64,000 nucleotides of DNA. Source: Pseudodesulfovibrio sp. Its GTDB lineage: Bacteria > Desulfobacterota > Desulfovibrionia > Desulfovibrionales > Desulfovibrionaceae. Below are positions 1 through 64,000 of this stretch, piece by piece. Position 1 is the first letter of the stretch; each line of letters starts with the position of its first letter. The notes below the pieces were generated by a model. It searched no databases. It was not told the DNA's origin and saw nothing but the letters and a program-made list of their open reading frames with translations. The stretch covers positions 1 to 64,000 of the forward strand of contig JAEINO010000008.1 in NCBI GenBank assembly GCA_016342345.1, in the 5' to 3' direction. Both the position numbers and the translations under genes were made by a program.

Positions 1-1113
1 GTCATTTTTGCAGGGCGCGTGGGTGGGCGGCTCATGGACAATGCCAAATATCTCTATCGCCATTGCGTGCAGGCGGAATTGCCTTTTCGCTCCCTTTTTC
101 TGACCCATCACATCGAGGAGCAGCAGGTTCTGTCCAAGGCCGGATTGCCTTCATTGCTTTTTCCTTCCAATGAGGCCGTGCGCCTGCTCCCCCGGGCCAA
201 GCTCGTGGTGGCCGACGATTCCTGGTGGAAGACCGAGACCCCGGCGTATCATCTCCTGTCCCAGGCGCGAACCCTGCAACTCTGGCACGGCATTCCCTTG
301 AAGCTTATCGGGTTTCCCGAGATCGAATCTTCAGTCAACATGACTCCTGAGAAAGCCGAGCATTTACGTGTTGCCTATTCCGGGTATGACGCGGCTGTCT
401 CCACGTCACCGTTTGTTACCGAAACATCCCTTGGGCGTGTGTTTGAGGCCCGTGAAATGTGGGAAACAGGGTATCCGCGTAATGATGTGCTTCTTCGCGA
501 GCCTGATGAGATCGATTTCATGGGCGTTGACATGGAGGCCCTCAAACGAATCAAGGCCATGCGCAAGGCTGGTTACAAGGTCGTTTTCTTTATGCCCACT
601 TTCCGTGATACCGGGGGGACGCCTTTCTCTGACGGGGCATTGGACCCTGCTGCCATGGAAGCCTTTGGAAGTAAGCACAAAATCGTTTTTGCCCTCAAGT
701 TTCATCCCTATATTTCCCTTGATGCAGACCTGGGCATGAAGACTGTTTTCATCGTGCGTCCTGATACCGATGCCTATCCGCTCATGCGGTATGCAGATTG
801 CCTGCTCACTGATTATTCCTCTGTGGCCTATGATTTTTTGCTCACTGGACGACCTCAGGTTTTTTTCCCGTATGATCTGGCCAAATATCTCAGCCGTGAC
901 CGGGCCATGTTTTATCCCTTCGAGGAAATGGCTCCCGGCCCGAAACCAACAGATCAGGCCAGCCTGTTTGGAGTTCTGCGTGATATCCTCGTTGATGGTC
1001 GGGACGAGCATGTCGAAGAGCGTGAGCAACTCACCAGGAAACTCTTCACTCATTGTGACGGGCGTGCTGCCGAGCGCATCTCCGAGCGCATGGTGAAAAC
1101 GTTTTTCTCGTAA
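1..1113 (+). CDS. CDP-glycerol glycerophosphotransferase family protein, 5' end cut by window
   Basis: The frame is open from base 1, and the residues before the first in-window GTG (19) still read like this family (a GGRLMDN segment), so the gene very probably starts upstream. The C-terminal half carries the TDYSSVAYDFL segment typical of CDP-glycerol:poly(glycerophosphate) transferases, which use a GT-B-like fold to move glycerol-phosphate or related groups from CDP-activated donors onto surface polymers at the inner membrane face. The next gene is a nucleotidyltransferase that could make the activated donor. In a Gram-negative glycan region it probably adds a phospho-linked substituent to a glycan rather than making teichoic acid; that role is inferred. 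Confidence 0.85.
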   Translation, partial: VIFAGRVGGRLMDNAKYLYRHCVQAELPFRSLFLTHHIEEQQVLSKAGLPSLLFPSNEAVRLLPRAKLVVADDSWWKTETPAYHLLSQARTLQLWHGIPLKLIGFPEIESSVNMTPEKAEHLRVAYSGYDAAVSTSPFVTETSLGRVFEAREMWETGYPRNDVLLREPDEIDFMGVDMEALKRIKAMRKAGYKVVFFMPTFRDTGGTPFSDGALDPAAMEAFGSKHKIVFALKFHPYISLDADLGMKTVFIVRPDTDAYPLMRYADCLLTDYSSVAYDFLLTGRPQVFFPYDLAKYLSRDRAMFYPFEEMAPGPKPTDQASLFGVLRDILVDGRDEHVEEREQLTRKLFTHCDGRAAERISERMVKTFFS

Positions 1114-1199
1114 TGTGGCAGGACGGCTGGAATGCAATTTGCATTCTCTTTGTTGGCATGCGGATTATTCCGTTTGCACAAGCAAGTGAGGATCAGACC

Positions 1200-1946
1200 A
1201 TGAAAGCAGTCATATTAGCCGCAGGAGTGGGCAGTCGTTTGGGCAGCCCTTACCCGAAATCTCTTTCCACGCTTCCATCGGGCGAGCGCATTCTGGGACG
1301 CCAGATTCGCATATTGCGCGAGATGGGGTTGCGTGAAATTCATGTGGTGGTGGGTTTCAAGAAAACCCTTCTCATGGAGGAATACCCTCAGGCCCTTTTC
1401 CGCTATAATCCGGTCTACTATCTGACCAATACGGCCAAGAGCCTGCTGGCGGCTGTCCGTGATCTGGACGACGATATCCTCTGGACCAATGGCGATGTGG
1501 TGTTCGATCCCGAAGTCGTCAAGCGGCTTGTCGGCGCGGGCGGCAATGGTGTTGCCGTGGATCGCAAGAACTGTGGAGCCGAAGAGATCAAGTATCGTAG
1601 CGACAGCAACGGCATGATTACGGAAATTTCAAAACAGGTCGAGGACCCCGAAGGCGAAGGAGTGGGAGTGAACCTTGTTTCACGCGAGAGCCTGCCTGCC
1701 CTGATCAAGGCTCTGGAGAGCTGCGGTGATGACGACTATTTTGAAAAGGCTCTGGAAATGCTTGTTGAAAGCACGCCCTATCGCGCCGTGGATATTTCCG
1801 ACCATCGCTGCATCGAAGTGGATTTCGAGGCTGATCTCATCGAGGCCCGTCGAATCTTTGCTGACGATCCTGATCGGGTCAGCCGGCTGTCTTCAGCAGT
1901 GCAACAGGTTAGGCCGGAAAATCTCTGGGCCAAGGTCGTGGGATGA
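1200..1946 (+). CDS. Sugar-phosphate nucleotidyltransferase (LicC-like NTP transferase)
   Basis: The 248-residue protein starts MKAVILAAGVGSRLG, the NTP-binding signature of the nucleotidyltransferase superfamily. The ATG at 1200 is preferred over the open frame back to 1113 because the family motif begins there and a GTGAGGA Shine-Dalgarno-like run lies just upstream. WTNGDVVF supplies the usual metal-binding Asp. Its small single-domain size and lack of left-handed beta-helix repeats resemble choline- or glycerol-phosphate cytidylyltransferases of the LicC type. It lies between a CDP-glycerol-type transferase and a DUF115 protein and overlaps the latter by 4 bp (ATGA), so it probably makes an NDP-activated small alcohol or sugar for this unit. 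The true substrate cannot be read from sequence. Confidence 0.82.
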   Translation: MKAVILAAGVGSRLGSPYPKSLSTLPSGERILGRQIRILREMGLREIHVVVGFKKTLLMEEYPQALFRYNPVYYLTNTAKSLLAAVRDLDDDILWTNGDVVFDPEVVKRLVGAGGNGVAVDRKNCGAEEIKYRSDSNGMITEISKQVEDPEGEGVGVNLVSRESLPALIKALESCGDDDYFEKALEMLVESTPYRAVDISDHRCIEVDFEADLIEARRIFADDPDRVSRLSSAVQQVRPENLWAKVVG

Positions 1947-3370
1947 GTCCGGAGAATACCGTCAAAGCGAATCCATTGGACCACCTTGCGCCTCGACCGG
2001 AGTTTGTTCTGCGGGTTGATGCACACGCAGGCACGCTTGCCGTGGATCACAAGGGAAACCAACTTGCGAGTGTCCCTCTGAGCTTGCAGACCATTCATGC
2101 CTTGCATGATTCCATTGAAAGCAACTTGCTCATTGATGGGCTTTCGTTACATATTTCCGCGAAAAGCCTTGCTTCGCCGCTGGGATTCGAGTCCCTGCTT
2201 CAGACCATCATGATGAACATGGTGTCCTGTGTTTTTCCCCGTTACAGCGGATGGTCTCCATTACGTCAGCGGTTGCAACTGCATCATATCGATGTTGAGA
2301 CAAACTATATCAGAAATGCCTCTTTTTTTAATAATATCAACCATGTACATATATTAAAGAACAGTTTGGCCGGACTCCCCATGATTGTGGCCTTGCCCGG
2401 ACCGTCGCTGGATATGGATTATATCCGGGAGCAGCGGAAAACCTGTGTGCTCATGGCTGCCGGACGCGCTGCAAAAGCGTTGCTGCAGGAAGGCATTTAT
2501 CCCGACTATATCTATATTCAGGATGTCCAGACTTTTGCCTGGGATTACAATTTCGGTTTTCTGGGAGATACCCGGATTCCATCGACTCTCATAGCCAACC
2601 CTTTGGGGCGGATATGGAAATATTTCAAGAATTTCACGAGAGTATTCAAGGGTTGGAATCTTTATGCCTTTGAACGGGACGGGTTTCCCAAGATCGAGGA
2701 AATCGCGCCAAGCACGGTTTCGGGCGCGTATTCCCTGGCCCGGCTTATGGGTTGTGATCCCATTGTGTTTGTGGGTAATGACTGTGGCACGTGCATGGAG
2801 CGGCCTGATGAATCTCGTCTGCCTCAATCCTTGACCAATTTGGATTTTGAACGACAGGGCAATGACCTTGTTTTTAGCCCTACAAGCTACGAGAGAGATC
2901 TGCGTTTGTTTTTTGGAGACGAGATTTCCGTTACGACCAAGAATGATTATCTGGCGGGAGCGCAGTGGTTGAAAATCCGGGCGGAACGGGATGTTGCCCA
3001 GACAGGGGTGCAGATCTATGATCGTTCCACGACCCGGTTGAGTCAGTTTCATTCACCCATCGAAGACGGTTCGAGCTATATCCCTTCGGGGACAGTGACT
3101 TTGCCCGAGGCTCCTCGGTATGAAACCCGGTATGATTTGCAGAAGTATCTGCTTCACAAGAAACGAACCTATGAATTTATTCTTCGCAGTCTTGATTCCG
3201 GGCGAGTTCCACAAACCGCTCTGCGTAAGCCGTGCAGCACCGTGTTCAGTGGCACGTCGATGGCTCATACGGACTCTGCCGAACCATGTGCAGAAGATTT
3301 GCAGGGCGCCAAGGTTAATGCGGGTGCGCTCATTGAGCATGCCGAATTGGCTCTAAACGACCTGGGTTGA
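1943..3370 (+). CDS. DUF115 / Maf-like flagellin glycosylation-associated protein
   Basis: 475 residues. The motif PGPSLD (about residues 152-157), then a Rossmann-like stretch ending in FVGNDCG, fits the DUF115 family (MptE-like core) that includes the Maf motility-accessory proteins, proposed to attach nonulosonic acids to flagellin. The window's two NeuB and two NeuA-like genes fit that role. It is translationally coupled to the upstream nucleotidyltransferase by an ATGA overlap and ends 32 bp before the convergent NAD synthetase gene. There is no signal peptide, so it should be cytoplasmic. Assignment to the family is firm; flagellin as target is inferred. Confidence 0.8.
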   Translation: MSPENTVKANPLDHLAPRPEFVLRVDAHAGTLAVDHKGNQLASVPLSLQTIHALHDSIESNLLIDGLSLHISAKSLASPLGFESLLQTIMMNMVSCVFPRYSGWSPLRQRLQLHHIDVETNYIRNASFFNNINHVHILKNSLAGLPMIVALPGPSLDMDYIREQRKTCVLMAAGRAAKALLQEGIYPDYIYIQDVQTFAWDYNFGFLGDTRIPSTLIANPLGRIWKYFKNFTRVFKGWNLYAFERDGFPKIEEIAPSTVSGAYSLARLMGCDPIVFVGNDCGTCMERPDESRLPQSLTNLDFERQGNDLVFSPTSYERDLRLFFGDEISVTTKNDYLAGAQWLKIRAERDVAQTGVQIYDRSTTRLSQFHSPIEDGSSYIPSGTVTLPEAPRYETRYDLQKYLLHKKRTYEFILRSLDSGRVPQTALRKPCSTVFSGTSMAHTDSAEPCAEDLQGAKVNAGALIEHAELALNDLG

Positions 3371-3402
3371 TCCTTAAATAACTGGACCTGTTTTGGCTGG
3401 TT

Positions 3403-5061
3403 TTACAATTCCCTTTTGCAGGCAAGCGGCATGCGCCATCCGGTGCCAAAGGAACGCGGTGTCAGTTTGATGCCGGGTGCTGCCTGGCGTCTTTTGAATT
3501 CGGCGAAGCGGACCAGTTTGAGCACTCTTTCCACTGTTTCCTGATCAAACCCCTTTTCAACGATCTGATGCATGGAGTTGTGGTGCTCGATGTGCAGTTC
3601 AAGGATGGCATCGAGGATATCATATGGCGGCAGGGAGTCCTGATCCTTCTGGTCCGGTCGGAGTTCTGCGGACGGCGGTTTGGTGATAATGGCTTCCGGG
3701 ATATTGGGGCCGATAGTATCGTTGTACCAGCGGGCCAGGGCAAAGACGCCGGTTTTGTCCACGTCCGATATGGCGGAAAAGCCGCCGGCCATGTCACCGT
3801 AGATGGTGCAATAGCCCACGGCCAGTTCGCTCTTGTTGCCGGTGGTCAGCAGCATGGCTCCGTATTTGTTTGACAGTGCCATGAGCAGGTTGCCCCGAAT
3901 GCGGGACTGGATATTTTCTTCGGTGGTATCGACAGGATAGCCTTTGAATGGCTCGGAAAGAGTTGTTTCGAATGAGTTCATGATTGGCTCGATGGGCAGG
4001 GTCATGGACCGGATGCCAAGGCTGCGGGCGAGTTCCAGTGAGTCGTCGATACTGCCCTGGCTGGAATAGGGCGAGGGCATGAGCACGCCAATGACGTTTT
4101 CGGTTCCGAGGGCCTCGGCAGCCACTGCCGCAGTGACGGCAGAGTCTATGCCGCCGGACAGCCCGATCAGGACCTTGGCGAAACCGCTTTTCTGCACATA
4201 GTCTCGTGTTCCGAGCACAATGGTTTGCCAGGTTTCGGCCTCTTGGGAAAAATCGTCTTCGGCAATGGTATTTGCCGAAAGGGTATTCAGGTCGATGATA
4301 TGGACAGCTTCGACAAAGCCCGGAGCACGTCCGACAAGGGTACCGTCCGGCGCGAATCCGCAGGATCGGCCATCAAAAACAAGATCATCGTTGCCGCCCA
4401 CCTGATTGGCATAGACAAGCTGAGTTGAATATTTTTTGGCCACTGATCCCAGCATGTCCTCACGCAGCTTTTGCTTGCCCAGAAATATGGGTGACGCGGA
4501 CAGGTTGACGATCAGGTCTGGATTGGATGCACTGGCTTCGTCCAGGGGGTCACGGGAGTACGTGCGGGAGTCCCAGTAATCCTTGTCGTTCCAGGCATCC
4601 TCGCAGATAGTCACGGCAATGGTTTTTCCTTGGAATTCAAGGATGTTTCCCTTGGGGGTGGCGGCTGGTGCCGGTTCGAAATAGCGTTCTTCGTCAAAGA
4701 CATCGTAGGTTGGCAGCAGGGTTTTGCGGAAGACCTGGCTGATTGTGCCGTTTTCGCACCACAGGGCGCAATTGAAAACAGGTTTGCCCTGGCCGGTGGA
4801 ATTTCGTTCGACTGTTCCCAGAAGGAGCGGCGGGCCGTCCTTCAGGTTCAGTGCAAGCTTCTCGGTAACGATGCGGGCCTTGTCCACAAAGCCGCCATAG
4901 AGGAGCAGATCGCGAGGAGGGTAGCCGGTGAGAGCCATCTCCGAGGTCAGGCAGAAGTCCGCACCAAGACGGGCGGCCTCAAGGGCTGCCGCATGGATTT
5001 TTGTCGCATTGCCGTCAAGATCCCCGACAACGGGGTTGAGTTGCAGGATGCCGATTTTCAT
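3403..5061 (-). CDS. nadE: Glutamine-dependent NAD+ synthetase
   Basis: 552 residues, two domains. Residues 1-260 are a carbon-nitrogen hydrolase (nitrilase-fold) glutaminase with the Glu41-Lys113-Cys153 triad (SEMALTG, FRKTLLP, TICEDAWN). The C-terminal half is the PP-loop synthetase with SGGIDS at 302-307. Together they amidate deamido-NAD+ using glutamine and ATP. Upstream in-frame codons (to 5223) overlap the neighbouring gene and lack family similarity, so the start is MKIGILQLNP at 5061. It is the last gene of the leftward glycan unit, 59 bp after the WbpB-WbpD-like gene. This may be chance placement of a housekeeping gene, although NAD is a cofactor of that neighbour. Confidence 0.95.
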   Translation of the reverse strand: MKIGILQLNPVVGDLDGNATKIHAAALEAARLGADFCLTSEMALTGYPPRDLLLYGGFVDKARIVTEKLALNLKDGPPLLLGTVERNSTGQGKPVFNCALWCENGTISQVFRKTLLPTYDVFDEERYFEPAPAATPKGNILEFQGKTIAVTICEDAWNDKDYWDSRTYSRDPLDEASASNPDLIVNLSASPIFLGKQKLREDMLGSVAKKYSTQLVYANQVGGNDDLVFDGRSCGFAPDGTLVGRAPGFVEAVHIIDLNTLSANTIAEDDFSQEAETWQTIVLGTRDYVQKSGFAKVLIGLSGGIDSAVTAAVAAEALGTENVIGVLMPSPYSSQGSIDDSLELARSLGIRSMTLPIEPIMNSFETTLSEPFKGYPVDTTEENIQSRIRGNLLMALSNKYGAMLLTTGNKSELAVGYCTIYGDMAGGFSAISDVDKTGVFALARWYNDTIGPNIPEAIITKPPSAELRPDQKDQDSLPPYDILDAILELHIEHHNSMHQIVEKGFDQETVERVLKLVRFAEFKRRQAAPGIKLTPRSFGTGWRMPLACKREL

Positions 5062-5120
5062 GGGTGTTAGATACGTCAGTATGCAGGTGTCGGCAAGTGG
5101 GTTTTCTTTGCTGCAGGTTG

Positions 5121-6695
5121 TTACGCAAGGGCTTGTAGGCCAGCTCCTTCCTTCTGGTATGTCTTTGCACAAACGGGACAACTCAGGTCGTGGTTCAGCT
5201 TTTCCCCGCATGCGCAGACCCATCCCTGAATGCGAGCAGGATTTCCCATAACCAGCGCATGGGTGGGGACATCCCTGGTGACGACCGCTCCTGCGCCGAC
5301 AAAGGCATATCGTCCGATAGTCAGTCCGCAGACAATGGTGCAGTTTGCTCCCAGTGAGGCCCCTTCGCGGATCAGGGTTTTCTTTATCTTGTCCATGCGA
5401 GGATATTCACATCGCGGGTTATAAACATTGGTGAAAACCATGCTTGGGCCACAGAAAACATTTTTTTCCAGTGTGACGCCTTTGAATACGGAGACATTAT
5501 TCTGGATTTTGCATCCATCCCCAATCATGGCATCGGGGCCGATCACGACGTTTTGACCAATCTTGCAGTTCTTTCCGACATGGCTGCCCGGGAGGATGTG
5601 TGAAAAATGCCAAACACTTGTTCCGGGGCCGACTGTCGCTCCGGGGTCTGTATACGCTGAAGGGTGAATGGAGGCAGTCTGTGCGATGTCTGCTTCCTTT
5701 TGTTCGTCAAGGTGTGTTTTTGTTCCCCCCTGATCCAGAGATCGCTGAGCGGCATTGAGCACCCGAAGCACCCTTAAGCCTTCGGAGCCATCCGTATAGG
5801 GAGGTTGACCGGATTCAATGCAATGCAGGAATTGCTGGCATTCCAGGCGAAGGGGTTCGTTTTCCGGTACTTCGATTCGTTCCGCCTCTGCCTTGTCCGG
5901 GACAGGGATATTGTTTTCCCAATGTATCTTATGAGGATAGATGAGCAGCTTGTCTTTCCATGAAAGTGTGTCGTCAAAGACAGCCATTTTTTTGTCGCCG
6001 ACAACCACCAGTTTTTGTTCCTTGAATGGGTGAAGCCATGAAACGAAAATGTGCGCCTTGAGTCCTGATGAAAATTCGAGATGGGTCGTGGTGACATCGG
6101 CAATGGTTTTGTGAAGGTAACTGCCTCCGGTGGCCATGACCTTTTCCGGTTCTTCATCTGCCAGACTCAGGATCATGGAAATATCATGAGGAGCAAAGGA
6201 CCAGAGGGCATTTTCTTCTCTTCTGATTTTCCCGAGGTTCAGCCTGTTGGAGTATATGTAGTTGATCCTTCCCAGATCGCCGGAGGCAACAAGTTCCTTG
6301 AGCCGGACAAAAATGGGGTGGTACTGGAGCAGGTGGCCGACCATGAGAAGTCGGTCCTGTTTCCTGGCGAGAAGAATGAGTTCCCGGGCATCGCTGTCGT
6401 TGAGACACAATGGCTTTTCCACATAAACGTGTTTCCCGGACAACAGGGCTTCTCGAGCCAGCCGAAAGTGTGTTTCAGCCGGTGTCGCAATAACGACTCC
6501 CTGAATCTCGGGGTCAGTCAACACTTCGGTAAAGGCAGGTTGTATCTTCAGGTCAGGGTATTGTTTCTTGAAGAGTTCAAGGAGGGCGTCATTTTTGTCA
6601 CAGACGGTTTTCAGCACTCCCAATGCATGAAAGTTGCGAGTGAGGTTCTTTCCCCAATATCCTGAACCGACGATGGCGATATTCTTTTTTTTCAT
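5121..6695 (-). CDS. Fused Gfo/Idh/MocA dehydrogenase and hexapeptide N-acetyltransferase (WbpB-WbpD-like)
   Basis: 524 residues. Residues 1-320 are a Gfo/Idh/MocA NAD(P)-dependent sugar dehydrogenase (GSGYWG at 11-16, EKPLCL catalytic-Lys segment). Residues 340-500 are a left-handed beta-helix acyltransferase with repeated isoleucine/valine-led hexapeptides. The extreme C-terminus has a four-cysteine zinc-ribbon-like segment ([15 protein letters not shown]). In the UDP-ManNAc(3NAc)A route of Pseudomonas, WbpB oxidises C3 of UDP-GlcNAcA, WbpE aminates it and WbpD acetylates the 3-amino group; here the first and third enzymes are one polypeptide. The WbpI-like epimerase, next step of the same route, is the gene just upstream in the same direction. 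No WbpA or WbpE homologue was seen in the window. Confidence 0.88.
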
Positions 6696-6962
6696 TGTTC
6701 CAACCGGTGTCCATACACCAAAATTATTTTTGGCAACCTGCCGTTGTCGACGTTAAGTCCTTGTTTACCCGATGAAAAAAGAAAAGTCATGTTTGTATAT
6801 AAATTGAGTGGCTTCTGGAAAACAGGGCTACGGTCTTTCATTGTATCGTCTGTTTGAGCCAGGAACTGTAGAGTTCTTGGTGCCAGGAGTTGTCTGGCGG
6901 TTGGGCTCCACAACAAAGAGCCGGATGTAGGGACCCTCGTTACATTGTTTCAAAATGTGAAA

Positions 6963-8099
6963 TTAGTCTTTTGCCTCAAGCAGAGTTTCAAGGACAATGC
7001 GGGATGTGTCCCCTTTTCCATAAAGGGATTGGTCCCATTGGTACGTCCGTTCGAGCATCTCCCCGGCCTTGTCCCTGATCGCTGTTGCATTTATTCCGGC
7101 GATGGCATTGAACCCGTGTTTCACAAGTTCAACCCATTCGGTTTCCTCCCGAAGGGTCAAGCAGGGTGTCTTCATGAAATAGGCCTCTTTTTGCAGTCCT
7201 CCGCTGTCTGTCATGATGAGCGAAGCGCGTTTGAGGAGTTCTATCATGTCCAGAAAACCCTGGGGCGGGAGAACGAGAATGCGCGGGTTGTCCAAGCCTA
7301 TTCCGTATTCCTTCATCTTACTGCGTGTTCCGGGATGAAGAGGAAGAATAACGGGAATGATGGTGGCGGTTTTTTCAATTCCGTTGAGAATTTTTTCAAG
7401 CCGATGCTTGTTTCCGGTGCTTTCGGCTCTGTGTACCGTGGCGAGTGCAAATCGTTCTTTTCCGCCCGTAAAATTGTTGATTGTGGCCGTGATTGCCGGG
7501 CGAGGGGCGGATTTTGTGGAATAGAACTGTAATGTTTCCAGTTGAATATCTCCGCATTGGACGATCCGTGCAGAAGAATCCGTTTTTACCCCTTTGGGCA
7601 GCATTCCTTCGTTTGCCAGATTCTCCATGGCCGTGGTCGAGGGGCAGAACAGGAATTGGGCGATATGGTCTGTCAGTATGCGGTTCGTTTCTTCGGGCAT
7701 TGATTTGTTGAATGAGCGCAGCCCGGCTTCGACATGGGCAACCGGAATGCCAAGTTGCGAAGCTGTGAGAGCTCCGGCCAAAGTCGTGTCAGTGTCTCCA
7801 AAGACAAGGACTACATCCGGCTTTTCCGTTTTCAGGAATGGGCTCAGCCCGGCCATCATGGTGCTGAATCGTTCTGGCCTGTCCGTTGAGGACACGGCCA
7901 GTTTGAGGGCTGGATGTGGAATATCCAGTTCCGAAAAAAAGATGTCCGACATTTCCAGGTCGTAATGCTGGCCGGTATGAATGATCGATTCCAGTATGGA
8001 TGCGCCTTTTTCGTTCATTGAAGCGATGCGCCTTGAAAGGGCAGAAGCTTTTATGAACTGGGGGCGGGCTCCAAGTATGGTTGTCAGTCGCAAGCTCAT
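6963..8099 (-). CDS. WbpI-like non-hydrolysing UDP-sugar 2-epimerase
   Basis: 378 residues. It begins with ILGARPQFIK, the variant typical of WbpI-type epimerases that convert UDP-2,3-diacetamido-glucuronate to the manno form, and has the family segments HVEAGLRSF, MPEETNR and MTDSGGLQKEA. The start at 8099 overlaps the stop of the preceding GT2 gene by 4 bp; the longer open frame to 8402 would overlap that gene by 300 bp. With the fused WbpB-WbpD-like protein downstream (267-bp gap) it points to a 2,3-diamino-uronic acid donor. A second 2-epimerase of a different subtype lies at 42081-43190. Confidence 0.88.
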   Translation of the reverse strand: MSLRLTTILGARPQFIKASALSRRIASMNEKGASILESIIHTGQHYDLEMSDIFFSELDIPHPALKLAVSSTDRPERFSTMMAGLSPFLKTEKPDVVLVFGDTDTTLAGALTASQLGIPVAHVEAGLRSFNKSMPEETNRILTDHIAQFLFCPSTTAMENLANEGMLPKGVKTDSSARIVQCGDIQLETLQFYSTKSAPRPAITATINNFTGGKERFALATVHRAESTGNKHRLEKILNGIEKTATIIPVILPLHPGTRSKMKEYGIGLDNPRILVLPPQGFLDMIELLKRASLIMTDSGGLQKEAYFMKTPCLTLREETEWVELVKHGFNAIAGINATAIRDKAGEMLERTYQWDQSLYGKGDTSRIVLETLLEAKD

Positions 8100-9046
8100 G
8101 ATTCCGCTTCCCCGTTTGATACGATCTCGCAGCTGAAATAGACGCCTTCCTCGATCCACAGGTCGTGGTATGGCCGCCAGGAATCGATCTGGTCCTGTTT
8201 GATGCGGTGGAGGACGTTGACCGAATACGGTAAGGGATATCGCTTTCTGGCTTCGCGGGCTGCGGCGGCGATGTCGGATTTTTCCAGATCGGTGATTGTC
8301 TGGATGAAATCGAAATGGGTGGTTTGCCTGAAGAGCGGCGGGCGCGACCGGATATCCCAGTTGTTCCGAAGCTGTTCGTCCCGCATCACCTTGAAATTGC
8401 ACTTTTCGTGAATTCGGTAGTGGTACAAGGGTTCATCGATGAACTGAATTTTGTCCGGCCCGGCAAGTTCGGCCATGGGAATGTAGAGGGAAAGATCCCC
8501 GGCAGCCCTGAAGTACATTCCTTCCTGGTCGCGGAAGTTTTCGTCCGCGAGTTGATTGAACAAGTATCCCTTGAAGGAGCGGATATGGGAGAATCCCCAT
8601 GCCTGGGTGCGAGCCGCTGCCGAGCGGATAAAGGGACGACCAATGGTATGTCCCTGCCCCTGAATGTCGTCATTGGTGTAGACCAGATCGAATCCTTGGC
8701 AATGCTGTTCCCATATTTTCTCCAGACAGGTGGGGTGCAGCCAGTCATCGCCGTCCAGAATGGCGATGACATGATTCGGTTTGATGTCCAGACTGCGAAG
8801 GGCTGCCACGGTATTGCCCATGAGCCACTGTCTCTCCGAGCCGTTGCGGAGGGTGATGCGGGGGTCGTCCAGATAGGCTTTAGCTGTTTCAATGGTGTGA
8901 TCGTTTGAGCAGTCATTGGCAATCAGGGCTGTCCAGTCCGTGAAGGTCTGGGCTTTGAGTGAGTCAAGGCATTCTCCGATGTAGTCCCCGCAATTGTGAC
9001 AGGGAATGACAACGTTCAGGCGAGTTGGATGCAGTTCGCTTTTCAT
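8096..9046 (-). CDS. Glycosyltransferase family 2
   Basis: 316 residues with the GT-A nucleotide-binding start VVIPCHNCGDYI and the metal-binding DXD-type motif ILDGDDW near residue 98. Inverting GT2 enzymes add one sugar from an NDP donor at the cytoplasmic face of the membrane. It is coupled by 4-bp overlaps to the GT9 gene before it and the WbpI-like epimerase after it. No transmembrane segment is visible. Donor and acceptor are unknown; the diamino-uronic acid made by its neighbours is a possible donor. Confidence 0.9.
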   Translation of the reverse strand: MKSELHPTRLNVVIPCHNCGDYIGECLDSLKAQTFTDWTALIANDCSNDHTIETAKAYLDDPRITLRNGSERQWLMGNTVAALRSLDIKPNHVIAILDGDDWLHPTCLEKIWEQHCQGFDLVYTNDDIQGQGHTIGRPFIRSAAARTQAWGFSHIRSFKGYLFNQLADENFRDQEGMYFRAAGDLSLYIPMAELAGPDKIQFIDEPLYHYRIHEKCNFKVMRDEQLRNNWDIRSRPPLFRQTTHFDFIQTITDLEKSDIAAAAREARKRYPLPYSVNVLHRIKQDQIDSWRPYHDLWIEEGVYFSCEIVSNGEAES

Positions 9047-10347
9047 TTGGACTCCATGTGTCGCATGTGTCTATGCACAGCGTCTAGGACCATGTCTTCG
9101 CTCAGGCCGGCAAGACATTGAAAGTTCGTTTCGCAGTTGTAATCATGAGGGGCAAGTCGTCCCGGTCCGTCTGTTCGTCCCTGACAGGGCTGGCAGTCCA
9201 GGTTCAGCGAAAGATTGATGACATTGGGCCGGGGGTGTCGGTTCTTTTCCTGGGAGGAAGGGCCGAAGAGAAAGAGTGTCGGTGTTCCGGTTGCAGCGGC
9301 AATATGCGCCGGACCGCAGTCGTTGGCAATGACGATGCTGGCCGAGGCAAGGATCGAGGCCGCTTCCTGCAAGCTCGAATTTGTCAGGTATTCGGCGTTC
9401 GGGGCGGTTATTGGAGTCAGGAAGTCCAGAGTCTCATATGCGTCAAGGTCGGCTTTTCTGCAGAGCACTATCGGGTTGTCCAGGCGGCGCAGCAGGGCGT
9501 CCATGTGCGGCCAGCGTTTTGAATCCCATCCGTTTTTGCTGCCGGGACAGACCACAATCCTGTTTTTTAGGTCCTGGTTGATCCGGTCAGGGGTTCCGCC
9601 GACAAAGGTACGGGAAATGTCCACGGTTACGCCGGTAATGTTCTTGAAGAATTGTGCCGCGAAACCAGGCTCATGCCCTGTTGTCCCGATTCGATAGGGT
9701 GCATGGAAAAAATCGTCTTCCTCGAGGCTGGCATGATCCTCGATGTTGAGGATGACATCCGGTTCAATTGATTTCAGCTCGTTCGGGCGGATCAGGCGGA
9801 GTCCCTTGGGCAGGTTGCCGTCAAAAAGTTCGGCAAGGGACGTTGCATCAAGATCGGACGTTGGAGAGAAGTATGTTTTCCATCCCTGTGACAGGGAGGC
9901 TGAAAGCAGGGAGGTGGTCAGGACAAGATTGCCGATACCGCCGCAGGCCTTGAGCAGGAGCGTGTTGATTGCGTTTTGGTCCGGCACAGGCCGGAGTCTC
10001 AAAGAGTGTTTTCCGTCTTTGGTCAGGGAGTGTGCTTCTCTTATTCCCAGGAGTCGGAGGGTGCTGAGTGCAAATGGATGCGGAATGTCGTTGGCTGGGC
10101 AATACAGAGAGACATCTGTCTCAGCAAATGAGGGAAGCTGTCGGGTAAGATCCGCGAGATCGTCCCGGCACGGTGCCAGATGGCCTCCTTTGTAGTGAAC
10201 GACCGTACCTCCGAGTGAGAGTACTTTTTCGTGGTCATCGGCATGGCAGAACACCGTGAGGTTCGGAAGATGTGTTTTCCGAAGCCACAGGATATCGAGA
10301 ACAGAGAAGTCTCTTTCTGGAAAAATGAGTAGAGAGTCCCTTTTCAT
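9043..10347 (-). CDS. Glycosyltransferase family 9 (heptosyltransferase-like)
   Basis: 434 residues. The C-terminal GT-B half has the family's VVCPGSKNGWDSKRWP and NDCGPAHIAAATGTPTLFLFG segments. Heptosyltransferase-like GT9 enzymes transfer ADP-heptose or related sugars, usually onto lipid A core. The N-terminal 140 residues are less typical. The start MKRDSLL (10347) is chosen because it leaves 8 bp to the preceding gene; upstream codons in this frame overlap that gene. Flagellar heptosylation and core extension are both possible. Confidence 0.85.
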   Translation of the reverse strand: MKRDSLLIFPERDFSVLDILWLRKTHLPNLTVFCHADDHEKVLSLGGTVVHYKGGHLAPCRDDLADLTRQLPSFAETDVSLYCPANDIPHPFALSTLRLLGIREAHSLTKDGKHSLRLRPVPDQNAINTLLLKACGGIGNLVLTTSLLSASLSQGWKTYFSPTSDLDATSLAELFDGNLPKGLRLIRPNELKSIEPDVILNIEDHASLEEDDFFHAPYRIGTTGHEPGFAAQFFKNITGVTVDISRTFVGGTPDRINQDLKNRIVVCPGSKNGWDSKRWPHMDALLRRLDNPIVLCRKADLDAYETLDFLTPITAPNAEYLTNSSLQEAASILASASIVIANDCGPAHIAAATGTPTLFLFGPSSQEKNRHPRPNVINLSLNLDCQPCQGRTDGPGRLAPHDYNCETNFQCLAGLSEDMVLDAVHRHMRHMESK

Positions 10348-10355
10348 CTGTCGTT

Positions 10356-11489
10356 TTACCTCGTCGACGTGTCGGCAAGTTCTTTGGGCAGGGCGTACCA
10401 GACGGTTTCGTTGAGAAAATGGTAATAATGCCCGATATGAAAAACGTAATCTTCCAGAAGGTTGTCCAGATAGAGTGGGAGGCGGTATATATCCTCCTTG
10501 AGATGGTAAATGCAAATGGCCAGTTGAGGGCGATGTGTGGCAATGGTGTTTCTGGCACCTTCCAGGGCTTCCCATTCCGCCCCTTCCACATCAAGGCAGA
10601 TGTGGTCCACTTTGGCTATTCCGTTCCTGTTCACGAAGTCATCGATGCTGGTTACGTCGATGGTCTGTTGGTCAGATTCCGGGGCGCACGCTATTGATAT
10701 TGAACTGGATGCGCCATTTTCCTGAAATTCGACTGTTCCCGTAGAATTCCAGAGTCCCTTGTAGTGCAACGATACCTGCTTAAGCCCCTTGAGAGTTGCC
10801 AGCCGTTCGGCGGGGATGCACTTTTCCCCTAACGGTTCAAAACCATGTACAGTCTGAACATTGGGGAAAAGATCCAGGAAGCGCAGGCAGTCCTCGCCGT
10901 TGAAGACACCTGCATGAAGAACGGTTTTGATGGCATCCCGATTGACAAAATCCGTGTACTGGCCGTTCAGGTGACTGAACAGACTGTTCCTGAGTAATTG
11001 ATAATTGGCTATTTCCGGGTTTATCTTGTTGTTTTTTACCAGGGGGGAGCCTTCTTTGCGGGCATCCATCAAAAAACGGAATACAGTTTTATCTTTCGTG
11101 GTTTCAAGTAAGTGCTCAACGGCATCAATGTCCTGTCGGGCTAGCTCCATTTCGGCAGGGGTGAAAACGTACTTGTGCCACAGGGACAACGCGGCAACCA
11201 TGGAGTTGTTGATACCATCCATTTTCAGAGATTTGACAATGTCCCGCCACCATGCCGAGGCGATGAAAATGATGTCGTATTGTCCTTCCAGTTCGGGCAG
11301 GTCATTGCGTTTAATCACCTTGAGACCACCTGCCTGGCCACTCCTGAACGTGTCGAGAAAGCAGACGATGGTTACGTCAGGTCTTTGGGTGCGGATATGC
11401 CCGGCAACTGTTTGGCCTGATTGACCGGAGCCATATATGCAGAGTCGGGCGTTTTTCGGTATGTCTTCAAGTTTGGAAAAGGGCATCAT
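10356..11489 (-). CDS. FkbM-family methyltransferase with N-terminal nucleotide-binding-like domain
   Basis: 377 residues. The C-terminal part has the FkbM hallmarks: HAGVFNGEDCLRF near residue 190 (SAM-binding loop) and ICLDVEGAEWEALEG near residue 300. The first 100 residues form a separate domain starting LCIYGSGQSGQTVAGHI, resembling the Rossmann-like sugar-O-acyltransferase/PglD N-terminal fold. FkbM enzymes O-methylate sugars and polyketides. A 4-bp overlap joins it to the upstream radical SAM gene. A six-base G tract (11042-11047) lies inside the gene, with the frame intact. Confidence 0.85.
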   Translation of the reverse strand: MMPFSKLEDIPKNARLCIYGSGQSGQTVAGHIRTQRPDVTIVCFLDTFRSGQAGGLKVIKRNDLPELEGQYDIIFIASAWWRDIVKSLKMDGINNSMVAALSLWHKYVFTPAEMELARQDIDAVEHLLETTKDKTVFRFLMDARKEGSPLVKNNKINPEIANYQLLRNSLFSHLNGQYTDFVNRDAIKTVLHAGVFNGEDCLRFLDLFPNVQTVHGFEPLGEKCIPAERLATLKGLKQVSLHYKGLWNSTGTVEFQENGASSSISIACAPESDQQTIDVTSIDDFVNRNGIAKVDHICLDVEGAEWEALEGARNTIATHRPQLAICIYHLKEDIYRLPLYLDNLLEDYVFHIGHYYHFLNETVWYALPKELADTSTR

Positions 11490-12319
11490 TCCTCCTGTCC
11501 GTTATTGTAAACAGCCATTTGGGTCTGTCCGAGAATATCGCAGGGGGCGCAGTTCCCGAAATCAGGGCAGAGGCTTACGGCTTCTTCGGTAGCAAGAGGG
11601 CTTTTTAGCATGTTCTCCATGGGACGGTCCTTGCGTATCAAGCGTGAAACACACTGAAAGCGTGTTCCGTCCGGGCCTATGAGATAGATAATTTTGGAGC
11701 AGACGGCTGTCTTCAATGCGGTCTGGCAGGAGCCGTCAAATGTGCGCTGGTCGTCGTCTTTGGTTACGGTCAGTCCTTTTTTCAGGAAATAGTCGAGGTC
11801 CGCATCAAGTCCCGCACGAGTTTCTTCGGCATCGATGGCGTGCATGTCCGCTGTGAACAGGGGGTTGTCGAGCATGTGAAACGCATTGTCCAGAAAAGTG
11901 TCTCGATCAGCTCGTTGTTGCGGGTGCCAACTGATGAAGAAATGGACAGGCCGTTGTATCCGGTCCAGCACATCCCGTAAGCTGAGGCAGAAATTAGTAT
12001 ACACGCGCACTTTTAAATCTGCATTCACGCCGTTGATCAGTTCCGACAATCCCGGATACAGGAAAGGCTCTCCGCCAGTGAGTACCACATGGCGTCCTTC
12101 CCGGTTGATGGCTTGTACCCATGCTTCGGGTGAGGCTTGTGAAAAAACGGCAGGCCGCTGACCCATTTGCTCGTTTACGCAATAGTCGCAGCGGAGGTTG
12201 CAGGCCAGGGTCGGGTATATTCTCAAGTGCCCGTCGAATTTTGCCGGGTTTGAGCAGTGCCGGTCAGGAGGACTCGAAGTCTGATGACTGTGGGAGGAAA
12301 CAAGTTTTTCAAATGTCAT
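11486..12319 (-). CDS. Radical SAM protein
   Basis: 277 residues. The CNLRCDYC motif (Cys40, 44, 47) binds the 4Fe-4S cluster that cleaves SAM, and TGGEPFLYPG is the usual GGE motif. Cysteines near the C-terminus (CPDFGNCAPC) could hold an auxiliary cluster, as in SPASM or twitch domains, but the domain is short. It is the second gene of the leftward glycan unit, between a glycosyltransferase and an FkbM methyltransferase, so its substrate is probably a sugar or glycan lipid. The reaction (epimerisation, dehydration or methylthiolation are options) cannot be told from the sequence. Confidence 0.85.
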   Translation of the reverse strand: MTFEKLVSSHSHQTSSPPDRHCSNPAKFDGHLRIYPTLACNLRCDYCVNEQMGQRPAVFSQASPEAWVQAINREGRHVVLTGGEPFLYPGLSELINGVNADLKVRVYTNFCLSLRDVLDRIQRPVHFFISWHPQQRADRDTFLDNAFHMLDNPLFTADMHAIDAEETRAGLDADLDYFLKKGLTVTKDDDQRTFDGSCQTALKTAVCSKIIYLIGPDGTRFQCVSRLIRKDRPMENMLKSPLATEEAVSLCPDFGNCAPCDILGQTQMAVYNNGQEE

Positions 12320-12363
12320 GGCAACTCAATCGTTTGCTGGCTGAATGATGTATGCGGGGCCTG

Positions 12364-13467
12364 TTACACATAGGTATGTCTGTCAGTGCGGTGTTTCAGT
12401 AGGTTGTCGCGGATAAGGGTTGCTCTGGCCGTCCAGCTATGCGCGTCCTTGATGGTTTTTAAATTCTCCACTTTTTCGGGGTATTCGTGGATCAGGCGGT
12501 CCAAATTAAGATCGCTGAAGTCGTTTTCAACGGTCCATCCTATATTGTTGTCTTCCACGAACCGGGCGGCTCTGGTCCCGCGCGACACGAGCAGCGGGAT
12601 GTTTTGCCCGACGGCTTCGTATAATTTTAGCGGCGAGGCAAAGGAGAGATAGTCATGGTCCACGCGCACTATGGAGGACAGGGAGACCTGCCCGTAAAGA
12701 TCTGAAAGTTCGTTGCCGTGGATGTGACGAATGTTCACATTTTTTGTCCACGGTTCATAATGGGGTTGATATGTGTTCCATTCTTCTTTGCGACAGCAGA
12801 CTGTAACCGGGATGGTTTTCCCCAGCTTCATGAGTGGTGATATGTCATAAACGGGTGTTGAAACGCCGCCGACATACAGGATGGAAAGGTCTTTGGCAGA
12901 CTGCGGCAGGGGACGATCCACAACGCATTTTATATCATGACCGGGCGGGCATTCCAGCGCGATTTCGCGCAGGGATGCAGGCAGATATTCGGCCAATTCC
13001 TGACTGGGAAGAAACAGGGTGTCCAGCATTCGTCCATAGTACCAAAGGTCCAGATGGTAGAAGAAAATACGGCGCATCCGTTCAAGGAATGGATGGTCTT
13101 TCTGATAGTATTTGAACCGCCAGTAGATATCTCGATAAAAGAGTCCCAAGGGAGTCCCGCGATCTTTTACGAAACGGAAAAAATCAAAATCCACAAAGGG
13201 GTAGAAGGCCTTGTTTCCTTTTTCGGTCAACATGGTGGGGAGAACGGATGTTTCGGCGTAGCAGAAATCGTAGTTGATGCCGTTTCGCATGTTTTCCATG
13301 ATTGCATTCATGCTTTCAATACGTTGGGCCTTGGTGCCCGAGACAACATCAACAATGTATCCAAGGTCATGAAAAGCCTGAATGAGTTTGCCTGGCCGGA
13401 TGCCTCCGCCCGAAATGGCATAGCCGAGTTTGAATGGTACGTGGAATATGATTCGTTTCGTTATCAT
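12364..13467 (-). CDS. Glycosyltransferase, GT-B type (GT4-like)
   Basis: 367 residues. An N-terminal IIFHVPFKLGYAISGGG stretch resembles GT4 acceptor domains. The C-terminal part has LKLYEAVGQNIPLLVSRGT, the usual E-x7-E-type donor-binding region. This is the first gene of the leftward unit, with a good promoter candidate 20 bp upstream. No obvious Shine-Dalgarno precedes the ATG. Retaining transfer of a hexose-like sugar is expected; the donor is unknown. Confidence 0.78.
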   Translation of the reverse strand: MITKRIIFHVPFKLGYAISGGGIRPGKLIQAFHDLGYIVDVVSGTKAQRIESMNAIMENMRNGINYDFCYAETSVLPTMLTEKGNKAFYPFVDFDFFRFVKDRGTPLGLFYRDIYWRFKYYQKDHPFLERMRRIFFYHLDLWYYGRMLDTLFLPSQELAEYLPASLREIALECPPGHDIKCVVDRPLPQSAKDLSILYVGGVSTPVYDISPLMKLGKTIPVTVCCRKEEWNTYQPHYEPWTKNVNIRHIHGNELSDLYGQVSLSSIVRVDHDYLSFASPLKLYEAVGQNIPLLVSRGTRAARFVEDNNIGWTVENDFSDLNLDRLIHEYPEKVENLKTIKDAHSWTARATLIRDNLLKHRTDRHTYV

Positions 13468-13486
13468 GCTGATTCGTTTGATTAGG

Positions 13487-13516
13487 ATTATGTGTGCACG
13501 TTTTGGACGCTTTCAA
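13487..13516 (-). promoter_or_regulatory. Candidate sigma70 promoter of the leftward glycan unit
   Basis: On the minus strand TTGAAA (13516-13511) and CATAAT (13492-13487) are 18 bp apart, each one base from consensus. The predicted transcript would start about 13 nt before the ATG at 13467, leaving almost no leader, which fits the missing Shine-Dalgarno. Sequence match only. Confidence 0.4.
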
Positions 13517-13616
13517 AAAAAGTTTGCAAATCTTGTTCCTAGGTCGGGCAGAATAGTTTTTTTTGCGCTAACGACCGACATGTACCATAGAACTGGCAGG
13601 TTTTTTTGTACACTAC

Positions 13617-13769
13617 ATGAATGATTCTTCCCGTGATAGTTACTGGCATGGAACTGTTTGTGTCAATAACATGGCAGAACGAGGCATTTTTTGCCTAGTT
13701 TGCGGAGGTCGTCATGCGGTCTTTTTGTGGAAAGGGAGGTCGTTCAGTTGGCAAATGATTATGCCGTGA
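13617..13769 (+). CDS. Possible small zinc-finger-like ORF or gene remnant
   Basis: ATG to TGA, 50 codons, in an otherwise gene-poor stretch. It has CLVCGGRHAVF followed by a basic/aromatic run, resembling the first half of the zinc-binding N-terminus of sugar methyltransferases such as the one at 18178. The second Cys pair and the methyltransferase domain are absent, so it may be a decayed fragment. No Shine-Dalgarno is obvious. Chance remains possible. Confidence 0.22.
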   Translation: MNDSSRDSYWHGTVCVNNMAERGIFCLVCGGRHAVFLWKGRSFSWQMIMP

Positions 13770-14358
13770 GGATAACCTGAATGAATCTTTATCTGTTGTG
13801 AACACGTGTCAAAATGTCCGCGTACGTTTAGGGAAAACAGAAGAAATACAAGGATAGACGGAATAACTTGAGAGAGTGCCTGTAGCGCCCGAGAGATGTT
13901 GAGGAATAAAACGGCTCTTTGACAACGGCGTCATTTGGTTAAGTTTTTCTGGAAAAGACGGCTAGTTAGGGGAAAGCGATAAATGGTATAAGAGGTGAGG
14001 GTTCTCTCGTTGATTAAATCTTGGCACGTTTTTTTCATGTAACAAATGTGTGTGATGTTGATTTTTTGTTCGTAAAAAATGGGAATTGCAAGATCGAGAG
14101 TGTCACGGTGTTATCTTGGTAGTTTGTGAAGAAATCAAGAAATGACTGGAAAACCGTTCACAAACCGATTAAATGTAACCGGTAATATTCTTTTTGTTTG
14201 AGCGAGTTTCAACTGAATGTGTTGGCGGCGTCTCGAGGTATGTGCAGAGGGTGTGAGCAGACGCCGAAGGTCTGGATTGAGCCTTCATGAAGAATGGGAA
14301 TTGTCCTTTCTGAAAGGGTGGGGTGATCTATCTTTTCAGTCAACAGCGAGAGTGTGAA
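13770..14358. other. AT-rich divergent intergenic region
   Basis: About 590 bp (890 bp including the small ORF) between divergent glycan units, with no convincing long ORF. A TTGACA hexamer at 13919-13924 has no good -10 at normal spacing. TTGGCACG at 14021 could be half of a sigma54 site (separate entry). This region should hold control sites for the eleven-gene rightward operon. I saw no clear terminator or strong inverted repeat. Confidence 0.5.
14021..14037 (+). promoter_or_regulatory. Weak sigma54-like promoter candidate
   Basis: TTGGCACG, four bases, then TTTCA. The -24 element and spacing match the sigma54 consensus, but the -12 element lacks the normally essential GC. It lies 320 bp upstream of the SDR gene at 14359. 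Flagellar genes in related bacteria often use sigma54, which makes it worth noting, but the mismatch weighs against it. Confidence 0.2.
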
Positions 14359-15219
14359 ATGAACAAAAAGATTTTGGTTACCGGAGCAAAAGGGTTCATA
14401 GGAAGTGCCTTCACGCAGGAACTGGAGCGTCGAGGCGTGCAGTGGGTACCTTTTGACGGCGATGTGTGCCGCCAGGAGGATTTTTCTCCTTACGAAGATT
14501 GTTCTTCCGTTATGCATCTTGCCGGTAAAGTTCGTGTGGATAATACTCCGGAGAACATGCTTTGCCAGATGGATACGAACATCATGGGTGCTTACAATTC
14601 CGCCCGTTTTGCAGCTGAGCGAGGCTGTGCTTTTTATTATGCGTCGTCATGTTCTTACGACCCGCGGCAGCCGTTACCAAGCACCGAAGCCATTTCGCTT
14701 GTGCATTCCTCTCCTTATTCCTTTACTAAGTATTGCGCAGAAGTCCTTATTGAAGGATGGGTTCGATATTTTGATTTGCGTGGCGTGATTTTCAGAATAT
14801 TCAATGTGTACGGTCCTGGCCAAAGCAGAGGATTTGTTGTGCCGGATTTGCTTTCTCAGGTCGAGGCAGGGCGCGTCTCCGTTTATAATCTTGAAGACGA
14901 AAGAGATTTTGTCTTTGTGGATGATGTTGCGAATTTAATGGCAACTGCGGTGATGGTTGATCATGAAAGCACAGCAACGATAAATGTTGGAAGCGGTTTA
15001 AAATATAGTATTTCAGAAGTGTTGGAAGCAATATTCAAGTTGACTGGCACGTCTTTGCCCGTGGAAGATCGCGGGATACGGTCTGCCGTTCCTCAGAGCC
15101 AGGCCGATATTTCACGTGCCTTGGGATTGTTTGATTGGACCCCGAAAGTGGCATTGCCAGAGGGGTTGGCTAGAACGATATCGGAAAAGGCAATAATCGT
15201 ACCCTCGGGAGAAGTATGA
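14359..15219 (+). CDS. NAD-dependent sugar epimerase/dehydratase (SDR)
   Basis: 286 residues of an extended short-chain dehydrogenase: VTGAKGFIGS (dinucleotide-binding loop), YSFTKYCAE (catalytic YxxxK), and FNVYGPGQ. Such enzymes epimerise, dehydrate or reduce NDP-sugars. The ATG at 14359 is chosen because it starts the family fold and has a GCGAGAG run upstream; the frame opens 36 bp earlier. It is first of eleven close-packed genes and overlaps the next by 4 bp. The product sugar is not predictable; a 4,6-dehydratase is possible but the motif is not diagnostic. Confidence 0.87.
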   Translation: MNKKILVTGAKGFIGSAFTQELERRGVQWVPFDGDVCRQEDFSPYEDCSSVMHLAGKVRVDNTPENMLCQMDTNIMGAYNSARFAAERGCAFYYASSCSYDPRQPLPSTEAISLVHSSPYSFTKYCAEVLIEGWVRYFDLRGVIFRIFNVYGPGQSRGFVVPDLLSQVEAGRVSVYNLEDERDFVFVDDVANLMATAVMVDHESTATINVGSGLKYSISEVLEAIFKLTGTSLPVEDRGIRSAVPQSQADISRALGLFDWTPKVALPEGLARTISEKAIIVPSGEV

Positions 15220-15836
15220 GCATTCAAAAAGAGCTGGAGAGTTTTTGGAAAGGTGATTTTGGCGATGAGTATGTGAAACGTCATGATGAAGAGCGGATGG
15301 TCTCCGCAAGAACCTACCAGTTTAAAAAGATGTTGGACAAGACGGAGGACGTTCACAGTGTTGTTGAGTTGGGAACCAATCGGGGACACAATCTCGGGGT
15401 TCTCCACAACATGCTGCCTCAGGCGGAACTCTACGGTGCGGAAATAAATGATAGGGCCAGGGAACTGTGCATGCAGCAGACAGGAGTCAAGTCTGTTTTC
15501 CATGGTTCGCTTCTCGATATGCCCGAGGATCGGACTTATGATCTGTCCTTTACGGCAAGCGTTTTGATCCACATTGCCCCGGAGTCGCTTGGTGATGCGT
15601 ATGGCAAGTTGTACAGGCTGTCGAATCGGTACGTTCTGCTTTGCGAATATCACAATCCGACGCCTGTCGCGATAAACTATCGGGGTCATGAAAACAGGCT
15701 GTTCAAGCGTGATTTTGCAGGGGAGATGATGGATTTGTATCCTGATTTGGCTTTGAAGGATTATGGATTTTTCTATTCCCGAGACACTCAATACGGACTG
15801 ACTGACATCAATTACTTTCTTATGGAAAAATGTTGA
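15216..15836 (+). CDS. Pseudaminic acid biosynthesis-associated methylase
   Basis: 206 residues. The start SIQKELESFWKGDFGDEY and the VVELGTNRGHNLGVL SAM-binding loop match the small class I methyltransferases found beside pseudaminate genes (the 'pseudaminic acid biosynthesis-associated methylase' family). The family is named by gene neighbourhood; its exact substrate is not established to my knowledge. It is coupled to the SDR gene before it by an ATGA overlap. Its presence supports a nonulosonic-acid-linked pathway. Confidence 0.82.
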   Translation: MSIQKELESFWKGDFGDEYVKRHDEERMVSARTYQFKKMLDKTEDVHSVVELGTNRGHNLGVLHNMLPQAELYGAEINDRARELCMQQTGVKSVFHGSLLDMPEDRTYDLSFTASVLIHIAPESLGDAYGKLYRLSNRYVLLCEYHNPTPVAINYRGHENRLFKRDFAGEMMDLYPDLALKDYGFFYSRDTQYGLTDINYFLMEKC

Positions 15837-15853
15837 TTTCAAAGGAACAGACC

Positions 15854-16873
15854 ATGCAAATGCTTTCTTTGCGTCAAGCTTTTTCCGGGTTGGACACAGA
15901 AGCCAAAACTCGGCGTTACAGGGAGTTGTGGCATAAGGCTGGACGGTTCGAGATACTTCCCGACTACCCGTTGCATCTGGATCTGGAACTTTCCGGGGTC
16001 TGCAATCTGCATTGTTCGGATTGTTTTCAGGAAGCCCTTGATAAGAAGAAGCTCGGTTTGATGAAAACCTCGCTGTTTCAGCAATTGATTGACAGCGGTG
16101 TGCCTCGAGGCCTTTGCGCCATCAAGTTGCAGATTAGAGGCGAGTCTTTTCTTCATCCTGACCTTTTTTCGTTGATTCGGTATGCCAAGGACAGAGGCGT
16201 GCTGGATGTCCAGATAACCACCAATGGTACGCTGATTCGTGAGGACACCGTGGATGCGATTCTTCACAGCGGACTTGATGGAATTATTTTCTCAGTAGAT
16301 GTCCGCCACGAAGATGCCTGCTCTGATACTGCCGTGCCCCAAGGATATTCCCATGTGCCCAAAATGATCACTGCACTGCTTGAGCGGCGCAAGGAATTGG
16401 GGTTGACGCGGCCATGGGTTCGTCTCAAGGCCAGTACCGATGGGTCCTCGCCAGAGGTCATGGATTCGCTGAAGAAACGGTTGGTCGAGGCTTTCCCGTT
16501 GGCAGATATTCACATAGTGGGCTCCATTTTCAATTTCAAAAAGGATCAGGATTCGTATCCCGAACTGCGAAAGAATTATATCCTGAATCCCTGCGCCTAC
16601 TTGATGCAGCGTCTTGCCGTGTTCTGGGACGGTCAGACAACGGCCTGTTGTATGGATTATCATGGTGATTTCGGGTTGCCTTCAGTGGTGGATGCACCGA
16701 TTGAAACGATTTGGTCCTCGCCACAACTGGAGGCACTCCGCAAGGGGCACCTGCTCGGTAGACGGGAATCTCTTCCTATATGCAAGCACTGTCATCTCAG
16801 TGTGGAATCCGCGAATGAGCGCATATCGGTTGATGAAACCTTTCGTAACAAATTGGACTTTGAACTAGGTTAA
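15854..16873 (+). CDS. Radical SAM protein with C-terminal SPASM domain
   Basis: 339 residues. CNLHCSDC (Cys50, 54, 57) is the radical SAM cluster site. The C-terminal part (CAYLMQR ... GQTTACCMDYHGDFGLPSV ... CKHCHLS) is a SPASM-type auxiliary iron-sulfur domain. The ATG at 15854 is preferred over 15830 because AAAGGAA lies 6 nt upstream. Its neighbours are a pseudaminate-associated methylase and a second radical SAM gene, so the substrate is likely a sugar nucleotide or lipid-linked glycan. SPASM enzymes include peptide modifiers and aminoglycoside dehydrogenases, so the reaction is open. Confidence 0.87.
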   Translation: MQMLSLRQAFSGLDTEAKTRRYRELWHKAGRFEILPDYPLHLDLELSGVCNLHCSDCFQEALDKKKLGLMKTSLFQQLIDSGVPRGLCAIKLQIRGESFLHPDLFSLIRYAKDRGVLDVQITTNGTLIREDTVDAILHSGLDGIIFSVDVRHEDACSDTAVPQGYSHVPKMITALLERRKELGLTRPWVRLKASTDGSSPEVMDSLKKRLVEAFPLADIHIVGSIFNFKKDQDSYPELRKNYILNPCAYLMQRLAVFWDGQTTACCMDYHGDFGLPSVVDAPIETIWSSPQLEALRKGHLLGRRESLPICKHCHLSVESANERISVDETFRNKLDFELG

Positions 16874-16933
16874 GAAAAGAGTTCGGGTAACTGAATTGCG
16901 TGTCGTCTCTTGAGAGTACGGCAAGGAGTTGGT

Positions 16934-18181
16934 ATGTATTGTAGAATGGCTCGTGGCGTATATCTTCGCGCAAATGGTGAACTCAATTGCTATTGTTCCA
17001 CAGGTGAACAGATCCATTTGGGGCATCTTGATCAAGACCCGATGGATTGGGATTTTGTTAAAGACATATATTTAGGGCATAAATTTAGCAGATTGCGTGA
17101 CAGAATAAGTCATGATTCGTTACCGTTCCCCCGGCATTGCATTAAGTGCAACTATCTGGTCCCCGACAGTCCTCATGGTGTTGAAAAAGTTAATAAATCC
17201 ATTGAGTGGATGCACATTGAATCGTCTGCCCTGTGTAATTTGAAATGCCCTTTTTGCGTGCATGGGGTTTCGTCTTCAAAGCGTGTGATGCGACCCAAGC
17301 CTCATTTTCTCCCGCGCACGCTCTATCTGAAGATGCTTGATGATATAAAAAGAGCCGGTCTCGGCATCGAATGGATGTACTTCAGTGGCAGAGGAGAGCC
17401 GACACTCCACCCCGAAACATGGAAGATGGTTGAGGACGCCAAGCAGCGTTTTGACACTAATTTTCTCATGAATACAAATGGTAATGTTGCTTTTGATCCA
17501 CTCATTGTAGAGAGCGGTCTTGATAAGATTAAAATTGCTTTCGACAGTTTGGATCAGGAAACATATGCAAAATACCGTGTTGGCGGGAATGTTGAAACTC
17601 TTTTGAGATTGACGGATGATATCGTGGCGTACAAGCAAAAGAGCGGAAGCAAAACGCCCACTGTCATATGGCAGAAAGTTCTTTTCGATTTCAACAGTTC
17701 GCCGGAGGAAATAGCTCATTTTCAGCAAGTTGCTTTGGATCATGGTGTGGACAGGCTGCGCCTGTTCTTCACCGGGACAAAAGGTTTTGGTACTCATTCT
17801 GCTGATGACTACGATCTGTTTTTTCCTGATATAGAGATTCACAATCCCTTCAAGCGTGGTTTTGTGAGCGCGGAAGAGCTTGATAAGGCACGGGAATCTG
17901 CTGTCCTAAGTGGTTCTATTCCCGGCCTCATAAAGGTTCTCAACGATTATATGCATTGGGCTGAATTCGGCATGGAAGACAGGATCGACTATGATCGTTT
18001 TGCCACGTTGAGCCTTTGCAGCCCTGAGCTTTATGCCTTGCGACAACACGAAGAAGATGGCCCGGGTCGTCTGTCCGTTTATTGTGTTGCCCTGAAAAAT
18101 CTCGCCGACCTTTATGATCAGAAGGGGCATTCTGTCGAGGCTGCGCAATTCAATGCCTTGTTTAGAAGGATTCGGGTATGA
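16934..18181 (+). CDS. Radical SAM protein with an N-terminal (permuted) SPASM-like segment
   Basis: 415 residues. The radical SAM motif CNLKCPFC sits late (Cys101, 105, 108), with FSGRGEPTLHP as its GGE-like motif. Residues 3-72 have the layout of a SPASM domain (Cys3, Cys19, Cys21, a GHLD turn, an R-rich helix, then CIKC at 69-72), but SPASM normally follows the radical SAM barrel. The C-terminal 120 residues are helical and of unknown kind. The ATG at 16934 has AAGGAG 5 nt upstream; the frame opens at a TTG at 16910. It overlaps the next gene by 4 bp. Function unknown beyond radical chemistry on a likely glycan substrate. Confidence 0.82.
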   Translation: MYCRMARGVYLRANGELNCYCSTGEQIHLGHLDQDPMDWDFVKDIYLGHKFSRLRDRISHDSLPFPRHCIKCNYLVPDSPHGVEKVNKSIEWMHIESSALCNLKCPFCVHGVSSSKRVMRPKPHFLPRTLYLKMLDDIKRAGLGIEWMYFSGRGEPTLHPETWKMVEDAKQRFDTNFLMNTNGNVAFDPLIVESGLDKIKIAFDSLDQETYAKYRVGGNVETLLRLTDDIVAYKQKSGSKTPTVIWQKVLFDFNSSPEEIAHFQQVALDHGVDRLRLFFTGTKGFGTHSADDYDLFFPDIEIHNPFKRGFVSAEELDKARESAVLSGSIPGLIKVLNDYMHWAEFGMEDRIDYDRFATLSLCSPELYALRQHEEDGPGRLSVYCVALKNLADLYDQKGHSVEAAQFNALFRRIRV

Positions 18182-19212
18182 GTCAAGTAATGAATTTAGC
18201 GGACATACGGCCCGACAAACCCATGCAGAGCCTCTTTGTCGAACGCCAGAAGATGATTGAACGGTGTGGGGAATTGTTCATCGAGCAGCCCGAGAATTTT
18301 ATAACCAATGAAGCGTGTCCCTTGTGTGGATCTGAAGAATGCTCCGAGTATGGGGTTAAAGGGTTCACTCGGTATATGCGATGTGCGTGTTGCGAATTGC
18401 TTTATTTGGAGCGCGAACCGAAGGATTGCCTTCGCTTTGGTCCCATTACCGCGTCACCTGCGGCAGATGTTGCTGTGGAAGCCGTTCAGGCGACGACATA
18501 CGAGACGAGAAAGGTAAAGAAATTCGGGGCTGTACTTGATCGCCTCATGGAGATTGCAGATCCCCGGGAGCCGTTGCGGGTTCTGGATATAGGATGTGGG
18601 AGCGGATATTTTCTCGATTTGCTGCGAGATCGCACGGCATGGACCGGACTGGGCGTGGAGTTGAACGACAAGGCTGTTCGGACCGCCCGTGCACGGGGGC
18701 TTCAAATCGTTCAGGAACCTATTGCCTTGTTTCAGCCTGATCAGCTCTTTGATATATTGGTTTGCGTCGGCGTTCTTGGACATATTTCAAGACCGGAGCG
18801 CATGGCTTTGGATTGTCATCGTCTGTTGAAGGATGGTGGATTGATGCTTGTCAGAACACCAAATTATGCAGGGTTTGAAATGCAGGTGGTTGATATGCAA
18901 CACAACCACTTTGATCCCATGGAGACCATGGTGGTGCACAATATTGCCAGTATGAAGATGTTTCTGGAGAAGGGGGGATTTGAAGCTATGGAAATTTCCA
19001 CTCCAGGTCTGCTTGATGTGGAGATCGTGAGGCAGCAGGTTCGGGTGTTCGGGTGTGAGCTCGAAGCCGGTCGGTTTGAAAAGCGGTTGATTTTCGAGGA
19101 GTCTCCGGAGATGGAAACAGCCCGCCACGAGTTTTCCCGGTTTCTCGTAAATAACAACATGAGTGGCCTGATGCAGGCTGTGGCCAGAAAAATTCCTGCC
19201 CAGGTAGGGTGA
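18178..19212 (+). CDS. Class I SAM methyltransferase with N-terminal zinc ribbon
   Basis: 344 residues. Cys47/Cys50 (CPLC) and Cys69/Cys72 (CACC) form a zinc-ribbon-like unit. VLDIGCGSGYF (135-145) is SAM motif I. This layout is common in sugar C- or O-methyltransferases of surface-glycan and antibiotic clusters. It is joined by 4-bp overlaps on both sides. The sugar methylated is unknown. Confidence 0.85.
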   Translation: MSQVMNLADIRPDKPMQSLFVERQKMIERCGELFIEQPENFITNEACPLCGSEECSEYGVKGFTRYMRCACCELLYLEREPKDCLRFGPITASPAADVAVEAVQATTYETRKVKKFGAVLDRLMEIADPREPLRVLDIGCGSGYFLDLLRDRTAWTGLGVELNDKAVRTARARGLQIVQEPIALFQPDQLFDILVCVGVLGHISRPERMALDCHRLLKDGGLMLVRTPNYAGFEMQVVDMQHNHFDPMETMVVHNIASMKMFLEKGGFEAMEISTPGLLDVEIVRQQVRVFGCELEAGRFEKRLIFEESPEMETARHEFSRFLVNNNMSGLMQAVARKIPAQVG

Positions 19213-20453
19213 ATTTCTTGAGTCCTCTGCAACAGTTTTTCGACGGCACTGCCGAGGCGGCCATGGCGTTAGGAAAATGGGTTCGCTCCAATGGTTGGGC
19301 CGGGTATGATCCTTATGACCTTCCCGGCTATCTTTTTGACTGCCGAACAATGGGTACGCCTGTATCGAAAGAGGCGGAAGCAATCCTTCGAAGGCGGGAT
19401 CAGGATGATCCTTTGGGGGTGCGATGCGAACTTGGCATTGCACCAAAGGTCAATGCCAAGTCCATGGGGCTTTTCCTTGGTGCGTATTGTCTTTTGCAGG
19501 ATGTTTTGCCGGGTCAGGACTATTCCGTGGAAGTCCTGGCATGTGACGAGTGGCTGGCGCAGAATTCGGTTTCGGGCTTTGCCGGCACCGGATGGGGATA
19601 TCCCTTCAACTGGGAGAGTTACGTTGTCATCCCCGCAGGCGTTCCTACTGCCGTCAACTCCTGTCATGTCGGAGATGGCTATAGGGCCATGTTTAAAAGT
19701 ACAGGCAGTGTTCTTTGGCTTGAACGTTGTCTCCGAATTTCTGATTTTCTGCTGAATGATTTGAATGTTGATAGAGTTCCAGGCAGGGGATGCTGCTTCA
19801 GTTACACGCCGATAGATTTTTTTCATGTCAATAATGCCAATCTTGGTACAGCGGAATTCCTGCTCTGGACCGGGCTTGAAGGAGGGCGAGAGGAATTCGT
19901 CAATGCCGGGCTTGATGCGTTGGCCTTTTCTCTTTCGGATTTTGATGACCGGGGCGCGCTTGCCTATTGGGCTGAGGGGTTTGAGCCAAAACCTGATCTC
20001 GCGGGATTCATGGATCATTATCATACCGCTGCCGAATTGCGTTCACTGCTCAGAATTTGCCGAATGTTCCCGGAGCGGAACGATGTGAATGAGGCTTTTC
20101 AATCCTATTTTCAGTTTTATCTGGACGCTTTTTTTGATGTCGAGTCCAGGCCTGTTCTTCGTCCCGGATTTGACTGGCTTCCTTTTGATATCCACGCAGG
20201 GGCCGAAGCCGCGTACCTCCTGGGCGAGATGTTGCCCGATCATCCTGCCGCAAAGGAAAAGCTGATGGTCTTTCTTCCATGGTTTCTGGACTCCTGCCGC
20301 AATGCTGATGGCAGCTTTATTCATCGTATTGAAATGCGCGATGGTGAACAATTGGTGCGTCCGTTTCCTTTTTTGCGATGGGGACAGGCGTGGGTGCTGC
20401 GTGGACTTGCTTCGGTTTTGCAAGGAATCAGGGCAACCGGGGAAGCGTCATGA
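19209..20453 (+). CDS. Hypothetical protein, possible alpha/alpha-toroid fold
   Basis: 414 residues, no signal peptide. SNGWAGYDPYDLPGY near the N-terminus and GYPFNWES and HNTAEL-like segments recall six-hairpin/toroid proteins of polysaccharide loci (VpsJ-like), which resemble glycan epimerases or lyases. I cannot name catalytic residues. TTG and GTG starts are possible; the start used gives an ATGA-type overlap with the methyltransferase gene before it. In this operon it could act on a lipid-linked or nucleotide-linked glycan. Family placement is from general resemblance only. Confidence 0.6.
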   Translation: MNFLSPLQQFFDGTAEAAMALGKWVRSNGWAGYDPYDLPGYLFDCRTMGTPVSKEAEAILRRRDQDDPLGVRCELGIAPKVNAKSMGLFLGAYCLLQDVLPGQDYSVEVLACDEWLAQNSVSGFAGTGWGYPFNWESYVVIPAGVPTAVNSCHVGDGYRAMFKSTGSVLWLERCLRISDFLLNDLNVDRVPGRGCCFSYTPIDFFHVNNANLGTAEFLLWTGLEGGREEFVNAGLDALAFSLSDFDDRGALAYWAEGFEPKPDLAGFMDHYHTAAELRSLLRICRMFPERNDVNEAFQSYFQFYLDAFFDVESRPVLRPGFDWLPFDIHAGAEAAYLLGEMLPDHPAAKEKLMVFLPWFLDSCRNADGSFIHRIEMRDGEQLVRPFPFLRWGQAWVLRGLASVLQGIRATGEAS

Positions 20454-21703
20454 TACCGAATGTTCTTGTCATTTGTGAGAATTTTACAACTGCAATTCGG
20501 ATTGTTCCGGCATACCTTGCGTTGCGGGATAATGGTGTGGTCAATCCCATATTTTTTACGACGTTTGGGGAAGCTGGAACGATTTCTTATTTGGAAGAGC
20601 ACGGGGTCGAGTATCTTACGGTAAAGGACATTATTGATGATACGGATCGTGAGCAGTTGTTCGGATTGCGTGATGAGTATCGTGAAATATTTGATACATG
20701 CCGTGCCAAACATGCATACACGACCTGTCATTACAAGGGCGTTCCTTTGTTGCCGTTTATTGGCGACGAAGTTCTCCGTCTGAATCAGATGAAGATTTTT
20801 TGCAACTATGTGTTTCGCAAACTGGTTGGTCGTTTTGATCCGGCTCTCGTCTTTGTGGCATATTGTTCCGGCGGCAAAAAGAAACAGTATGTCACCATGG
20901 CAAACCATATGGGGATTCCGACCCTGCATTTGCAGTACGGATCGACGCTGCTTCCGAAAGGCACTGTTCGCAGAGAGTTGTTTTCAAGCAATTATTGCGT
21001 GTGGGGAGAGGCTTTTCGGGATTTGTATGTGGACCAGCCAGAAAAAAGATTGCGGACCATAGTCACTGGTGATCCGACATTCGATGCCTGTGCCCATGTT
21101 GATTCCGGGATGGTTCGGCAGAGGTTGGGGTTGGAAAGAAGCAATCGTCTGATTATGGTCGGTTTGTGTTTTTTGTCGGAATGTATTGAGGCGGTAGAAC
21201 AGTTGCGGGGTGCACGGGTTTCGCCAGATGATGTGTTTGTCTTTAAATTGCACCCTGCCTTGAGTGATCAGAAAGAGGAATTCGAGCAACATATCAAGAC
21301 TGCCGGGGTTTCTTACAGGGTGGTGGGACGAGAGATGTCTCCGTATGAATTGCTTCACTCCGCAGACCATTACCTTGCATTGGAATTGGAATCATTGTGG
21401 CTTGCCGCATTTCATTTCAATGTGATTCCTACCGTGGTTACGAGCTTCTTGCGCGTTTCGCGCGAGAGACAACCTTTTCCGTGGTTGTTCGATGCCTGTG
21501 CCTGCATGGATACATTGTGTTCGTTTGATCAGGTGGATCAGCTTGTCGCAAACGTGGACAGGGAACTGTTCGAAGAGGCGAAGAGACGGTTATGGCACAG
21601 GGGGGATTTTATGGCTTCCCAAAGGGTCGCTGCTGTGGTCGAAGGGCTTGCGACAGAGTGTCCCTTTGAACAAATCAAAGAGGCTGTGGAGGCGATTCGA
21701 TGA
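20450..21703 (+). CDS. GT-B-like surface carbohydrate protein
   Basis: 417 residues from the ATG at 20450, which overlaps the preceding stop by 4 bp; the open frame extends 72 bp further upstream without support. VTGDPTFDA in the middle and FVFKLHPALSDQ recall the second half of GT-B enzymes related to 2-epimerases and capsule-type glycosyltransferases. The N-terminal 80 residues look like a Rossmann half-domain. Likely a transferase or epimerase-like enzyme on a sugar nucleotide; no specific family signature is seen. Confidence 0.6.
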   Translation: MIPNVLVICENFTTAIRIVPAYLALRDNGVVNPIFFTTFGEAGTISYLEEHGVEYLTVKDIIDDTDREQLFGLRDEYREIFDTCRAKHAYTTCHYKGVPLLPFIGDEVLRLNQMKIFCNYVFRKLVGRFDPALVFVAYCSGGKKKQYVTMANHMGIPTLHLQYGSTLLPKGTVRRELFSSNYCVWGEAFRDLYVDQPEKRLRTIVTGDPTFDACAHVDSGMVRQRLGLERSNRLIMVGLCFLSECIEAVEQLRGARVSPDDVFVFKLHPALSDQKEEFEQHIKTAGVSYRVVGREMSPYELLHSADHYLALELESLWLAAFHFNVIPTVVTSFLRVSRERQPFPWLFDACACMDTLCSFDQVDQLVANVDRELFEEAKRRLWHRGDFMASQRVAAVVEGLATECPFEQIKEAVEAIR

Positions 21704-22311
21704 CGTTTGACCCTCGAAGACTGCCTCCTCATGGGCATGAGTCCTTTGGTCGTGCGGTGGCGTTGTTGCGCGAAAGTGGAGCGGATATGAGGTCTCTTGT
21801 TTTTCTGACCTCTGTTCAGAGTGCACATCATTATACGGAATTGGAAAATGGGCGTCTAGTCACTTGCCGGAGCGATACGGCCTTGTTCGTTGCTGAACAG
21901 GGTGGGGCATGCCTTGTTCCAAAGGACTATGGCTACGGCTTTTGGGGTGGGGGAGGCAAGATTAATTCCGTAAACAGCAGACTTTTCAAGGGAAAGTTCA
22001 ACCTGTATAATTATCAGAAGCCAATGAGCGACTGCTTGCAGGATTTTCTCGAACAGGATTCACGGCTTGGTTTTTTTGATGGGGAACCGCTGTATGTGGG
22101 AAGCGACTACAATCTTTCCCATTACGCAGGGAGTGCGTATCTGTATCCCATTGATGTATTGGCAGCAATTGTGGACGCTGAAAAACCGGAGCGCATTTTC
22201 TGTGTGGATGAGGCCGGTGAAAGCCTGGAGCATTATATCCTGTGTCATCTCGCTGCGGATCGACAGATTGAGTACGATCTCATATCTGGGGAGGTCTCAT
22301 GTGTGGGATAG
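21700..22311 (+). CDS. Hypothetical protein in the glycan modification operon
   Basis: 203 residues, not recognised. It is soluble, rich in Tyr and Gly, with a GYGFWGGGGKIN loop near the middle and LYPIDVLAAIVDAEKPERIFCVDE near the end that resembles a small Rossmann strand-helix unit. It overlaps the upstream gene by 4 bp and the downstream asnB-type gene by 13 bp, so it is almost certainly translated and co-regulated with them. It may be an accessory protein of the AsnB-type amidotransferase, based on position only. Confidence 0.6.
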   Translation: MTFDPRRLPPHGHESFGRAVALLRESGADMRSLVFLTSVQSAHHYTELENGRLVTCRSDTALFVAEQGGACLVPKDYGYGFWGGGGKINSVNSRLFKGKFNLYNYQKPMSDCLQDFLEQDSRLGFFDGEPLYVGSDYNLSHYAGSAYLYPIDVLAAIVDAEKPERIFCVDEAGESLEHYILCHLAADRQIEYDLISGEVSCVG

Positions 22312-24140
22312 CAGGCGTATTGCGCCTTGACGGAGGTCCTTCCAATCCTGAAGCTGTACATGCCATGCTTCATGTCATGCGGCATCGGGGCCCGGATGAT
22401 CGGGATGTGCGATCTTTTGGTCCTTTGACTCTTGGTCATTTGCGTCTGTCCATTATCGCGCCGTCCCCGGCCGGGCGGCAACCCATGTCCTGTGATGGTC
22501 AGCGGGCCTGGGTTTCATATAATGGCGAACTCTACAATTATCTTGAATTACGTGAAGAAATGCGTGCCAGAGGTGTCCGTTTTGCTACGGAAACCGATAC
22601 GGAAGTTTTTCTGGCAGCCTGCCTTGAATCTGGAACGGAGGCATTTGTCCGCTTCAACGGCATGTGGGCAGCCGCGATCTGGGAGCCTCATTCCCGACAC
22701 CTGCTCCTTTGCAGGGACCGTTTGGGCATCAAGCCGCTCTACTATTATCAGGACGGGAAGCATTTGGTTTTTGCCTCCGAGGTAAAGGGTGTTCTGGCAT
22801 GGATGCGTCACACGGGCATGGTGCCGACCCTTTCTGTGGAGTCTGCCAGAACGTATCTCGGAAGCGGCCTTGTTGATGGTTTGGACGAGACCTTTTTTGA
22901 GGGAATTCGGCGTTTTCCGGCTGGAAATGTGTTGCATGTCCGGGATGGTCGCGTGGGAGAATTCGAGTGCTGGTGGGATGTCGAGAAACGCGCAACAATC
23001 TTGAGGCAGGAGCGAATCGATTGTACGCCTGACAGCCTGGCCGAAGAACTGCATTTTCTGCTCGCCGATGCCATGCGACTGCACTCCAGGGCCGATGTGC
23101 CTGTGGGTGTCTGTCTTTCGGGTGGGTTGGATTCCAGTGCAGTGGCTGCTCATGCGGCACCATGCATCTCCGGGCTTGAAACGTTTACGTCAGCTTTTCC
23201 AGAGGGAGAAGAGTGGAATGAAACGTCACATGCGGCGGTTGTGAATGAGCGGTTCGGACTGCAAGGGCATACGTGTATGGTGGACGGTTCCACTCTGTTC
23301 GAAACTCTGCCGAAAATTTTGTGGCACCTTGATGAACCCTCGCTGGCTTTGGGCGTCTTTCCTCAATGGCATGTCATGGAGCTTGCTTCAAACAATGTCA
23401 CTGTGGTCATGGATGGGCAGGGAGGCGATGAGCTTTTTGCCGGGTATGATCCGTATGTGGCGGTGCTTCTGTATTCCAAACTCATGTCCGGAGACATACT
23501 TGGCTACAGAGAGACATTGCGTGGTTTTCATAGAAATTATGGGCCGCATCGAGCCATGGCATTGGGGCGTGAAGTCAAGGATCTCTATTTGGCCAGAGCC
23601 TGGGAGTCAGCTCCGGAAAATGCAACGGAATTGCTCAATGCCCGTTTGCATCAGGAGCTGAAAAGGACACGATTGCCAGCCCTGCTGCGCTATGAGGACC
23701 GGCTTTCCATGGCCTTCTCCATTGAATCCCGTGTTCCTCTTCTCGATTACCGTCTTGTGGAATTTGCCCTTTCCCTTCCCGAATCCCTCAAGATGGGGCC
23801 CGGGTGGAGCAAGTATGCCTTGCGGCTTGCATTGGATGGACATTTGCCGGATTCCATTGTCTGGCGCAAGGATAAAAAAGGATTTCCAACGCCTCTTGTC
23901 GAGTGGATGAAAGGTTCCATGGGACCGCGTGTCAGGGAGTTGATCCAGAGCAGTGAGTTGCTCGACTCGATTGCTCCTGATCTTGTCAAAACCACGCTTG
24001 CCGAATGGGATGGAGCCAGTGGTAACGAGTGGCGACTTTGGCGGCTCCTGAGCCTTGAAGTATGGCATGCAAGCTATTTGTCTCGCCTTGATCGTGAATT
24101 GATTTCCGTTCAAGTCGTCAATAATGGAGAAGATACATGA
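22299..24140 (+). CDS. asnB: Asparagine synthase (glutamine-hydrolysing) family amidotransferase
   Basis: 613 residues. Cys2 (MCGIAGV) is the Ntn glutaminase nucleophile, YNGELYN and the RDRLGIKPLYY loop complete the class II glutaminase domain (1-220), and SGGLDSS at 275-281 is the ATP pyrophosphatase loop of the synthetase half. AsnB proteins inside O-antigen loci (for example WbpS of Pseudomonas O6) amidate uronic acids rather than aspartate; the setting here suggests a similar role, perhaps on the diamino-uronic acid or a nonulosonate carboxylate. Genuine asparagine synthesis cannot be excluded. Its 3' end overlaps the next gene by 4 bp. Confidence 0.93.
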   Translation: MCGIAGVLRLDGGPSNPEAVHAMLHVMRHRGPDDRDVRSFGPLTLGHLRLSIIAPSPAGRQPMSCDGQRAWVSYNGELYNYLELREEMRARGVRFATETDTEVFLAACLESGTEAFVRFNGMWAAAIWEPHSRHLLLCRDRLGIKPLYYYQDGKHLVFASEVKGVLAWMRHTGMVPTLSVESARTYLGSGLVDGLDETFFEGIRRFPAGNVLHVRDGRVGEFECWWDVEKRATILRQERIDCTPDSLAEELHFLLADAMRLHSRADVPVGVCLSGGLDSSAVAAHAAPCISGLETFTSAFPEGEEWNETSHAAVVNERFGLQGHTCMVDGSTLFETLPKILWHLDEPSLALGVFPQWHVMELASNNVTVVMDGQGGDELFAGYDPYVAVLLYSKLMSGDILGYRETLRGFHRNYGPHRAMALGREVKDLYLARAWESAPENATELLNARLHQELKRTRLPALLRYEDRLSMAFSIESRVPLLDYRLVEFALSLPESLKMGPGWSKYALRLALDGHLPDSIVWRKDKKGFPTPLVEWMKGSMGPRVRELIQSSELLDSIAPDLVKTTLAEWDGASGNEWRLWRLLSLEVWHASYLSRLDRELISVQVVNNGEDT

Positions 24141-25891
24141 CCCAGCCAGTGGATGTAATCATAACTCTTGATTATGAGACTTTTGATACAGATGATTTTC
24201 TCTTGCGTTCGGATCTGAATATCGACTGGGACAGGGATCTGATCGAATCCACGGAGAAATTGGCAACGTTTCTTGAAGGACATGGCGCAAAACTGACAGT
24301 TCTTTGGGAGACGGTTGAGTATTTCTGGCTTGTGGACAACGGCAGGGATGAGGTCGCTGAACGCATTGCAGGGCAGCTTCAGGATCTCATGCGTCGAGGG
24401 CATGATGTTCAGCTGCACTTGCATCCCGCCTGGCAAGGTGTGCGCTTGCAAGAGGGGCAGTACGTTTGGCCCGACCCTAACCGGCGCATTCCGACCATGC
24501 CTGTCAGCGAATTTGCCTCGCTGCTTGAGCGTTCCATTGAGACCATGATTGCCCTTTTCAAACCCATTCGCCCGGATTACCGTGTGGTTGGATTCCGGGG
24601 GCGCAGTTATGATGTGGAACCCTTTCAGACGATTGCCGACACACTGTCCGCACATGGCATCCTGGCGGACAGTTCCAAGCACGGAGAGGGACCGGTCGCT
24701 GTACAGTTGCCCAATCTTGAGAAAGTGGCCCCTGAAGGCATGGCTGATTTTCTGGAGTATCCAATTTATATGATTGATGGTCGTCGATGGGATTACAGCG
24801 GTGCGCTTCGCAATGTTGAAACGCCCCTTCACACCCTTGACTGGAGTGATCCGTCTGCAAAGACTTTGGTCATGACCGGGCATTGCAAGCAACTCATTCA
24901 CTATGATCTTTTTGAAAACTGTCTGAAAGGCCTCCGCGAAAAGTTGGGAAATCGGCTTTGTTACAAGGGATGGCAGGAAACAATAGAGAGGGATCGAGTC
25001 GAGATGCGACTGGATTCGCGCTTGCGGGGAAAATACGGGAAACGTTATTTTGAATCAAAGTGGAAAATCTCCGAGGACCCTTTTGGTTCAATGGCGTTGA
25101 ATGATCCCTATTATCGGACGTTACTTGAAATGGTCCCGTCGGGATGCAATTCCCTGCTTGACATGGGGTGCGCCGAAGGTTCGTTGACATCGGCAATTTC
25201 CGAGCGATGTGGTGCCATCCGAACGATGGGTATTGATATTGCGCCCACGGCAGTAGCTCGTGCAGCCGAACGTTTCCCGAGGCTTGGGTTCAAAGTGTCG
25301 TCAATGCTGACTTTCCAGCATGGAGACAGGTTTGAGCTTGTCACTGCCAGCCAGAATTTTTTGTATTTTACCGCTCATGAGCGGGCAGTGCTCTTTGACC
25401 ACGTTGAATCCATGCTTGCACCGACCGGGCATTTCCTTTTGGCGTGGTGGACGGATAGCAATTATGGCAACGAGGAAAATCTGATTGAAACAGAGTGCTC
25501 TGATCGCTTTAAGGTCGTGGAGGCAAGGAACTACTCAAGCGACAGTGAAAGTAACGAGATAAAGGGAAATCACAGGTTGCTTCTTGTCACGCGTCGTATT
25601 GATCTTGATGAAGAGGCTATGCTGAATCGAATTTTCTGGGAGGATAAAAGGGTTGTTTGTGTTTCAAGGCGAAATGCTGATTTTCAATCCCGTTTTGCTT
25701 TGAAGAGTCGTGAATGGCATACCGAGAAGAGCAGCGAATGTGATGTCCTCATCTGTGATGTTCCGTCTCCTTCCCTTTTGGAGACATTGCGGTCCCATGG
25801 CTCTTTGGTACTTCTCGGGGCCGATCTTCCGGCAGGGTTCCTTCTTGTGGAGAGTCAGGGCCAGATCAAGTTGGCAGCAAAAATGGAGTGA
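24137..25891 (+). CDS. Fused NodB-like polysaccharide deacetylase and NodS-like methyltransferase
   Basis: 584 residues in at least three parts. Residues 1-280 look like a polysaccharide deacetylase (LDYETFDTDD with Asp12; metal-binding HLHP at 94-97). Residues 305-470 look like a NodS-type methyltransferase (DPFGSMALNDPYY, then LLDMGCAEGSL at 340-350, then DIAPTAV). Residues 480-584 are a small unknown alpha/beta domain. NodB removes an N-acetyl group from the terminal GlcNAc of Nod factor and NodS N-methylates the freed amine; a single chain doing both on a surface glycan is an attractive reading but is inferred. It overlaps its upstream neighbour by 4 bp. Confidence 0.8.
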   Translation: MTQPVDVIITLDYETFDTDDFLLRSDLNIDWDRDLIESTEKLATFLEGHGAKLTVLWETVEYFWLVDNGRDEVAERIAGQLQDLMRRGHDVQLHLHPAWQGVRLQEGQYVWPDPNRRIPTMPVSEFASLLERSIETMIALFKPIRPDYRVVGFRGRSYDVEPFQTIADTLSAHGILADSSKHGEGPVAVQLPNLEKVAPEGMADFLEYPIYMIDGRRWDYSGALRNVETPLHTLDWSDPSAKTLVMTGHCKQLIHYDLFENCLKGLREKLGNRLCYKGWQETIERDRVEMRLDSRLRGKYGKRYFESKWKISEDPFGSMALNDPYYRTLLEMVPSGCNSLLDMGCAEGSLTSAISERCGAIRTMGIDIAPTAVARAAERFPRLGFKVSSMLTFQHGDRFELVTASQNFLYFTAHERAVLFDHVESMLAPTGHFLLAWWTDSNYGNEENLIETECSDRFKVVEARNYSSDSESNEIKGNHRLLLVTRRIDLDEEAMLNRIFWEDKRVVCVSRRNADFQSRFALKSREWHTEKSSECDVLICDVPSPSLLETLRSHGSLVLLGADLPAGFLLVESQGQIKLAAKME

Positions 25892-25896
25892 CGCAT

Positions 25897-26589
25897 ATGC
25901 GGGTTCTTGGAGTGATACAGTGCAGGATGTCTTCGTCCAGACTGCCAGGAAAGGCTCTTGCCGAACTTGGAGGCCGAACCGTTTTGGAGTGGGTTATTGC
26001 CCGGTCCTGTTTGGCCGGGGGCCTGGACAAGGTTGTGCTAGCAACATCCACAGATGCATCGGATGACTCTGTGGCAGAGTTGGGGAGCAGGCTCGGTATT
26101 GCTGTCGTGCGTGGGGATCTGGATGATGTGTTGTCCCGGTACATGCTTGCACTTTCCCTGTACCCGGCTGAAGCTGTTGTTCGCATCACCGCAGACAACC
26201 CTCTAACCGATTTTGTCTCCATTGATCAGGTGTGCCGTCTCTTTTTTTCAGAGGAACTTGATTATGGCTATGCCGCGCGCATTCCCTATGGGGCCGGTGT
26301 TGACATCTTTCGGACCTCCATGCTTGAAAAGGTGGCGGTGGGTGCGACTTGTAAAAGACACCGGGAGCACATAAACACCTGGTTTCTGGATAACCATCTC
26401 TCTTGTCGGATTGGGTCCGTATCACCACCCATGGGTCTGGATCGGCCAGATGTTCGCTTGACGCTGGATACCCGTGATGATCTGGAGAGATTGCGCATGA
26501 TTTTTCGAGAACTGAGTCAGCCGGAAAGCTGTCCTCTTTCAGAGAGCATAGATGCATATGACCGTGTTGGCATCAACCGTCAGGACTGA
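25897..26589 (+). CDS. Cytidylyltransferase (SpsF / NeuA-like)
   Basis: 230 residues with IQCRMSSSRLPGKAL, the nucleotide-binding start of SpsF-type cytidylyltransferases, plus RITADNPLTD. They activate 3-deoxy or other sugars as CMP/CDP derivatives. The ATG at 25897 has GGAG 8 nt upstream; a GTG at 25888 overlapping the previous stop is the alternative. It is last in the eleven-gene operon, and its final 10 bp overlap the 3' end of the convergent kinase gene. The substrate is unknown. Confidence 0.83.
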   Translation: MRVLGVIQCRMSSSRLPGKALAELGGRTVLEWVIARSCLAGGLDKVVLATSTDASDDSVAELGSRLGIAVVRGDLDDVLSRYMLALSLYPAEAVVRITADNPLTDFVSIDQVCRLFFSEELDYGYAARIPYGAGVDIFRTSMLEKVAVGATCKRHREHINTWFLDNHLSCRIGSVSPPMGLDRPDVRLTLDTRDDLERLRMIFRELSQPESCPLSESIDAYDRVGINRQD

Positions 26590-27467
26590 CCCGCCCACTG
26601 TATGGCCGTGCTTGCAAAGCGTTTATATTTTTCAAGATCCCGCATGAAAGTTGTATTGCCGTCTTCCATTTCCTTGAAGATGAAGGCAATTTTTCTGATG
26701 AAATCGGCAGCCAGCAGCAAGTACCCGTGCTGTTTTTCCGAGGGAGTCAGGGGCATTGCCTGTTCATAATGGCTCATGAATTTTTCCGATATCTGCTTAT
26801 TCCCTTTGGATAGCCTGAATGCCGCAAACAGGGCATCTGCCACCAGTGGATTGTGGGAAAAGCTCTCAAAATCGATAAGATATGATTTTCCGTCCAGTCC
26901 GAAAAGGACATTGCCGGGGTGCAAGTCGTTGTGGACCAGGATGGACCTGGTCAATATTTTGGCTTCGTCGGCCTGTTCAAGTGTGGGAGTGTATTTGGAG
27001 AGGTCGTTTTTAATCAGAATTTTGAGAAGTGTCTTTTTTTCAACGTGAAGGGGAGCACGAATTCCCTGCCCGGGTATGGTCGACAAGATCTGGTGCATTT
27101 TTGCAACGACGTTGGCCCCTTGTTCAACGAAATCTGCCGGAGGCTTTGCAAGGGGAGGTATGTATTCGCAGATTGAGTAGAAATATTTATCCTTGCGAAG
27201 CAAAGTGCTTCCCTCGCGGGTATGCAGGAGGGAGGGTGTGATTCCGGCCATGGAGCAGGCTTTCAACATCGAATCAAGCACATGCGCCCGTTCAGGCGAG
27301 AGCCTCCAAAATTTCTTGAGTACCAGATTCGCTGAGCCGGTTTTTATGCGACACAGGTCCCAGCTTGAGGCAAGGGGGGCAACTGCGGCATCCTTGGAGA
27401 TGTCGAAGGAACTCAGGATATCCTGTAGAATATCCGTTTTGGGAGCAGGTATTACAGGTCTTCCCAT
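26580..27467 (-). CDS. Aminoglycoside phosphotransferase-fold kinase
   Basis: 295 residues. VHNDLHPGNVLFG holds the catalytic Asp and Asn of the APH/choline kinase superfamily and YLIDFESFSHNPLVADA the metal-binding Asp. Members phosphorylate sugars, choline, homoserine or antibiotics. The start at 27467 overlaps the preceding neuB-like gene by 16 bp; the frame runs 60 bp further. Its coupling to a NeuB-like synthase suggests a sugar or nonulosonate-related substrate rather than drug resistance. Confidence 0.82.
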   Translation of the reverse strand: MGRPVIPAPKTDILQDILSSFDISKDAAVAPLASSWDLCRIKTGSANLVLKKFWRLSPERAHVLDSMLKACSMAGITPSLLHTREGSTLLRKDKYFYSICEYIPPLAKPPADFVEQGANVVAKMHQILSTIPGQGIRAPLHVEKKTLLKILIKNDLSKYTPTLEQADEAKILTRSILVHNDLHPGNVLFGLDGKSYLIDFESFSHNPLVADALFAAFRLSKGNKQISEKFMSHYEQAMPLTPSEKQHGYLLLAADFIRKIAFIFKEMEDGNTTFMRDLEKYKRFASTAIQWAGQS

Positions 27468-28492
27468 CGGATGAAAGCCTTTTCGGGAACAGCCCGTTTC
27501 AGGGGACGACCTTGGACCTCGTCCCAATGTTCCACACCAATTCCCATGCGGGGCTTGCCGAATGTCACGTTGTCCTGATTGATGATGTCATCAGGTTTTA
27601 GGTCTCTTTTTGCAACGAGGGCAACTCTATGCGGGCTGCAGGGCCGAAGGCCCTTGCTCATTGCCTTTTGGGGCTCTCCCATGGCCGCGTAAACCTGGTG
27701 CATTGTGCGGATGACCTCGGCCAGATCGTCAATGGTCACTGACCATATGTGTTCACATGCTTCCATGAAGCGATCCCGAGAGATTGGTTTTTCGATAACG
27801 TTGGCTCCGGCAGCGACGGAAGCGTACACCATTTCGTATCCGTCATAATGGTCGGAAAGCCCGACAGGGATGTTGAACAGATCACTGTACCGTTGCATGA
27901 CACGGAGATTGTGCTGGGAAGCTTTGCCGGGATGACCATCGGGCTGATGGTTGACGATCAACCGTTCACATCCCGCATCCAGTGCGGTTTTGATCGCCAT
28001 TTCAACTTCATACTGCCAGGCCCCTCCTGTATCAAGAAAAAGGGCAAGGTCGGTTTGTGCGGCGTAACGGATGAGCGGGTAGTGGACAATGTCAGGCGAG
28101 GCTATCTTTATTGCTTCTGCGCCGATATTGACCAGGAAATCCACACGTCCTCTGTCATGGGCCGTGGCCATGAAGGGAACATCTAGTTCATCGGCCAGTT
28201 TTTTGATTTCGTGATGCTGCTCCAAGGTGAATTGGTACCGGCGCATGTGTTCAATCAGCGGGACCGAGTATTGCTTGTCCCTGATGCTGAAGGTCTTGAC
28301 TGCGGACGGGTCAAAGACTTCAGTTTCATAAAAGAGTTCCGATTTGATGCAATCGGCACCGGCTTCGACAGCTTTTCTTGCCAGCATGAGTGCAATGTCC
28401 AGATCGCCTTCATGACAGGTGCCGAGCTCGGCCACAAAGAAAGGCGCTTGCCCTTCTCCAATGAGTTTTTTCCCAATTTTTACGTTTTTCAT
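27452..28492 (-). CDS. neuB: N-acetylneuraminate synthase family protein, divergent (NeuB-like)
   Basis: 346 residues. A TIM barrel starting VAELGTCHEGDLDIA, with the conserved Lys in ADCIKSE, is followed by a C-terminal SAF/antifreeze-like domain (from about residue 285, SPHRVALVAKRDL). NeuB enzymes condense phosphoenolpyruvate with a hexosamine to make nine-carbon nonulosonic acids. The AELGTCHEGD variant in place of AEIGxNHNGD and the IKSE in place of VKFQ mark it as a distant paralogue of the synthase at 31885. The start shares one base with the stop of the radical SAM gene upstream. The product may be an unusual nonulosonate. Confidence 0.86.
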   Translation of the reverse strand: MKNVKIGKKLIGEGQAPFFVAELGTCHEGDLDIALMLARKAVEAGADCIKSELFYETEVFDPSAVKTFSIRDKQYSVPLIEHMRRYQFTLEQHHEIKKLADELDVPFMATAHDRGRVDFLVNIGAEAIKIASPDIVHYPLIRYAAQTDLALFLDTGGAWQYEVEMAIKTALDAGCERLIVNHQPDGHPGKASQHNLRVMQRYSDLFNIPVGLSDHYDGYEMVYASVAAGANVIEKPISRDRFMEACEHIWSVTIDDLAEVIRTMHQVYAAMGEPQKAMSKGLRPCSPHRVALVAKRDLKPDDIINQDNVTFGKPRMGIGVEHWDEVQGRPLKRAVPEKAFIRWEDL

Positions 28493-29544
28493 TATTTGTT
28501 CGTGGAGGTTGTGTCTTCGGGGTTGTTGTCAGTATATTTGATGATCGGAATTTTTCTGTCGCCAACTTTGAGCATGTCCCCGACATACTCCCCGCCATCC
28601 GGGCAAAGGGTGCAGCCGGTGTGTTCAAGTCTTCGACCTGTACGCATGTCGCGACGGAATGAACGGAATTTTTCAGAATTCCAGAGAGTCTTGAGTGAGG
28701 AGGATTGCACTGTGCCCATGTCGTGATGCAGATGATAGTCTCCGTGGCACGGGATTACGACACCGTCCCATGTGATAAACACTCGTTGAAACGGGGATTG
28801 GCAAACATAGTTCGGATCATGTTTGATACGCGAGGGGTCTTCACGGTGCTGTTCGGCTATGACTGCGATCCGGTCCACATATGGAGCCCAGTAGTCGTAG
28901 TATTCGGGTGTATCGTCCACAACACTGGAAATGGTCTGGATGCGTACCAGTGGTTTGGATATCCTGCGTTCCTGCTTGATCTCGGCAAGTCGGCGGACTG
29001 TTTTTGTGATTTGATCGAAGGTGATGGGTTTGCGAATTCGTTCGTAATCATCATATAGGCCGTCAATGGAAAAGGAAATCCAGTCCAGTCCTGCATCGAC
29101 AAGGTCCACGAGCATGGACTCCGTCAGGAGGCCTCCGTTCGTGAGGAAGGCTACATCCCGTATTCCTTTTGCTTTTGCGTAGCGAACCATTTCAATAAGC
29201 CGCGGGTTCATTGTTGGTTCTCCCCGCCAGCTGAGTTTGATGGAAAAAACATTGTGGGCTGCACACTCGTCAATGATTTTGCAATAAAGATCGAAGTCCA
29301 TGATTCCCCTCAGGGAGCCATCATCCATTTGTGCCCGAGTGCACATTGGACATTGCAGTTGGCAACTGAGGGCGGCCTCGATGTCAACTGTCTGGGGAAA
29401 GTTCGGGATAATGTTCAGACGGGGAAACCAATGCCATTTGAATCGGTCCCAGAGCAGAGGGAAAAAATGTCCGCGTTTGAGGAAGTAGAGAATGTTGTCC
29501 AGGCGTTTGTTGATCACGAAATAGTTGATATTAATTTTCATCAT
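28492..29544 (-). CDS. Radical SAM protein with SPASM-like domain
   Basis: 350 residues. CQLQCPMC (Cys61, 65, 68) is the cluster motif and LSWRGEPTMNP the GGE-like motif. The C-terminal part (YVCQSPFQRVFITW, VVIPCHGDYH, CTLCPDGG) is SPASM-like, for one or two auxiliary clusters. Two ATGs stand next to each other at the start; the second may also be used. It lies between a NeuA-like and a NeuB-like gene, so a nonulosonate or its precursor is a plausible substrate. Confidence 0.87.
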   Translation of the reverse strand: MMKININYFVINKRLDNILYFLKRGHFFPLLWDRFKWHWFPRLNIIPNFPQTVDIEAALSCQLQCPMCTRAQMDDGSLRGIMDFDLYCKIIDECAAHNVFSIKLSWRGEPTMNPRLIEMVRYAKAKGIRDVAFLTNGGLLTESMLVDLVDAGLDWISFSIDGLYDDYERIRKPITFDQITKTVRRLAEIKQERRISKPLVRIQTISSVVDDTPEYYDYWAPYVDRIAVIAEQHREDPSRIKHDPNYVCQSPFQRVFITWDGVVIPCHGDYHLHHDMGTVQSSSLKTLWNSEKFRSFRRDMRTGRRLEHTGCTLCPDGGEYVGDMLKVGDRKIPIIKYTDNNPEDTTSTNK

Positions 29545-29565
29545 TTTTATTGAATCCCAAAAGAG

Positions 29566-30273
29566 CTATACACGTTTTTTTGTCACATCATGGTTGAGTG
29601 CGTCATAGGCTTCGGCAATGACGAGGTCTATCGGTTCATCAATGTCCACCGAGTGGATCTTAGACATCAGATATCCTTTTTGCGGGCTGCCATGAAATGT
29701 TCGTGCCTTAAGAAAGGCTGGAATCGAAAAAGCATATGTGCTTCCGTTGTCGATGACCATTTTGGGGAGTTCCTGGCGGTTTTTTTGAGCCCAATCGGGC
29801 CAGACGAAGCGCAGGAATCCTTTTTCATCTTCGGTTTTTGCCATGTGAGGCGGGAAAGAGTACTCCGAAACCGCTACTGCAAAATCACACTTTCCCTGCA
29901 ATACCAAATCGACGGTTCCAGCGATATCTTTAGCTTTTCTGAGAGGGGCGGCAGGGAAAAGGCAGCACAGGTAGTCCCATGTGCGCCCCGCCTTTTCTTC
30001 CTGAAACAAAAAATCCAGGCAAACGTCCGCAAGCCCTACCGTGTCTCCTGCCAAATTGTCAGGACGGCGTGTCGTCTGTGCGCCGAAGTTTTCAGCAATG
30101 GTTGCTATTTCAGAATCGTCCGTGGAGACCACGATTCGTTCGAACAGGTTGGTTTTGAAGGCTTCCTCAATGGTATTCGCGATAACCGGACGGCCTTTGA
30201 ACGGGGCAATGTTTTTTCGTGGAAAACGTTTTGACCCGCCACGAGCGGGAATAAGCGCGATGACTTTGTGCAT
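29566..30273 (-). CDS. neuA: CMP-nonulosonate cytidylyltransferase (NeuA/PseF-like)
   Basis: 235 residues starting ALIPARGGSKRFPRKN, the CTP-binding loop of acylneuraminate cytidylyltransferases, with the LFPAAPLR and DIDEPIDL segments. It transfers CMP from CTP onto a nonulosonic acid, giving the donor for transferases. The ATG at 30273 begins the motif; the longer open frame to 30459 has no family similarity. First gene of the leftward unit 30273-26580, and divergent from 30486. Sialic, pseudaminic and legionaminic substrates cannot be told apart. Confidence 0.9.
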   Translation of the reverse strand: MHKVIALIPARGGSKRFPRKNIAPFKGRPVIANTIEEAFKTNLFERIVVSTDDSEIATIAENFGAQTTRRPDNLAGDTVGLADVCLDFLFQEEKAGRTWDYLCCLFPAAPLRKAKDIAGTVDLVLQGKCDFAVAVSEYSFPPHMAKTEDEKGFLRFVWPDWAQKNRQELPKMVIDNGSTYAFSIPAFLKARTFHGSPQKGYLMSKIHSVDIDEPIDLVIAEAYDALNHDVTKKRV

Positions 30274-30485
30274 TCCAAATCTTCTATTGTGCCTGTGTGT
30301 TTGATATTTGACAGAAATCAACAAATTTATGCATACATCAGGCCAAAACTCATGGCAAGAACTCCGTATTTCTCTTGCTATCGGGCCTTTTTTTTTGAAT
30401 TTTGGAATGAAATTTGCTTCAATCCATGTCCGGGAAGAAATGGTTTTGCGGCGTTTCAACGGTTGAACCGATCAGGAAGGTCCGT
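30274..30485. promoter_or_regulatory. Divergent intergenic region
   Basis: 212 bp between divergent units. TTGACA occurs at 30308-30313 facing right, but no good -10 lies 16-18 bp downstream. An AGGAAGG ribosome-binding site at 30474-30480 decides the start of the rightward gene at 30486. Confidence 0.3.
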
Positions 30486-31196
30486 ATGTCGAAAAGAGCA
30501 GTCATATTGGCCGGAGGAAAGGGAAAACGACTTCATCCGTATACGGTTGTTCTCCCCAAGCCGTTGATGCCCATTGGCGAATACCCCATTTTGGAAGTGG
30601 TGGTTCGGCAGTTGGTATCCTGTGGATTTGATCACATTACGATGGCAGTTAACCATCAGGCGGACATCATCAAGTCCTATTTCAATGCGGGTCGGGACTG
30701 GGGTGCCAGAATTGATTTTTCGTTGGAAAAGGAATTTCTGAGTACCATGGGGCCGTTGACTCTGATCGATGATCTACCAGAAGATTTTCTGGTCATGAAC
30801 GGTGACATTCTTACGGATATGGATTTTGGAGCGTTTTACGATGGACACGTGCAAAGGGACGAGGCTTTTAGCATCTCTTCGTTTGTGAGGCGTCAGCGGT
30901 CCGAATTTGGTGTGCTTACGGTCTCCCCGGAAAAGCGATTGCAGGGATTTAGGGAAAAGCCTGAAGTGGAATATGAGGTCAGTATGGGGGTCTACATGCT
31001 TTCCCGCAGAGTTCTCGATCATATTCCCAAAGGCAAACCATTTGGTTTTGACGACCTGATGCATGGGCTTCTTGATAGTGATTTCGCCGTGGGGGTTCGA
31101 CGTTACGAGGGTTTCTGGCTAGACATAGGGAGGCAGGACGATTATGCTGAGGCTATTGACATGTTTGAGGTCAACAAGCACTTGTTTCTCAAGTGA
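30486..31196 (+). CDS. Sugar-1-phosphate nucleotidyltransferase
   Basis: 236 residues: ILAGGKGKRLHPYTVVLPKPLMPIG (nucleotide-binding signature, start MSKRAV), then MNGDILTD (metal-binding) and FREKPEV. This is the NTP_transferase fold of RfbA, ManC and PtmE. In Campylobacter, PtmE makes GDP-GlcN as the first step of legionaminic acid synthesis, but there it carries CBS domains, which are absent here. It heads a rightward unit with PIG-L, NeuB and PseG-like genes, so it may activate the amino-sugar that enters the nonulosonate route. Confidence 0.87.
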   Translation: MSKRAVILAGGKGKRLHPYTVVLPKPLMPIGEYPILEVVVRQLVSCGFDHITMAVNHQADIIKSYFNAGRDWGARIDFSLEKEFLSTMGPLTLIDDLPEDFLVMNGDILTDMDFGAFYDGHVQRDEAFSISSFVRRQRSEFGVLTVSPEKRLQGFREKPEVEYEVSMGVYMLSRRVLDHIPKGKPFGFDDLMHGLLDSDFAVGVRRYEGFWLDIGRQDDYAEAIDMFEVNKHLFLK

Positions 31197-31233
31197 CGCG
31201 AAATTCATTAATTAAACAATCAATTTGGAATCC

Positions 31234-31860
31234 ATGAATATACTGGCTGTCGGCGCACATTATGATGACGTTGAGATGGGATGTAGCGGTACCCTGATAA
31301 AGCATGTTGCTGCCGGGGACAGGGTTGTTGTCATTGTGGCATCGAAATCCGCTTACAAGGACCCGAAAGGGGTTTCCATTCGTTCGCCTGAGATGGCAGC
31401 GAAAGAGGGGGCCAGGGCTGCCGCCGTTATGGGCGTCGAGCTTGTTCTTCTTGGCTACGAAGCATTGTATGTTCCTGATGACGAAGATCTTGCCAGAGCG
31501 ATTCGTTATCATATCGAGGAATGTCAGATAGACACGGTTTATTGTCATTGGGCTCACGATGTCCATCGCGATCACCGGCACGTGGCTCAGGCTGCCATTA
31601 TGTCAGCCCGTCAGGTTCCTCGGGTGCTCATGTATCGCAGCAATTATTACGATTCCTATGAACCGTTCAAGGGTAATTTTTATTCGGATATTTCAGAACA
31701 CATGGAGAAGAAAATAGAGGTCATCAAGGCCCATCGTTCAGAATTGGAGCGGGTCCGTTACAAATGGCTTGATTTTATCCAGCGGCAAAATGCCAATGAC
31801 GGCCAGAAGATAGGTGTTGGTTATGCCGAAAAGTTCGATCTTGTAAGATATGTTGTTTAA
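31234..31860 (+). CDS. PIG-L/LmbE family deacetylase
   Basis: 208 residues. ILAVGAHYDDVEMGCSGTL is the zinc-binding start (AHxDD) and HWAHDVHRDHRHVA provides the later histidines. The family de-N-acetylates GlcNAc moieties, such as GlcNAc-PI or GlcNAc-inositol. The ATG at 31234 begins the fold; a TTG at 31225 is in frame. Placed just after a nucleotidyltransferase and before a NeuB, it may free an amine for later re-acylation. Confidence 0.86.
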   Translation: MNILAVGAHYDDVEMGCSGTLIKHVAAGDRVVVIVASKSAYKDPKGVSIRSPEMAAKEGARAAAVMGVELVLLGYEALYVPDDEDLARAIRYHIEECQIDTVYCHWAHDVHRDHRHVAQAAIMSARQVPRVLMYRSNYYDSYEPFKGNFYSDISEHMEKKIEVIKAHRSELERVRYKWLDFIQRQNANDGQKIGVGYAEKFDLVRYVV

Positions 31861-31884
31861 TTAAGATTTTCAGGAGTTGGTCAA

Positions 31885-32946
31885 ATGGCATTCAATAATG
31901 CGTTCAAGATTGGTAAAAGAAAAGTTGGCATCGGTTGTCCCGTGTACCTTATTGCGGAAATAGGGCGTAATCACAACGCGGACATGAATTTGGCCAAAGC
32001 CATGGTAGATGCGGCACTTGACGCTGGGGCTGATGCTGTCAAATTTCAGTCATTCAAGGCGGAGACGCTGCTGATCAAGGAGCTTCCCAAGGTTTCACAT
32101 ATTCAGGAAACTTCGTCCGAGACCAAGTCGGCCTATGAAAGTACCAGAGAGGTCGAACTTCTTCCCGAAAATCACGCCATGCTCAAGGAGTATGTTGTAG
32201 GCAAGGGCGGTACCTTTCTGTCCACCCCTGAAGATCATTCCATGGTGAAACTCCTGAATGATCTTGATATTCCGGTTTTCAAGATAGCCTCTCTTGATAT
32301 TGTTTATCTTGATCTCGTTGAAGCCATTGCAGCCACCGGCAAACCCATTATTCTTTCCACGGGGATGTCCACACTGGGCGAAGTGGAAAAGGCACTGAAT
32401 ATTCTTGAAAAAAAAGGGGTGAAGGATGTGGTGGTGCTGCACTGCACATCGAACTACCCCCCTCGGTACGAGGATGTAAATCTCAATGCCATGCAGACCA
32501 TTGCCCGTGCCTTTGATGTTCCGGTTGGTTATTCGGACCACACACCGTCCATCGGGGTGAGTATCGCTGCCGTGGCCTTGGGTGCCTGCGTCATCGAAAG
32601 GCATTTCACATCGGATAAAACGCTTCCTGGTCCTGACCAGAGGTTGTCTTTGACTCCTTTTGAGTTCAAGCAGATGGCCGAAGAAATTCGATCCGTTGAA
32701 CGTGCATTGGGGTCCACGGTCAAGAGGCCTGTTGAGGCCGAGATGGAGATGAGGCGTTTGCATCGCCGCAGACTTGTCGCCGCAGGAGATCTCAAGGAAG
32801 GACAGATTATAAAGCGTGAGGATATCGCCTGCAAGTGCAGCGAGTTCGGCCTGGACCCGGAATATATTCCATTTCTTGTCGGACGTAAGGCCTCTCGTGA
32901 CATTCCCGCAGATGCGCCGCTCAACGATGTTGATACACATGCCTAG
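31885..32946 (+). CDS. neuB: Nonulosonic acid synthase (NeuB/LegI/PseI family)
   Basis: 353 residues. The barrel start YLIAEIGRNHNADMNLAK, KFQSFKAETL, VLHCTSNYP, YSDHTPSIG and IERHFTSDKTLPGPDQRLSL all match canonical NeuB enzymes, followed by a SAF domain after about residue 285. It condenses PEP with a 2,4-diamino or N-acetylhexosamine. The PseG-like gene 9 bp downstream suggests a 6-deoxy-2,4-diacetamido-type precursor, giving pseudaminate or legionaminate. An AGGAG-like site precedes the ATG. Confidence 0.93.
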   Translation: MAFNNAFKIGKRKVGIGCPVYLIAEIGRNHNADMNLAKAMVDAALDAGADAVKFQSFKAETLLIKELPKVSHIQETSSETKSAYESTREVELLPENHAMLKEYVVGKGGTFLSTPEDHSMVKLLNDLDIPVFKIASLDIVYLDLVEAIAATGKPIILSTGMSTLGEVEKALNILEKKGVKDVVVLHCTSNYPPRYEDVNLNAMQTIARAFDVPVGYSDHTPSIGVSIAAVALGACVIERHFTSDKTLPGPDQRLSLTPFEFKQMAEEIRSVERALGSTVKRPVEAEMEMRRLHRRRLVAAGDLKEGQIIKREDIACKCSEFGLDPEYIPFLVGRKASRDIPADAPLNDVDTHA

Positions 32947-32954
32947 GTGACCCG

Positions 32955-34058
32955 GTGAGAAAGCTGGCAGTCCGCTTGGACGGGAATCGACACATAGGGT
33001 TGGGACATATGTTCAGGTGTCTGCATCTTGCGGAACACCTTAAGCAGAACCACAATTGTGAAATCGTCTTTTTTCTTCTTGAAAGCAGTCTTGACTCGGG
33101 CATTCTTGAGTTTTGTGATTCAAGCGGCGTGAAGGTTGTTCCGGTGTCCCTTCCGGGCAGTCCGTGGGTAGAGGATACGCTTGGATTTGAGCGCGCCTTG
33201 AAGGGTGGCTCTTTTGACGCGGTTCTTGTCGATTTAGTTTGTCCTGATCCCCAGGATGATGATCTGAATGACAACTCCGATTATTGTCCGGCAGACATTT
33301 TAGGGTGCGTTCAACGAGTCAAGGCACTCGGCCTTCCGGTTTTTGCTCTGTCGGATCGTTTTGATCATGTGGATATCCCGGCGGACCTTGTCATTAATTC
33401 CTGTCCGGCGCAGCAAGGCCAATGGTATGCGGGGAGTCGAACGAAGTTCCTGTTGGGGCCGAAGTATTACCTTCTTCCAAACAGCTTTCGGAACCTGTCT
33501 CGTTGCCAGAAGACTTTTCTTTCCGAGAAGCCGCATGTGGTCATTTTTTGTGGTGGAAACGATCATCGAGGCTTTACGTCAATGCTCCTTGATTGTTTGC
33601 TTTCTCATGCGAAGTCACTGTCTTTTGAAGTCGTGCTCGGCGCGGCAACGCCCGATATTGACCTCAGGGCAGAGGAATACCGGGCCCAAGGGGTTGATTG
33701 CCGATTCAAGGTAAAAGACATGGCACCGGTCCTTTTTAATGCGGATTGCGTTATTTCGACTTCCGGGAATACTCTGTTTGATCTTGCTGCATTGGGTGTT
33801 CCCGCTGCTGCGGTATCCACGCGTGAACGGCAAAGAATTACGGCCCGTTTTTTTTCAGATGCTGGTTGCTGTGTCGATTTGGGTATGGAGTTTGAAGAAA
33901 TAGCGGTCAATTTGAAGCTTTTTGTGAATACCGTCCTTCACTCGCCGAAGCAGTTGCTGGAAATGAGCCGTCGGGGACGGGAATCGGTTGATGGTGATGG
34001 TTTGGTTAGGGTTGCAGAGGAAATGGTTCTGGTTTTTGAAAGCGTACAAAAGAGGTAG
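32955..34058 (+). CDS. pseG: PseG-like UDP-sugar hydrolase
   Basis: 367 residues; GTG start. RLDGNRHIGLGHMFRCLHLAE is the glycine-rich start of PseG (UDP-2,4-diacetamido-2,4,6-trideoxy-beta-L-altropyranose hydrolase), and ISTSGNTLFDLAALGVPA matches its GT-B-type second half. The enzyme frees the hexosamine that NeuB-type synthases use, and it follows a neuB gene here. Family members also include epimerases and aminotransferase-linked variants, so the exact sugar is inferred. Confidence 0.82.
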   Translation: MRKLAVRLDGNRHIGLGHMFRCLHLAEHLKQNHNCEIVFFLLESSLDSGILEFCDSSGVKVVPVSLPGSPWVEDTLGFERALKGGSFDAVLVDLVCPDPQDDDLNDNSDYCPADILGCVQRVKALGLPVFALSDRFDHVDIPADLVINSCPAQQGQWYAGSRTKFLLGPKYYLLPNSFRNLSRCQKTFLSEKPHVVIFCGGNDHRGFTSMLLDCLLSHAKSLSFEVVLGAATPDIDLRAEEYRAQGVDCRFKVKDMAPVLFNADCVISTSGNTLFDLAALGVPAAAVSTRERQRITARFFSDAGCCVDLGMEFEEIAVNLKLFVNTVLHSPKQLLEMSRRGRESVDGDGLVRVAEEMVLVFESVQKR

Positions 34059-34062
34059 TGAA

Positions 34063-34974
34063 ATGAATGTACTTGTTGAAGCTGTGGGAAGTCCCATGTG
34101 GGGGACGTTGTTTCCTCTGCTCAAACAAACGTTCAACGCGACCGTCGGGCTTGATATAAACACATACTCACACGGGTTATACGCTCTGGATAAAGGATAT
34201 TTGGTCCCGAAATACAGTTCTCCAGATGCGGTAGATGCCATTCTTGACATTGCGACCAGGGAAAGAATTGATGTGTTCATGCCATCACTTCACGAAGGGT
34301 TGCTCATGTGGTCAGAGCTTTCGCGCGAGCTTGCTCAAAAGGGGATTACGGTTTTGATTTCGCCTCCAGATACAGTGAGGCATTTTCATGACAAGTGGGA
34401 TACGTACCGTTTTTTCACGGATAACAAAATTCCTACCCCGCCAACATCGTTGACGCCGGAGTATGATCTCTTGAAGCCCAGAGTAGGCCGTGGAGGGGCG
34501 GGCATCCGTCCCATGGAGGTCGGTGAATCGTTTGATCCCGATATTTTTATTTCGCAGAAATTTCTCCAGGGACAGGAGTATTCCATCGATGCCTTGTGCG
34601 ACCTTGACGGAATAATTCTCTGTGTCGTTGTACGCAAACGTCTTGCTGTCGAGTCTGGATTGAGCGTTACCGGGATTGTCGTTGACGACAAGGAAATCGA
34701 ATCAATGGCACGAACGCTGCTTGGTTCCGCTCATTTCCGGGGGCCGGTCAACATGCAGTGTTTTCGTACTGATGCGGGCATGTTCTTCACCGAAGTTAAT
34801 CCGAGGCTCGCTGGAGGAATGTCGCTTTCCATGAACGCTACTGAAAACTGGTTTATGCTTATCAGGAAAATGCTTGAGGGGAAGAAGCTTGTTCCGATGG
34901 ACGTTCAGCATGATTTGGTCATGATGCGCCATTATCAGGATGTTTTCGTGGACAAGAGAGATTTGAAGTGTTGA
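34063..34974 (+). CDS. ATP-grasp superfamily protein
   Basis: 303 residues. KPRVGRGGAGIRP (glycine-rich ATP lid) and FTEVNPRLAGGMSLS (metal-binding Glu and Asn) are typical of ATP-grasp ligases related to carbamoyl-phosphate synthase and PurK-type carboxylate-amine ligases. They join a carboxylate to an amine or thiol through an acyl phosphate. The ATG at 34063 starts the Rossmann-like N-domain. Possible role: adding an amino acid or carboxylate onto the sugar. It shares one base with the next gene's start. Confidence 0.82.
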   Translation: MNVLVEAVGSPMWGTLFPLLKQTFNATVGLDINTYSHGLYALDKGYLVPKYSSPDAVDAILDIATRERIDVFMPSLHEGLLMWSELSRELAQKGITVLISPPDTVRHFHDKWDTYRFFTDNKIPTPPTSLTPEYDLLKPRVGRGGAGIRPMEVGESFDPDIFISQKFLQGQEYSIDALCDLDGIILCVVVRKRLAVESGLSVTGIVVDDKEIESMARTLLGSAHFRGPVNMQCFRTDAGMFFTEVNPRLAGGMSLSMNATENWFMLIRKMLEGKKLVPMDVQHDLVMMRHYQDVFVDKRDLKC

Positions 34975-35660
34975 TGGCAGTCGGTTTTGATCTTGATGGA
35001 ACTCTCTATGATCACGGGGAGTTCGTTGGCGGAGCTTATAAGAAGGTCGCCGCTTGGGTGTCGAAGCATTGTGGCGTTCCTGAAGAGGGTTTTTTCCAGA
35101 CTATTTTTTCCGACTGGAGAGAGAGATCAAGTCGATGCTCGACCATTTTTGCGGATGCATTGCATCTGTACGGGGTTTATAGTGAAAGCAACGAAAGAAG
35201 TTGCGTTCTTGGTTACAGGAGCTACGAGCCGGAAATGTTGACTCCTTTTTGCGGGGTAGAAAATTGTTTCGACGACCTCAAAGAAAAAGGCGTGAAGATA
35301 GGACTGCTGACAGATGGGCAATCGGACGTTCAGCGGAACAAAATAAGAGCTCTTGGTCTGGGCCATCATTTTGATCACATAGTTATTACGGGAGATTTGG
35401 GAAGGTCCTTCTATAAACCCCATGAGGCTGGTTTCAAAGCCATTGCAAAGGGGCTTGAGGTCTCCCTTCCAAATTTGATTTATGTTGGAGATCGTCCTGA
35501 TGTCGACATTCAACCATCCAGGAATCTTGGATATACTCCTTTGCGAATTTTGCATGGCGAGTATGCCTCGGAGCAAAGTGAGGTTGCATGTTTTGAATTT
35601 TCATCTTTTGAAATGCTGAGCAGACATCTGATCGACACGTTTCTCGTCAAGTGTGTGTGA
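34974..35660 (+). CDS. HAD-family hydrolase
   Basis: 228 residues. AVGFDLDGTLYD (nucleophile Asp), LLTDGQ, KPHEAGFKAI and YVGDRPDVDI mark HAD phosphatases. The ATG at 34974 shares one base with the preceding stop (TGATG). NeuB-type pathways often use a phosphatase to remove the 9-phosphate; whether it does this here is inferred. Confidence 0.85.
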   Translation: MAVGFDLDGTLYDHGEFVGGAYKKVAAWVSKHCGVPEEGFFQTIFSDWRERSSRCSTIFADALHLYGVYSESNERSCVLGYRSYEPEMLTPFCGVENCFDDLKEKGVKIGLLTDGQSDVQRNKIRALGLGHHFDHIVITGDLGRSFYKPHEAGFKAIAKGLEVSLPNLIYVGDRPDVDIQPSRNLGYTPLRILHGEYASEQSEVACFEFSSFEMLSRHLIDTFLVKCV

Positions 35661-35723
35661 GCAGGAAGCCCGGAATTTCAAGCGTTTTTTTGTTTATAAT
35701 TTCAGACTGTTCGGAGGAACCCC

Positions 35724-36905
35724 ATGCTTCATAGGCTTTGCCGTGCTTGCGACACACCACTAGGACAGAATTTTTTTTATCAGGAGCGGTGCGTTTTTTG
35801 GTATGGAGAGCGCAATGAGGCTCTTGATTCGGCAATATTGGATTCCACGCCGCCGGTTGGTCTTCGTTTTTGCCCCAACTGTGGCTTAATCCAGCTTGAT
35901 GTCACTGATGGGCTCACCAAGATTCTCAAGACTGTCTACAGTTCATCTTGCTCCAAACCAGGTGCGACGCACGGTCAAAACACAGCCTACTCCGAGAAAC
36001 TCACTGCCGATTATTTCAGGGCATACGAGGAACTCGCCGGGGACTGGATTCCAGAAGCCGTTCTTGAAATTGGATGTCAGTCGGGGAGACTGCTCTATGA
36101 TTACGAGAGGAGAGGGTCAAAAGTCTGCATCGGTGTGGAACCGAGCGATATACAGCCATTCAGTCGTCCGGACGGGACCAGGATTGATGTTCGACATGAC
36201 TTTTTCACTCCTGACGTGGTTGACAGTGATTTTGATTTTGCCTTTTGTTTACAGGTTCTTGAGCACATAGATCGTCCACAGGAATTTCTAGGTATGATGC
36301 GTGACGTGCTTCGCCCTGGAGGTCGTATTCTCATTGGTGTTCCCAATGAGGAACTTGCATTGATCAGTGGCAACATAGGCATGGTCATTCATCAACATCT
36401 CAATTATTTCACCAGGGATTCGCTTGGGTATTTGCTTGGCCAGGCCGGGTTCAAGCCTTTGCGATATATTCATACGCAAGATCAGCCGTTGTATGTGCTT
36501 GCCGAAAAATGCGAACCGTCTGTTCAACCTTCGCCTATAGAGTGCGCCCCAAGCTTGAAAGCCTTGGCCAACGAGTATGTGGCGAGTATGCAGGACAAGT
36601 TTGACTTTATTCGGGAAATAGTTCGCAGATCCGAAGGCAAAGTCGGTTTGTACGGAGCCAATTGCGCCATGGCGAATATTTTTTCATGGATGACGGATAT
36701 TGATGAATCAAAATTGATGGTGTTTGACGGGGATCCCAAAAAACAGGGTAAATATTACAGCGGTATACCGTTGAAAATTCATGCCCCGGCGGACCTGTGT
36801 CATGTCGATGATGTCATCGTTGTTCCATATCGTTTGCAGGATCAAATTATTAGTTACCTGACTCACACTCACCCCATCTCTGCAACTGTTCACAGATTGT
36901 ACTAA
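35724..36905 (+). CDS. Class I SAM methyltransferase with zinc-binding N-terminus and C-terminal extension
   Basis: 393 residues. Cys6/Cys9 and Cys50/Cys53 form the zinc-binding N-terminus, VLEIGCQSGRL (113-123) is SAM motif I, and residues 290-393 form a C-terminal domain with a Rossmann-like VGLYGANCAMANIF motif. This matches the methyltransf_13/23/14 layout of sugar C-methyltransferases such as TylC3. CGGAGGA is the ribosome-binding site. Sugar C- or O-methylation is expected. Confidence 0.86.
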   Translation: MLHRLCRACDTPLGQNFFYQERCVFWYGERNEALDSAILDSTPPVGLRFCPNCGLIQLDVTDGLTKILKTVYSSSCSKPGATHGQNTAYSEKLTADYFRAYEELAGDWIPEAVLEIGCQSGRLLYDYERRGSKVCIGVEPSDIQPFSRPDGTRIDVRHDFFTPDVVDSDFDFAFCLQVLEHIDRPQEFLGMMRDVLRPGGRILIGVPNEELALISGNIGMVIHQHLNYFTRDSLGYLLGQAGFKPLRYIHTQDQPLYVLAEKCEPSVQPSPIECAPSLKALANEYVASMQDKFDFIREIVRRSEGKVGLYGANCAMANIFSWMTDIDESKLMVFDGDPKKQGKYYSGIPLKIHAPADLCHVDDVIVVPYRLQDQIISYLTHTHPISATVHRLY

Positions 36906-36921
36906 TTCTGGAGTAATGATC

Positions 36922-38470
36922 ATGGAAAAGAAGAAAACCGTACTGCTGGTCAATCCAGTGTTTCAATTTGAAAAGCATTTGGTTGAGCGGGGGGCTCAGA
37001 CGGAGGGCCAAGCCTCGATTGTATCCTCCTCTGGGACTTCTGCAAATCGGTGGGTATTTGAAGAAAAACGGGTATGATGTCGAGATTCTTGATGCTCCGC
37101 TTGAGCCTAATCCCTTTTTGTATATTGATCGTATCTGCAAGGAGAAGGACATACTGGCTGTAGGTTTTACGGTCAAGACAGGCCCTCCACTTCTGTTTGC
37201 AATGCAGGCCAGTTATTATATCAAGCGAAACTATCCGGATATAGTTATCATGTGGGGCGGAGTATTGCCGACCTCCATGCCAGAGGAAGTTTTGCGGCAG
37301 ACCTTTGCCGACTACGTGGTCGTCGGGCATGGAGAAGAAAGTTCCCTTGCCATTTGCAATGCTGTCCGTGACGGGAAAAGAGACATTGAGTACCCTGGTG
37401 TCTGTTATTTGAAGAACAATGAATTGTATTTTACCATGCAGGGACCTTTTTCCCATCACCATCCTGCGGATTGGGATATCCTTGGCGACAAGATAAACGC
37501 AGAGCAGTCTCCGTATCTTGCTGCACTCATGTTGAGCAAGGGATGTCCATTCAGGTGCTCATTTTGTTATCATCAAAACACGTTGGATCTTCTCAGTCCC
37601 CAAACGCAAAGATGGTTCCCAAAGCCGATGGAAACGGTGTTGCAGGAGATCGATACATTGCGAGCTCGTGGAGTCAACGTACTGACATTCATTGACGATT
37701 GTACCCTGATGAACAAGAACAGGGTGAAGCTCCTTTCAAAGGAGCTTCGGAGTCGTGAAGTCTATATTGAACAATGTATAAGCCATGTTAATACATTGGA
37801 TTCTGAGGTAATCGAGGAAATTGCCCCGTTTACGCAGCAGATTGCATATTCCATAGAAACCGTTTCACCTCGGCTGCAAAAGATACTCAACAAGCGCGTT
37901 TCCGTGGATCATGTCAAAGAGGTTGACAAGGCACTTGCCAGGAATGATGTAAATAGCATTCATAACTTCATTTTTGGTATTCCTTCGGAAACAGATGAAG
38001 ATTTGCGTAAGATCATCGAGTTGGCGGTTCAGTTACGACAAATCAATCCATATCTGCGACTGACAGGTATTTTTTGCATCCCCTATCCGAATTCCACCCT
38101 TGAAGGATGGCTGATTGAAAATCGTAAAATTTCCATTACCAGAGATTTACGGATTCTCAGCACGGCAGACATGTATTCGCGTTCCATCAGTCCGGTTTAC
38201 CAGCCATGGATTACCGATCCTGATGATAAACAGTTTTACGAGGATTTCTATTATCTCTTCGATGCCGTGTTTGCCAGTTGGTTCAACAGTGATGACGAAC
38301 GGGTCAAAAGCCTGCTGAAGGTAAAGAGGCTCGCCAGACTCTTTGAGCCAGCTTTGGGGCTTGAGCCGGTTCCGGGAAAGGCTCCGTATCTTTTGGATGA
38401 GCAGCTTCAAGCTCCTGATACACCATATCCTTTGGTCAAAAAGCGATTTTTAACGGACCGGGTGGGGTAG
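36922..38470 (+). CDS. B12-binding radical SAM protein with apparent frameshift near the N-terminus
   Basis: About 515 residues if one base is skipped. Frame 1 starts at ATG 36922 (GGAG 8 nt upstream) with KTVLLVNPVF, the usual first strand of the B12-binding domain. Frame 2 carries RLYPPLGLLQIGGYL and the rest. Both meet in a six-G run at 36989-36994; with five Gs the protein reads through in the expected order (VERGLRRRAKPRLY). CPFRCSFC is the radical SAM cluster motif and SKGCP precedes it. Members include methyltransferases and BchE/HpnP-like enzymes. As sequenced, the gene starts at an internal site (ATG 36968), lacking the first strand. Confidence 0.8.
36989..36994 (+). repeat. Six-G homopolymer at apparent frameshift
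   Basis: Removing one G joins two frames into a complete B12-binding radical SAM protein. See gene entry at 36922. Confidence 0.7.
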
Positions 38471-38533
38471 TTTGCGAACATATTGGCACAGCCGGAATCT
38501 ACTTGTAGTGGTGTCTGCTTCCCTTGCCGATGA

Positions 38534-38541
38534 GGGGGGGG
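38534..38541 (+). repeat. Poly-G (8) tract before TIM-barrel gene
   Basis: Eight Gs in the 130 bp between the radical SAM gene and the TIM-barrel gene. A short ATG-started frame (from 38530) crosses it. With seven Gs that frame would run on into the downstream gene, so tract length could switch it between a fused and separate start. No phase variation is shown. Confidence 0.6.
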
Positions 38542-38602
38542 TATTGTCTGCACACAGCGTGGTTTCAAGAGGGATTCAACGAGTTGTAAAGTCGGAGTGG
38601 GC

Positions 38603-39403
38603 GTGTCTGTGCGACCAGCAATAACTTTCGCTATTCAGGGAATAGTTGATCCCGAGTACGTCGATTATGCAGACCGGATAGTATATGCGGCATCCGTTTT
38701 TAGTGACGATCTGGATGGTGTGGAGATAGGCCTGCATGGGCACATGGCGGAATCTCTTGCAGAGCGGGTTTTGCTTCCTCATGTGTTCGAGAGTCTTGAA
38801 TGTTTTTCGCGCAACACGCTTCATTTTGCAATGCATCCCCTTCATCCTTTGACGGAAAAGGACATTGGTGCAATCGTCAGGATGTGCTCGGTGCTTTTTG
38901 AACGTGGTCTGGTCAGAGGCGCGAGTTTTCATTTGGACATGGAGCCCTGTTTTGAGCGTGTTCAGGCAGCCGTGCCAGAAGGCCTCCCTCTTTCTTTTGA
39001 GAATCTCGACATCCAATCGCCTGGTTTTGGTTCATTGGAAGCCGTAAGTAATGCCGCTGGACGGTTTCCATCATGGGGCATTGTGCTTGATATTGCACAT
39101 GTGGTTGAAATGCAGGTCCTGGGGGGTGTTGGTGTTGGAGAGTTCTTTGACGCCCTGAGTAACAGGATCAGTCAGATTCATTTTTCTTTGCCGGGACATC
39201 ATTATCCGAAACAAGTGCTTTGGTCTGGTTTTAAAGCCATGCACAGCTTTGCCTTTCTTGACGGAGAAGCCGCAAAGAAGGCTTACCACGCTGCACCACT
39301 TGGGACAGTGGAAAACATTACTCTGGAGGGGGTTTTGCCGCCTAACCGGGAAGATTTTCTCCGGGAAGAGATTCGTTTTTTGCGACAGGGCTGGCTTTCC
39401 TAG
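38603..39403 (+). CDS. Sugar phosphate isomerase/epimerase-like TIM-barrel protein
   Basis: 266 residues, TIM-barrel composition: DGVEIGLHGH, LHFAMHPLHP, SFENLDIQS, GIVLDIAHV and IHFSLPGHHY resemble the xylose-isomerase-like AP-endonuclease-2 superfamily, which uses metal-bound His/Glu/Asp for isomerisation or hydrolysis. The start is uncertain: three GTGs (38597, 38603, 38609) sit together; 38603 has GGAG best spaced. Last gene of the rightward unit. Substrate unknown. Confidence 0.72.
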   Translation: MSVRPAITFAIQGIVDPEYVDYADRIVYAASVFSDDLDGVEIGLHGHMAESLAERVLLPHVFESLECFSRNTLHFAMHPLHPLTEKDIGAIVRMCSVLFERGLVRGASFHLDMEPCFERVQAAVPEGLPLSFENLDIQSPGFGSLEAVSNAAGRFPSWGIVLDIAHVVEMQVLGGVGVGEFFDALSNRISQIHFSLPGHHYPKQVLWSGFKAMHSFAFLDGEAAKKAYHAAPLGTVENITLEGVLPPNREDFLREEIRFLRQGWLS

Positions 39404-39425
39404 TTCCCTCGAAGATGAGCCGTTC

Positions 39426-40421
39426 CTACTTTTGATTGTTGGCAGAGAATATGCGAATTTTTGGATCATATACGTCAAGGGCGGCAAGGCAGCCGTTGTC
39501 CCCGATGCGTGGAGAAAGGCTGTGTATACTGACGCCGTGGGCAGTATTGTCCGAGAGAATAACAGAAGATAAAGGTTCGCCATTCTTGTTGCATGTGATC
39601 AGACCGTTCGGGGTTCCGAAAATCAGATTCTCTCCGTTTGAACAGGCTCCTCTGCTTTCATGGGAATAGACAGTTCTTGTGGTTTCCCGGAATCCTGAGG
39701 TTTCAAAAGACTCAAGCAGGGGAAACCAGTGATCCGTCAGGCATAGTTTGCCCGCGTGCTCGATAAACTGCCGGGGCCACAGCAATACGTCCATGCGGTG
39801 TTTTTCAGCGGGTTTTTCAGGGGCATTCAGATCAACGGAATACACATTGCGGCGCAGTGCATGTCTATCCTGCATGATGAAATAGAGCCGCTTTCCATGT
39901 TGGGCGAAATGCATCATGTGAAGGGCTTCATCCCGGTCTGGCAGACTCTTTTCGAGATTTAGCTTGGTTGTTGTCGTCAATTCCTGGTTGACGTGGGCTA
40001 TTTCTCTTCCTGCATCAGAGGCAATCCAGATGCCTGTCTTGTCTGGCCACAGACGGGCTGCGCACAGCTTATCGCTCTGGATAATCTGAAGTTGTCTTTT
40101 GTTTTTGAAAAATCTGACAATGGGAAGATTGTGTTCCGTTACGACCACCACATCTGTTCCCGGCATCCAGGCGATATTGACTGGAGCGTTGAGTTTGTCC
40201 TGTCCATACACGGCAACCTGGATCCAGGAAGGTGCATCGGGCTGAGTGGGGGGTAACTGGTATTTCTTTCCCAGGGAATGGAGATGCCGGACCATTGCGT
40301 TCCATATGTCGCTTCCTATGAACCGGGATCTGGCTTCTTCATCGGGCAACGCGCGTACCAGTGATTCATATGTATCAAGACAAAGGTTGATTTCTTTTCG
40401 TATGGTGTGAGCCGACGTCAT
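39426..40421 (-). CDS. Hypothetical protein, beta-propeller-like
   Basis: 331 residues, not recognised by name. After a helical 65-residue start it has repeated short strands (VVVVTEHNLPIVRFF, GIWIASDAGREIAHV, RLYFIMQDRHAL, NLIFGTPNGLITCN, KIRIFSANN) spaced about 45 residues, as in NHL/propeller proteins. It has no signal peptide. The start overlaps the preceding gene's stop by 4 bp, so it belongs to the NeuA operon. It may bind a glycan or a protein partner. Confidence 0.62.
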   Translation of the reverse strand: MTSAHTIRKEINLCLDTYESLVRALPDEEARSRFIGSDIWNAMVRHLHSLGKKYQLPPTQPDAPSWIQVAVYGQDKLNAPVNIAWMPGTDVVVVTEHNLPIVRFFKNKRQLQIIQSDKLCAARLWPDKTGIWIASDAGREIAHVNQELTTTTKLNLEKSLPDRDEALHMMHFAQHGKRLYFIMQDRHALRRNVYSVDLNAPEKPAEKHRMDVLLWPRQFIEHAGKLCLTDHWFPLLESFETSGFRETTRTVYSHESRGACSNGENLIFGTPNGLITCNKNGEPLSSVILSDNTAHGVSIHSLSPRIGDNGCLAALDVYDPKIRIFSANNQK

Positions 40422-41377
40422 TGGGAAGCTCCTTCAATGCAGAGCTTCAACTGTAACATGTCGATTTCGTTGTCTACAAGCAGGGCCTCATGTGTAGATA
40501 GGCGAACTCCCTGCATGGGATGATTCGGAAGATGCTCATGTGTCTTGGTAAGGGTTTCAATCGTACCGATGGTTATGTGTTTTGTCAGGCAGAACACTTC
40601 GGGAAAAGCCTGCCTTCCCCAGATGGGTTCATCTTTGTCGTTCAGCATTTTCTTTGAGCCTTGCGCCCTTCGCCACATGCCGCAGACTGGTTCGAAGAAT
40701 GCTTCGGAATCGTATTCTCCACCCGTACTTTCTTTTTTAATTACACAGTGAACCGAAGAGTTCTCTTCATAGGCTTCGGAAAAAGTGGTTCGTACCATGC
40801 CTTTCGAGATTTTTGCTTCGGTTCTGAAAACGCCTCGCGGAGTTGCGGCCAGTAATGTTGCAACACCATGCTGGCTTTTTTCATGATCTTCGATCAGGCG
40901 TGTTTCGAAAATTCCGTCTGTTCCTGTTTGGTCAGTCATGTCAAGAGGGCGGATCGAGTCGATGTTGTAGAGCTTGCGGAATTGGCACGGGTGGTCGTCC
41001 GGTTCGACGCAGGAGTATATAACCGCGGTCTCATTTTTTTCAAGAAGGTCCAGAGCCCGGTTGATTGATTCTGAGGAGATAAGAGGCCCGGCACCTGAGA
41101 TGATCATGATGTGTTCGGCAGAGATACCGAGCTGGATGGCCGCAGAACGGATGATTGTCATTGCACCCATGCAGTCGGGAACGGACACTGAGGGAAGGTC
41201 CAGATCCGCATGGATTCGTGTGCTTTCGCTCGATGAAGCAATGAAATGGATGTTTTTCACCCTTGAGACATCTTTCAGAGTCCTGTGAATTCGCGGCAGG
41301 GCTTGATGGCAGTAATGCGAACTCCACGGCAGGTTTTCGCGGAATGCGTCTAATATTAATACGGATATGGGCATCAT
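40418..41377 (-). CDS. Cytidylyltransferase-like protein with C-terminal extension
   Basis: 319 residues from the first of two adjacent ATGs. SVLILDAFRENLPW opens a GT-A-type fold; IMIISGAGPLISSESINRALDLL and DHPCQFRKLY resemble the acceptor-binding half of CMP-NeuA-type enzymes. The CTP-binding ARxGSKxxxxKN loop of NeuA is not seen, so it may be inactive or have another nucleotide. The last 100 residues (SGGEYDSEAFFEPV onward) are not typical. It lies directly after neuA in the same direction. Confidence 0.6.
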   Translation of the reverse strand: MMPISVLILDAFRENLPWSSHYCHQALPRIHRTLKDVSRVKNIHFIASSSESTRIHADLDLPSVSVPDCMGAMTIIRSAAIQLGISAEHIMIISGAGPLISSESINRALDLLEKNETAVIYSCVEPDDHPCQFRKLYNIDSIRPLDMTDQTGTDGIFETRLIEDHEKSQHGVATLLAATPRGVFRTEAKISKGMVRTTFSEAYEENSSVHCVIKKESTGGEYDSEAFFEPVCGMWRRAQGSKKMLNDKDEPIWGRQAFPEVFCLTKHITIGTIETLTKTHEHLPNHPMQGVRLSTHEALLVDNEIDMLQLKLCIEGASQ

Positions 41378-41390
41378 TTTTTGGTTTGCC

Positions 41391-42077
41391 TCAGGCTGCA
41401 TATTTAAACACATTCAGACCATTTCGAATAATCTCTTCGGCAAGAGCAAGGTCGTTGAAAGTGTCGATATCTATCCATTCGAGAGGTTCTTTTAGAACGT
41501 GGAAAAAGGGACGGTCATTGACGCCGGGATTTTTTCCCGTGAAGTACCCGTAGGGCCGGTACCAGCGACTCTCGTTGGCATCAACCTGAATAGATGGAAC
41601 AATTGGACTCAGATTTCCGTCAGCGTCGCATCGCACGAAGGCGTCAGAGCTGGTAACGATTTCCCGGACAGTGAGGACAGGGCTGTATCCTTCCCGTCCC
41701 TTGTTTACTAAATGAGCCAGAAGTGCCGGGGTTCTGAACGGGTGAGTCGGGTACAACGTGGTACAAAAGTCCGGGTGAAAACCTTCTTTTGCCAATTGGG
41801 AAAGGAGGTGGTTCTCGGCACCACTGACAGAGTCCTTGTCTCCCGCCAGTTCCACAGGGCGCAGGAAGGGGACTTCAGCCCCGTAGTGAATGGCAATTTC
41901 AGCCAGTTCCGCGTCTTCTGTGGAGACGATGATGCGGTCAAAGCATTTTGCTTCCTGTGCGAGTATGATGGAGTGGGCCACCAAAGGAATTCCCCCCAGA
42001 AGGCGGAGGTTTTTTCTGGGAATTCCCTTTGAGCATCCCCGAGCTGGGATGACAGCCAATGAATTGAAATTGCTCAT
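41391..42077 (-). CDS. neuA: Acylneuraminate cytidylyltransferase (NeuA-like)
   Basis: 228 residues. AVIPARGCSKGIPRKN is the CTP-binding loop and RIIVSTEDAELA, LYPTHPFR and WIDIDTFNDLALAEE the later family segments. It makes a CMP-nonulosonate from CTP. This is the second canonical NeuA of the window, next to a 2-epimerase (42081) that could feed ManNAc-type precursor, so this unit may serve a sialic-acid-like route, separate from the PseG unit. It follows the epimerase gene by 3 bp. Confidence 0.9.
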   Translation of the reverse strand: MSNFNSLAVIPARGCSKGIPRKNLRLLGGIPLVAHSIILAQEAKCFDRIIVSTEDAELAEIAIHYGAEVPFLRPVELAGDKDSVSGAENHLLSQLAKEGFHPDFCTTLYPTHPFRTPALLAHLVNKGREGYSPVLTVREIVTSSDAFVRCDADGNLSPIVPSIQVDANESRWYRPYGYFTGKNPGVNDRPFFHVLKEPLEWIDIDTFNDLALAEEIIRNGLNVFKYAA

Positions 42078-42080
42078 GCG

Positions 42081-43190
42081 TTACACCCTTCCAAGTGGGT
42101 TTTGAAAGCGATGATCCAGATCTGCGAGGATGCGATCTGCTGTATGTCCGTCCCAGTACGCGGGTGGACAGGGAGCCGGTCTTGCGGAATCCAGTTCGTC
42201 AAGAACAGCATTTTCAATTTCTTGAGCGCTCACCAACCGATTCGTTCCGGCCGTACAGGTGATTGGTCGTTCCGTGTTTGGCCTGACAGTCAGGCAGGGG
42301 ATGCCGAGGACCGTGGTTTCTTCCTGCAATCCGCCGGAATCGGTTATGACAAGATGGGATTTGTGAACCAGTGAGAGAAAGTCGACGTACCCGAGCGGGG
42401 CGATCATGAAAATGTTCTGCATTGAGTCAAGGTTGTCCAGCAATCCCTGTTTCTGCAGTTGTTCGCGTGTTCTTGGATGCAGGGGCAGGATGACGGCTAT
42501 TTCCCTGGAGATGCGTTCAAGGGCTTTGACGATGGTGGAAAGGATCTTCGGGTCATCCACGTTTCCTGGGCGATGCAATGTGGCAAGAATATACCTGTCT
42601 TGTGGCAGGTCGAATTGCTTCCAGGTTTGGCGGCTTTCGATGACGGGCAGCAGTTTGTAGAGCGAGTCGATCATGCAGTTTCCAACTAGAGAAATTCGTT
42701 GGGGATCGGTTCCTTCCCGGACAAGGTTGTCAGAGGCGTCTTGGGAGGGAGTCCAGAGAATTGAGGACATGGAATCCGTGAGGATACGGTTTATTTCCTC
42801 GGGCATGGACATGTCGCGGCTGCGAAGGCCTGCTTCCAGATGTGCCACGGGTATGTTCAATTTTGCAGATGCCAGCGCGCAGGCGAGAGTGGAATTGACA
42901 TCACCAGGAACGACGACAAGGTCAGGTCTGTTGTCGAGAAGATAGCGTTCATATGCGACAAGAACTGCCGCAGTTTGTGTGGCATGGCTTCCTGATCCGG
43001 CTTCGAGGTTTATTGTCGGGGCAGGGAGTTTCAGGTCTTCGAAAAACTGTGTTGACATATGGTAATCATAATGCTGTCCGGTGTGAACGATAGTTGGTTC
43101 AAATTCGTGGTGGCGGGAAAAGGCATGCCAGAGAGGGGCTATTTTCATGAAGTTGGGCCTTGCGGCCACGACAAGATGTATGCGTCTCAT
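42081..43190 (-). CDS. wecB: UDP-N-acetylglucosamine 2-epimerase (WecB/NeuC-like)
   Basis: 369 residues: VVAARPNFMKIAPLW, HTGQHYDYHMS, HLEAGLRSRDMSMPEEINR and ITDSGGLQEETTVLGIPCLTVR are family hallmarks. Non-hydrolysing members make UDP-ManNAc; NeuC-type relatives release ManNAc for NeuB, and the adjacent neuA allows either. The start at 43190 overlaps the upstream glycosyltransferase stop by 4 bp; the longer frame to 43250 is unsupported. It differs from the WbpI-type epimerase at 6963. Confidence 0.9.
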   Translation of the reverse strand: MRRIHLVVAARPNFMKIAPLWHAFSRHHEFEPTIVHTGQHYDYHMSTQFFEDLKLPAPTINLEAGSGSHATQTAAVLVAYERYLLDNRPDLVVVPGDVNSTLACALASAKLNIPVAHLEAGLRSRDMSMPEEINRILTDSMSSILWTPSQDASDNLVREGTDPQRISLVGNCMIDSLYKLLPVIESRQTWKQFDLPQDRYILATLHRPGNVDDPKILSTIVKALERISREIAVILPLHPRTREQLQKQGLLDNLDSMQNIFMIAPLGYVDFLSLVHKSHLVITDSGGLQEETTVLGIPCLTVRPNTERPITCTAGTNRLVSAQEIENAVLDELDSARPAPCPPAYWDGHTADRILADLDHRFQNPLGRV

Positions 43191-44416
43191 GATGCTTGCC
43201 CGTCCAGTTCTTTGTACAAGGTCACAAGCCGGTTTGCATCGTGCTTCCATGCAAGGGGGCCAAGTGCAGCTTTGTAGCCGTTTTCGGCTTTGCTGTGTGC
43301 CAGTTCTTCGTTGGCATGAATGAATGCGAGTTGATTAGAGAAATCAGCAGGATCATTGGCTCGGAACACGAATCCGCTATCCGTTTCTTCGACAATGCGC
43401 TTGAGAGGGCGGCAATCACTTACGAGTATCGGCTTTTTGCATACCATGTACTGGAACAGCTTGTGTGGTACTGTGGTGTGCGTGTGTTCGAAGTCATTGT
43501 GTGGAACAAGGCATACGCGACTCGCGTGAATATAGCTGTTAACCTTGTCGAACGGCTGCCAGAGAATTATCTCGACAATGTCGGAAATTCCCAGAAGTTC
43601 TGCCCGGTCTCGCAGCATTTTGGCATTTTCTTCTCCGGCTCCCACAAAGGTCAGGGCAAAGTTGGGAATGCGTTTTGTTGCCAAGGCTGCCCCTTCCAGT
43701 GCTGTATCCCACCCACGGTGCGGACCTATGCCACCAATGTAGGAAACCATCCATTTGTCTTTGTATCGATCAAGAATTTCTTGCGAGGCGTTTTCCTGTG
43801 GGAAATTGAATGTTGTCTTGTCTTCCGTGTTTGAAACAAGAACGACCTTGTCAGGGGATATGCCATACTTTGCAAATCGTTCTGCGCCTTCCGGGACGAC
43901 GACAATAACTCGCTCGCATTTGTGCAAGGCCTGTTTTTCATGCCATTGCCAAAGTGTATAGTTGAACAATATGGATGCCTTGAGGCGGCGATATGTGGAT
44001 AGGTTGGAACGCCATGCACGTTTGGCCGCAGGCATGTTTTCGTGAAAATCGGCCACAACAGGCAGGCCCCTCGGCTGGGTACAGTCAAGAACCAGCGGCA
44101 GGTAGGGGAAGTCATGAACATGCACGACATCCGGCTTGCACGTGTCGAGAAAATGCTCCACTACCGGCTTGATCCATGATTCGCGCAGACTGAAGTTGGC
44201 TTTGCGTCGTTGAAACCAGCTTGGCGGCGGAGACACATCGGCTCTGAGAATATTGATGCCTGGTTCGAAGGAATCGAATCCCGTGGTCGTTGTCGGGGTG
44301 GTTTTGGTGCACACAGTGACATTGTGTCCGGCAGCAGCCAAGACTCTTGCTTCTTTGGCGATACGGATATCGGGTGGAAATCCGTTGTTGCTGAGATGAA
44401 TCATGGCAATGTGCAT
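43187..44416 (-). CDS. Glycosyltransferase family 4
   Basis: 409 residues with the GT4 layout: N-terminal IRIAKEARVLAAAGHNV and HVHDFPYLPLVL, C-terminal SYIGGIGPHRGWDTAL, VGAGEE and PHKLFQYMVCKKPILVSDC (E-x7-E-type region modified). Retaining glycosyl transfer onto a lipid- or protein-linked glycan is expected. First gene of the leftward unit; a weak TTGACG (44487-44482, minus strand) with a poor -10 lies 70 bp upstream. Confidence 0.9.
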   Translation of the reverse strand: MHIAMIHLSNNGFPPDIRIAKEARVLAAAGHNVTVCTKTTPTTTTGFDSFEPGINILRADVSPPPSWFQRRKANFSLRESWIKPVVEHFLDTCKPDVVHVHDFPYLPLVLDCTQPRGLPVVADFHENMPAAKRAWRSNLSTYRRLKASILFNYTLWQWHEKQALHKCERVIVVVPEGAERFAKYGISPDKVVLVSNTEDKTTFNFPQENASQEILDRYKDKWMVSYIGGIGPHRGWDTALEGAALATKRIPNFALTFVGAGEENAKMLRDRAELLGISDIVEIILWQPFDKVNSYIHASRVCLVPHNDFEHTHTTVPHKLFQYMVCKKPILVSDCRPLKRIVEETDSGFVFRANDPADFSNQLAFIHANEELAHSKAENGYKAALGPLAWKHDANRLVTLYKELDGQAS

Positions 44417-44841
44417 AACTACAAAATCCTGTTACGATCTTTTAGTAAGTTTGTGAACAATTTTCTGGGCTATTTGAGCCGCGTCAAAAAAACAATTTTA
44501 GAGGGGCCCCTTTAACAGTTTGAAATCATAGCGCTAAGTCGGTTTTGTTCGTGAGGGTCCCCAACCTGATACTATGTATGAAAAGTTCGTGCCATTCATG
44601 CACAGTCCCGTGGCTGATGTAGTCATATCGGTGCTTTTGAAGATAATGTTTATAAGCTGAATGAAATGTTGTCGAATTGTAGAATGGGTCCAGAACGCGA
44701 AGGTCTTTTTTCCTTTTTATCCGGGTCAAGTTTACTTCTGTCTTTTTAGAAAAGTACACTCAACCCGGATGAACCGACTTTGTATCACCTTGAACCTGTC
44801 GCCACGCGAATGAATCGTTCCAGCCGGTAGCCTTCGGTGTG
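44417..44841. other. Intergenic region with imperfect inverted repeat and a small doubtful ORF
   Basis: 425 bp between the ankyrin gene and the GT4 gene (both minus). ATCCGGGT (44719-44726) and ACCCGGAT (44763-44770) are perfect inverted arms extended with mismatches, giving about 20 bp of imperfect stem. A minus-strand GTG frame (44759-44526, 77 codons) with plausible composition begins inside the stem but has no motif or good ribosome-binding site. AGGGGCCCCT palindrome at 44502-44511. Confidence 0.4.
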
Positions 44842-46758
44842 TTATCTGCTCTTTTTCAGCCTTATTTTGTTGTCGATTATCAGCATGCCATTCTCCAGTT
44901 TCCATTTCATGGAAGTTGGCGGAGCACCAACAAGGTTCCAGATCATTATGTCGCCGTTGAATGTGTACGTTCCCTTCTGGGCAGCGAGGACCGGATTCAT
45001 GGAGCCTTTGGGAATGTTCTTCAGGACTTCCGGGGTTAACCTTGAGTTGAAATCGAAGTTGCCGTTCTTGTTGAGGACTACCGTGTACAGGGCTTGGGGC
45101 ATTCCATCGTGAAAGCCTTTCCATGTTCCGATTAGGGCAGGGATAATGACGTTTTTAAGGACGATGGGGGCCGCAGGCTTGATGCCTTTGGACTCAAGGA
45201 GCGAGGCGTTGCCCTTATTGCCGGAGCGTTTGGCGTAACTCATGACCGATTCGCCTGCGCCGTTTTTCAACTGGGCGTTGGCACCTTTGTCGAGCAGAAG
45301 TTTCAGAAGCTTTTTATTGCCGGTGCCTGCCGCCAGCATCAAGGCCGTTTCGCCCTTGTCGTTGACGACATCGAGATTTGCCCCTTTATCAACCAGCAAG
45401 GCCCCTTTCTCATATGCGTTCGACTGGTCGGAGCACGTGGCGGCAGCCATGAGTGCGGTTCTTCCGTTTGAAGACTGAAAGTCGATGTTGCCCTTGTTTT
45501 TCACAAGGTATTTGATGATGGCGAGGTTGTCTTTGTGTTTGAAGGGGTCGGGATTCGAGGCGGCGTAGACCAGCGGAGTGACGAGGGAGTTGACAGGCGA
45601 CTTGACGTTGATCACAGCTCCTGAATCAACCAGGACCTCCACCATGTCCGCATGTGCATGAGTGACGGCTACAATAAGCGGGGTGGAACCGGATTTATCG
45701 AAAATCTCAAGATTTGCCTTGTGCTTGATCAGGAACTTGGCGAAGTCGATCTGGTTCGCGCCGGCAGCGATGTGCAGTGGCGTGCCGCCAGTGGCCAGAC
45801 TTTTGATGTCGATGCTGGCACCATTGTCCAGCAACAGCTTGCCCGCATTCACAAATCCGAATCGCGCGGCCAAGTACAGGGCGGAATAACCACCATGGCT
45901 TGTTTTGATTTGTTGCAGGTCCAGCTTAGGCTTGAGTGTTATGAACTTTTCCAGAAATTTGAAAACCGTTTTTGCATCATCGCCGCCGAGGTAGGTGATG
46001 GCTGTCATAAGCGTTGTATGGCCGTAATTGTTCACCATGTTGATATTGGCACCATTGGCGACAAGGAAATCCAAGACATCGTACCTTTTGTGCAGAAACG
46101 TTCCGATAAGCATGGATTGGCCCGTGTCGTCTGGGTGGTTGATCTTTGCACCATGGCTGTGGAGAAGTTTCACTGCCTCAAGGTCTTCCGCTTCCACAAC
46201 AAACCAGAGCGGCGTTTGGCCTGTCGTGGTCTGCGCATCGACTCTAATGCCTTTTCCCTGCGTGAGTAGTACCTTGATGGTTTCCGTGTGATCCCTTTGT
46301 GCAGCCTTGATTAACGCGGTATTTCCTCGCGCCTCAGGAGTGCTACCCGTTCGGTCTCGTGCGTTCACTTTGGCACCCTTTTGCAGCAGAATGGACACGA
46401 TCTCAGCCTGTCCCATATGTGCGGCCAGGATGAGCGGTGTACGTTCCCACTCGCCAAAGGCGTCATAGTAGGTGCCCCGCTTGTTAACGTCCAATTCAGG
46501 AGATTGCAGGAGCAGTTTTATTATCGGCTGATTCTTTTCCCGTAAAGCCCAACACAACATGGTATCCCGGTCATACACGCCGTTCACATCGTCGCCACTT
46601 GCTATGGCGGATTGCGCTCGGGCGAGGTCGTCACGGTATATGGACATGAAGAGTTCAGATTTGCCGGTATCTTTGGCGAAAGCAGCGGGCTGAGGGAAAA
46701 TCGCTCCGAATGTGAGAATAAAAGTGAGGGCTATTCCAAGAGCGCAAATCTTATTCAT
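44842..46758 (-). CDS. Exported ankyrin-repeat protein with C-terminal beta domain
   Basis: 638 residues. Start MNKICALGIALTF (46758, GGAGA upstream) gives a signal peptide cleaved near AAFAKD, so it is periplasmic. About 13 ankyrin repeats follow (G-x-TPLxxA and ALMxAA units, for example residues 110-510). The last 100 residues (LIGTWKGFHDGMPQ ... LENGMLIIDNKIRL) look like a lipocalin-like beta domain. Ankyrin repeats bind proteins; no ligand is known here. The frame begins 57 bp earlier at 46815, which would spoil the signal peptide. Confidence 0.83.
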   Translation of the reverse strand: MNKICALGIALTFILTFGAIFPQPAAFAKDTGKSELFMSIYRDDLARAQSAIASGDDVNGVYDRDTMLCWALREKNQPIIKLLLQSPELDVNKRGTYYDAFGEWERTPLILAAHMGQAEIVSILLQKGAKVNARDRTGSTPEARGNTALIKAAQRDHTETIKVLLTQGKGIRVDAQTTTGQTPLWFVVEAEDLEAVKLLHSHGAKINHPDDTGQSMLIGTFLHKRYDVLDFLVANGANINMVNNYGHTTLMTAITYLGGDDAKTVFKFLEKFITLKPKLDLQQIKTSHGGYSALYLAARFGFVNAGKLLLDNGASIDIKSLATGGTPLHIAAGANQIDFAKFLIKHKANLEIFDKSGSTPLIVAVTHAHADMVEVLVDSGAVINVKSPVNSLVTPLVYAASNPDPFKHKDNLAIIKYLVKNKGNIDFQSSNGRTALMAAATCSDQSNAYEKGALLVDKGANLDVVNDKGETALMLAAGTGNKKLLKLLLDKGANAQLKNGAGESVMSYAKRSGNKGNASLLESKGIKPAAPIVLKNVIIPALIGTWKGFHDGMPQALYTVVLNKNGNFDFNSRLTPEVLKNIPKGSMNPVLAAQKGTYTFNGDIMIWNLVGAPPTSMKWKLENGMLIIDNKIRLKKSR

Positions 46759-47012
46759 TTGGTGATTCTCCAGATTCGAAATGATGATTGTTTTCATGAA
46801 GTTCTTATTTGCCAAGTCAGAGTATGAACTTACAAGTTGCTACTCGAAATTGTTCTTTGTCCGGTTTTGTTAAGTATATGACAAAAGGGTGAATAGCTAT
46901 GATCTTGAGGCACGAAAGCATTGTGAACGAAAACGAACAAATAGAGCCGGTTCGAGTTTTTGCGCATTGCGGGGAAGTGCTCCTGGGTCAGCCTCACGAA
47001 GCAAAAAGCATA

Positions 47013-47020
47013 CCCCCCCC
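47013..47020 (+). repeat. Poly-C (8) tract next to candidate promoter
   Basis: Eight Cs end immediately before the TTGATG -35 hexamer (47021). Length changes would alter upstream DNA facing the promoter of the desaturase gene. Confidence 0.6.
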
Positions 47021-47049
47021 TTGATGCAATTCTTCAATTTGGCTATGTT
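47021..47049 (+). promoter_or_regulatory. Candidate sigma70 promoter of desaturase gene
   Basis: TTGATG (47021-47026), 17 bp, TATGTT (47044-47049); both fit the consensus moderately well. Predicted start about 47056, 47 nt before the ATG. The rest of 46759-47102 shows no gene or strong repeat. Confidence 0.45.
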
Positions 47050-47102
47050 CGAAGTCTGTATAGGTCATCCGCCTGCTTCAACCTGGGGAAAAACAAGGGC
47101 GT

Positions 47103-48113
47103 ATGGATATGAGTGATGCCAACAAATTTTCGATTCAGGTTTTGCGCACTTCATTGAAGCCGTTCGCAAAGCCGGACCTTGGCCGGGCCATATGGCAAAT
47201 TGTGGACACATTCCTGCCCTATTTCGGGCTTTGGGGATTGCTCATATATCTGCTGAAAAACGAAGCATCTTTTTTTCTGATCCTTCCGCTTTTCATTCTG
47301 GCTGCCCTGTTGCTGGTTCGTATTTTTATCATTCTTCACGATTGCGCGCATGGGGCGTTCTTCGCCTCGCGTCGAGCCAATGTGATTCTGGGCTATGTCT
47401 CAGGGTTCTTGACGTTTACCCCATTTACATACTGGCAGCGCAACCATTTGGTTCATCACGGCACTTATGCGAATCTGGATAAAAGAGGGGTGGGCGACCT
47501 GTGGACGGTGACCGTAAACGAATACCGCGAATTTTCTCCAACAAAGCGTCTTGCCTATCGTCTTTACCGCCACCCGTTCGTGTTTTTGGGAATCGGGCCT
47601 GGGTATTCATTTCTGGTTACCCAGCGTTTTTTGCACAGATGGGAGGGGAAGCACGAGCGTTTCAGTGCCATGATTACCAACGTGGCTATCGTGACGATTG
47701 TCTTTCTGGTCAGTCTGGTAATCGGCTTCAAAACTTATCTGATGATTCAGCTTCCAGTCATGCTCATCGCCGGGGCGGTCGGGGTTTGGCTGTTCTATGT
47801 ACAGCATCAATTCGAGGGTGTGTACTGGGCGCACCAGGATGAATGGGATCCTGTGAAGGCCGCCATTGACGGCAGCTCGTACTACAAGCTTCCCAAAGTC
47901 TTACAGTGGTTTACTGGGAGCATAGGTTTACACCATGTGCATCATGTTTTGCCGAGAATTCCGAATTACAGACTTCAGGAAAGCTATGACACCACCCCGG
48001 AGATGCAGACGATCCCGCCGTTGACCCTCTTGAAAAGTCTGGGATCGCTCAAACTGAATCTGTGGGATGAGGAACAGCAAAAGCTTGTCAGCTTCAAGTC
48101 ATTGAGGGGATAG
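47103..48113 (+). CDS. Fatty acid desaturase (membrane di-iron type)
   Basis: 336 residues. Three histidine boxes HDCAHGAFF, HLVHHGTYA and HHVHHVLPRIPNYRLQ bind the di-iron site of membrane desaturases, which use O2 and electrons to insert a cis double bond in acyl chains. Hydrophobic segments LWGLLIYLL, FFLILPLFILAALLLVRIFII, VAIVTIVFLVSLVIGF and LMIQLPVMLIAGAVGVWLF span the membrane. An oxygen-dependent desaturase in a presumed anaerobe is unusual. Two nearby ATGs (47103, 47109). Confidence 0.88.
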   Translation: MDMSDANKFSIQVLRTSLKPFAKPDLGRAIWQIVDTFLPYFGLWGLLIYLLKNEASFFLILPLFILAALLLVRIFIILHDCAHGAFFASRRANVILGYVSGFLTFTPFTYWQRNHLVHHGTYANLDKRGVGDLWTVTVNEYREFSPTKRLAYRLYRHPFVFLGIGPGYSFLVTQRFLHRWEGKHERFSAMITNVAIVTIVFLVSLVIGFKTYLMIQLPVMLIAGAVGVWLFYVQHQFEGVYWAHQDEWDPVKAAIDGSSYYKLPKVLQWFTGSIGLHHVHHVLPRIPNYRLQESYDTTPEMQTIPPLTLLKSLGSLKLNLWDEEQQKLVSFKSLRG

Positions 48114-48450
48114 GCTGCTCCTGCAGGGCGGGTTCTCTTTTCCCCTTTTGTCTTTTCCTGATACATCCGGTTCAGTCGTGACTTTCTAAAAAAGTCCAAA
48201 GCGCGTTTTGATCGGAAGAGCCTTTTCAGAGTGCGTGCAACAGGATGGGATTTTGTCGAGATAATCATTCAGGCAGCAATGTTATGGGGGATCGAAGGCG
48301 TCCTCTGTCATCGAGTCTACAGGCAGCAAGGAGTGTGGTCAGGACAAAGTCTGGAATTTGCCGGATGCGCAAACAAAAAGGAGTCTGGAAAACGGGTATA
48401 ATACCGTTGTTTTCCAAACCCCTTCTGGTGATTTCGAGTTTTTTGCTGGA
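48114..48450. other. Intergenic region between convergent genes
   Basis: 337 bp; no gene seen. TGGAAAAC (48386-48393) pairs with GTTTTCCA (48409-48416) around an AT-rich loop, a possible weak terminator or structured end, without a clear T tract. Confidence 0.4.
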
Positions 48451-49050
48451 TCAGTCCTTGTTTTGCCGTTCCATGTGAAGAACCCGACGGGGGCCGATGC
48501 AGGACTGCTGGCGGTGCGAAGGGATGTTGCGTTTGAGTTTGAAACCCTGTCGAACGCTTTCGCTTATGATAACTGATAATTGAGATTCCCCGACCTCCAG
48601 GATGCATTCATTGCAATGGCGGAACATGTTTGCCGTGGTATGTTCGAATTGTCCGGTGCGATGCAGGACATTGAGTGCCATGATGATGTCGTATTTCTGT
48701 TTGAACGGGGTATTGATGTCGTAGACCATGAAGCTGCATTGCGAGCGTTTTATTTCGGCCAGATATTGGCACAGATCGATTGAGCCTTTGTCCTTGTCAA
48801 CGCCCACGCCGATGGCTCCGGCCTCTTCTGCCTTGAATGTGTAGTAGCCATGCATGCACCCCCAGTCGCACAGGGTTTTGCCCTTGAAATCGACTCCGAG
48901 CTTCAGGATATTGGCCCATGCTCTGGGTGATTCCGTAAAGCCGGGAACAAGTATGTGCCCGTTGAGTTCAATGGTCTGATAAAACGGATGAAAGGATGTT
49001 GCTTCGGCAATGACCTTGAAATATTCACGGTCTTCGGGTGCGACTCCGGG
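48451..49050 (-). pseudogene. Methyltransferase part of a frame-broken fusion gene
   Basis: Minus-strand frame with EDREYFKVIAEATSFHPFYQTIEL, LCDWGCMHGYYTFKA (SAM motif I) and MALNVLHR. The only ATG in this frame (48855) lies inside motif I, and no ATG, GTG or TTG precedes the fold, so it has no natural start of its own. It becomes in-frame with the P-loop protein (49687-49025) if one base of the five-G run at 49048-49052 is removed. Read this way it is the C-terminal half of a kinase-methyltransferase fusion. The last 40 residues are basic. Confidence 0.6.
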
Positions 49051-49687
49051 GGTGGATGCTGTTTTCGTTCGCTTCGGCCCACTGGAGGATGCTCTCGTTG
49101 TCAGGTGTCTCGATAAAGCCGGGCAAAACAGGATTGAGGTGCTCCTGAAATGGTTTGTCCAACTGGCTTTGGCTTGCCACCGTATCAGTTCCTTTGAGGT
49201 TGTCCTTTGTCCATTTTATTTTGCGCAGCAGATATTGCTCCATTCGGGTTTCCCGAGGAGGATTGAGATAAAAGGGCTGCATAATGGTAAATGGCGAGTA
49301 GCGATGATTGACGGAATCCAGAAATGCTCGGTAAATGTGCGGATAGCTTATTCTGCATCCTTCCAGCACGAGGTTCTGGTAGCGGCAATGCCTTAATATT
49401 TCGACGAATTCCAGCCTGAAAGCCGTAAAGGTTTCCGGATTGCGGACCGAATCAATGTTGCCATCATATTGGTCGGCGACAGCGGAATTGATTGCATCCA
49501 GGCTGATCAATTTGTAGCCAAATTCATTGACAAGGCGTTTGGCTGCATAGCTTTTTCCGGCAGCAGGCGGACCTGCAATTACGACGACTTTGGGAGTGAA
49601 ATGATACTTCCCATTGGGCATTGGGCTTTTCTTGACCTCACCGTTTGCAGAGGTGGTACATCGTTCTTCCATTGGGTTCGTCTCCAA
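49025..49687 (-). CDS. P-loop kinase-like protein, probably N-terminal half of a fusion
   Basis: 220 codons. VVVIAGPPAAGKSYAAKRL is a Walker A loop; RLVNEFGYKLISLD and VLEGCRISYPHI resemble zeta-toxin/AAA-kinase folds. The last ten or so residues (SIHPRSRTRRP) look out of frame because the sensible continuation is the methyltransferase frame. A real stand-alone kinase is the alternative. Substrate unknown. Confidence 0.7.
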   Translation of the reverse strand: METNPMEERCTTSANGEVKKSPMPNGKYHFTPKVVVIAGPPAAGKSYAAKRLVNEFGYKLISLDAINSAVADQYDGNIDSVRNPETFTAFRLEFVEILRHCRYQNLVLEGCRISYPHIYRAFLDSVNHRYSPFTIMQPFYLNPPRETRMEQYLLRKIKWTKDNLKGTDTVASQSQLDKPFQEHLNPVLPGFIETPDNESILQWAEANENSIHPRSRTRRP

Positions 49688-49987
49688 AATAGTTTTGCTT
49701 TACAGCCGTTTGACTTGTCTGCAGCGATATACTGGCTGTATCGGAGTCCGTTTATGTTGCTGACTCATGCCGGTGCTCATGTTGCTGCACTCCAAGAGTG
49801 TGGCAAAGGTTTTTCCCGTGTCCAGATTACGTATAAACGGATACGGAAGGGAGCGTATTGCCGCTTCAGCAAAGACATGCATGTTATGTGCCAAAACCGG
49901 ATGGCGTTCTTGGGAGTTGTTTTAGCGCATTGATGGCGGAGACAGGGGGATGAGAACAGCTTTTCAAGGTCAGACAGAGTCTGTCAG
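49688..49987. other. Intergenic region
   Basis: 300 bp. I see no gene, repeat or terminator I can support. Confidence 0.4.
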
Positions 49988-50848
49988 CTATATGACCATG
50001 TCCGCCAATTGCGTTTCCGCGATCATTGGCGTGGCCTCGTATGCGGCAACAGCGGCATCCGGTGTTATTTGGGCCGGACTGAAGTCGGTCTTGAGTTTGG
50101 TGGTGAGGTTTTGGAGTTCGGCAACCTTGTCGAGTTCAGCCTTGAGTGATTCGAGAAGTTGTTCAGAGAGGCTTTCGGCATCCGCAGCGTCCGCTTGTGT
50201 GGCCTGGACGGCCTGGATGAAGAAGCGGGAGTTGAGGTCCTGGGTCGCGCTGGGATTGCCTGCGCCAGACATTGCTCCGGCATCGAAGAAGAGTTCGGTC
50301 TTGCCGTTGTCGAAGTAGTTGTTCAGCTCGGTGTTGATGCCTGTGTTGTATTTGTCCATGACAGCGTCCCCGGCAGCAATGCCGAAGTTGCGATCAATGA
50401 ACTTGAGAGTGGTCAGAAGTCCGTTGCCCAGCGTGTCTTCATTGACGCCAGATGACGTGGACTGAATGATCATTCCGGCTGCTGCTGCTGCGGTCTCGTC
50501 TCCGAAACGTTCGCGCATCCAGTCCATGGTGGAACCCAGGGAATGGCGAAGTGCGGTCACATCCTTGGGTTGCCCTTCGGCGTCCAGATCTTCGCCCATG
50601 CGACGTATGATCTCATTGGCAAAGGTGGCACCGAGGGTTTCCGGGGCTTTTTCGGGGAGTTTCCCCTGCTGTCCCGGGGCCTTGGCAAGAGGCTCGGTGG
50701 CAGGAGTCAGGCCGGCCTTGGCAGGATTGATGTTCAGGCCCTTTCCAAGGCGCAGTCCAGGCGAAGTGTTCAGCAGTGATTCGGCAGAACCAGAGGTGTT
50801 GCCCTGGTTTTTGTTTGCCTGAAGTTTCTGCATGAACCCGAGGTTCAT
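49988..50848 (-). CDS. Hypothetical protein
   Basis: 286 residues from ATG 50848 (alternatives at 50869/50875). Not recognised. Acidic and rich in Ala, Gln, Leu and Asn; low-complexity N-terminal 90 residues, then LGATFANEIIRRMGED, MRERFGDETAAAAAGMIIQSTSSGVNED, and a C-terminal coiled-coil-like Leu/Glu/Lys stretch (SEQLLESLKAELDKVAELQNL). No signal peptide or membrane segment. Probably lineage-specific. Confidence 0.6.
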   Translation of the reverse strand: MNLGFMQKLQANKNQGNTSGSAESLLNTSPGLRLGKGLNINPAKAGLTPATEPLAKAPGQQGKLPEKAPETLGATFANEIIRRMGEDLDAEGQPKDVTALRHSLGSTMDWMRERFGDETAAAAAGMIIQSTSSGVNEDTLGNGLLTTLKFIDRNFGIAAGDAVMDKYNTGINTELNNYFDNGKTELFFDAGAMSGAGNPSATQDLNSRFFIQAVQATQADAADAESLSEQLLESLKAELDKVAELQNLTTKLKTDFSPAQITPDAAVAAYEATPMIAETQLADMVI

Positions 50849-50995
50849 ATGGCTTGCCTGGATTATCATGCACATCTTATCGTCTGGTGAGTCACTATCT
50901 TTACGGTCTTGGACGAAAAAAATGAAAGAATGTGAATGGGCTGATTTTTAGGGAAGTACTGATTAATTCAATTTTCAGGAAGTGCAAAATCGAAA

Positions 50996-51026
50996 GAAGC
51001 GGGTCGCCATGGCTTCGGCCCGCTTC
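50996..51026 (-). terminator. Hairpin after CopZ-like gene
   Basis: GAAGCGGG and CCCGCTTC arms with an inner GC-rich part (CGCCATGGCTTCGG). On the minus strand it follows the stop at 51048 and is followed by TTTCGATTTT; on the plus strand TCTTTTT follows, so it may work both ways. Confidence 0.7.
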
Positions 51027-51047
51027 TCTTTTTAACCAATCCGGTAT

Positions 51048-51245
51048 TTAGTCAACCACTTCAAAACCTCTTTTGGTGATTGCTTCCTTGATTTCGTCCG
51101 CAGTAATGGGTGTGTCTTCGGTGTAGTCCACGTCACCGGACAAAAGATCAACCTGGACGTTCCTGGCCTTTAGTTTCTCCAGGGTTTCGGTCACGGATTT
51201 GACGCAATGCTGGCAGCTCATACCCTTCACTTTGACAACAGGCAT
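51048..51245 (-). CDS. CopZ-like heavy-metal-associated domain protein
   Basis: 65 residues. VKVKGMSCQHCVKSV has the CxxC of HMA copper chaperones, which carry Cu(I) to the ATPase. GFEVVD ends the ferredoxin-like fold. 73 bp after copA in the same direction, so most likely co-transcribed. Confidence 0.85.
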   Translation of the reverse strand: MPVVKVKGMSCQHCVKSVTETLEKLKARNVQVDLLSGDVDYTEDTPITADEIKEAITKRGFEVVD

Positions 51246-51318
51246 ATGCTTCTCTCCTTTTTGGGGAACATGATGGGCAGACGATATCGCTGCTTTCCCC
51301 CTGATAACATGATAATTG

Positions 51319-53805
51319 CTATCCCTTGAAAAATCTCAATCTCAGGGCGTTGCTGACAACCGTTACCGAACTCATGGCCATGGCCGTGCCTGCGATCATC
51401 GGGTTGAGGGTGGGGCCGCCGAACACGTGCAACAGGCCTGCTGCCACGGGAATGCCGATGGTGTTGAAGGCAAAAGCCCAGAACAGGTTCTGTTTTATGT
51501 TTGCCATGGTTGCCCTGGATAGGTTCAGGGCGGTCAAAAGGGTGTTCAGGTTGCTCTGCATCAGCACGACGTCCCCGGATTCAACTGCCACGTCGATGCC
51601 GGACCCCATGGCTACGCCGATATCCGCCTTGGCAAGAGCCGGGGCATCATTGATGCCGTCGCCGATCATGGCAACCTTGCGGCCCTGGGCCTGAAGCTTG
51701 TCCACTTCCTCGGCTTTGCGGTCGGGCATGACGCCAGCAATGACCATGTCGATGCCCACTTGCGCAGCCACGACCTTTGCCGTGACCTCATTGTCGCCGG
51801 TGAGCATGATCGGGGTGAGTCCGGCGGCTTTGAGCTTGCTGATGACTTCGGGTGCCTCGGCGCGTATTTCGTCGGCAATGGCAAAAATGGCGTTGAATTT
51901 GTTTTCGCTGGCAAAGTAGACCACGGTCGCACCCTGATTTGCGTAGTGGGTGATGGCGTTCTTGGCAAACTCGTCTTCTTCGAGGTTTATTTCATTGTCG
52001 AGCATGAACTCCCGGTTGCCGATGAGTACGGTCCTGTACCCGATGGTCGCCTTGATGCCCTTGCCCGGAATGGCCTCGAAACTGTCGGGCTGCGGTGCTT
52101 TCAGTTTGCGTTCCGTAGCATAGCGGACAATGGCCTGTGCAAGCGGATGTTCACTTTGGCTTTCTGCGGCAGCGGCCAGATAGGCGGCTTCGGTCTGGGC
52201 CATGGTGCCGCGAACCATGGTAATGGCACTCAGTTCGGGGCGGCCATGAGTCAGGGTGCCGGTCTTGTCGAAGATCACGGTATCGAGTGTTCCTGCTTCC
52301 TGGAGTGCGCGCCCGGACTTGATGAGTACGCCGAGTTGTGCACCGCGTCCTGTGCCGACCATGATCGATACCGGCGTTGCCAGACCCATGGCGCAGGGGC
52401 AGGCAATGACCATGACGGCCACGAAGATGCGCAGTGAAAACGGAAAGCCAGCGTTGCCGATGAAGTACCAGGCAAGGCCGGAGAGCAGGGCAATTGCCAT
52501 GACGGACGGGACGAAATAGTAGCTGATCGTGTCCGCGAGGTTGGCGATGGGGGCCTTGGACCCTTGCGCCTCCTGTACCAGACGGATGATGCGGGCCAGC
52601 ATGGTGTCCTTGCCCACGCGTTCTGCCGTGATGGTCAGTGCGCCGTGTGTGTTGAGTGTCCCGCCTGCCACAGGATCGCCGATGTCTTTTCCGACGGGCA
52701 TGGGTTCGCCGGTCAGCATGGACTCGTCCACGCTGGAGCGTCCCTCGGCCACCACACCATCAACGGGAATGCGCTCGCCAGGCTTGATTAGCAAGGTATC
52801 GCCCGGTTCGACCTCGTCAATGGAAATGGTCACCTGTTCGCCATCCTTGATGAGGGTGGCCGTGTCCGGGGCCAGCTTCATGAGTGCGCGGATGGCGTCC
52901 GAGGTCTTGATCTTGCTTTGCGCTTCGAAATACTTGCCCAGAGATATCATGGCTATGAGAACGGCTGCGGATTCGTAGTAGAGGTCCATGGCAAGGGTGG
53001 TCGCGGTCTGGAAATCACCGGTGGTGATAACAATGGTGTTCCAGAGCGAATAGAGAACGGCCGCGCCGGTTCCCATGGCTACCAGCGAGTCCATGTTTGG
53101 CCCGCCGCGCAGCAGGGCCGGGATGCCCTGGAGATAGAAATTGCGCCCCGACCAGACCACTGGCAGGGTTAGGAAAAGTTGAGCCAGCGCGAAATTGATC
53201 GGCGCATGCATGGGGTCGAGCCAGTTGGGAAGGGGCATGCCCCACATGTGGCCCATGGATAGGATAAGCAAGGGCAGGGCGAACAGGAAAGCGGGTATCA
53301 TTTCTCGTTTCTGGACGGCCAGTCTTTCCTCGGCTTCCTTGCGGCGTTGTTCGAAAGGATTGTCGGTGTCGGACTGGATTTCGGACGAGAATCCAGCATC
53401 GGCAATGGCCTGGCGGATGGTTCGAAGGGAAATCTGCGAGGAGTTGAAAGTGAAGTTTCCGGTGCTGGCTGCAAGGTTCACGGCAGCTTCGGTCACGCCT
53501 TCCAGATTTCCTGTCACGCGTTCTATGCGGGCCGAACAGGCCGCGCAGTGCATGCCGCCAAGGGAGAGGATGATTTTTTCAAGATCGGATTCGGATTGGA
53601 ATTGGGCTTCAAAGCCGAGGCCCTTGATGCGCTCTGCCACGCTTTCGAGGGTCACAACATCAGGATCATGGGTCAAGGCCATGGTCTCGGCGGCAAGATT
53701 TACGGAGACCGTTTTCACTCCATCCATTGCGCTGATAACGCGTTCGATGCGCCCGGAGCAGGCCGCGCAGTGCATTCCCTTGATTCGTGCCTGAATTGTA
53801 TTCAT
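51319..53805 (-). CDS. copA: Copper-translocating P-type ATPase
   Basis: 828 residues. Two N-terminal HMA domains with GMHCAAC (Cys13/16 and Cys87/90), TGEP at 365-368, CPC at 469-471 (transmembrane copper site) and DKTGTLT at 513-519 (phosphorylated Asp). Exports Cu(I) using ATP. ATG 53805 is preferred to 53814 because AAGGA is well spaced only for the former. The GNAT gene is divergent, 167 bp away. Confidence 0.95.
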
Positions 53806-53971
53806 GTATGACATGTCCTTTTCTTGCTGTTCGGTGAGGGCATATAGTGCGCATTGAGACGTCTTTTGGCAAGTGATATTGAAAATCTTTCTCAGCTAGG
53901 TGCATGGCCCGTGGCGTGTTCGGCTGTGCATCTCTTTGACGCAGGTAGTGGTTTTGGTGCAATATCTTCAA

Positions 53972-54469
53972 ATGACTACCATCGCCATTCACCCATATCG
54001 ACCAGGGGCCATTGGGGAGACCGTTCGTCACCACGCGACCTATTACCTTGAACATTGGGAATTTGATTCCCGCTTTGAAACGCAGGTGGCACGGGAACTT
54101 TCGGAGTTCATACGTCAGTTCGACCCGTTGCGCGACGGTTTTTGGTGGGCGGCCAGGGGCGAAAAATTTGCCGGAGCAGTGGCAGTGGATGGTACTCGCG
54201 GTGAAGGCGGATTGCCCCGCATTCGCTGGTTTATCGTGCCCGAAATCTTCCAGGGTGACGGTGTCGGAGCGATGCTGTTTGATCAGGCCGTGAGGTTTTG
54301 CAGGGATGGAGGATGCAAGTCCGTGTATTTGTGGACGTTTGCGGGATTGGTCGCTGCCAGGAAGCTTTATGAGCGCAACGGATTTCAGCTTGTGGAAGAG
54401 CGGCAGGGTACACCGTGGGGTCCGGTTATCACCGAACAGAAGTTCGAGTTGATCCTGGGATCGTTTTAA
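53972..54469 (+). CDS. GNAT N-acetyltransferase
   Basis: 165 residues. FIVPEIFQGDGVGAMLF is the acetyl-CoA loop and AARKLYERNGFQLVEE the end of the GNAT fold. ATYYLEHWEFDSRFETQVARELSEFIRQF matches the GNAT half of MarR-GNAT fusions, but no HTH domain is present here. The ATG at 53972 starts the fold; upstream codons in frame are unsupported. Substrate unknown. Confidence 0.78.
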   Translation: MTTIAIHPYRPGAIGETVRHHATYYLEHWEFDSRFETQVARELSEFIRQFDPLRDGFWWAARGEKFAGAVAVDGTRGEGGLPRIRWFIVPEIFQGDGVGAMLFDQAVRFCRDGGCKSVYLWTFAGLVAARKLYERNGFQLVEERQGTPWGPVITEQKFELILGSF

Positions 54470-54879
54470 ACCACGGATGCCAGCATGTTTCCAGGTGGGG
54501 GCAGGATGTCCCCGGTGCTTCTGGTGTATGCGGCCATGGCTGTTCGGATCATTTGGCGTGAAGGTTCTGCTTTGATTTGAGTCGCAGTTCCATCTCGGTA
54601 ATTCGCACCCTCGGTTCCAACTTTGGCTCGTAGGGATTCAATTTCGGCTTCGGCTTGAAAAGCCTGGGCCTGCTGGCGTTTTTGTTGGACGTCGCGGGAC
54701 AGGGACGGATCGAGTACTGTGCTGCTGGATTGGAAATCCATACCGAATTTGCCCAGTCGGAAGCCGAACGATGTCGTCTTTACCGTGGCCTGGGCCTGCG
54801 TGCATTTTTTCTCGCGCGGCTTTTCAGCCACCACGGAATTCTTGCGGTATTGATCCGAAGCGTGGGAATGAATCCTCAC
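54466..54879 (-). CDS. Small hypothetical protein
   Basis: About 137 residues from a GTG at 54879 (GGGAGAGCC upstream), or 91 from ATG 54741. Not recognised. SLSRDVQQKRQQAQAFQAEAEIESLRAKVGTEG is coiled-coil-like. The 3' end overlaps the convergent GNAT gene by 4 bp, which helps confirm both stops. Confidence 0.45.
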   Translation of the reverse strand: MRIHSHASDQYRKNSVVAEKPREKKCTQAQATVKTTSFGFRLGKFGMDFQSSSTVLDPSLSRDVQQKRQQAQAFQAEAEIESLRAKVGTEGANYRDGTATQIKAEPSRQMIRTAMAAYTRSTGDILPPPGNMLASVV

Positions 54880-54909
54880 GGCTCTCCCTCTTTTGCGACA
54901 ATCACCCAA

Positions 54910-54931
54910 CCCTTTTTTGCACAAAAAAGGG
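54910..54931. repeat. CCCTTTTTTG / CAAAAAAGGG palindrome
   Basis: Nine-base arms with a GCAC centre, near the 5' side of the small hypothetical gene. Could be a terminator for an upstream rightward transcript or a regulatory palindrome. Confidence 0.4.
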
Positions 54932-55333
54932 CCGTGGCGCGTTTAATCGCAACCCGGCCATCCCTACAACTCATGTATAAAGAGGCTGACTTGTCAACCT
55001 CTCGATTTTATCGAGGGTCGTTCGAGTGCAAGGCGCGAAAGAGAATCAAGGCCGAAGCGTATTCCCATACGCGAGGGTTTGATTCTTCTTGAAGCAACGC
55101 AGCAATCGGACGTTCATCGACAAAATGAGTCGTGCTCATTCCTGAGGGATCCGTGGCTTTCCGCTTCCCATCCATGGGAATTGGCAAATCCGTTACTTGA
55201 TCAATCGAATTAATATTATAAACACTTCAAACAATTTTGACAACCCCGCCGCTCCGAGCTAATACCATAATCCCGGCTACCATTTGTTTTATGGATGAAA
55301 AGTAAACACACTTCAAATTTCGGAAGGGTTCTC
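54932..55333. other. Intergenic region with nested inverted repeats
   Basis: About 400 bp, no gene. GAATCAA (55043-55049) pairs with TTGATTC (55079-55085), and inside them GCGTAT (55057-55062) with ATACGC (55067-55072). From memory, similar ...CAAGGCGC...GCAACGCAGC... elements recur between genes in many proteobacteria, so this may be a REP-like element. A promoter candidate follows at 55237. Confidence 0.5.
55237..55265 (+). promoter_or_regulatory. Candidate sigma70 promoter of SudB/GltA-like operon
   Basis: TTGACA (55237-55242), 17 bp, TAATAC (55260-55265). Perfect -35; a fair -10. Predicted leader about 60 nt, followed by GGAAGG before the ATG at 55334. Confidence 0.5.
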
Positions 55334-56179
55334 ATGGGATATACAATCCTGAAAAAGCAAGAGTTGATCCCCGGCCAGACTACCATGATGGTGATCGATG
55401 CGCCACAAGTCGCGAAAAAGGCCAAGCCCGGTAATTTCGTCATGCTCAGGGTTTCGGAAAACGGCGAACGCATTCCCCTGACCATTGCCGACTGCGACAA
55501 GGAAAACGGGACTATTACCATTGTATATCTTGTGGTTGGCAAGACTACGGCGGAGATGAACACCCTGCCTCAGGGCGGCGAGATTCTTGATGTCTGTGGT
55601 CCGCTTGGCAAGGCCACGCACATTGAACGATCCGGCACAGTGGTCTGTGTTGGTGGCGGTACCGGCATTGCAGCCATGCATCATATCGCAAAAGGCCATG
55701 TGGAGGCCGGAAATCGCGTTATCGCCATTGTCGGAGCCAGGAGCAAGAATCTGCTGCTGTTTTGCTCCGAACTGTCGTCCTTCTGTCCGGAGCTGCGTAT
55801 TGCGACCGACGATGGAACCGAAGGTCACAAGGGTTTTGTGACCGAGGTTCTCAAGGATATTCTGGATACCGAAGATGAGGTAGCCGAGGTCGTGGCCATT
55901 GGCCCGGTCCCCATGATGGAAGCGGTCTGCAAGGTCACCGAACCTTATGGAGTCAAGACCACCGTGTCGCTTAACTCCATTATGGTGGATGGCATAGGCA
56001 TGTGCGGTGCCTGTCGCTGCACTGTGGACGGAAAGACCTTGTTTGCCTGTGTGGATGGCCCGGAATTCGACGGCCACAAGGTTGATTTTACCGAACTCAA
56101 GACCCGACTCTGGCAGTTCAAGGAGCAGGAACAGGAATCCATGAAATTGTTCAGCAAGGAGTGTCAGTGCAATGGCTGA
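55334..56179 (+). CDS. FAD/NAD(P)-binding reductase subunit (SudB / NfnA-like)
   Basis: 281 residues. RIPLTIAD (FAD site), VGGGTGIAAMH (NAD-binding loop) and a C-terminal cysteine cluster CGACRC plus Cys in FACVDGPE (2Fe-2S). It resembles the small subunit of sulfide dehydrogenase / NADH-dependent ferredoxin:NADP+ oxidoreductase. It works with the GltA-like subunit, overlapping it by 8 bp, and moves electrons between ferredoxin, NADH and NADPH. ATG at 55334 has GGAAGG. Confidence 0.9.
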   Translation: MGYTILKKQELIPGQTTMMVIDAPQVAKKAKPGNFVMLRVSENGERIPLTIADCDKENGTITIVYLVVGKTTAEMNTLPQGGEILDVCGPLGKATHIERSGTVVCVGGGTGIAAMHHIAKGHVEAGNRVIAIVGARSKNLLLFCSELSSFCPELRIATDDGTEGHKGFVTEVLKDILDTEDEVAEVVAIGPVPMMEAVCKVTEPYGVKTTVSLNSIMVDGIGMCGACRCTVDGKTLFACVDGPEFDGHKVDFTELKTRLWQFKEQEQESMKLFSKECQCNG

Positions 56180-57590
56180 TGTGAAAAAGATCAAAAAAGT
56201 CCGTGGGCGCGTTCCCATGCCTCATCAGGATGCAGCCAGGCGGGGGACGAATTTTGATGAGGTCGCTCTGGGCTATTCCCGCGCGCAGGCCTTGCTTGAG
56301 GCTGATCGCTGCCTTCAGTGCAAGGTGCCCCTTTGTCAGAAAGGCTGCCCTGTCGAGATAGACATCAAGGGTTTTATCGCTGCTCTGTGCGATGAAGATT
56401 TGCACGGCGCGTACGACATTATTCGCAAGACCAATTCCCTGCCCGCTGTCTGTGGTCGTGTCTGTCCTCAGGAAAGCCAGTGCGAAGGCATGTGCATTCT
56501 CGGCAAGAAACATGAGCCTGTGGCCATAGGTCGTTTGGAACGCTATGTGGCCGATACGTTTGCTGCCGAGTCCGCATGCGAGGATATCACCGACCTCGAC
56601 ACCTGCTCCCTGAAGCGCGAAGATCTGAAAGTAGCCTGCATCGGTGCTGGCCCGTCTTCCCTTACCGTGGCCGGATATCTGGCCGGACGCGGCATTCCTG
56701 TCGATGTCTTCGAGGCTCTGCACGAACCTGGCGGCGTGCTCATTTACGGCATCCCCGAGTTTCGTCTGCCCAAGGCTGTGGTTGGTCGAGAACTGGCAGG
56801 ACTCAAGGAGCTTGGCGTTAATTTCAAGTGCAACTGGGTGGGCGGCAAGACCATTACCATTCAGGATATGTTCGACGATGGATACAATGCCATTTTCATT
56901 GGAGTGGGCGCGGGATTGCCCCGTTTCCTGAACGTATCCGGCGAAAATCTTGTGGGTGTGTTTTCAGCCAATGAGTACCTGACCCGCGTCAATCTTGGCC
57001 GCGCCTATGAGTTTCCCAATTACGACACCCCAGCCTACAAGGCGAGGCGTGTGGCCGTGCTCGGTGCGGGCAATGTGGCCATGGATGCCGCCCGAACCGC
57101 CCTGCGCATGGGTGCGGAAGAAGTGTCCATTGTCTATCGTCGATCCGAAGACGAAATGCCTGCCCGTCGCGAGGAAATCGAACATGCCATAGAAGAAGGC
57201 ATCAAGATTCGCTGCCTGTGCGGACCGTCTGCCTTTCACGGCGACAATCAGGGCCGACTCAAGGCTCTCACTGTTCAGAAAATGGCACTTGGTGAGCCGG
57301 ATGATTCCGGTCGGTGCAGCCCTGTCTGTCTTGAAGGGGAGACCGAACAATTCCGTTGCGACATGGCGATTATTGCCGTGGGAACCAGGCCCAATCCTAT
57401 TCTGCTCGAAGCCACGCCCGATCTTGAACTCAACAAGTGGGGGTATGTTACTGCTGATCCTGAAACCGGCGAAACATCCATTCCCAACGTCTTTGCCGGC
57501 GGCGACATCGTTACCGGAGCGGCCACCGTCATTTCCGCCATGGGAGCAGGCCGTAAGGCCGCCCGCGAGATCGCCAATAGATTGTTGTAA
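56172..57590 (+). CDS. gltA: GltA-like NADPH-dependent oxidoreductase subunit (SudA / NfnB-like)
   Basis: 472 residues. N-terminal cysteine clusters (CLQCKVPLCQKGCPVEIDI; CGRVCPQESQCEGMC) hold two 4Fe-4S centres; CIGAGPSSLT and VLGAGNVAMDAAR are FAD and NADPH sites; GGDIVTGAAT ends the fold. This is the small subunit of glutamate synthase or the large Nfn/sulfide dehydrogenase subunit. With no glutamate synthase large subunit adjacent, the electron-bifurcating Nfn-type role is more likely. Ends with a strong hairpin downstream. Confidence 0.92.
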   Translation: MADVKKIKKVRGRVPMPHQDAARRGTNFDEVALGYSRAQALLEADRCLQCKVPLCQKGCPVEIDIKGFIAALCDEDLHGAYDIIRKTNSLPAVCGRVCPQESQCEGMCILGKKHEPVAIGRLERYVADTFAAESACEDITDLDTCSLKREDLKVACIGAGPSSLTVAGYLAGRGIPVDVFEALHEPGGVLIYGIPEFRLPKAVVGRELAGLKELGVNFKCNWVGGKTITIQDMFDDGYNAIFIGVGAGLPRFLNVSGENLVGVFSANEYLTRVNLGRAYEFPNYDTPAYKARRVAVLGAGNVAMDAARTALRMGAEEVSIVYRRSEDEMPARREEIEHAIEEGIKIRCLCGPSAFHGDNQGRLKALTVQKMALGEPDDSGRCSPVCLEGETEQFRCDMAIIAVGTRPNPILLEATPDLELNKWGYVTADPETGETSIPNVFAGGDIVTGAATVISAMGAGRKAAREIANRLL

Positions 57591-57667
57591 ATGAAGATGC
57601 GAGAGAGAAACTTTTTGGAATAGCCACCACTCTCGTGTGTGAGTACTTTTTTCCCTTTTTTTTAAAC

Positions 57668-57693
57668 GGGTTGCGACCATCTGGTTGCAACCC
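57668..57693 (+). terminator. Intrinsic terminator after SudB/GltA-like operon
   Basis: GGGTTGC-G-ACCA-TC-TGGT-T-GCAACCC, then ATTTTGTTG. Confidence 0.75.
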
Positions 57694-58034
57694 ATTTTGT
57701 TGTGTGTGATCGCCATGCGTGAAAGAGCTACGTCGCTTTGCGGTTTTTTTGTAAATGTTCATCGCATTCCGTTTAACAGCATGGAATCTTTTAAAATATA
57801 ATTCCGTGCTGTGTCAGTCAAAATGACCCAGGACATGCTGACATCGGAAAATCTGGCGACAGTATTGCCAGCTTTGGCGAATGTATAATTGCTGTGTGTC
57901 GTTGAGAACGAGTGTTTCCCTAAGTCTTGACACGCGAATTGATTCCTTCTATCGGTGATAACGAAATTCATTCTCACGGTCAGGGGCTCAAGTTTGTTTT
58001 GTTGTCACGTCCAATCATTGCGGGAGATTCTTGT
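57694..58034. other. Intergenic region upstream of cytochrome gene
   Basis: 341 bp without a gene. CTGGC and GCCAG arms at about 57853-57871 form a small hairpin. Promoter candidate at 57927. Confidence 0.4.
57927..57955 (+). promoter_or_regulatory. Candidate sigma70 promoter of octaheme cytochrome gene
   Basis: TTGACA (57927-57932), 17 bp, TATCGG (57950-57955): perfect -35, weak -10. About 80 bp before the ATG. Confidence 0.35.
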
Positions 58035-59135
58035 ATGAAATTTAGAATATTGTTGGCAGCAGCAGTGCTGTTTGTCTTTGCAATATGTGCCAGTGCATCG
58101 GAAGAAAAGTGCGTGGATTGCCATGGCAGGGAAAATCCGAATCTGGTTAAGGATTGGGATTCGTCAGCCATGGCCAGGAAGGGTATGGGCTGTGCCGATT
58201 GCCACGGCAAGGAACACGACGGTCCAACCAATGTGGCAAAAGCCATTTTACCTACAATAAAGCAATGCTCCAAGTGCCATGAAAAACAGGCCAGCCGTTT
58301 CATGCTTGGCAAACACGCCAGAGCCGAAGAAGCCCTTAGCATCCCTCCCATGGGAAAAAAGGTTGGCAAGCAGGCTCCGGTTGTATTCAGGCGGTCGTGC
58401 GCGACCTGTCATCAGGAAATATGCAAGGGTGGTGGGCAGTGCGATGCGTGTCATTCCCGGCATCGTTTTTCGACGGAAGAAGCCCGAAAGCCAGAGGCAT
58501 GCCTGCCGTGTCATATGGGCAACCACCCTCAATACGAGGCGTATGGATTTTCCAAACACGGTGCATTGTACAAATCCAGAGGGCTTGATGACGCGGTCCC
58601 CACATGCACGACATGCCATATGCCCAAAGGGGACCACATGGTCAAAACCAGTTGGGGATTTTTTGGCATTCGTGGTAAAGAACCGGACCCGAAACAGGCG
58701 GCAATACAAAAGAAAGTCAAGAAATCTCTTTCCATGCTCGGACCGATTCTTGCCCCGGACAGCGTCCGCCCGGACATGGCCCAATGGAGCGAAAGGCGTG
58801 AAGCCATGCTTGATGTTTGCTCGGATTGCCACAGCCGTTCTCATGCCGAAGCTCATTTGAAGGAAGGCGATGAGGTCGTGTCGCAGGCCAACAAAATGGC
58901 CGCAGGGATGATCTCCGCTTCAGATCAATTAAAAGCTCTTGGGGAGCTGAATCAAAAGGAATACTTCTGGTTGATAAGGGATAAGATGCATGCTCAGCGC
59001 ATGGGGATGTATATCAACGCCTTTCATCAAAATCCAGAAGGTGTGTTGCTGGACTTCATTCACTTCAAGCGCGAGACCATGGCTTTGAAAAAAAGGATTC
59101 AACAGACCGGCAAGCGTTCGCCTGACAAGAAATAG
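58035..59135 (+). CDS. Octaheme c-type cytochrome, hydroxylamine oxidoreductase-like
   Basis: 366 residues with a signal peptide (ILLAAAVLFVFAICASA). Eight CxxCH sites: Cys26, 53, 78, 122, 136, 156, 191, 262. CHMGNHPQYEAYGFSKHG (heme 6 region) and CTTCHMPKGDH then WGFFGIRG match the HAO/reverse-HAO octaheme family (IhOCC, epsilon-Hao). The C-terminal RMGMYINAFHQNPEG also fits. It is shorter than known HAO proteins (about 500 residues). Periplasmic redox of N or S compounds is expected. GGGA precedes the start. Confidence 0.86.
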   Translation: MKFRILLAAAVLFVFAICASASEEKCVDCHGRENPNLVKDWDSSAMARKGMGCADCHGKEHDGPTNVAKAILPTIKQCSKCHEKQASRFMLGKHARAEEALSIPPMGKKVGKQAPVVFRRSCATCHQEICKGGGQCDACHSRHRFSTEEARKPEACLPCHMGNHPQYEAYGFSKHGALYKSRGLDDAVPTCTTCHMPKGDHMVKTSWGFFGIRGKEPDPKQAAIQKKVKKSLSMLGPILAPDSVRPDMAQWSERREAMLDVCSDCHSRSHAEAHLKEGDEVVSQANKMAAGMISASDQLKALGELNQKEYFWLIRDKMHAQRMGMYINAFHQNPEGVLLDFIHFKRETMALKKRIQQTGKRSPDKK

Positions 59136-59170
59136 CGGACGTCAAAACAGGTTCTGCTACGAGATTCTAC

Positions 59171-59201
59171 ACCGCCAGGCTGATACAGTCAGCTTGGCGG
59201 T
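59171..59201 (+). terminator. Intrinsic terminator after cytochrome gene
   Basis: ACCGCCAGGCTGA and TCAGCTTGGCGGT arms around a TACAG loop, then GTTTTATTG. Confidence 0.85.
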
Positions 59202-59280
59202 GTTTTATTGTAATATTTTGATTTGTGACAAGAGATTTGACCTTGCGGTGTGGGCTGGGAACAGCCGTCGAAGTTATTAG

Positions 59281-60606
59281 TTATCCCTCTGTGTTCGTTT
59301 GGTTTTCGCTGACCACGGTTTTAAGGCGGTCCTGGATCATGCGGATGTGGATGCGCAGGGAATAGATGTGGTCGGTGTATGAGAGTGGCACGGATGTTTC
59401 CATGACCTGCCGGTCCAGTTGTTCCAGTTGTTGGAGCATTGTTTCGGCTTCCTGGCTGGATGTGGTGTCATATGCCGCTATGTCAAGTTCCTTGAGGTCC
59501 TTGTACCATTTGAAAATGCGGCGGCGAATCTGCCAGCGATAGGCGGGCGGCGTAATCTTGAAGAGAGGGTAGAGCAGGGTCAGCAACGGAATGAGCAAAA
59601 TCTTGAGTCGTTCCAATGTGATTGCAAGACGATAAGGGAGATAGCGCATGAGGAGCGGGGGGCCTTTTTTGTAGAAGGCCTTGGCTTCGTCGCTCAAGGG
59701 GAGGAGGAGCGACTTTTCGTTGGGGAACTGGCCGGGGAGGGAAAAGAGATCTCCACCACCGTGAATCTTGCTGGCCGCTATCAGGAAGAGATATTTGATG
59801 GCCGGGTGCATGTCGTCCGAGACCACAAGGTTGGCCGTGGGTGCGAGCAGATTCACATCATGCGTGGGCAGGTTGTTTGCCAGATTTATGCTGCCCTGGG
59901 GGAGTATGAGTCTGGTCAGGAAGTGGTGCGAGCGGGCATAGGCTTCGGCGCGGGTGAAGGAAAGCAGTTTCAATTTGCTGTTGGGCTGGCTCATGTCCAA
60001 AATGGCCCTTGATTTGACCCCGGAGATCATGAACATGACGTCGATATTTCCATTAATCAGTTCGGGAAGGGCCTCGCTGTAGCCGTGATCCAGAATGGTC
60101 GTGTTCTCTTTGAAAATTCCGTTTTCGGTGAGGAGACCCTTGATCATGTGATTGGTGCCGCTACCCTCTGGTCCGATGGCGACCTTCATGCCTATCAGGT
60201 CCGGTATTCTCTCGATTGTGAGGGTGTGGTCATAGAAGACCCATAGAGGTTCATAGTAGAGGCTGCCAAGGCTGTTGAGATCCGGGTGTTGTTCGGGGGT
60301 GGTGATGCCACCCTGCATGAAGGCGGCATCCACTCCATCATCTTCCGACATTCTTTGGAGATTATCCATGGAGCCGTTGGTTTCAAGAATTTCGAGTTCG
60401 ATTCCCTGCTTCTTGAAAAAAGCGGCATATTGCTTTGCGTATTTGTAATATGCGCCGCTCTTGTTGCCTGCCGCGATGACAACTTTTTTGGGCGGTGCTG
60501 GATCAACATACTGGTATGCGAGCCAGATCGCGGAAGCGAGGAGGATGGCGGCTGAACCGTAGACAAGAATGGATGTGACGATGTGGGATTTGAATATTTT
60601 TATCAT
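59281..60606 (-). CDS. TAXI family TRAP solute-binding protein
   Basis: 441 residues. One N-terminal membrane segment (ILVYGSAAILLASAIWLAYQYV), then VVIAAGNKSGAYYKYAKQYA (TAXI ligand site) and VAIGPEGSGTNHM. A second hydrophobic stretch (LKILLIPLLTLLYPLF, residues about 345-360) then a charged tail, so it seems membrane-anchored at both ends of the ligand domain. No TRAP permease gene is in the window. Likely ligands are C4-C5 dicarboxylates or related. Confidence 0.85.
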   Translation of the reverse strand: MIKIFKSHIVTSILVYGSAAILLASAIWLAYQYVDPAPPKKVVIAAGNKSGAYYKYAKQYAAFFKKQGIELEILETNGSMDNLQRMSEDDGVDAAFMQGGITTPEQHPDLNSLGSLYYEPLWVFYDHTLTIERIPDLIGMKVAIGPEGSGTNHMIKGLLTENGIFKENTTILDHGYSEALPELINGNIDVMFMISGVKSRAILDMSQPNSKLKLLSFTRAEAYARSHHFLTRLILPQGSINLANNLPTHDVNLLAPTANLVVSDDMHPAIKYLFLIAASKIHGGGDLFSLPGQFPNEKSLLLPLSDEAKAFYKKGPPLLMRYLPYRLAITLERLKILLIPLLTLLYPLFKITPPAYRWQIRRRIFKWYKDLKELDIAAYDTTSSQEAETMLQQLEQLDRQVMETSVPLSYTDHIYSLRIHIRMIQDRLKTVVSENQTNTEG

Positions 60607-60730
60607 GATTGGTGATGGGTATGAGTTTGATTGTTTTTTTTGAATGTAAAGAAATAGTTGGGTGGGGGCAATAGGGATTGGGAGGTAGAGAGGAAGAGGG
60701 ATTGGAAAAATGATGCTATTTTTGTGTGTG

Positions 60731-62350
60731 ATGAAGAATAAAGATTAAAGAGAAGATGCCTAAAGGCACCCCTCCCGGTGGGGTCCGTTTTTTTGTTGGC
60801 CCAAAAAAAGGGACGAAAAAAAGGGCCTTGCACTAGCTTGGCCGCTGCCTTCCATGGCTGAGAATCTGATCAAAGCGGGTCGGCTCCATGCCATGAAAAG
60901 TCTAGGTTGCATCTTTCCATAACGCTGCCCTTGAACAATGCTTTTCTGATCCCGCCTATAAAGCCGCCTCTTCCGTTTTGTCAGCCTCTAGGCCTTTGGA
61001 GGCTTAACGCTGGGGGGAGGCAAATTGGCATCTGTGTTTTGAAATCCAAAAGGCTGGCAAAAACAAGCGTTTTCAATGCATTCTTATCTATCCCAACTAC
61101 ACCCTCTCCAGCCTTTCTTTCAACGACGACCAATGAGAGCAGGGGCTTAGAGCCGGTTGACATGCGGAGTGTGGGCCGTAAAGCGTCCGGTTGCCGGATA
61201 TCTTGGAGGGCAGCGGAGCGTGTTAGCGGCTCTTAGCCATCGCGGAAATGATCACAGCGCAAAAAAAGCGACTTTTGCTTACTTTTGGTCGCTTTGGTCC
61301 AAAAGTAAGTCGTGCCGGAGGTGCGAAAGGTTTTGTTCATTCTTTATTGCAGCCGGGGGCTGCATCCCATTCTGCTTTTATCTTATATTCTGAGATGAAG
61401 AATAGAGATTAAAGGGAAGATGCCTAAAGGCACCCCTCCCGGTGGGGTCCGTTTTTTTGTTGGCCCAAAAAAAGGGACGAAAAAAAGGGCCTTGCACTAG
61501 CTTGGCCGCTGCCTTCCATGGCTGAGAATCTGATCAAAGCGGGTCGGCTCCATGCCATGAAAAGTCTAGGTTGCATCTTTCCGTACCGTTACCCTTTAAC
61601 AATGCCCTTCTGATCCCGACAAGAAAGCCGCCTCTTCCGCTTTGTCAGCTTCTAGGCCTTTGGAGGCTTAACGCTGGAGGGAGGTGAATTGGCATCCGTG
61701 TTTTGAAATCCAAAAGGCTGGTAAAAACAAGCGGTTTCAATGTCTTCATATCTATCTCAGCCACATCATATTCAGTATTTCTTTCAACGACGACCAATGA
61801 GAGCAGGGGCTTAGAGCCGGTTGACATGCGAAGTGTAGCCCGGAAAGCGTTCGGGTACCGGATATCTTGAAGGGCAGTGGAGCGTGTTAGCGGATCTTAG
61901 CCATCGCGGACAGGATCACAGTGTAAAAAAAACGACTTTTGCTTACTTTTGGTCGCTTTGGCCCAAAAGTAAGTCGTGCCGGAGGTGCGAAAGGTTTTGT
62001 TCATTCTTTATTGCAGCCGGGGGCTGCATCCCATTCTGCTTTTATCTTATATTCTGAGATGAAGAATAGAGATTAAAGGGAAGATGCCTAAAGGCACCCC
62101 TCCCGGTGGGGTCCGTTTTTTTGTTGGCCCAAAAAAAGGGACGAAAAAAAGGGCCTTGCACTAGCTTGGCCGCTGCCTTCCATGGCTGAGAATCTGATCA
62201 AAGCGGGTCGGCTCCATGCCATGAAAAGTCTAGGTTGCATCTTTCCGTACCGTTACCCTTTAACAATGCCCTTCTGATCCCGCCCATAAAGCCGCCTCTT
62301 CCGTTTTGTCAGCCTCTAGGCCTTTGGAGGCTTTAACGCTGGGTTGGGTC
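60731..62350. repeat. 664-bp tandem repeat, about 2.4 copies
   Basis: Copies start at about 60731, 61395 and 62059 (the third ends near 62350). Fixed landmarks such as GATGCCTAAAGGCACC recur at 60755, 61419 and 62083, a constant 664-bp shift. Each full unit holds CTTACTTTTGG / CCAAAAGTAAG arms (61278-61309 and 61942-61973), a GGCCCAAAAAAAGGG element and GCAGCCGGGGGCTGC. Divergence clusters in one 35-bp patch (about 61078-61115 against 61742-61779). Nothing here codes for a recognisable protein; a 60-codon minus-strand frame (61163-60981 and 61827-61645) is open in both copies. Confidence 0.9.
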
Positions 62351-62414
62351 CGTGAAGACTATCTGTTTTGGTAAAGAGGGAAGCACTGCATTTTTCTTGT
62401 TTAACACCTCGTCT

Positions 62415-62460
62415 TCTCAAGCAAAAAGGCTGTGTCTTTACACAGCCTTTTTGCTTGAGA
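62415..62460. terminator. Bidirectional intrinsic terminator
   Basis: Perfect 21-bp arms around a CTTT loop, with A5 and T5 runs inside the stem (AAAAAGGCTGTGT and ACACAGCCTTTTT). Terminates acs on the minus strand and possibly the repeat side. Confidence 0.88.
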
Positions 62461-62486
62461 GGACCGTGCCGCAGGCAGAACGGGGT

Positions 62487-62526
62487 CAAGGGGCTTGCCC
62501 CTTGCAGGTCCAGGGCAGCGCCCTGG
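62487..62526. repeat. Twin GC-rich hairpins
   Basis: CAAGGGGC/GCCCCTTG (62487-62504) and CCAGGGC/GCCCTGG (62510-62526). From memory, similar pairs are common after genes in Desulfovibrio. Confidence 0.6.
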
Positions 62527-62541
62527 TCTCTCCGAAGGAGC

Positions 62542-64000
62542 CTAGTCGTCGGCCATGCCGGTCAGGTCACCTATTTCGTGGCCCAGTTCTTCAGCTTTCA
62601 GCACACGGCGCATGATTTTCCCGGAGCGTGTTTTTGGGAGTTTATCTCGGAATTCTATGGATTTGATGACAGCCACAGGGCCGAGTTCGTTGCGGATGGT
62701 TTTTTTGAGATCCTTGATCAGATCGTCATTGGGTGTGAAGTCGTTGTTGAGCTGGATGAAGGCCTTGGCTGCTTCGCCCTTGATTTTGTCGGGCACGCCG
62801 ATGACCGCGGCTTCGCAGACGGCCGCATGCATTCCGAAGGCTGCTTCGACTTCGGCGGAGCCGATACGGTGTCCGGCAATGTTGATGACATCGTCGGCCC
62901 GGCCCTGAATCCAGATATAGCCGTCTTCGTCTTTTTTGGCGACATCGCCGGCGTAATACATGCCGGGGATTTGTTCCCAGTATTCCTTGTAGCTGTCTTC
63001 GTCATTCCAGAGTCCGGTCATCATGGCTGGCCAGGGTTTGGTGATAACGAGCAGGCCGCCTTTGCCGGGAGGGACAGGTTTTCCGTTTTTGTCCACCACC
63101 TCGGCTTCGATGCCGGGGAGCGGTTTGGTGACTGATCCCGGCTTGAGCAGCGATATGGGCAGCGGCGAGATCATGAACATTCCGGTTTCGGTCTGCCACC
63201 ATGTGTCGAGCACGGGGCATTCGCTACGGCCTATGTTTTTGTAGAGCCATATCCAGGCTTCGGGCGAGATGGGTTCACCAACTGTGCCGAGCAGTCGCAA
63301 GCTGGAGAGGTCGTGCTGTTTCGGGTATTGGGAGCCGAAGCGCATGAGCATGCGGATCATGGTTGGCGCGGTGTAGAAGATGGTCACCCCGAATTTGGCC
63401 ACAATGGCCCAGAGGCGATCGGCCTGGGGGTAGTTTGGGTGTCCCTCGTACATGAGCGTGGTGGTGCCTGCCATGAGCGGTCCGTATACACTTGCGCTGT
63501 GACCGGTCACCCATCCGGGATCGGCGGTACACCAGAAAATGTCGGTTGGCTTGATGTCAAAGACCGTGGTCAATGTGCGGTGGACGCCGACCATGTATCC
63601 GGCATGGGAATGGACAATGCCCTTGGGCTTGCCCGTGGTGCCGGAGGTGTAGAGCAGGAACAGCGGATCGTCCGCGTCCATGACTTCGGTGGGTGCTTCG
63701 TTGCGTTCCTGACGGATGAGGTCTTCGTATTGGAAATCCCGGCCATCGAACATGTCCACGCTGATGTTGCAGCGGCGGACCACAACCATGGATTCGACGC
63801 AATCGGCGCAAGCCCCGACCAGGGCTTCGTCTGCGGTTTCCTTGAGCTTGATGATCTGGCCGTTGCGGTAGAAGCCGTCGGAGGTGATCAGCAGCTTGGC
63901 CTGGGCATCGTTGATGCGCTGGCGCAGAGCCTTGGCCGAGAATCCGGCAAAGACCAGGGAGTGGATCGCTCCGATCTTGGCTACGGCCAGCATGGAAATG
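62542..64000 (-). CDS. acs: Acetyl-CoA synthetase (AMP-forming), 5' part beyond window
   Basis: 486 codons present; the start lies past base 64000. YTSGTTGKPKGIVHSH (AMP-binding), TWWQTETG and the C-terminal KTRSGKIMRRVL with the conserved acetylatable Lys are canonical. Activates acetate with ATP and CoA. Full-length enzymes have about 650 residues. Confidence 0.96.
   Translation of the reverse strand, partial: ISMLAVAKIGAIHSLVFAGFSAKALRQRINDAQAKLLITSDGFYRNGQIIKLKETADEALVGACADCVESMVVVRRCNISVDMFDGRDFQYEDLIRQERNEAPTEVMDADDPLFLLYTSGTTGKPKGIVHSHAGYMVGVHRTLTTVFDIKPTDIFWCTADPGWVTGHSASVYGPLMAGTTTLMYEGHPNYPQADRLWAIVAKFGVTIFYTAPTMIRMLMRFGSQYPKQHDLSSLRLLGTVGEPISPEAWIWLYKNIGRSECPVLDTWWQTETGMFMISPLPISLLKPGSVTKPLPGIEAEVVDKNGKPVPPGKGGLLVITKPWPAMMTGLWNDEDSYKEYWEQIPGMYYAGDVAKKDEDGYIWIQGRADDVINIAGHRIGSAEVEAAFGMHAAVCEAAVIGVPDKIKGEAAKAFIQLNNDFTPNDDLIKDLKKTIRNELGPVAVIKSIEFRDKLPKTRSGKIMRRVLKAEELGHEIGDLTGMADD

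Follow-up and report, generated by a model that had tools for sequence, protein, structure and literature searches.

An unusual operon with a radical SAM cassette in a nonulosonate-type locus of Pseudodesulfovibrio

What is made by an operon that joins radical SAM enzymes to methyltransferases, an AsnB-type amidotransferase, a toroid protein and an orphan, and do all of its genes serve one pathway? We investigated this question for eleven genes of Pseudodesulfovibrio sp. in the window, the whole stretch of 64,000 bases analyzed here, which opens a contig of a 4.15-Mb assembly. A sequence-only reading had matched the operon to no named glycan pathway, and no operon of such make-up was found in the literature searched. 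We consider it fairly probable that the operon modifies a nonulosonic-acid-type (sialic-acid-like) sugar in a cytoplasmic pathway, with the finished sugar probably going to flagellin.

Gene content and junctions of the operon

All eleven ORFs (g01 to g11) were present as one block on the + strand from 14359 to 26589, as the sequence-only reading had described. The first, g01 (14359..15219), is a LegB-like SDR (NAD-dependent epimerase/dehydratase; PF01370, 2.4e-34), and g02 (15216..15836) is a methyltransferase of TIGR03587, the pseudaminic acid biosynthesis-associated methylases (243.2 bits vs. a cut-off of 112.05 bits). Two radical SAM enzymes follow, both scoring above the PF04055 cut-off of 29.5 bits and both with a CxxxCxxC motif: g03 (15830..16873; 40.4 bits, motif at residue 58), which also matches the SPASM family PF13186, and g04 (16934..18181; 40.7 bits, motif at 101), which has a cysteine-rich N-terminus. 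Cys 3, 19, 21, 69 and 72 of g04 precede the radical SAM motif and are conserved in the copies of two relatives, G028 and G023 (see below). It is plausible that this N-terminus is a permuted SPASM domain; alignment to SPASM by hhalign kept the register at residues 40-73 as a weak match (probability 3.7%, E 0.012), and g04 remained below the cut-off of the NF033640 profile.

The central genes encode a class I methyltransferase with two N-terminal CxxC pairs (g05, 18178..19212; PF13489, 4.3e-20), an (alpha/alpha)6-toroid protein with the cellobiose 2-epimerase/AGE fold in its structure model (g06, 19209..20453), a possible GT-B-like glycosyltransferase with no family and one HP motif at 268 (g07, 20450..21703) and an orphan of 203 aa with no family (g08, 21700..22311). 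They are followed by g09 (22299..24140), an AsnB-type glutamine-dependent amidotransferase with Cys2 (TIGR01536, 409.6 vs. 267.1 bits), by the optional two-part protein g10 (24137..25891) and by g11 (25888..26589), an SpsF-like cytidylyltransferase (CTP_transf_3; PF02348, 5.7e-22). The methyltransferase match of g10 (PF13649, 3.9e-12) is confined to its C-terminal part, at residues 341-431. A deacetylase had been named for the N-terminal part, which found no Pfam support at E 0.1 and shows only a DYE triplet; a deacetylase there is possible. The other names that we checked all hold, namely SDR for g01, methylase for g02, radical SAM for g03 and g04, methyltransferase for g05, AsnB for g09 and CTP_transf_3 for g11.

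The ten junctions are, in order, overlaps of 4 and 7 bp, a gap of 60 bp and overlaps of 4, 4, 4, 4, 13, 4 and 4 bp. Taking the ATG at 16934 as the start of g04, the gap between g03 and g04 is the sole non-overlapping junction. The size range of 4-13 bp reported earlier was thus correct, whereas the count was not, since nine junctions overlap and not eight. The same reading had taken this strict coupling as a sign of a stoichiometric pathway. Overlaps also occur at 14 of the 24 same-strand junctions that lie in the locus but outside the operon, 8 of these being 1-25 bp long (as listed, with some starts uncertain). Short overlaps are therefore common across the locus and say little about stoichiometry, and we rejected this argument. 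Scans for promoters (18 sites vs. 13.4 in shuffles) and terminators (20 vs. 16.3) gave counts from which we did not draw operon boundaries.

The surrounding nonulosonate-type locus

The operon is embedded in a locus of about 44 kb with two NeuB-type synthases, CMP-sugar transferases, a PseG-like hydrolase and an MptE-like (Maf-type) protein, as well as several glycosyltransferases (GT2, GT4/GT1-type and GT9). A set of genes on the - strand converges on g11, consisting of an APH-like kinase (26580..27527, start uncertain; PF01636, 1.5e-11), a NeuB-type synthase (27452..28492; PF03102, 2.7e-53) that is divergent and falls below the NeuB and PseI cut-offs, a third radical SAM/SPASM enzyme (28492..29544; PF04055, PF13186) and a PseF-like CMP-sugar transferase (29566..30270; PF02348). 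On the + strand, a PIG-L deacetylase, the second NeuB and the PseG-like hydrolase occupy 31225..34058; all three were recognized by family matches and have homologues in G028. The MptE-like protein, a candidate flagellin glycosyltransferase, is encoded at 1943..3370 on the + strand (PF01973, 67.6 vs. 34.6 bits).

Both synthases belong to the NeuB family (PF03102, 181 and 297 bits vs. a cut-off of 22.1), and the proteins at 29566 and 41391 as well as g11 passed the cut-off of the CMP-sugar synthetase family PF02348. The curated models were not reached: the synthases scored 210 and 385 bits against the NeuB equivalog cut-off of 400 bits, and the PseF (TIGR03584, 167 vs. 206 bits), PseG (118 vs. 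154 bits) and LegB (g01, TIGR04180, 113 vs. 475 bits) homologues also stayed below. As none of the NeuB, PseF, PseG and LegB homologues tested in the window attains its curated cut-off, we do not predict the sugar to be Neu, Pse or Leg, and judged by these scores it may be no nonulosonate at all. The appearance of a glycan-precursor operon is supported. Among the products suggested earlier a CMP-sugar is the likeliest, and we hold with moderate confidence that it is a modified nonulosonic-acid-type sugar.

Conservation in relatives and modular make-up

G028, a genome of the same genus, retains g01-g09 and g11 with their order unchanged and with identities of 47-69% (g01 61%, g03 67%, g04 64%, g05 55%, g06 66%, g07 55%, g11 62%). 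No match to g10 was found there, and 158 bp separate g09 from g11. With starts chosen by alignment, overlaps of 4, 4, 13 and 41 bp were seen at four of the nine junctions that correspond to those of the window, and gaps of 1-158 bp at the other five. The neighbors are syntenic too. On one side, NadE, Gfo/Idh-hexapeptide, WecB, GT2, GT9, FkbM and radical SAM genes are kept. The other side retains the APH-like kinase (41%), the NeuB at 27452 (79%), the radical SAM enzyme at 28492 (74%), the CMP-transferase, PIG-L (70%), the second NeuB (80%) and the PseG-like hydrolase (53%), and farther out SpsF, WecB and a glycosyltransferase. The conserved unit is therefore the locus, which is wider than the operon.

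A second genome of the genus, G023, carries on one strand and in this order NeuB (51% identical to the 27452 gene), a CMP-transferase, an APH-like kinase (26%), g04, g02 (60%) and g03 (64%). Its g04 is split over two ORFs in different frames (59% and 36%). Close copies are limited to g02-g04; g01 (31%), g09 (35%) and g11 (38%) are distant, and neither g05-g08 nor g10 had a match in the 40 kb fetched (E 1e-3). The G023 island contains LegB (507 vs. 475 bits), AglZ/HisF2 and WbuX above curated cut-offs, acetamidino genes among them, PseC-like and PseG-like proteins below the cut-offs, and also WbqC and a formyltransferase. The islands of G023 and G028, which differ in content, both border on one set of five genes (56-81% identical) that we take to be a dihydroorotase region. 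Such an arrangement would be expected of a hot spot at which glycan genes vary.

The earlier proposal that the eleven genes are one strictly coupled unit does not agree with these comparisons, since g10 is absent from G028 and close copies in G023 are limited to g02-g04. Scattering in relatives had been named as evidence against it; the genes are indeed dispersed in G023, where the three close copies are reordered, but not in G028. Based on these gene arrangements, we regard the operon as a methylase/radical SAM cassette (g02-g04) combined with an accessory block (g05-g08) and the optional g10. One could go further and suppose that the eleven genes came together by chance in a hot spot for glycan genes and that several of them share no pathway. 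The variation of g10 and g05-g08 between relatives, the different islands beside the same five genes and the presence of g06, g08 and g03 in few genomes agree with this explanation; G028, however, holds ten genes in one order despite their divergence, and g02, g03 and g04 are still together in the rearranged third locus of G023. We therefore find a chance assembly improbable.

The association of the cassette with nonulosonate genes was followed through g02, whose family TIGR03587 occurs in 16 of 345 genomes of the class (class samples, own genome included, comprised 345 genomes for g02 and g03 and 348 for g08). Stretches of 13.9-20 kb were fetched around the g02-family loci of all 13 genomes outside the three focal ones. 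NeuB matched in 12 of these 13 loci, with G009 as the exception, and a CMP-transferase also matched in 12. Among 20 control stretches of 20 kb, chosen by hand and not at random from nine of these and related genomes, at a distance from the g02 loci, NeuB was found in none and a CMP-transferase in two. We conclude that g02 goes with NeuB. Radical SAM matches of the g03, g04 or 28492 type were present in 4/13 g02 loci and in 3/20 controls (5/13 loci when radical SAM proteins of any type, B12-binding ones included, are counted), which is not clearly above the controls. This comparison weakens the idea that radical SAM enzymes generally mark nonulosonate islands of the class; a class-wide link is unsupported, the link is drawn from three genomes of one genus, and our claim is limited to the g02-g04 cassette. 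Two of the three radical-SAM-positive controls share a contig with a g02 locus and have CMP-transferase matches too, so they may themselves be glycan loci.

The radical SAM families themselves are rare or broader in context. We found g03 in 4/345 class genomes (E 1e-60). For g04, a phylum sample of 228 genomes added a single match, which spans model positions 1-283 and lies among genes that by eye look like glycosyltransferases; another relative adjoins NadE, with no glycan gene listed. The g04 family is thus not specific to nonulosonates.

Within the accessory block, g06, g07 and g08 had no Pfam match at E 0.1, a sequence search against solved structures gave nothing usable for any of them, and none had relatives in viral contigs. 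The structure model of g06, built from 26 sequences (pLDDT 94.0, pTM 0.93), agrees with the toroid-like protein recognized earlier. Its best fold matches are cellobiose 2-epimerases (RmCE, Z 30.8, rmsd 3.4, 351 aligned residues); GH76 mannanases, glucuronyl hydrolases and AGE score slightly lower. While g06 thus shares the (alpha/alpha)6 toroid fold with cellobiose 2-epimerase and N-acylglucosamine 2-epimerase, with Z up to 30.8, it is about 12% identical to them, and as modeled the fold by itself cannot tell an epimerase from a hydrolase.

Among 98 genomes (own included), g06 occurred in the own genome, in G028 and, at 25-27% identity, in two others. A scan of named genomes with two short peptide patterns yielded 26 loci, mostly in Acidobacteria and Verrucomicrobia and all at 31% identity or less; as this pattern-based scan may have passed over records near the window's own genome, finding no close relatives there carries little weight. 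Of the 26 loci fetched, 20 contain an AsnB homologue, and in 16 the AsnB gene begins downstream of the g06 homologue at a distance of at most 0.5 kb, so the pairing of g06 with AsnB recurs outside the operon. NeuB had no match in any of the 26, and the g06 family is therefore not nonulosonate-specific. In Ignavibacteria and Bacteroidetes, the neighbors include an ADH-Gfo/Idh fusion, glycosyltransferases and flippase-type genes, and a similar fusion, recognized by eye, stands beside the g06 homologue in two genomes of the window's own order.

Among the remaining genes, g07 has a weak match to NF046086 (23 vs. 200 bits). In a phylum sample of 395 genomes, which did not list G028 although that genome carries the gene, the own genome had the sole full-length copy; three other matches were partial and weak. 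For g08, the own genome and G028 were the only carriers among the 98 genomes, and 2/348 class genomes had it. Its model reached a pLDDT of 54 with all fold matches above E 0.001, its profile does not resemble that of g07, and no relatives were found in plasmids. The own genome alone among the 98 has g10, which was absent from the 97 other relatives at E<=1e-20.

Proposed pathway and comparison with known systems

Starting from the gene content, the synteny, the modules and the g02-NeuB association that we observed, we infer the following chemical steps and their order. NeuB-type synthases would build the nonulosonic acid, and PseF/SpsF-like enzymes would activate it with CMP. The sugar would be methylated by g02, and g03 and g04 would perform radical chemistry on the sugar or a precursor, while g09 would amidate a carboxylate. 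The methyltransferase g05, the epimerase-like toroid g06, the possible glycosyltransferase g07, g08 and the optional g10 may form a strain-specific extension. Finally, the MptE-like (Maf-type) protein would transfer the finished sugar in the cytoplasm, probably onto flagellin. A bolder proposal, namely that g03 and g04 act with the TIGR03587 methylase, as three genes transferred together, and rebuild the carbon skeleton of a nonulosonic-acid-type sugar, which is then amidated and extended by g05-g08 to give an undescribed sugar through undescribed chemistry, is tentative and in our opinion rather doubtful.

Sets of radical SAM, AsnB-type and methyltransferase genes are typical of natural-product clusters, and g09 has sub-cut-off matches to lasso and macrolactam cyclases. 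The operon could accordingly be thought to make a small diffusible natural product, such as a modified peptide or aminosugar, instead of a surface glycan. We find this very improbable, as g09 did not reach the lasso cyclase NF033535 (261 vs. 525 bits), no precursor peptide, peptidase or transporter was recognized among the main ORFs, and NeuB is syntenic in three genomes. A lasso-peptide reading was rejected on the same score.

For the amidotransferase, a sugar precedent exists. WbpS, an AsnB-type enzyme of P. gingivalis, turns a uronic acid into a uronamide according to mutant evidence (PMC7468200), and this makes amidation the likely step of g09. With WbpS/WbqG-type sugar amidotransferases (PMC7468200), g09 has the AsnB family, a glycan locus and Cys2 in common. 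In contrast to this type, g09 did not reach the cut-off of TIGR03108 (352.6 vs. 816.9 bits).

The destination of the sugar was approached through membrane segments. A TM-like segment, defined as a 19-residue hydrophobic segment with a mean of at least 1.8, was found in none of the 40 main ORFs between 19 and 44416 (11 of the operon and 29 others), in a test of main ORFs by which a small membrane protein could be missed. The highest value in the operon was 1.62; the desaturase at 47103 has three such segments. There is consequently no flippase or polymerase among these 40 ORFs, and because a lipid-linked pathway would be expected to bring a flippase, its absence from them counts against such a pathway. 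A lipid-linked glycan, one of the products considered in the sequence-only reading, is thus disfavored.

The corresponding alternative, that the product of the locus is an LPS O-chain or another lipid-linked surface polysaccharide whose repeat unit is modified by the operon, draws on the several glycosyltransferases of the locus, on two Ignavibacteria loci in which g06 homologues adjoin flippase-type genes, and on WbpS, whose precedent concerns A-LPS (PMC7468200). Set against the membrane result and the presence of the MptE-like protein, we consider it unlikely. Cytoplasmic modification, with flagellin as the probable target, remains our preferred reading. The family of the MptE-like protein, PF01973, includes Maf flagellin glycosyltransferases, which act in the cytoplasm. 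No flagellin gene is known in the window; flagellins are encoded on other contigs of the genome, and a second protein of the MptE-like family is present elsewhere in the genome. G028 also has an MptE-like protein (81.9 bits), and those of the window and of G028 do not match each other.

Nonulosonic-acid flagellin glycosylation islands are known for pseudaminic and legionaminic acids, in Campylobacter and Aeromonas. The window locus resembles them in its NeuB-type synthases, CMP-transferases, PseG-like hydrolase, MptE-like protein and methylases. It differs in its three radical SAM enzymes (g03, g04 and 28492), AsnB, toroid and orphan, and in not reaching the curated Neu, Pse and Leg models. 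A full-text search for radical SAM with legionaminic returned no paper, for pseudaminic neither term appeared in the titles or abstracts found, and a radical SAM-nonulosonate link was not seen in the part of the literature covered under "nonulosonic".

Radical SAM enzymes in glycan loci have already been noted in print. The plasmid pBHWA1 of Brachyspira hyodysenteriae carries, like the window, several radical SAM/SPASM genes among sugar-nucleotide and glycosyltransferase genes, and a potential role in LOS biosynthesis or glycosylation has been described for them (PMC4267127). Unlike the window, the pBHWA1 region has rhamnose-type genes, NeuB was not matched within the 28 kb retrieved, and its radical SAM proteins are 20-33% identical to those of the window.

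If the g02-g04 cassette acts on a sialic-acid-like sugar, it would represent new chemistry and provide a compact set for in vitro testing; what radical SAM enzymes do to such a sugar thereby becomes a testable question. We conclude that the operon is an unusual one belonging to a known kind of locus. Most noteworthy in it is the radical SAM cassette, which three genomes of one genus carry, in two arrangements, next to genes for a NeuB-type synthase, a CMP-transferase and a kinase.

Further genes of the glycan locus

The locus that holds the operon also encodes a B12-binding radical SAM protein (window 36968-38470). Similar proteins were found near the g02 family (TIGR03587 methylases) at 3 of the 13 further class loci, compared with 1 of 20 hand-chosen control stretches of 20 kb. 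Three ORFs at window 38597-41413, within the same locus, had no Pfam matches at E 0.001; their counterparts in a second genome of the genus (G028) lie in the same locus and are 42-52% conserved. Bordering the glycan locus, we observed a gene for an ankyrin-repeat protein of 657 aa that carries a hydrophobic segment near its N-terminus (window 44842-46815), and a fatty acid desaturase comes next after it.

Radical SAM proteins of the g04 type

The copy of the radical SAM gene g04 in the same-genus genome G023 (L055 3883-5144) consists of two overlapping reading frames instead of one, with 59% similarity to g04 in the first half and 36% in the second. The split may reflect a broken gene or an assembly error. 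Another g04-type protein is encoded on a Rhodobacteraceae plasmid (L044 15043-16449), flanked by NadE on one side and a large calcium-binding protein on the other, with no glycan genes among its listed neighbours.

Toroid protein and AsnB in other phyla

In Acidobacteria and Verrucomicrobia (L015-L037), an AsnB-type amidotransferase is encoded directly downstream of an uncharacterised toroid protein at 16 of the 26 loci examined.
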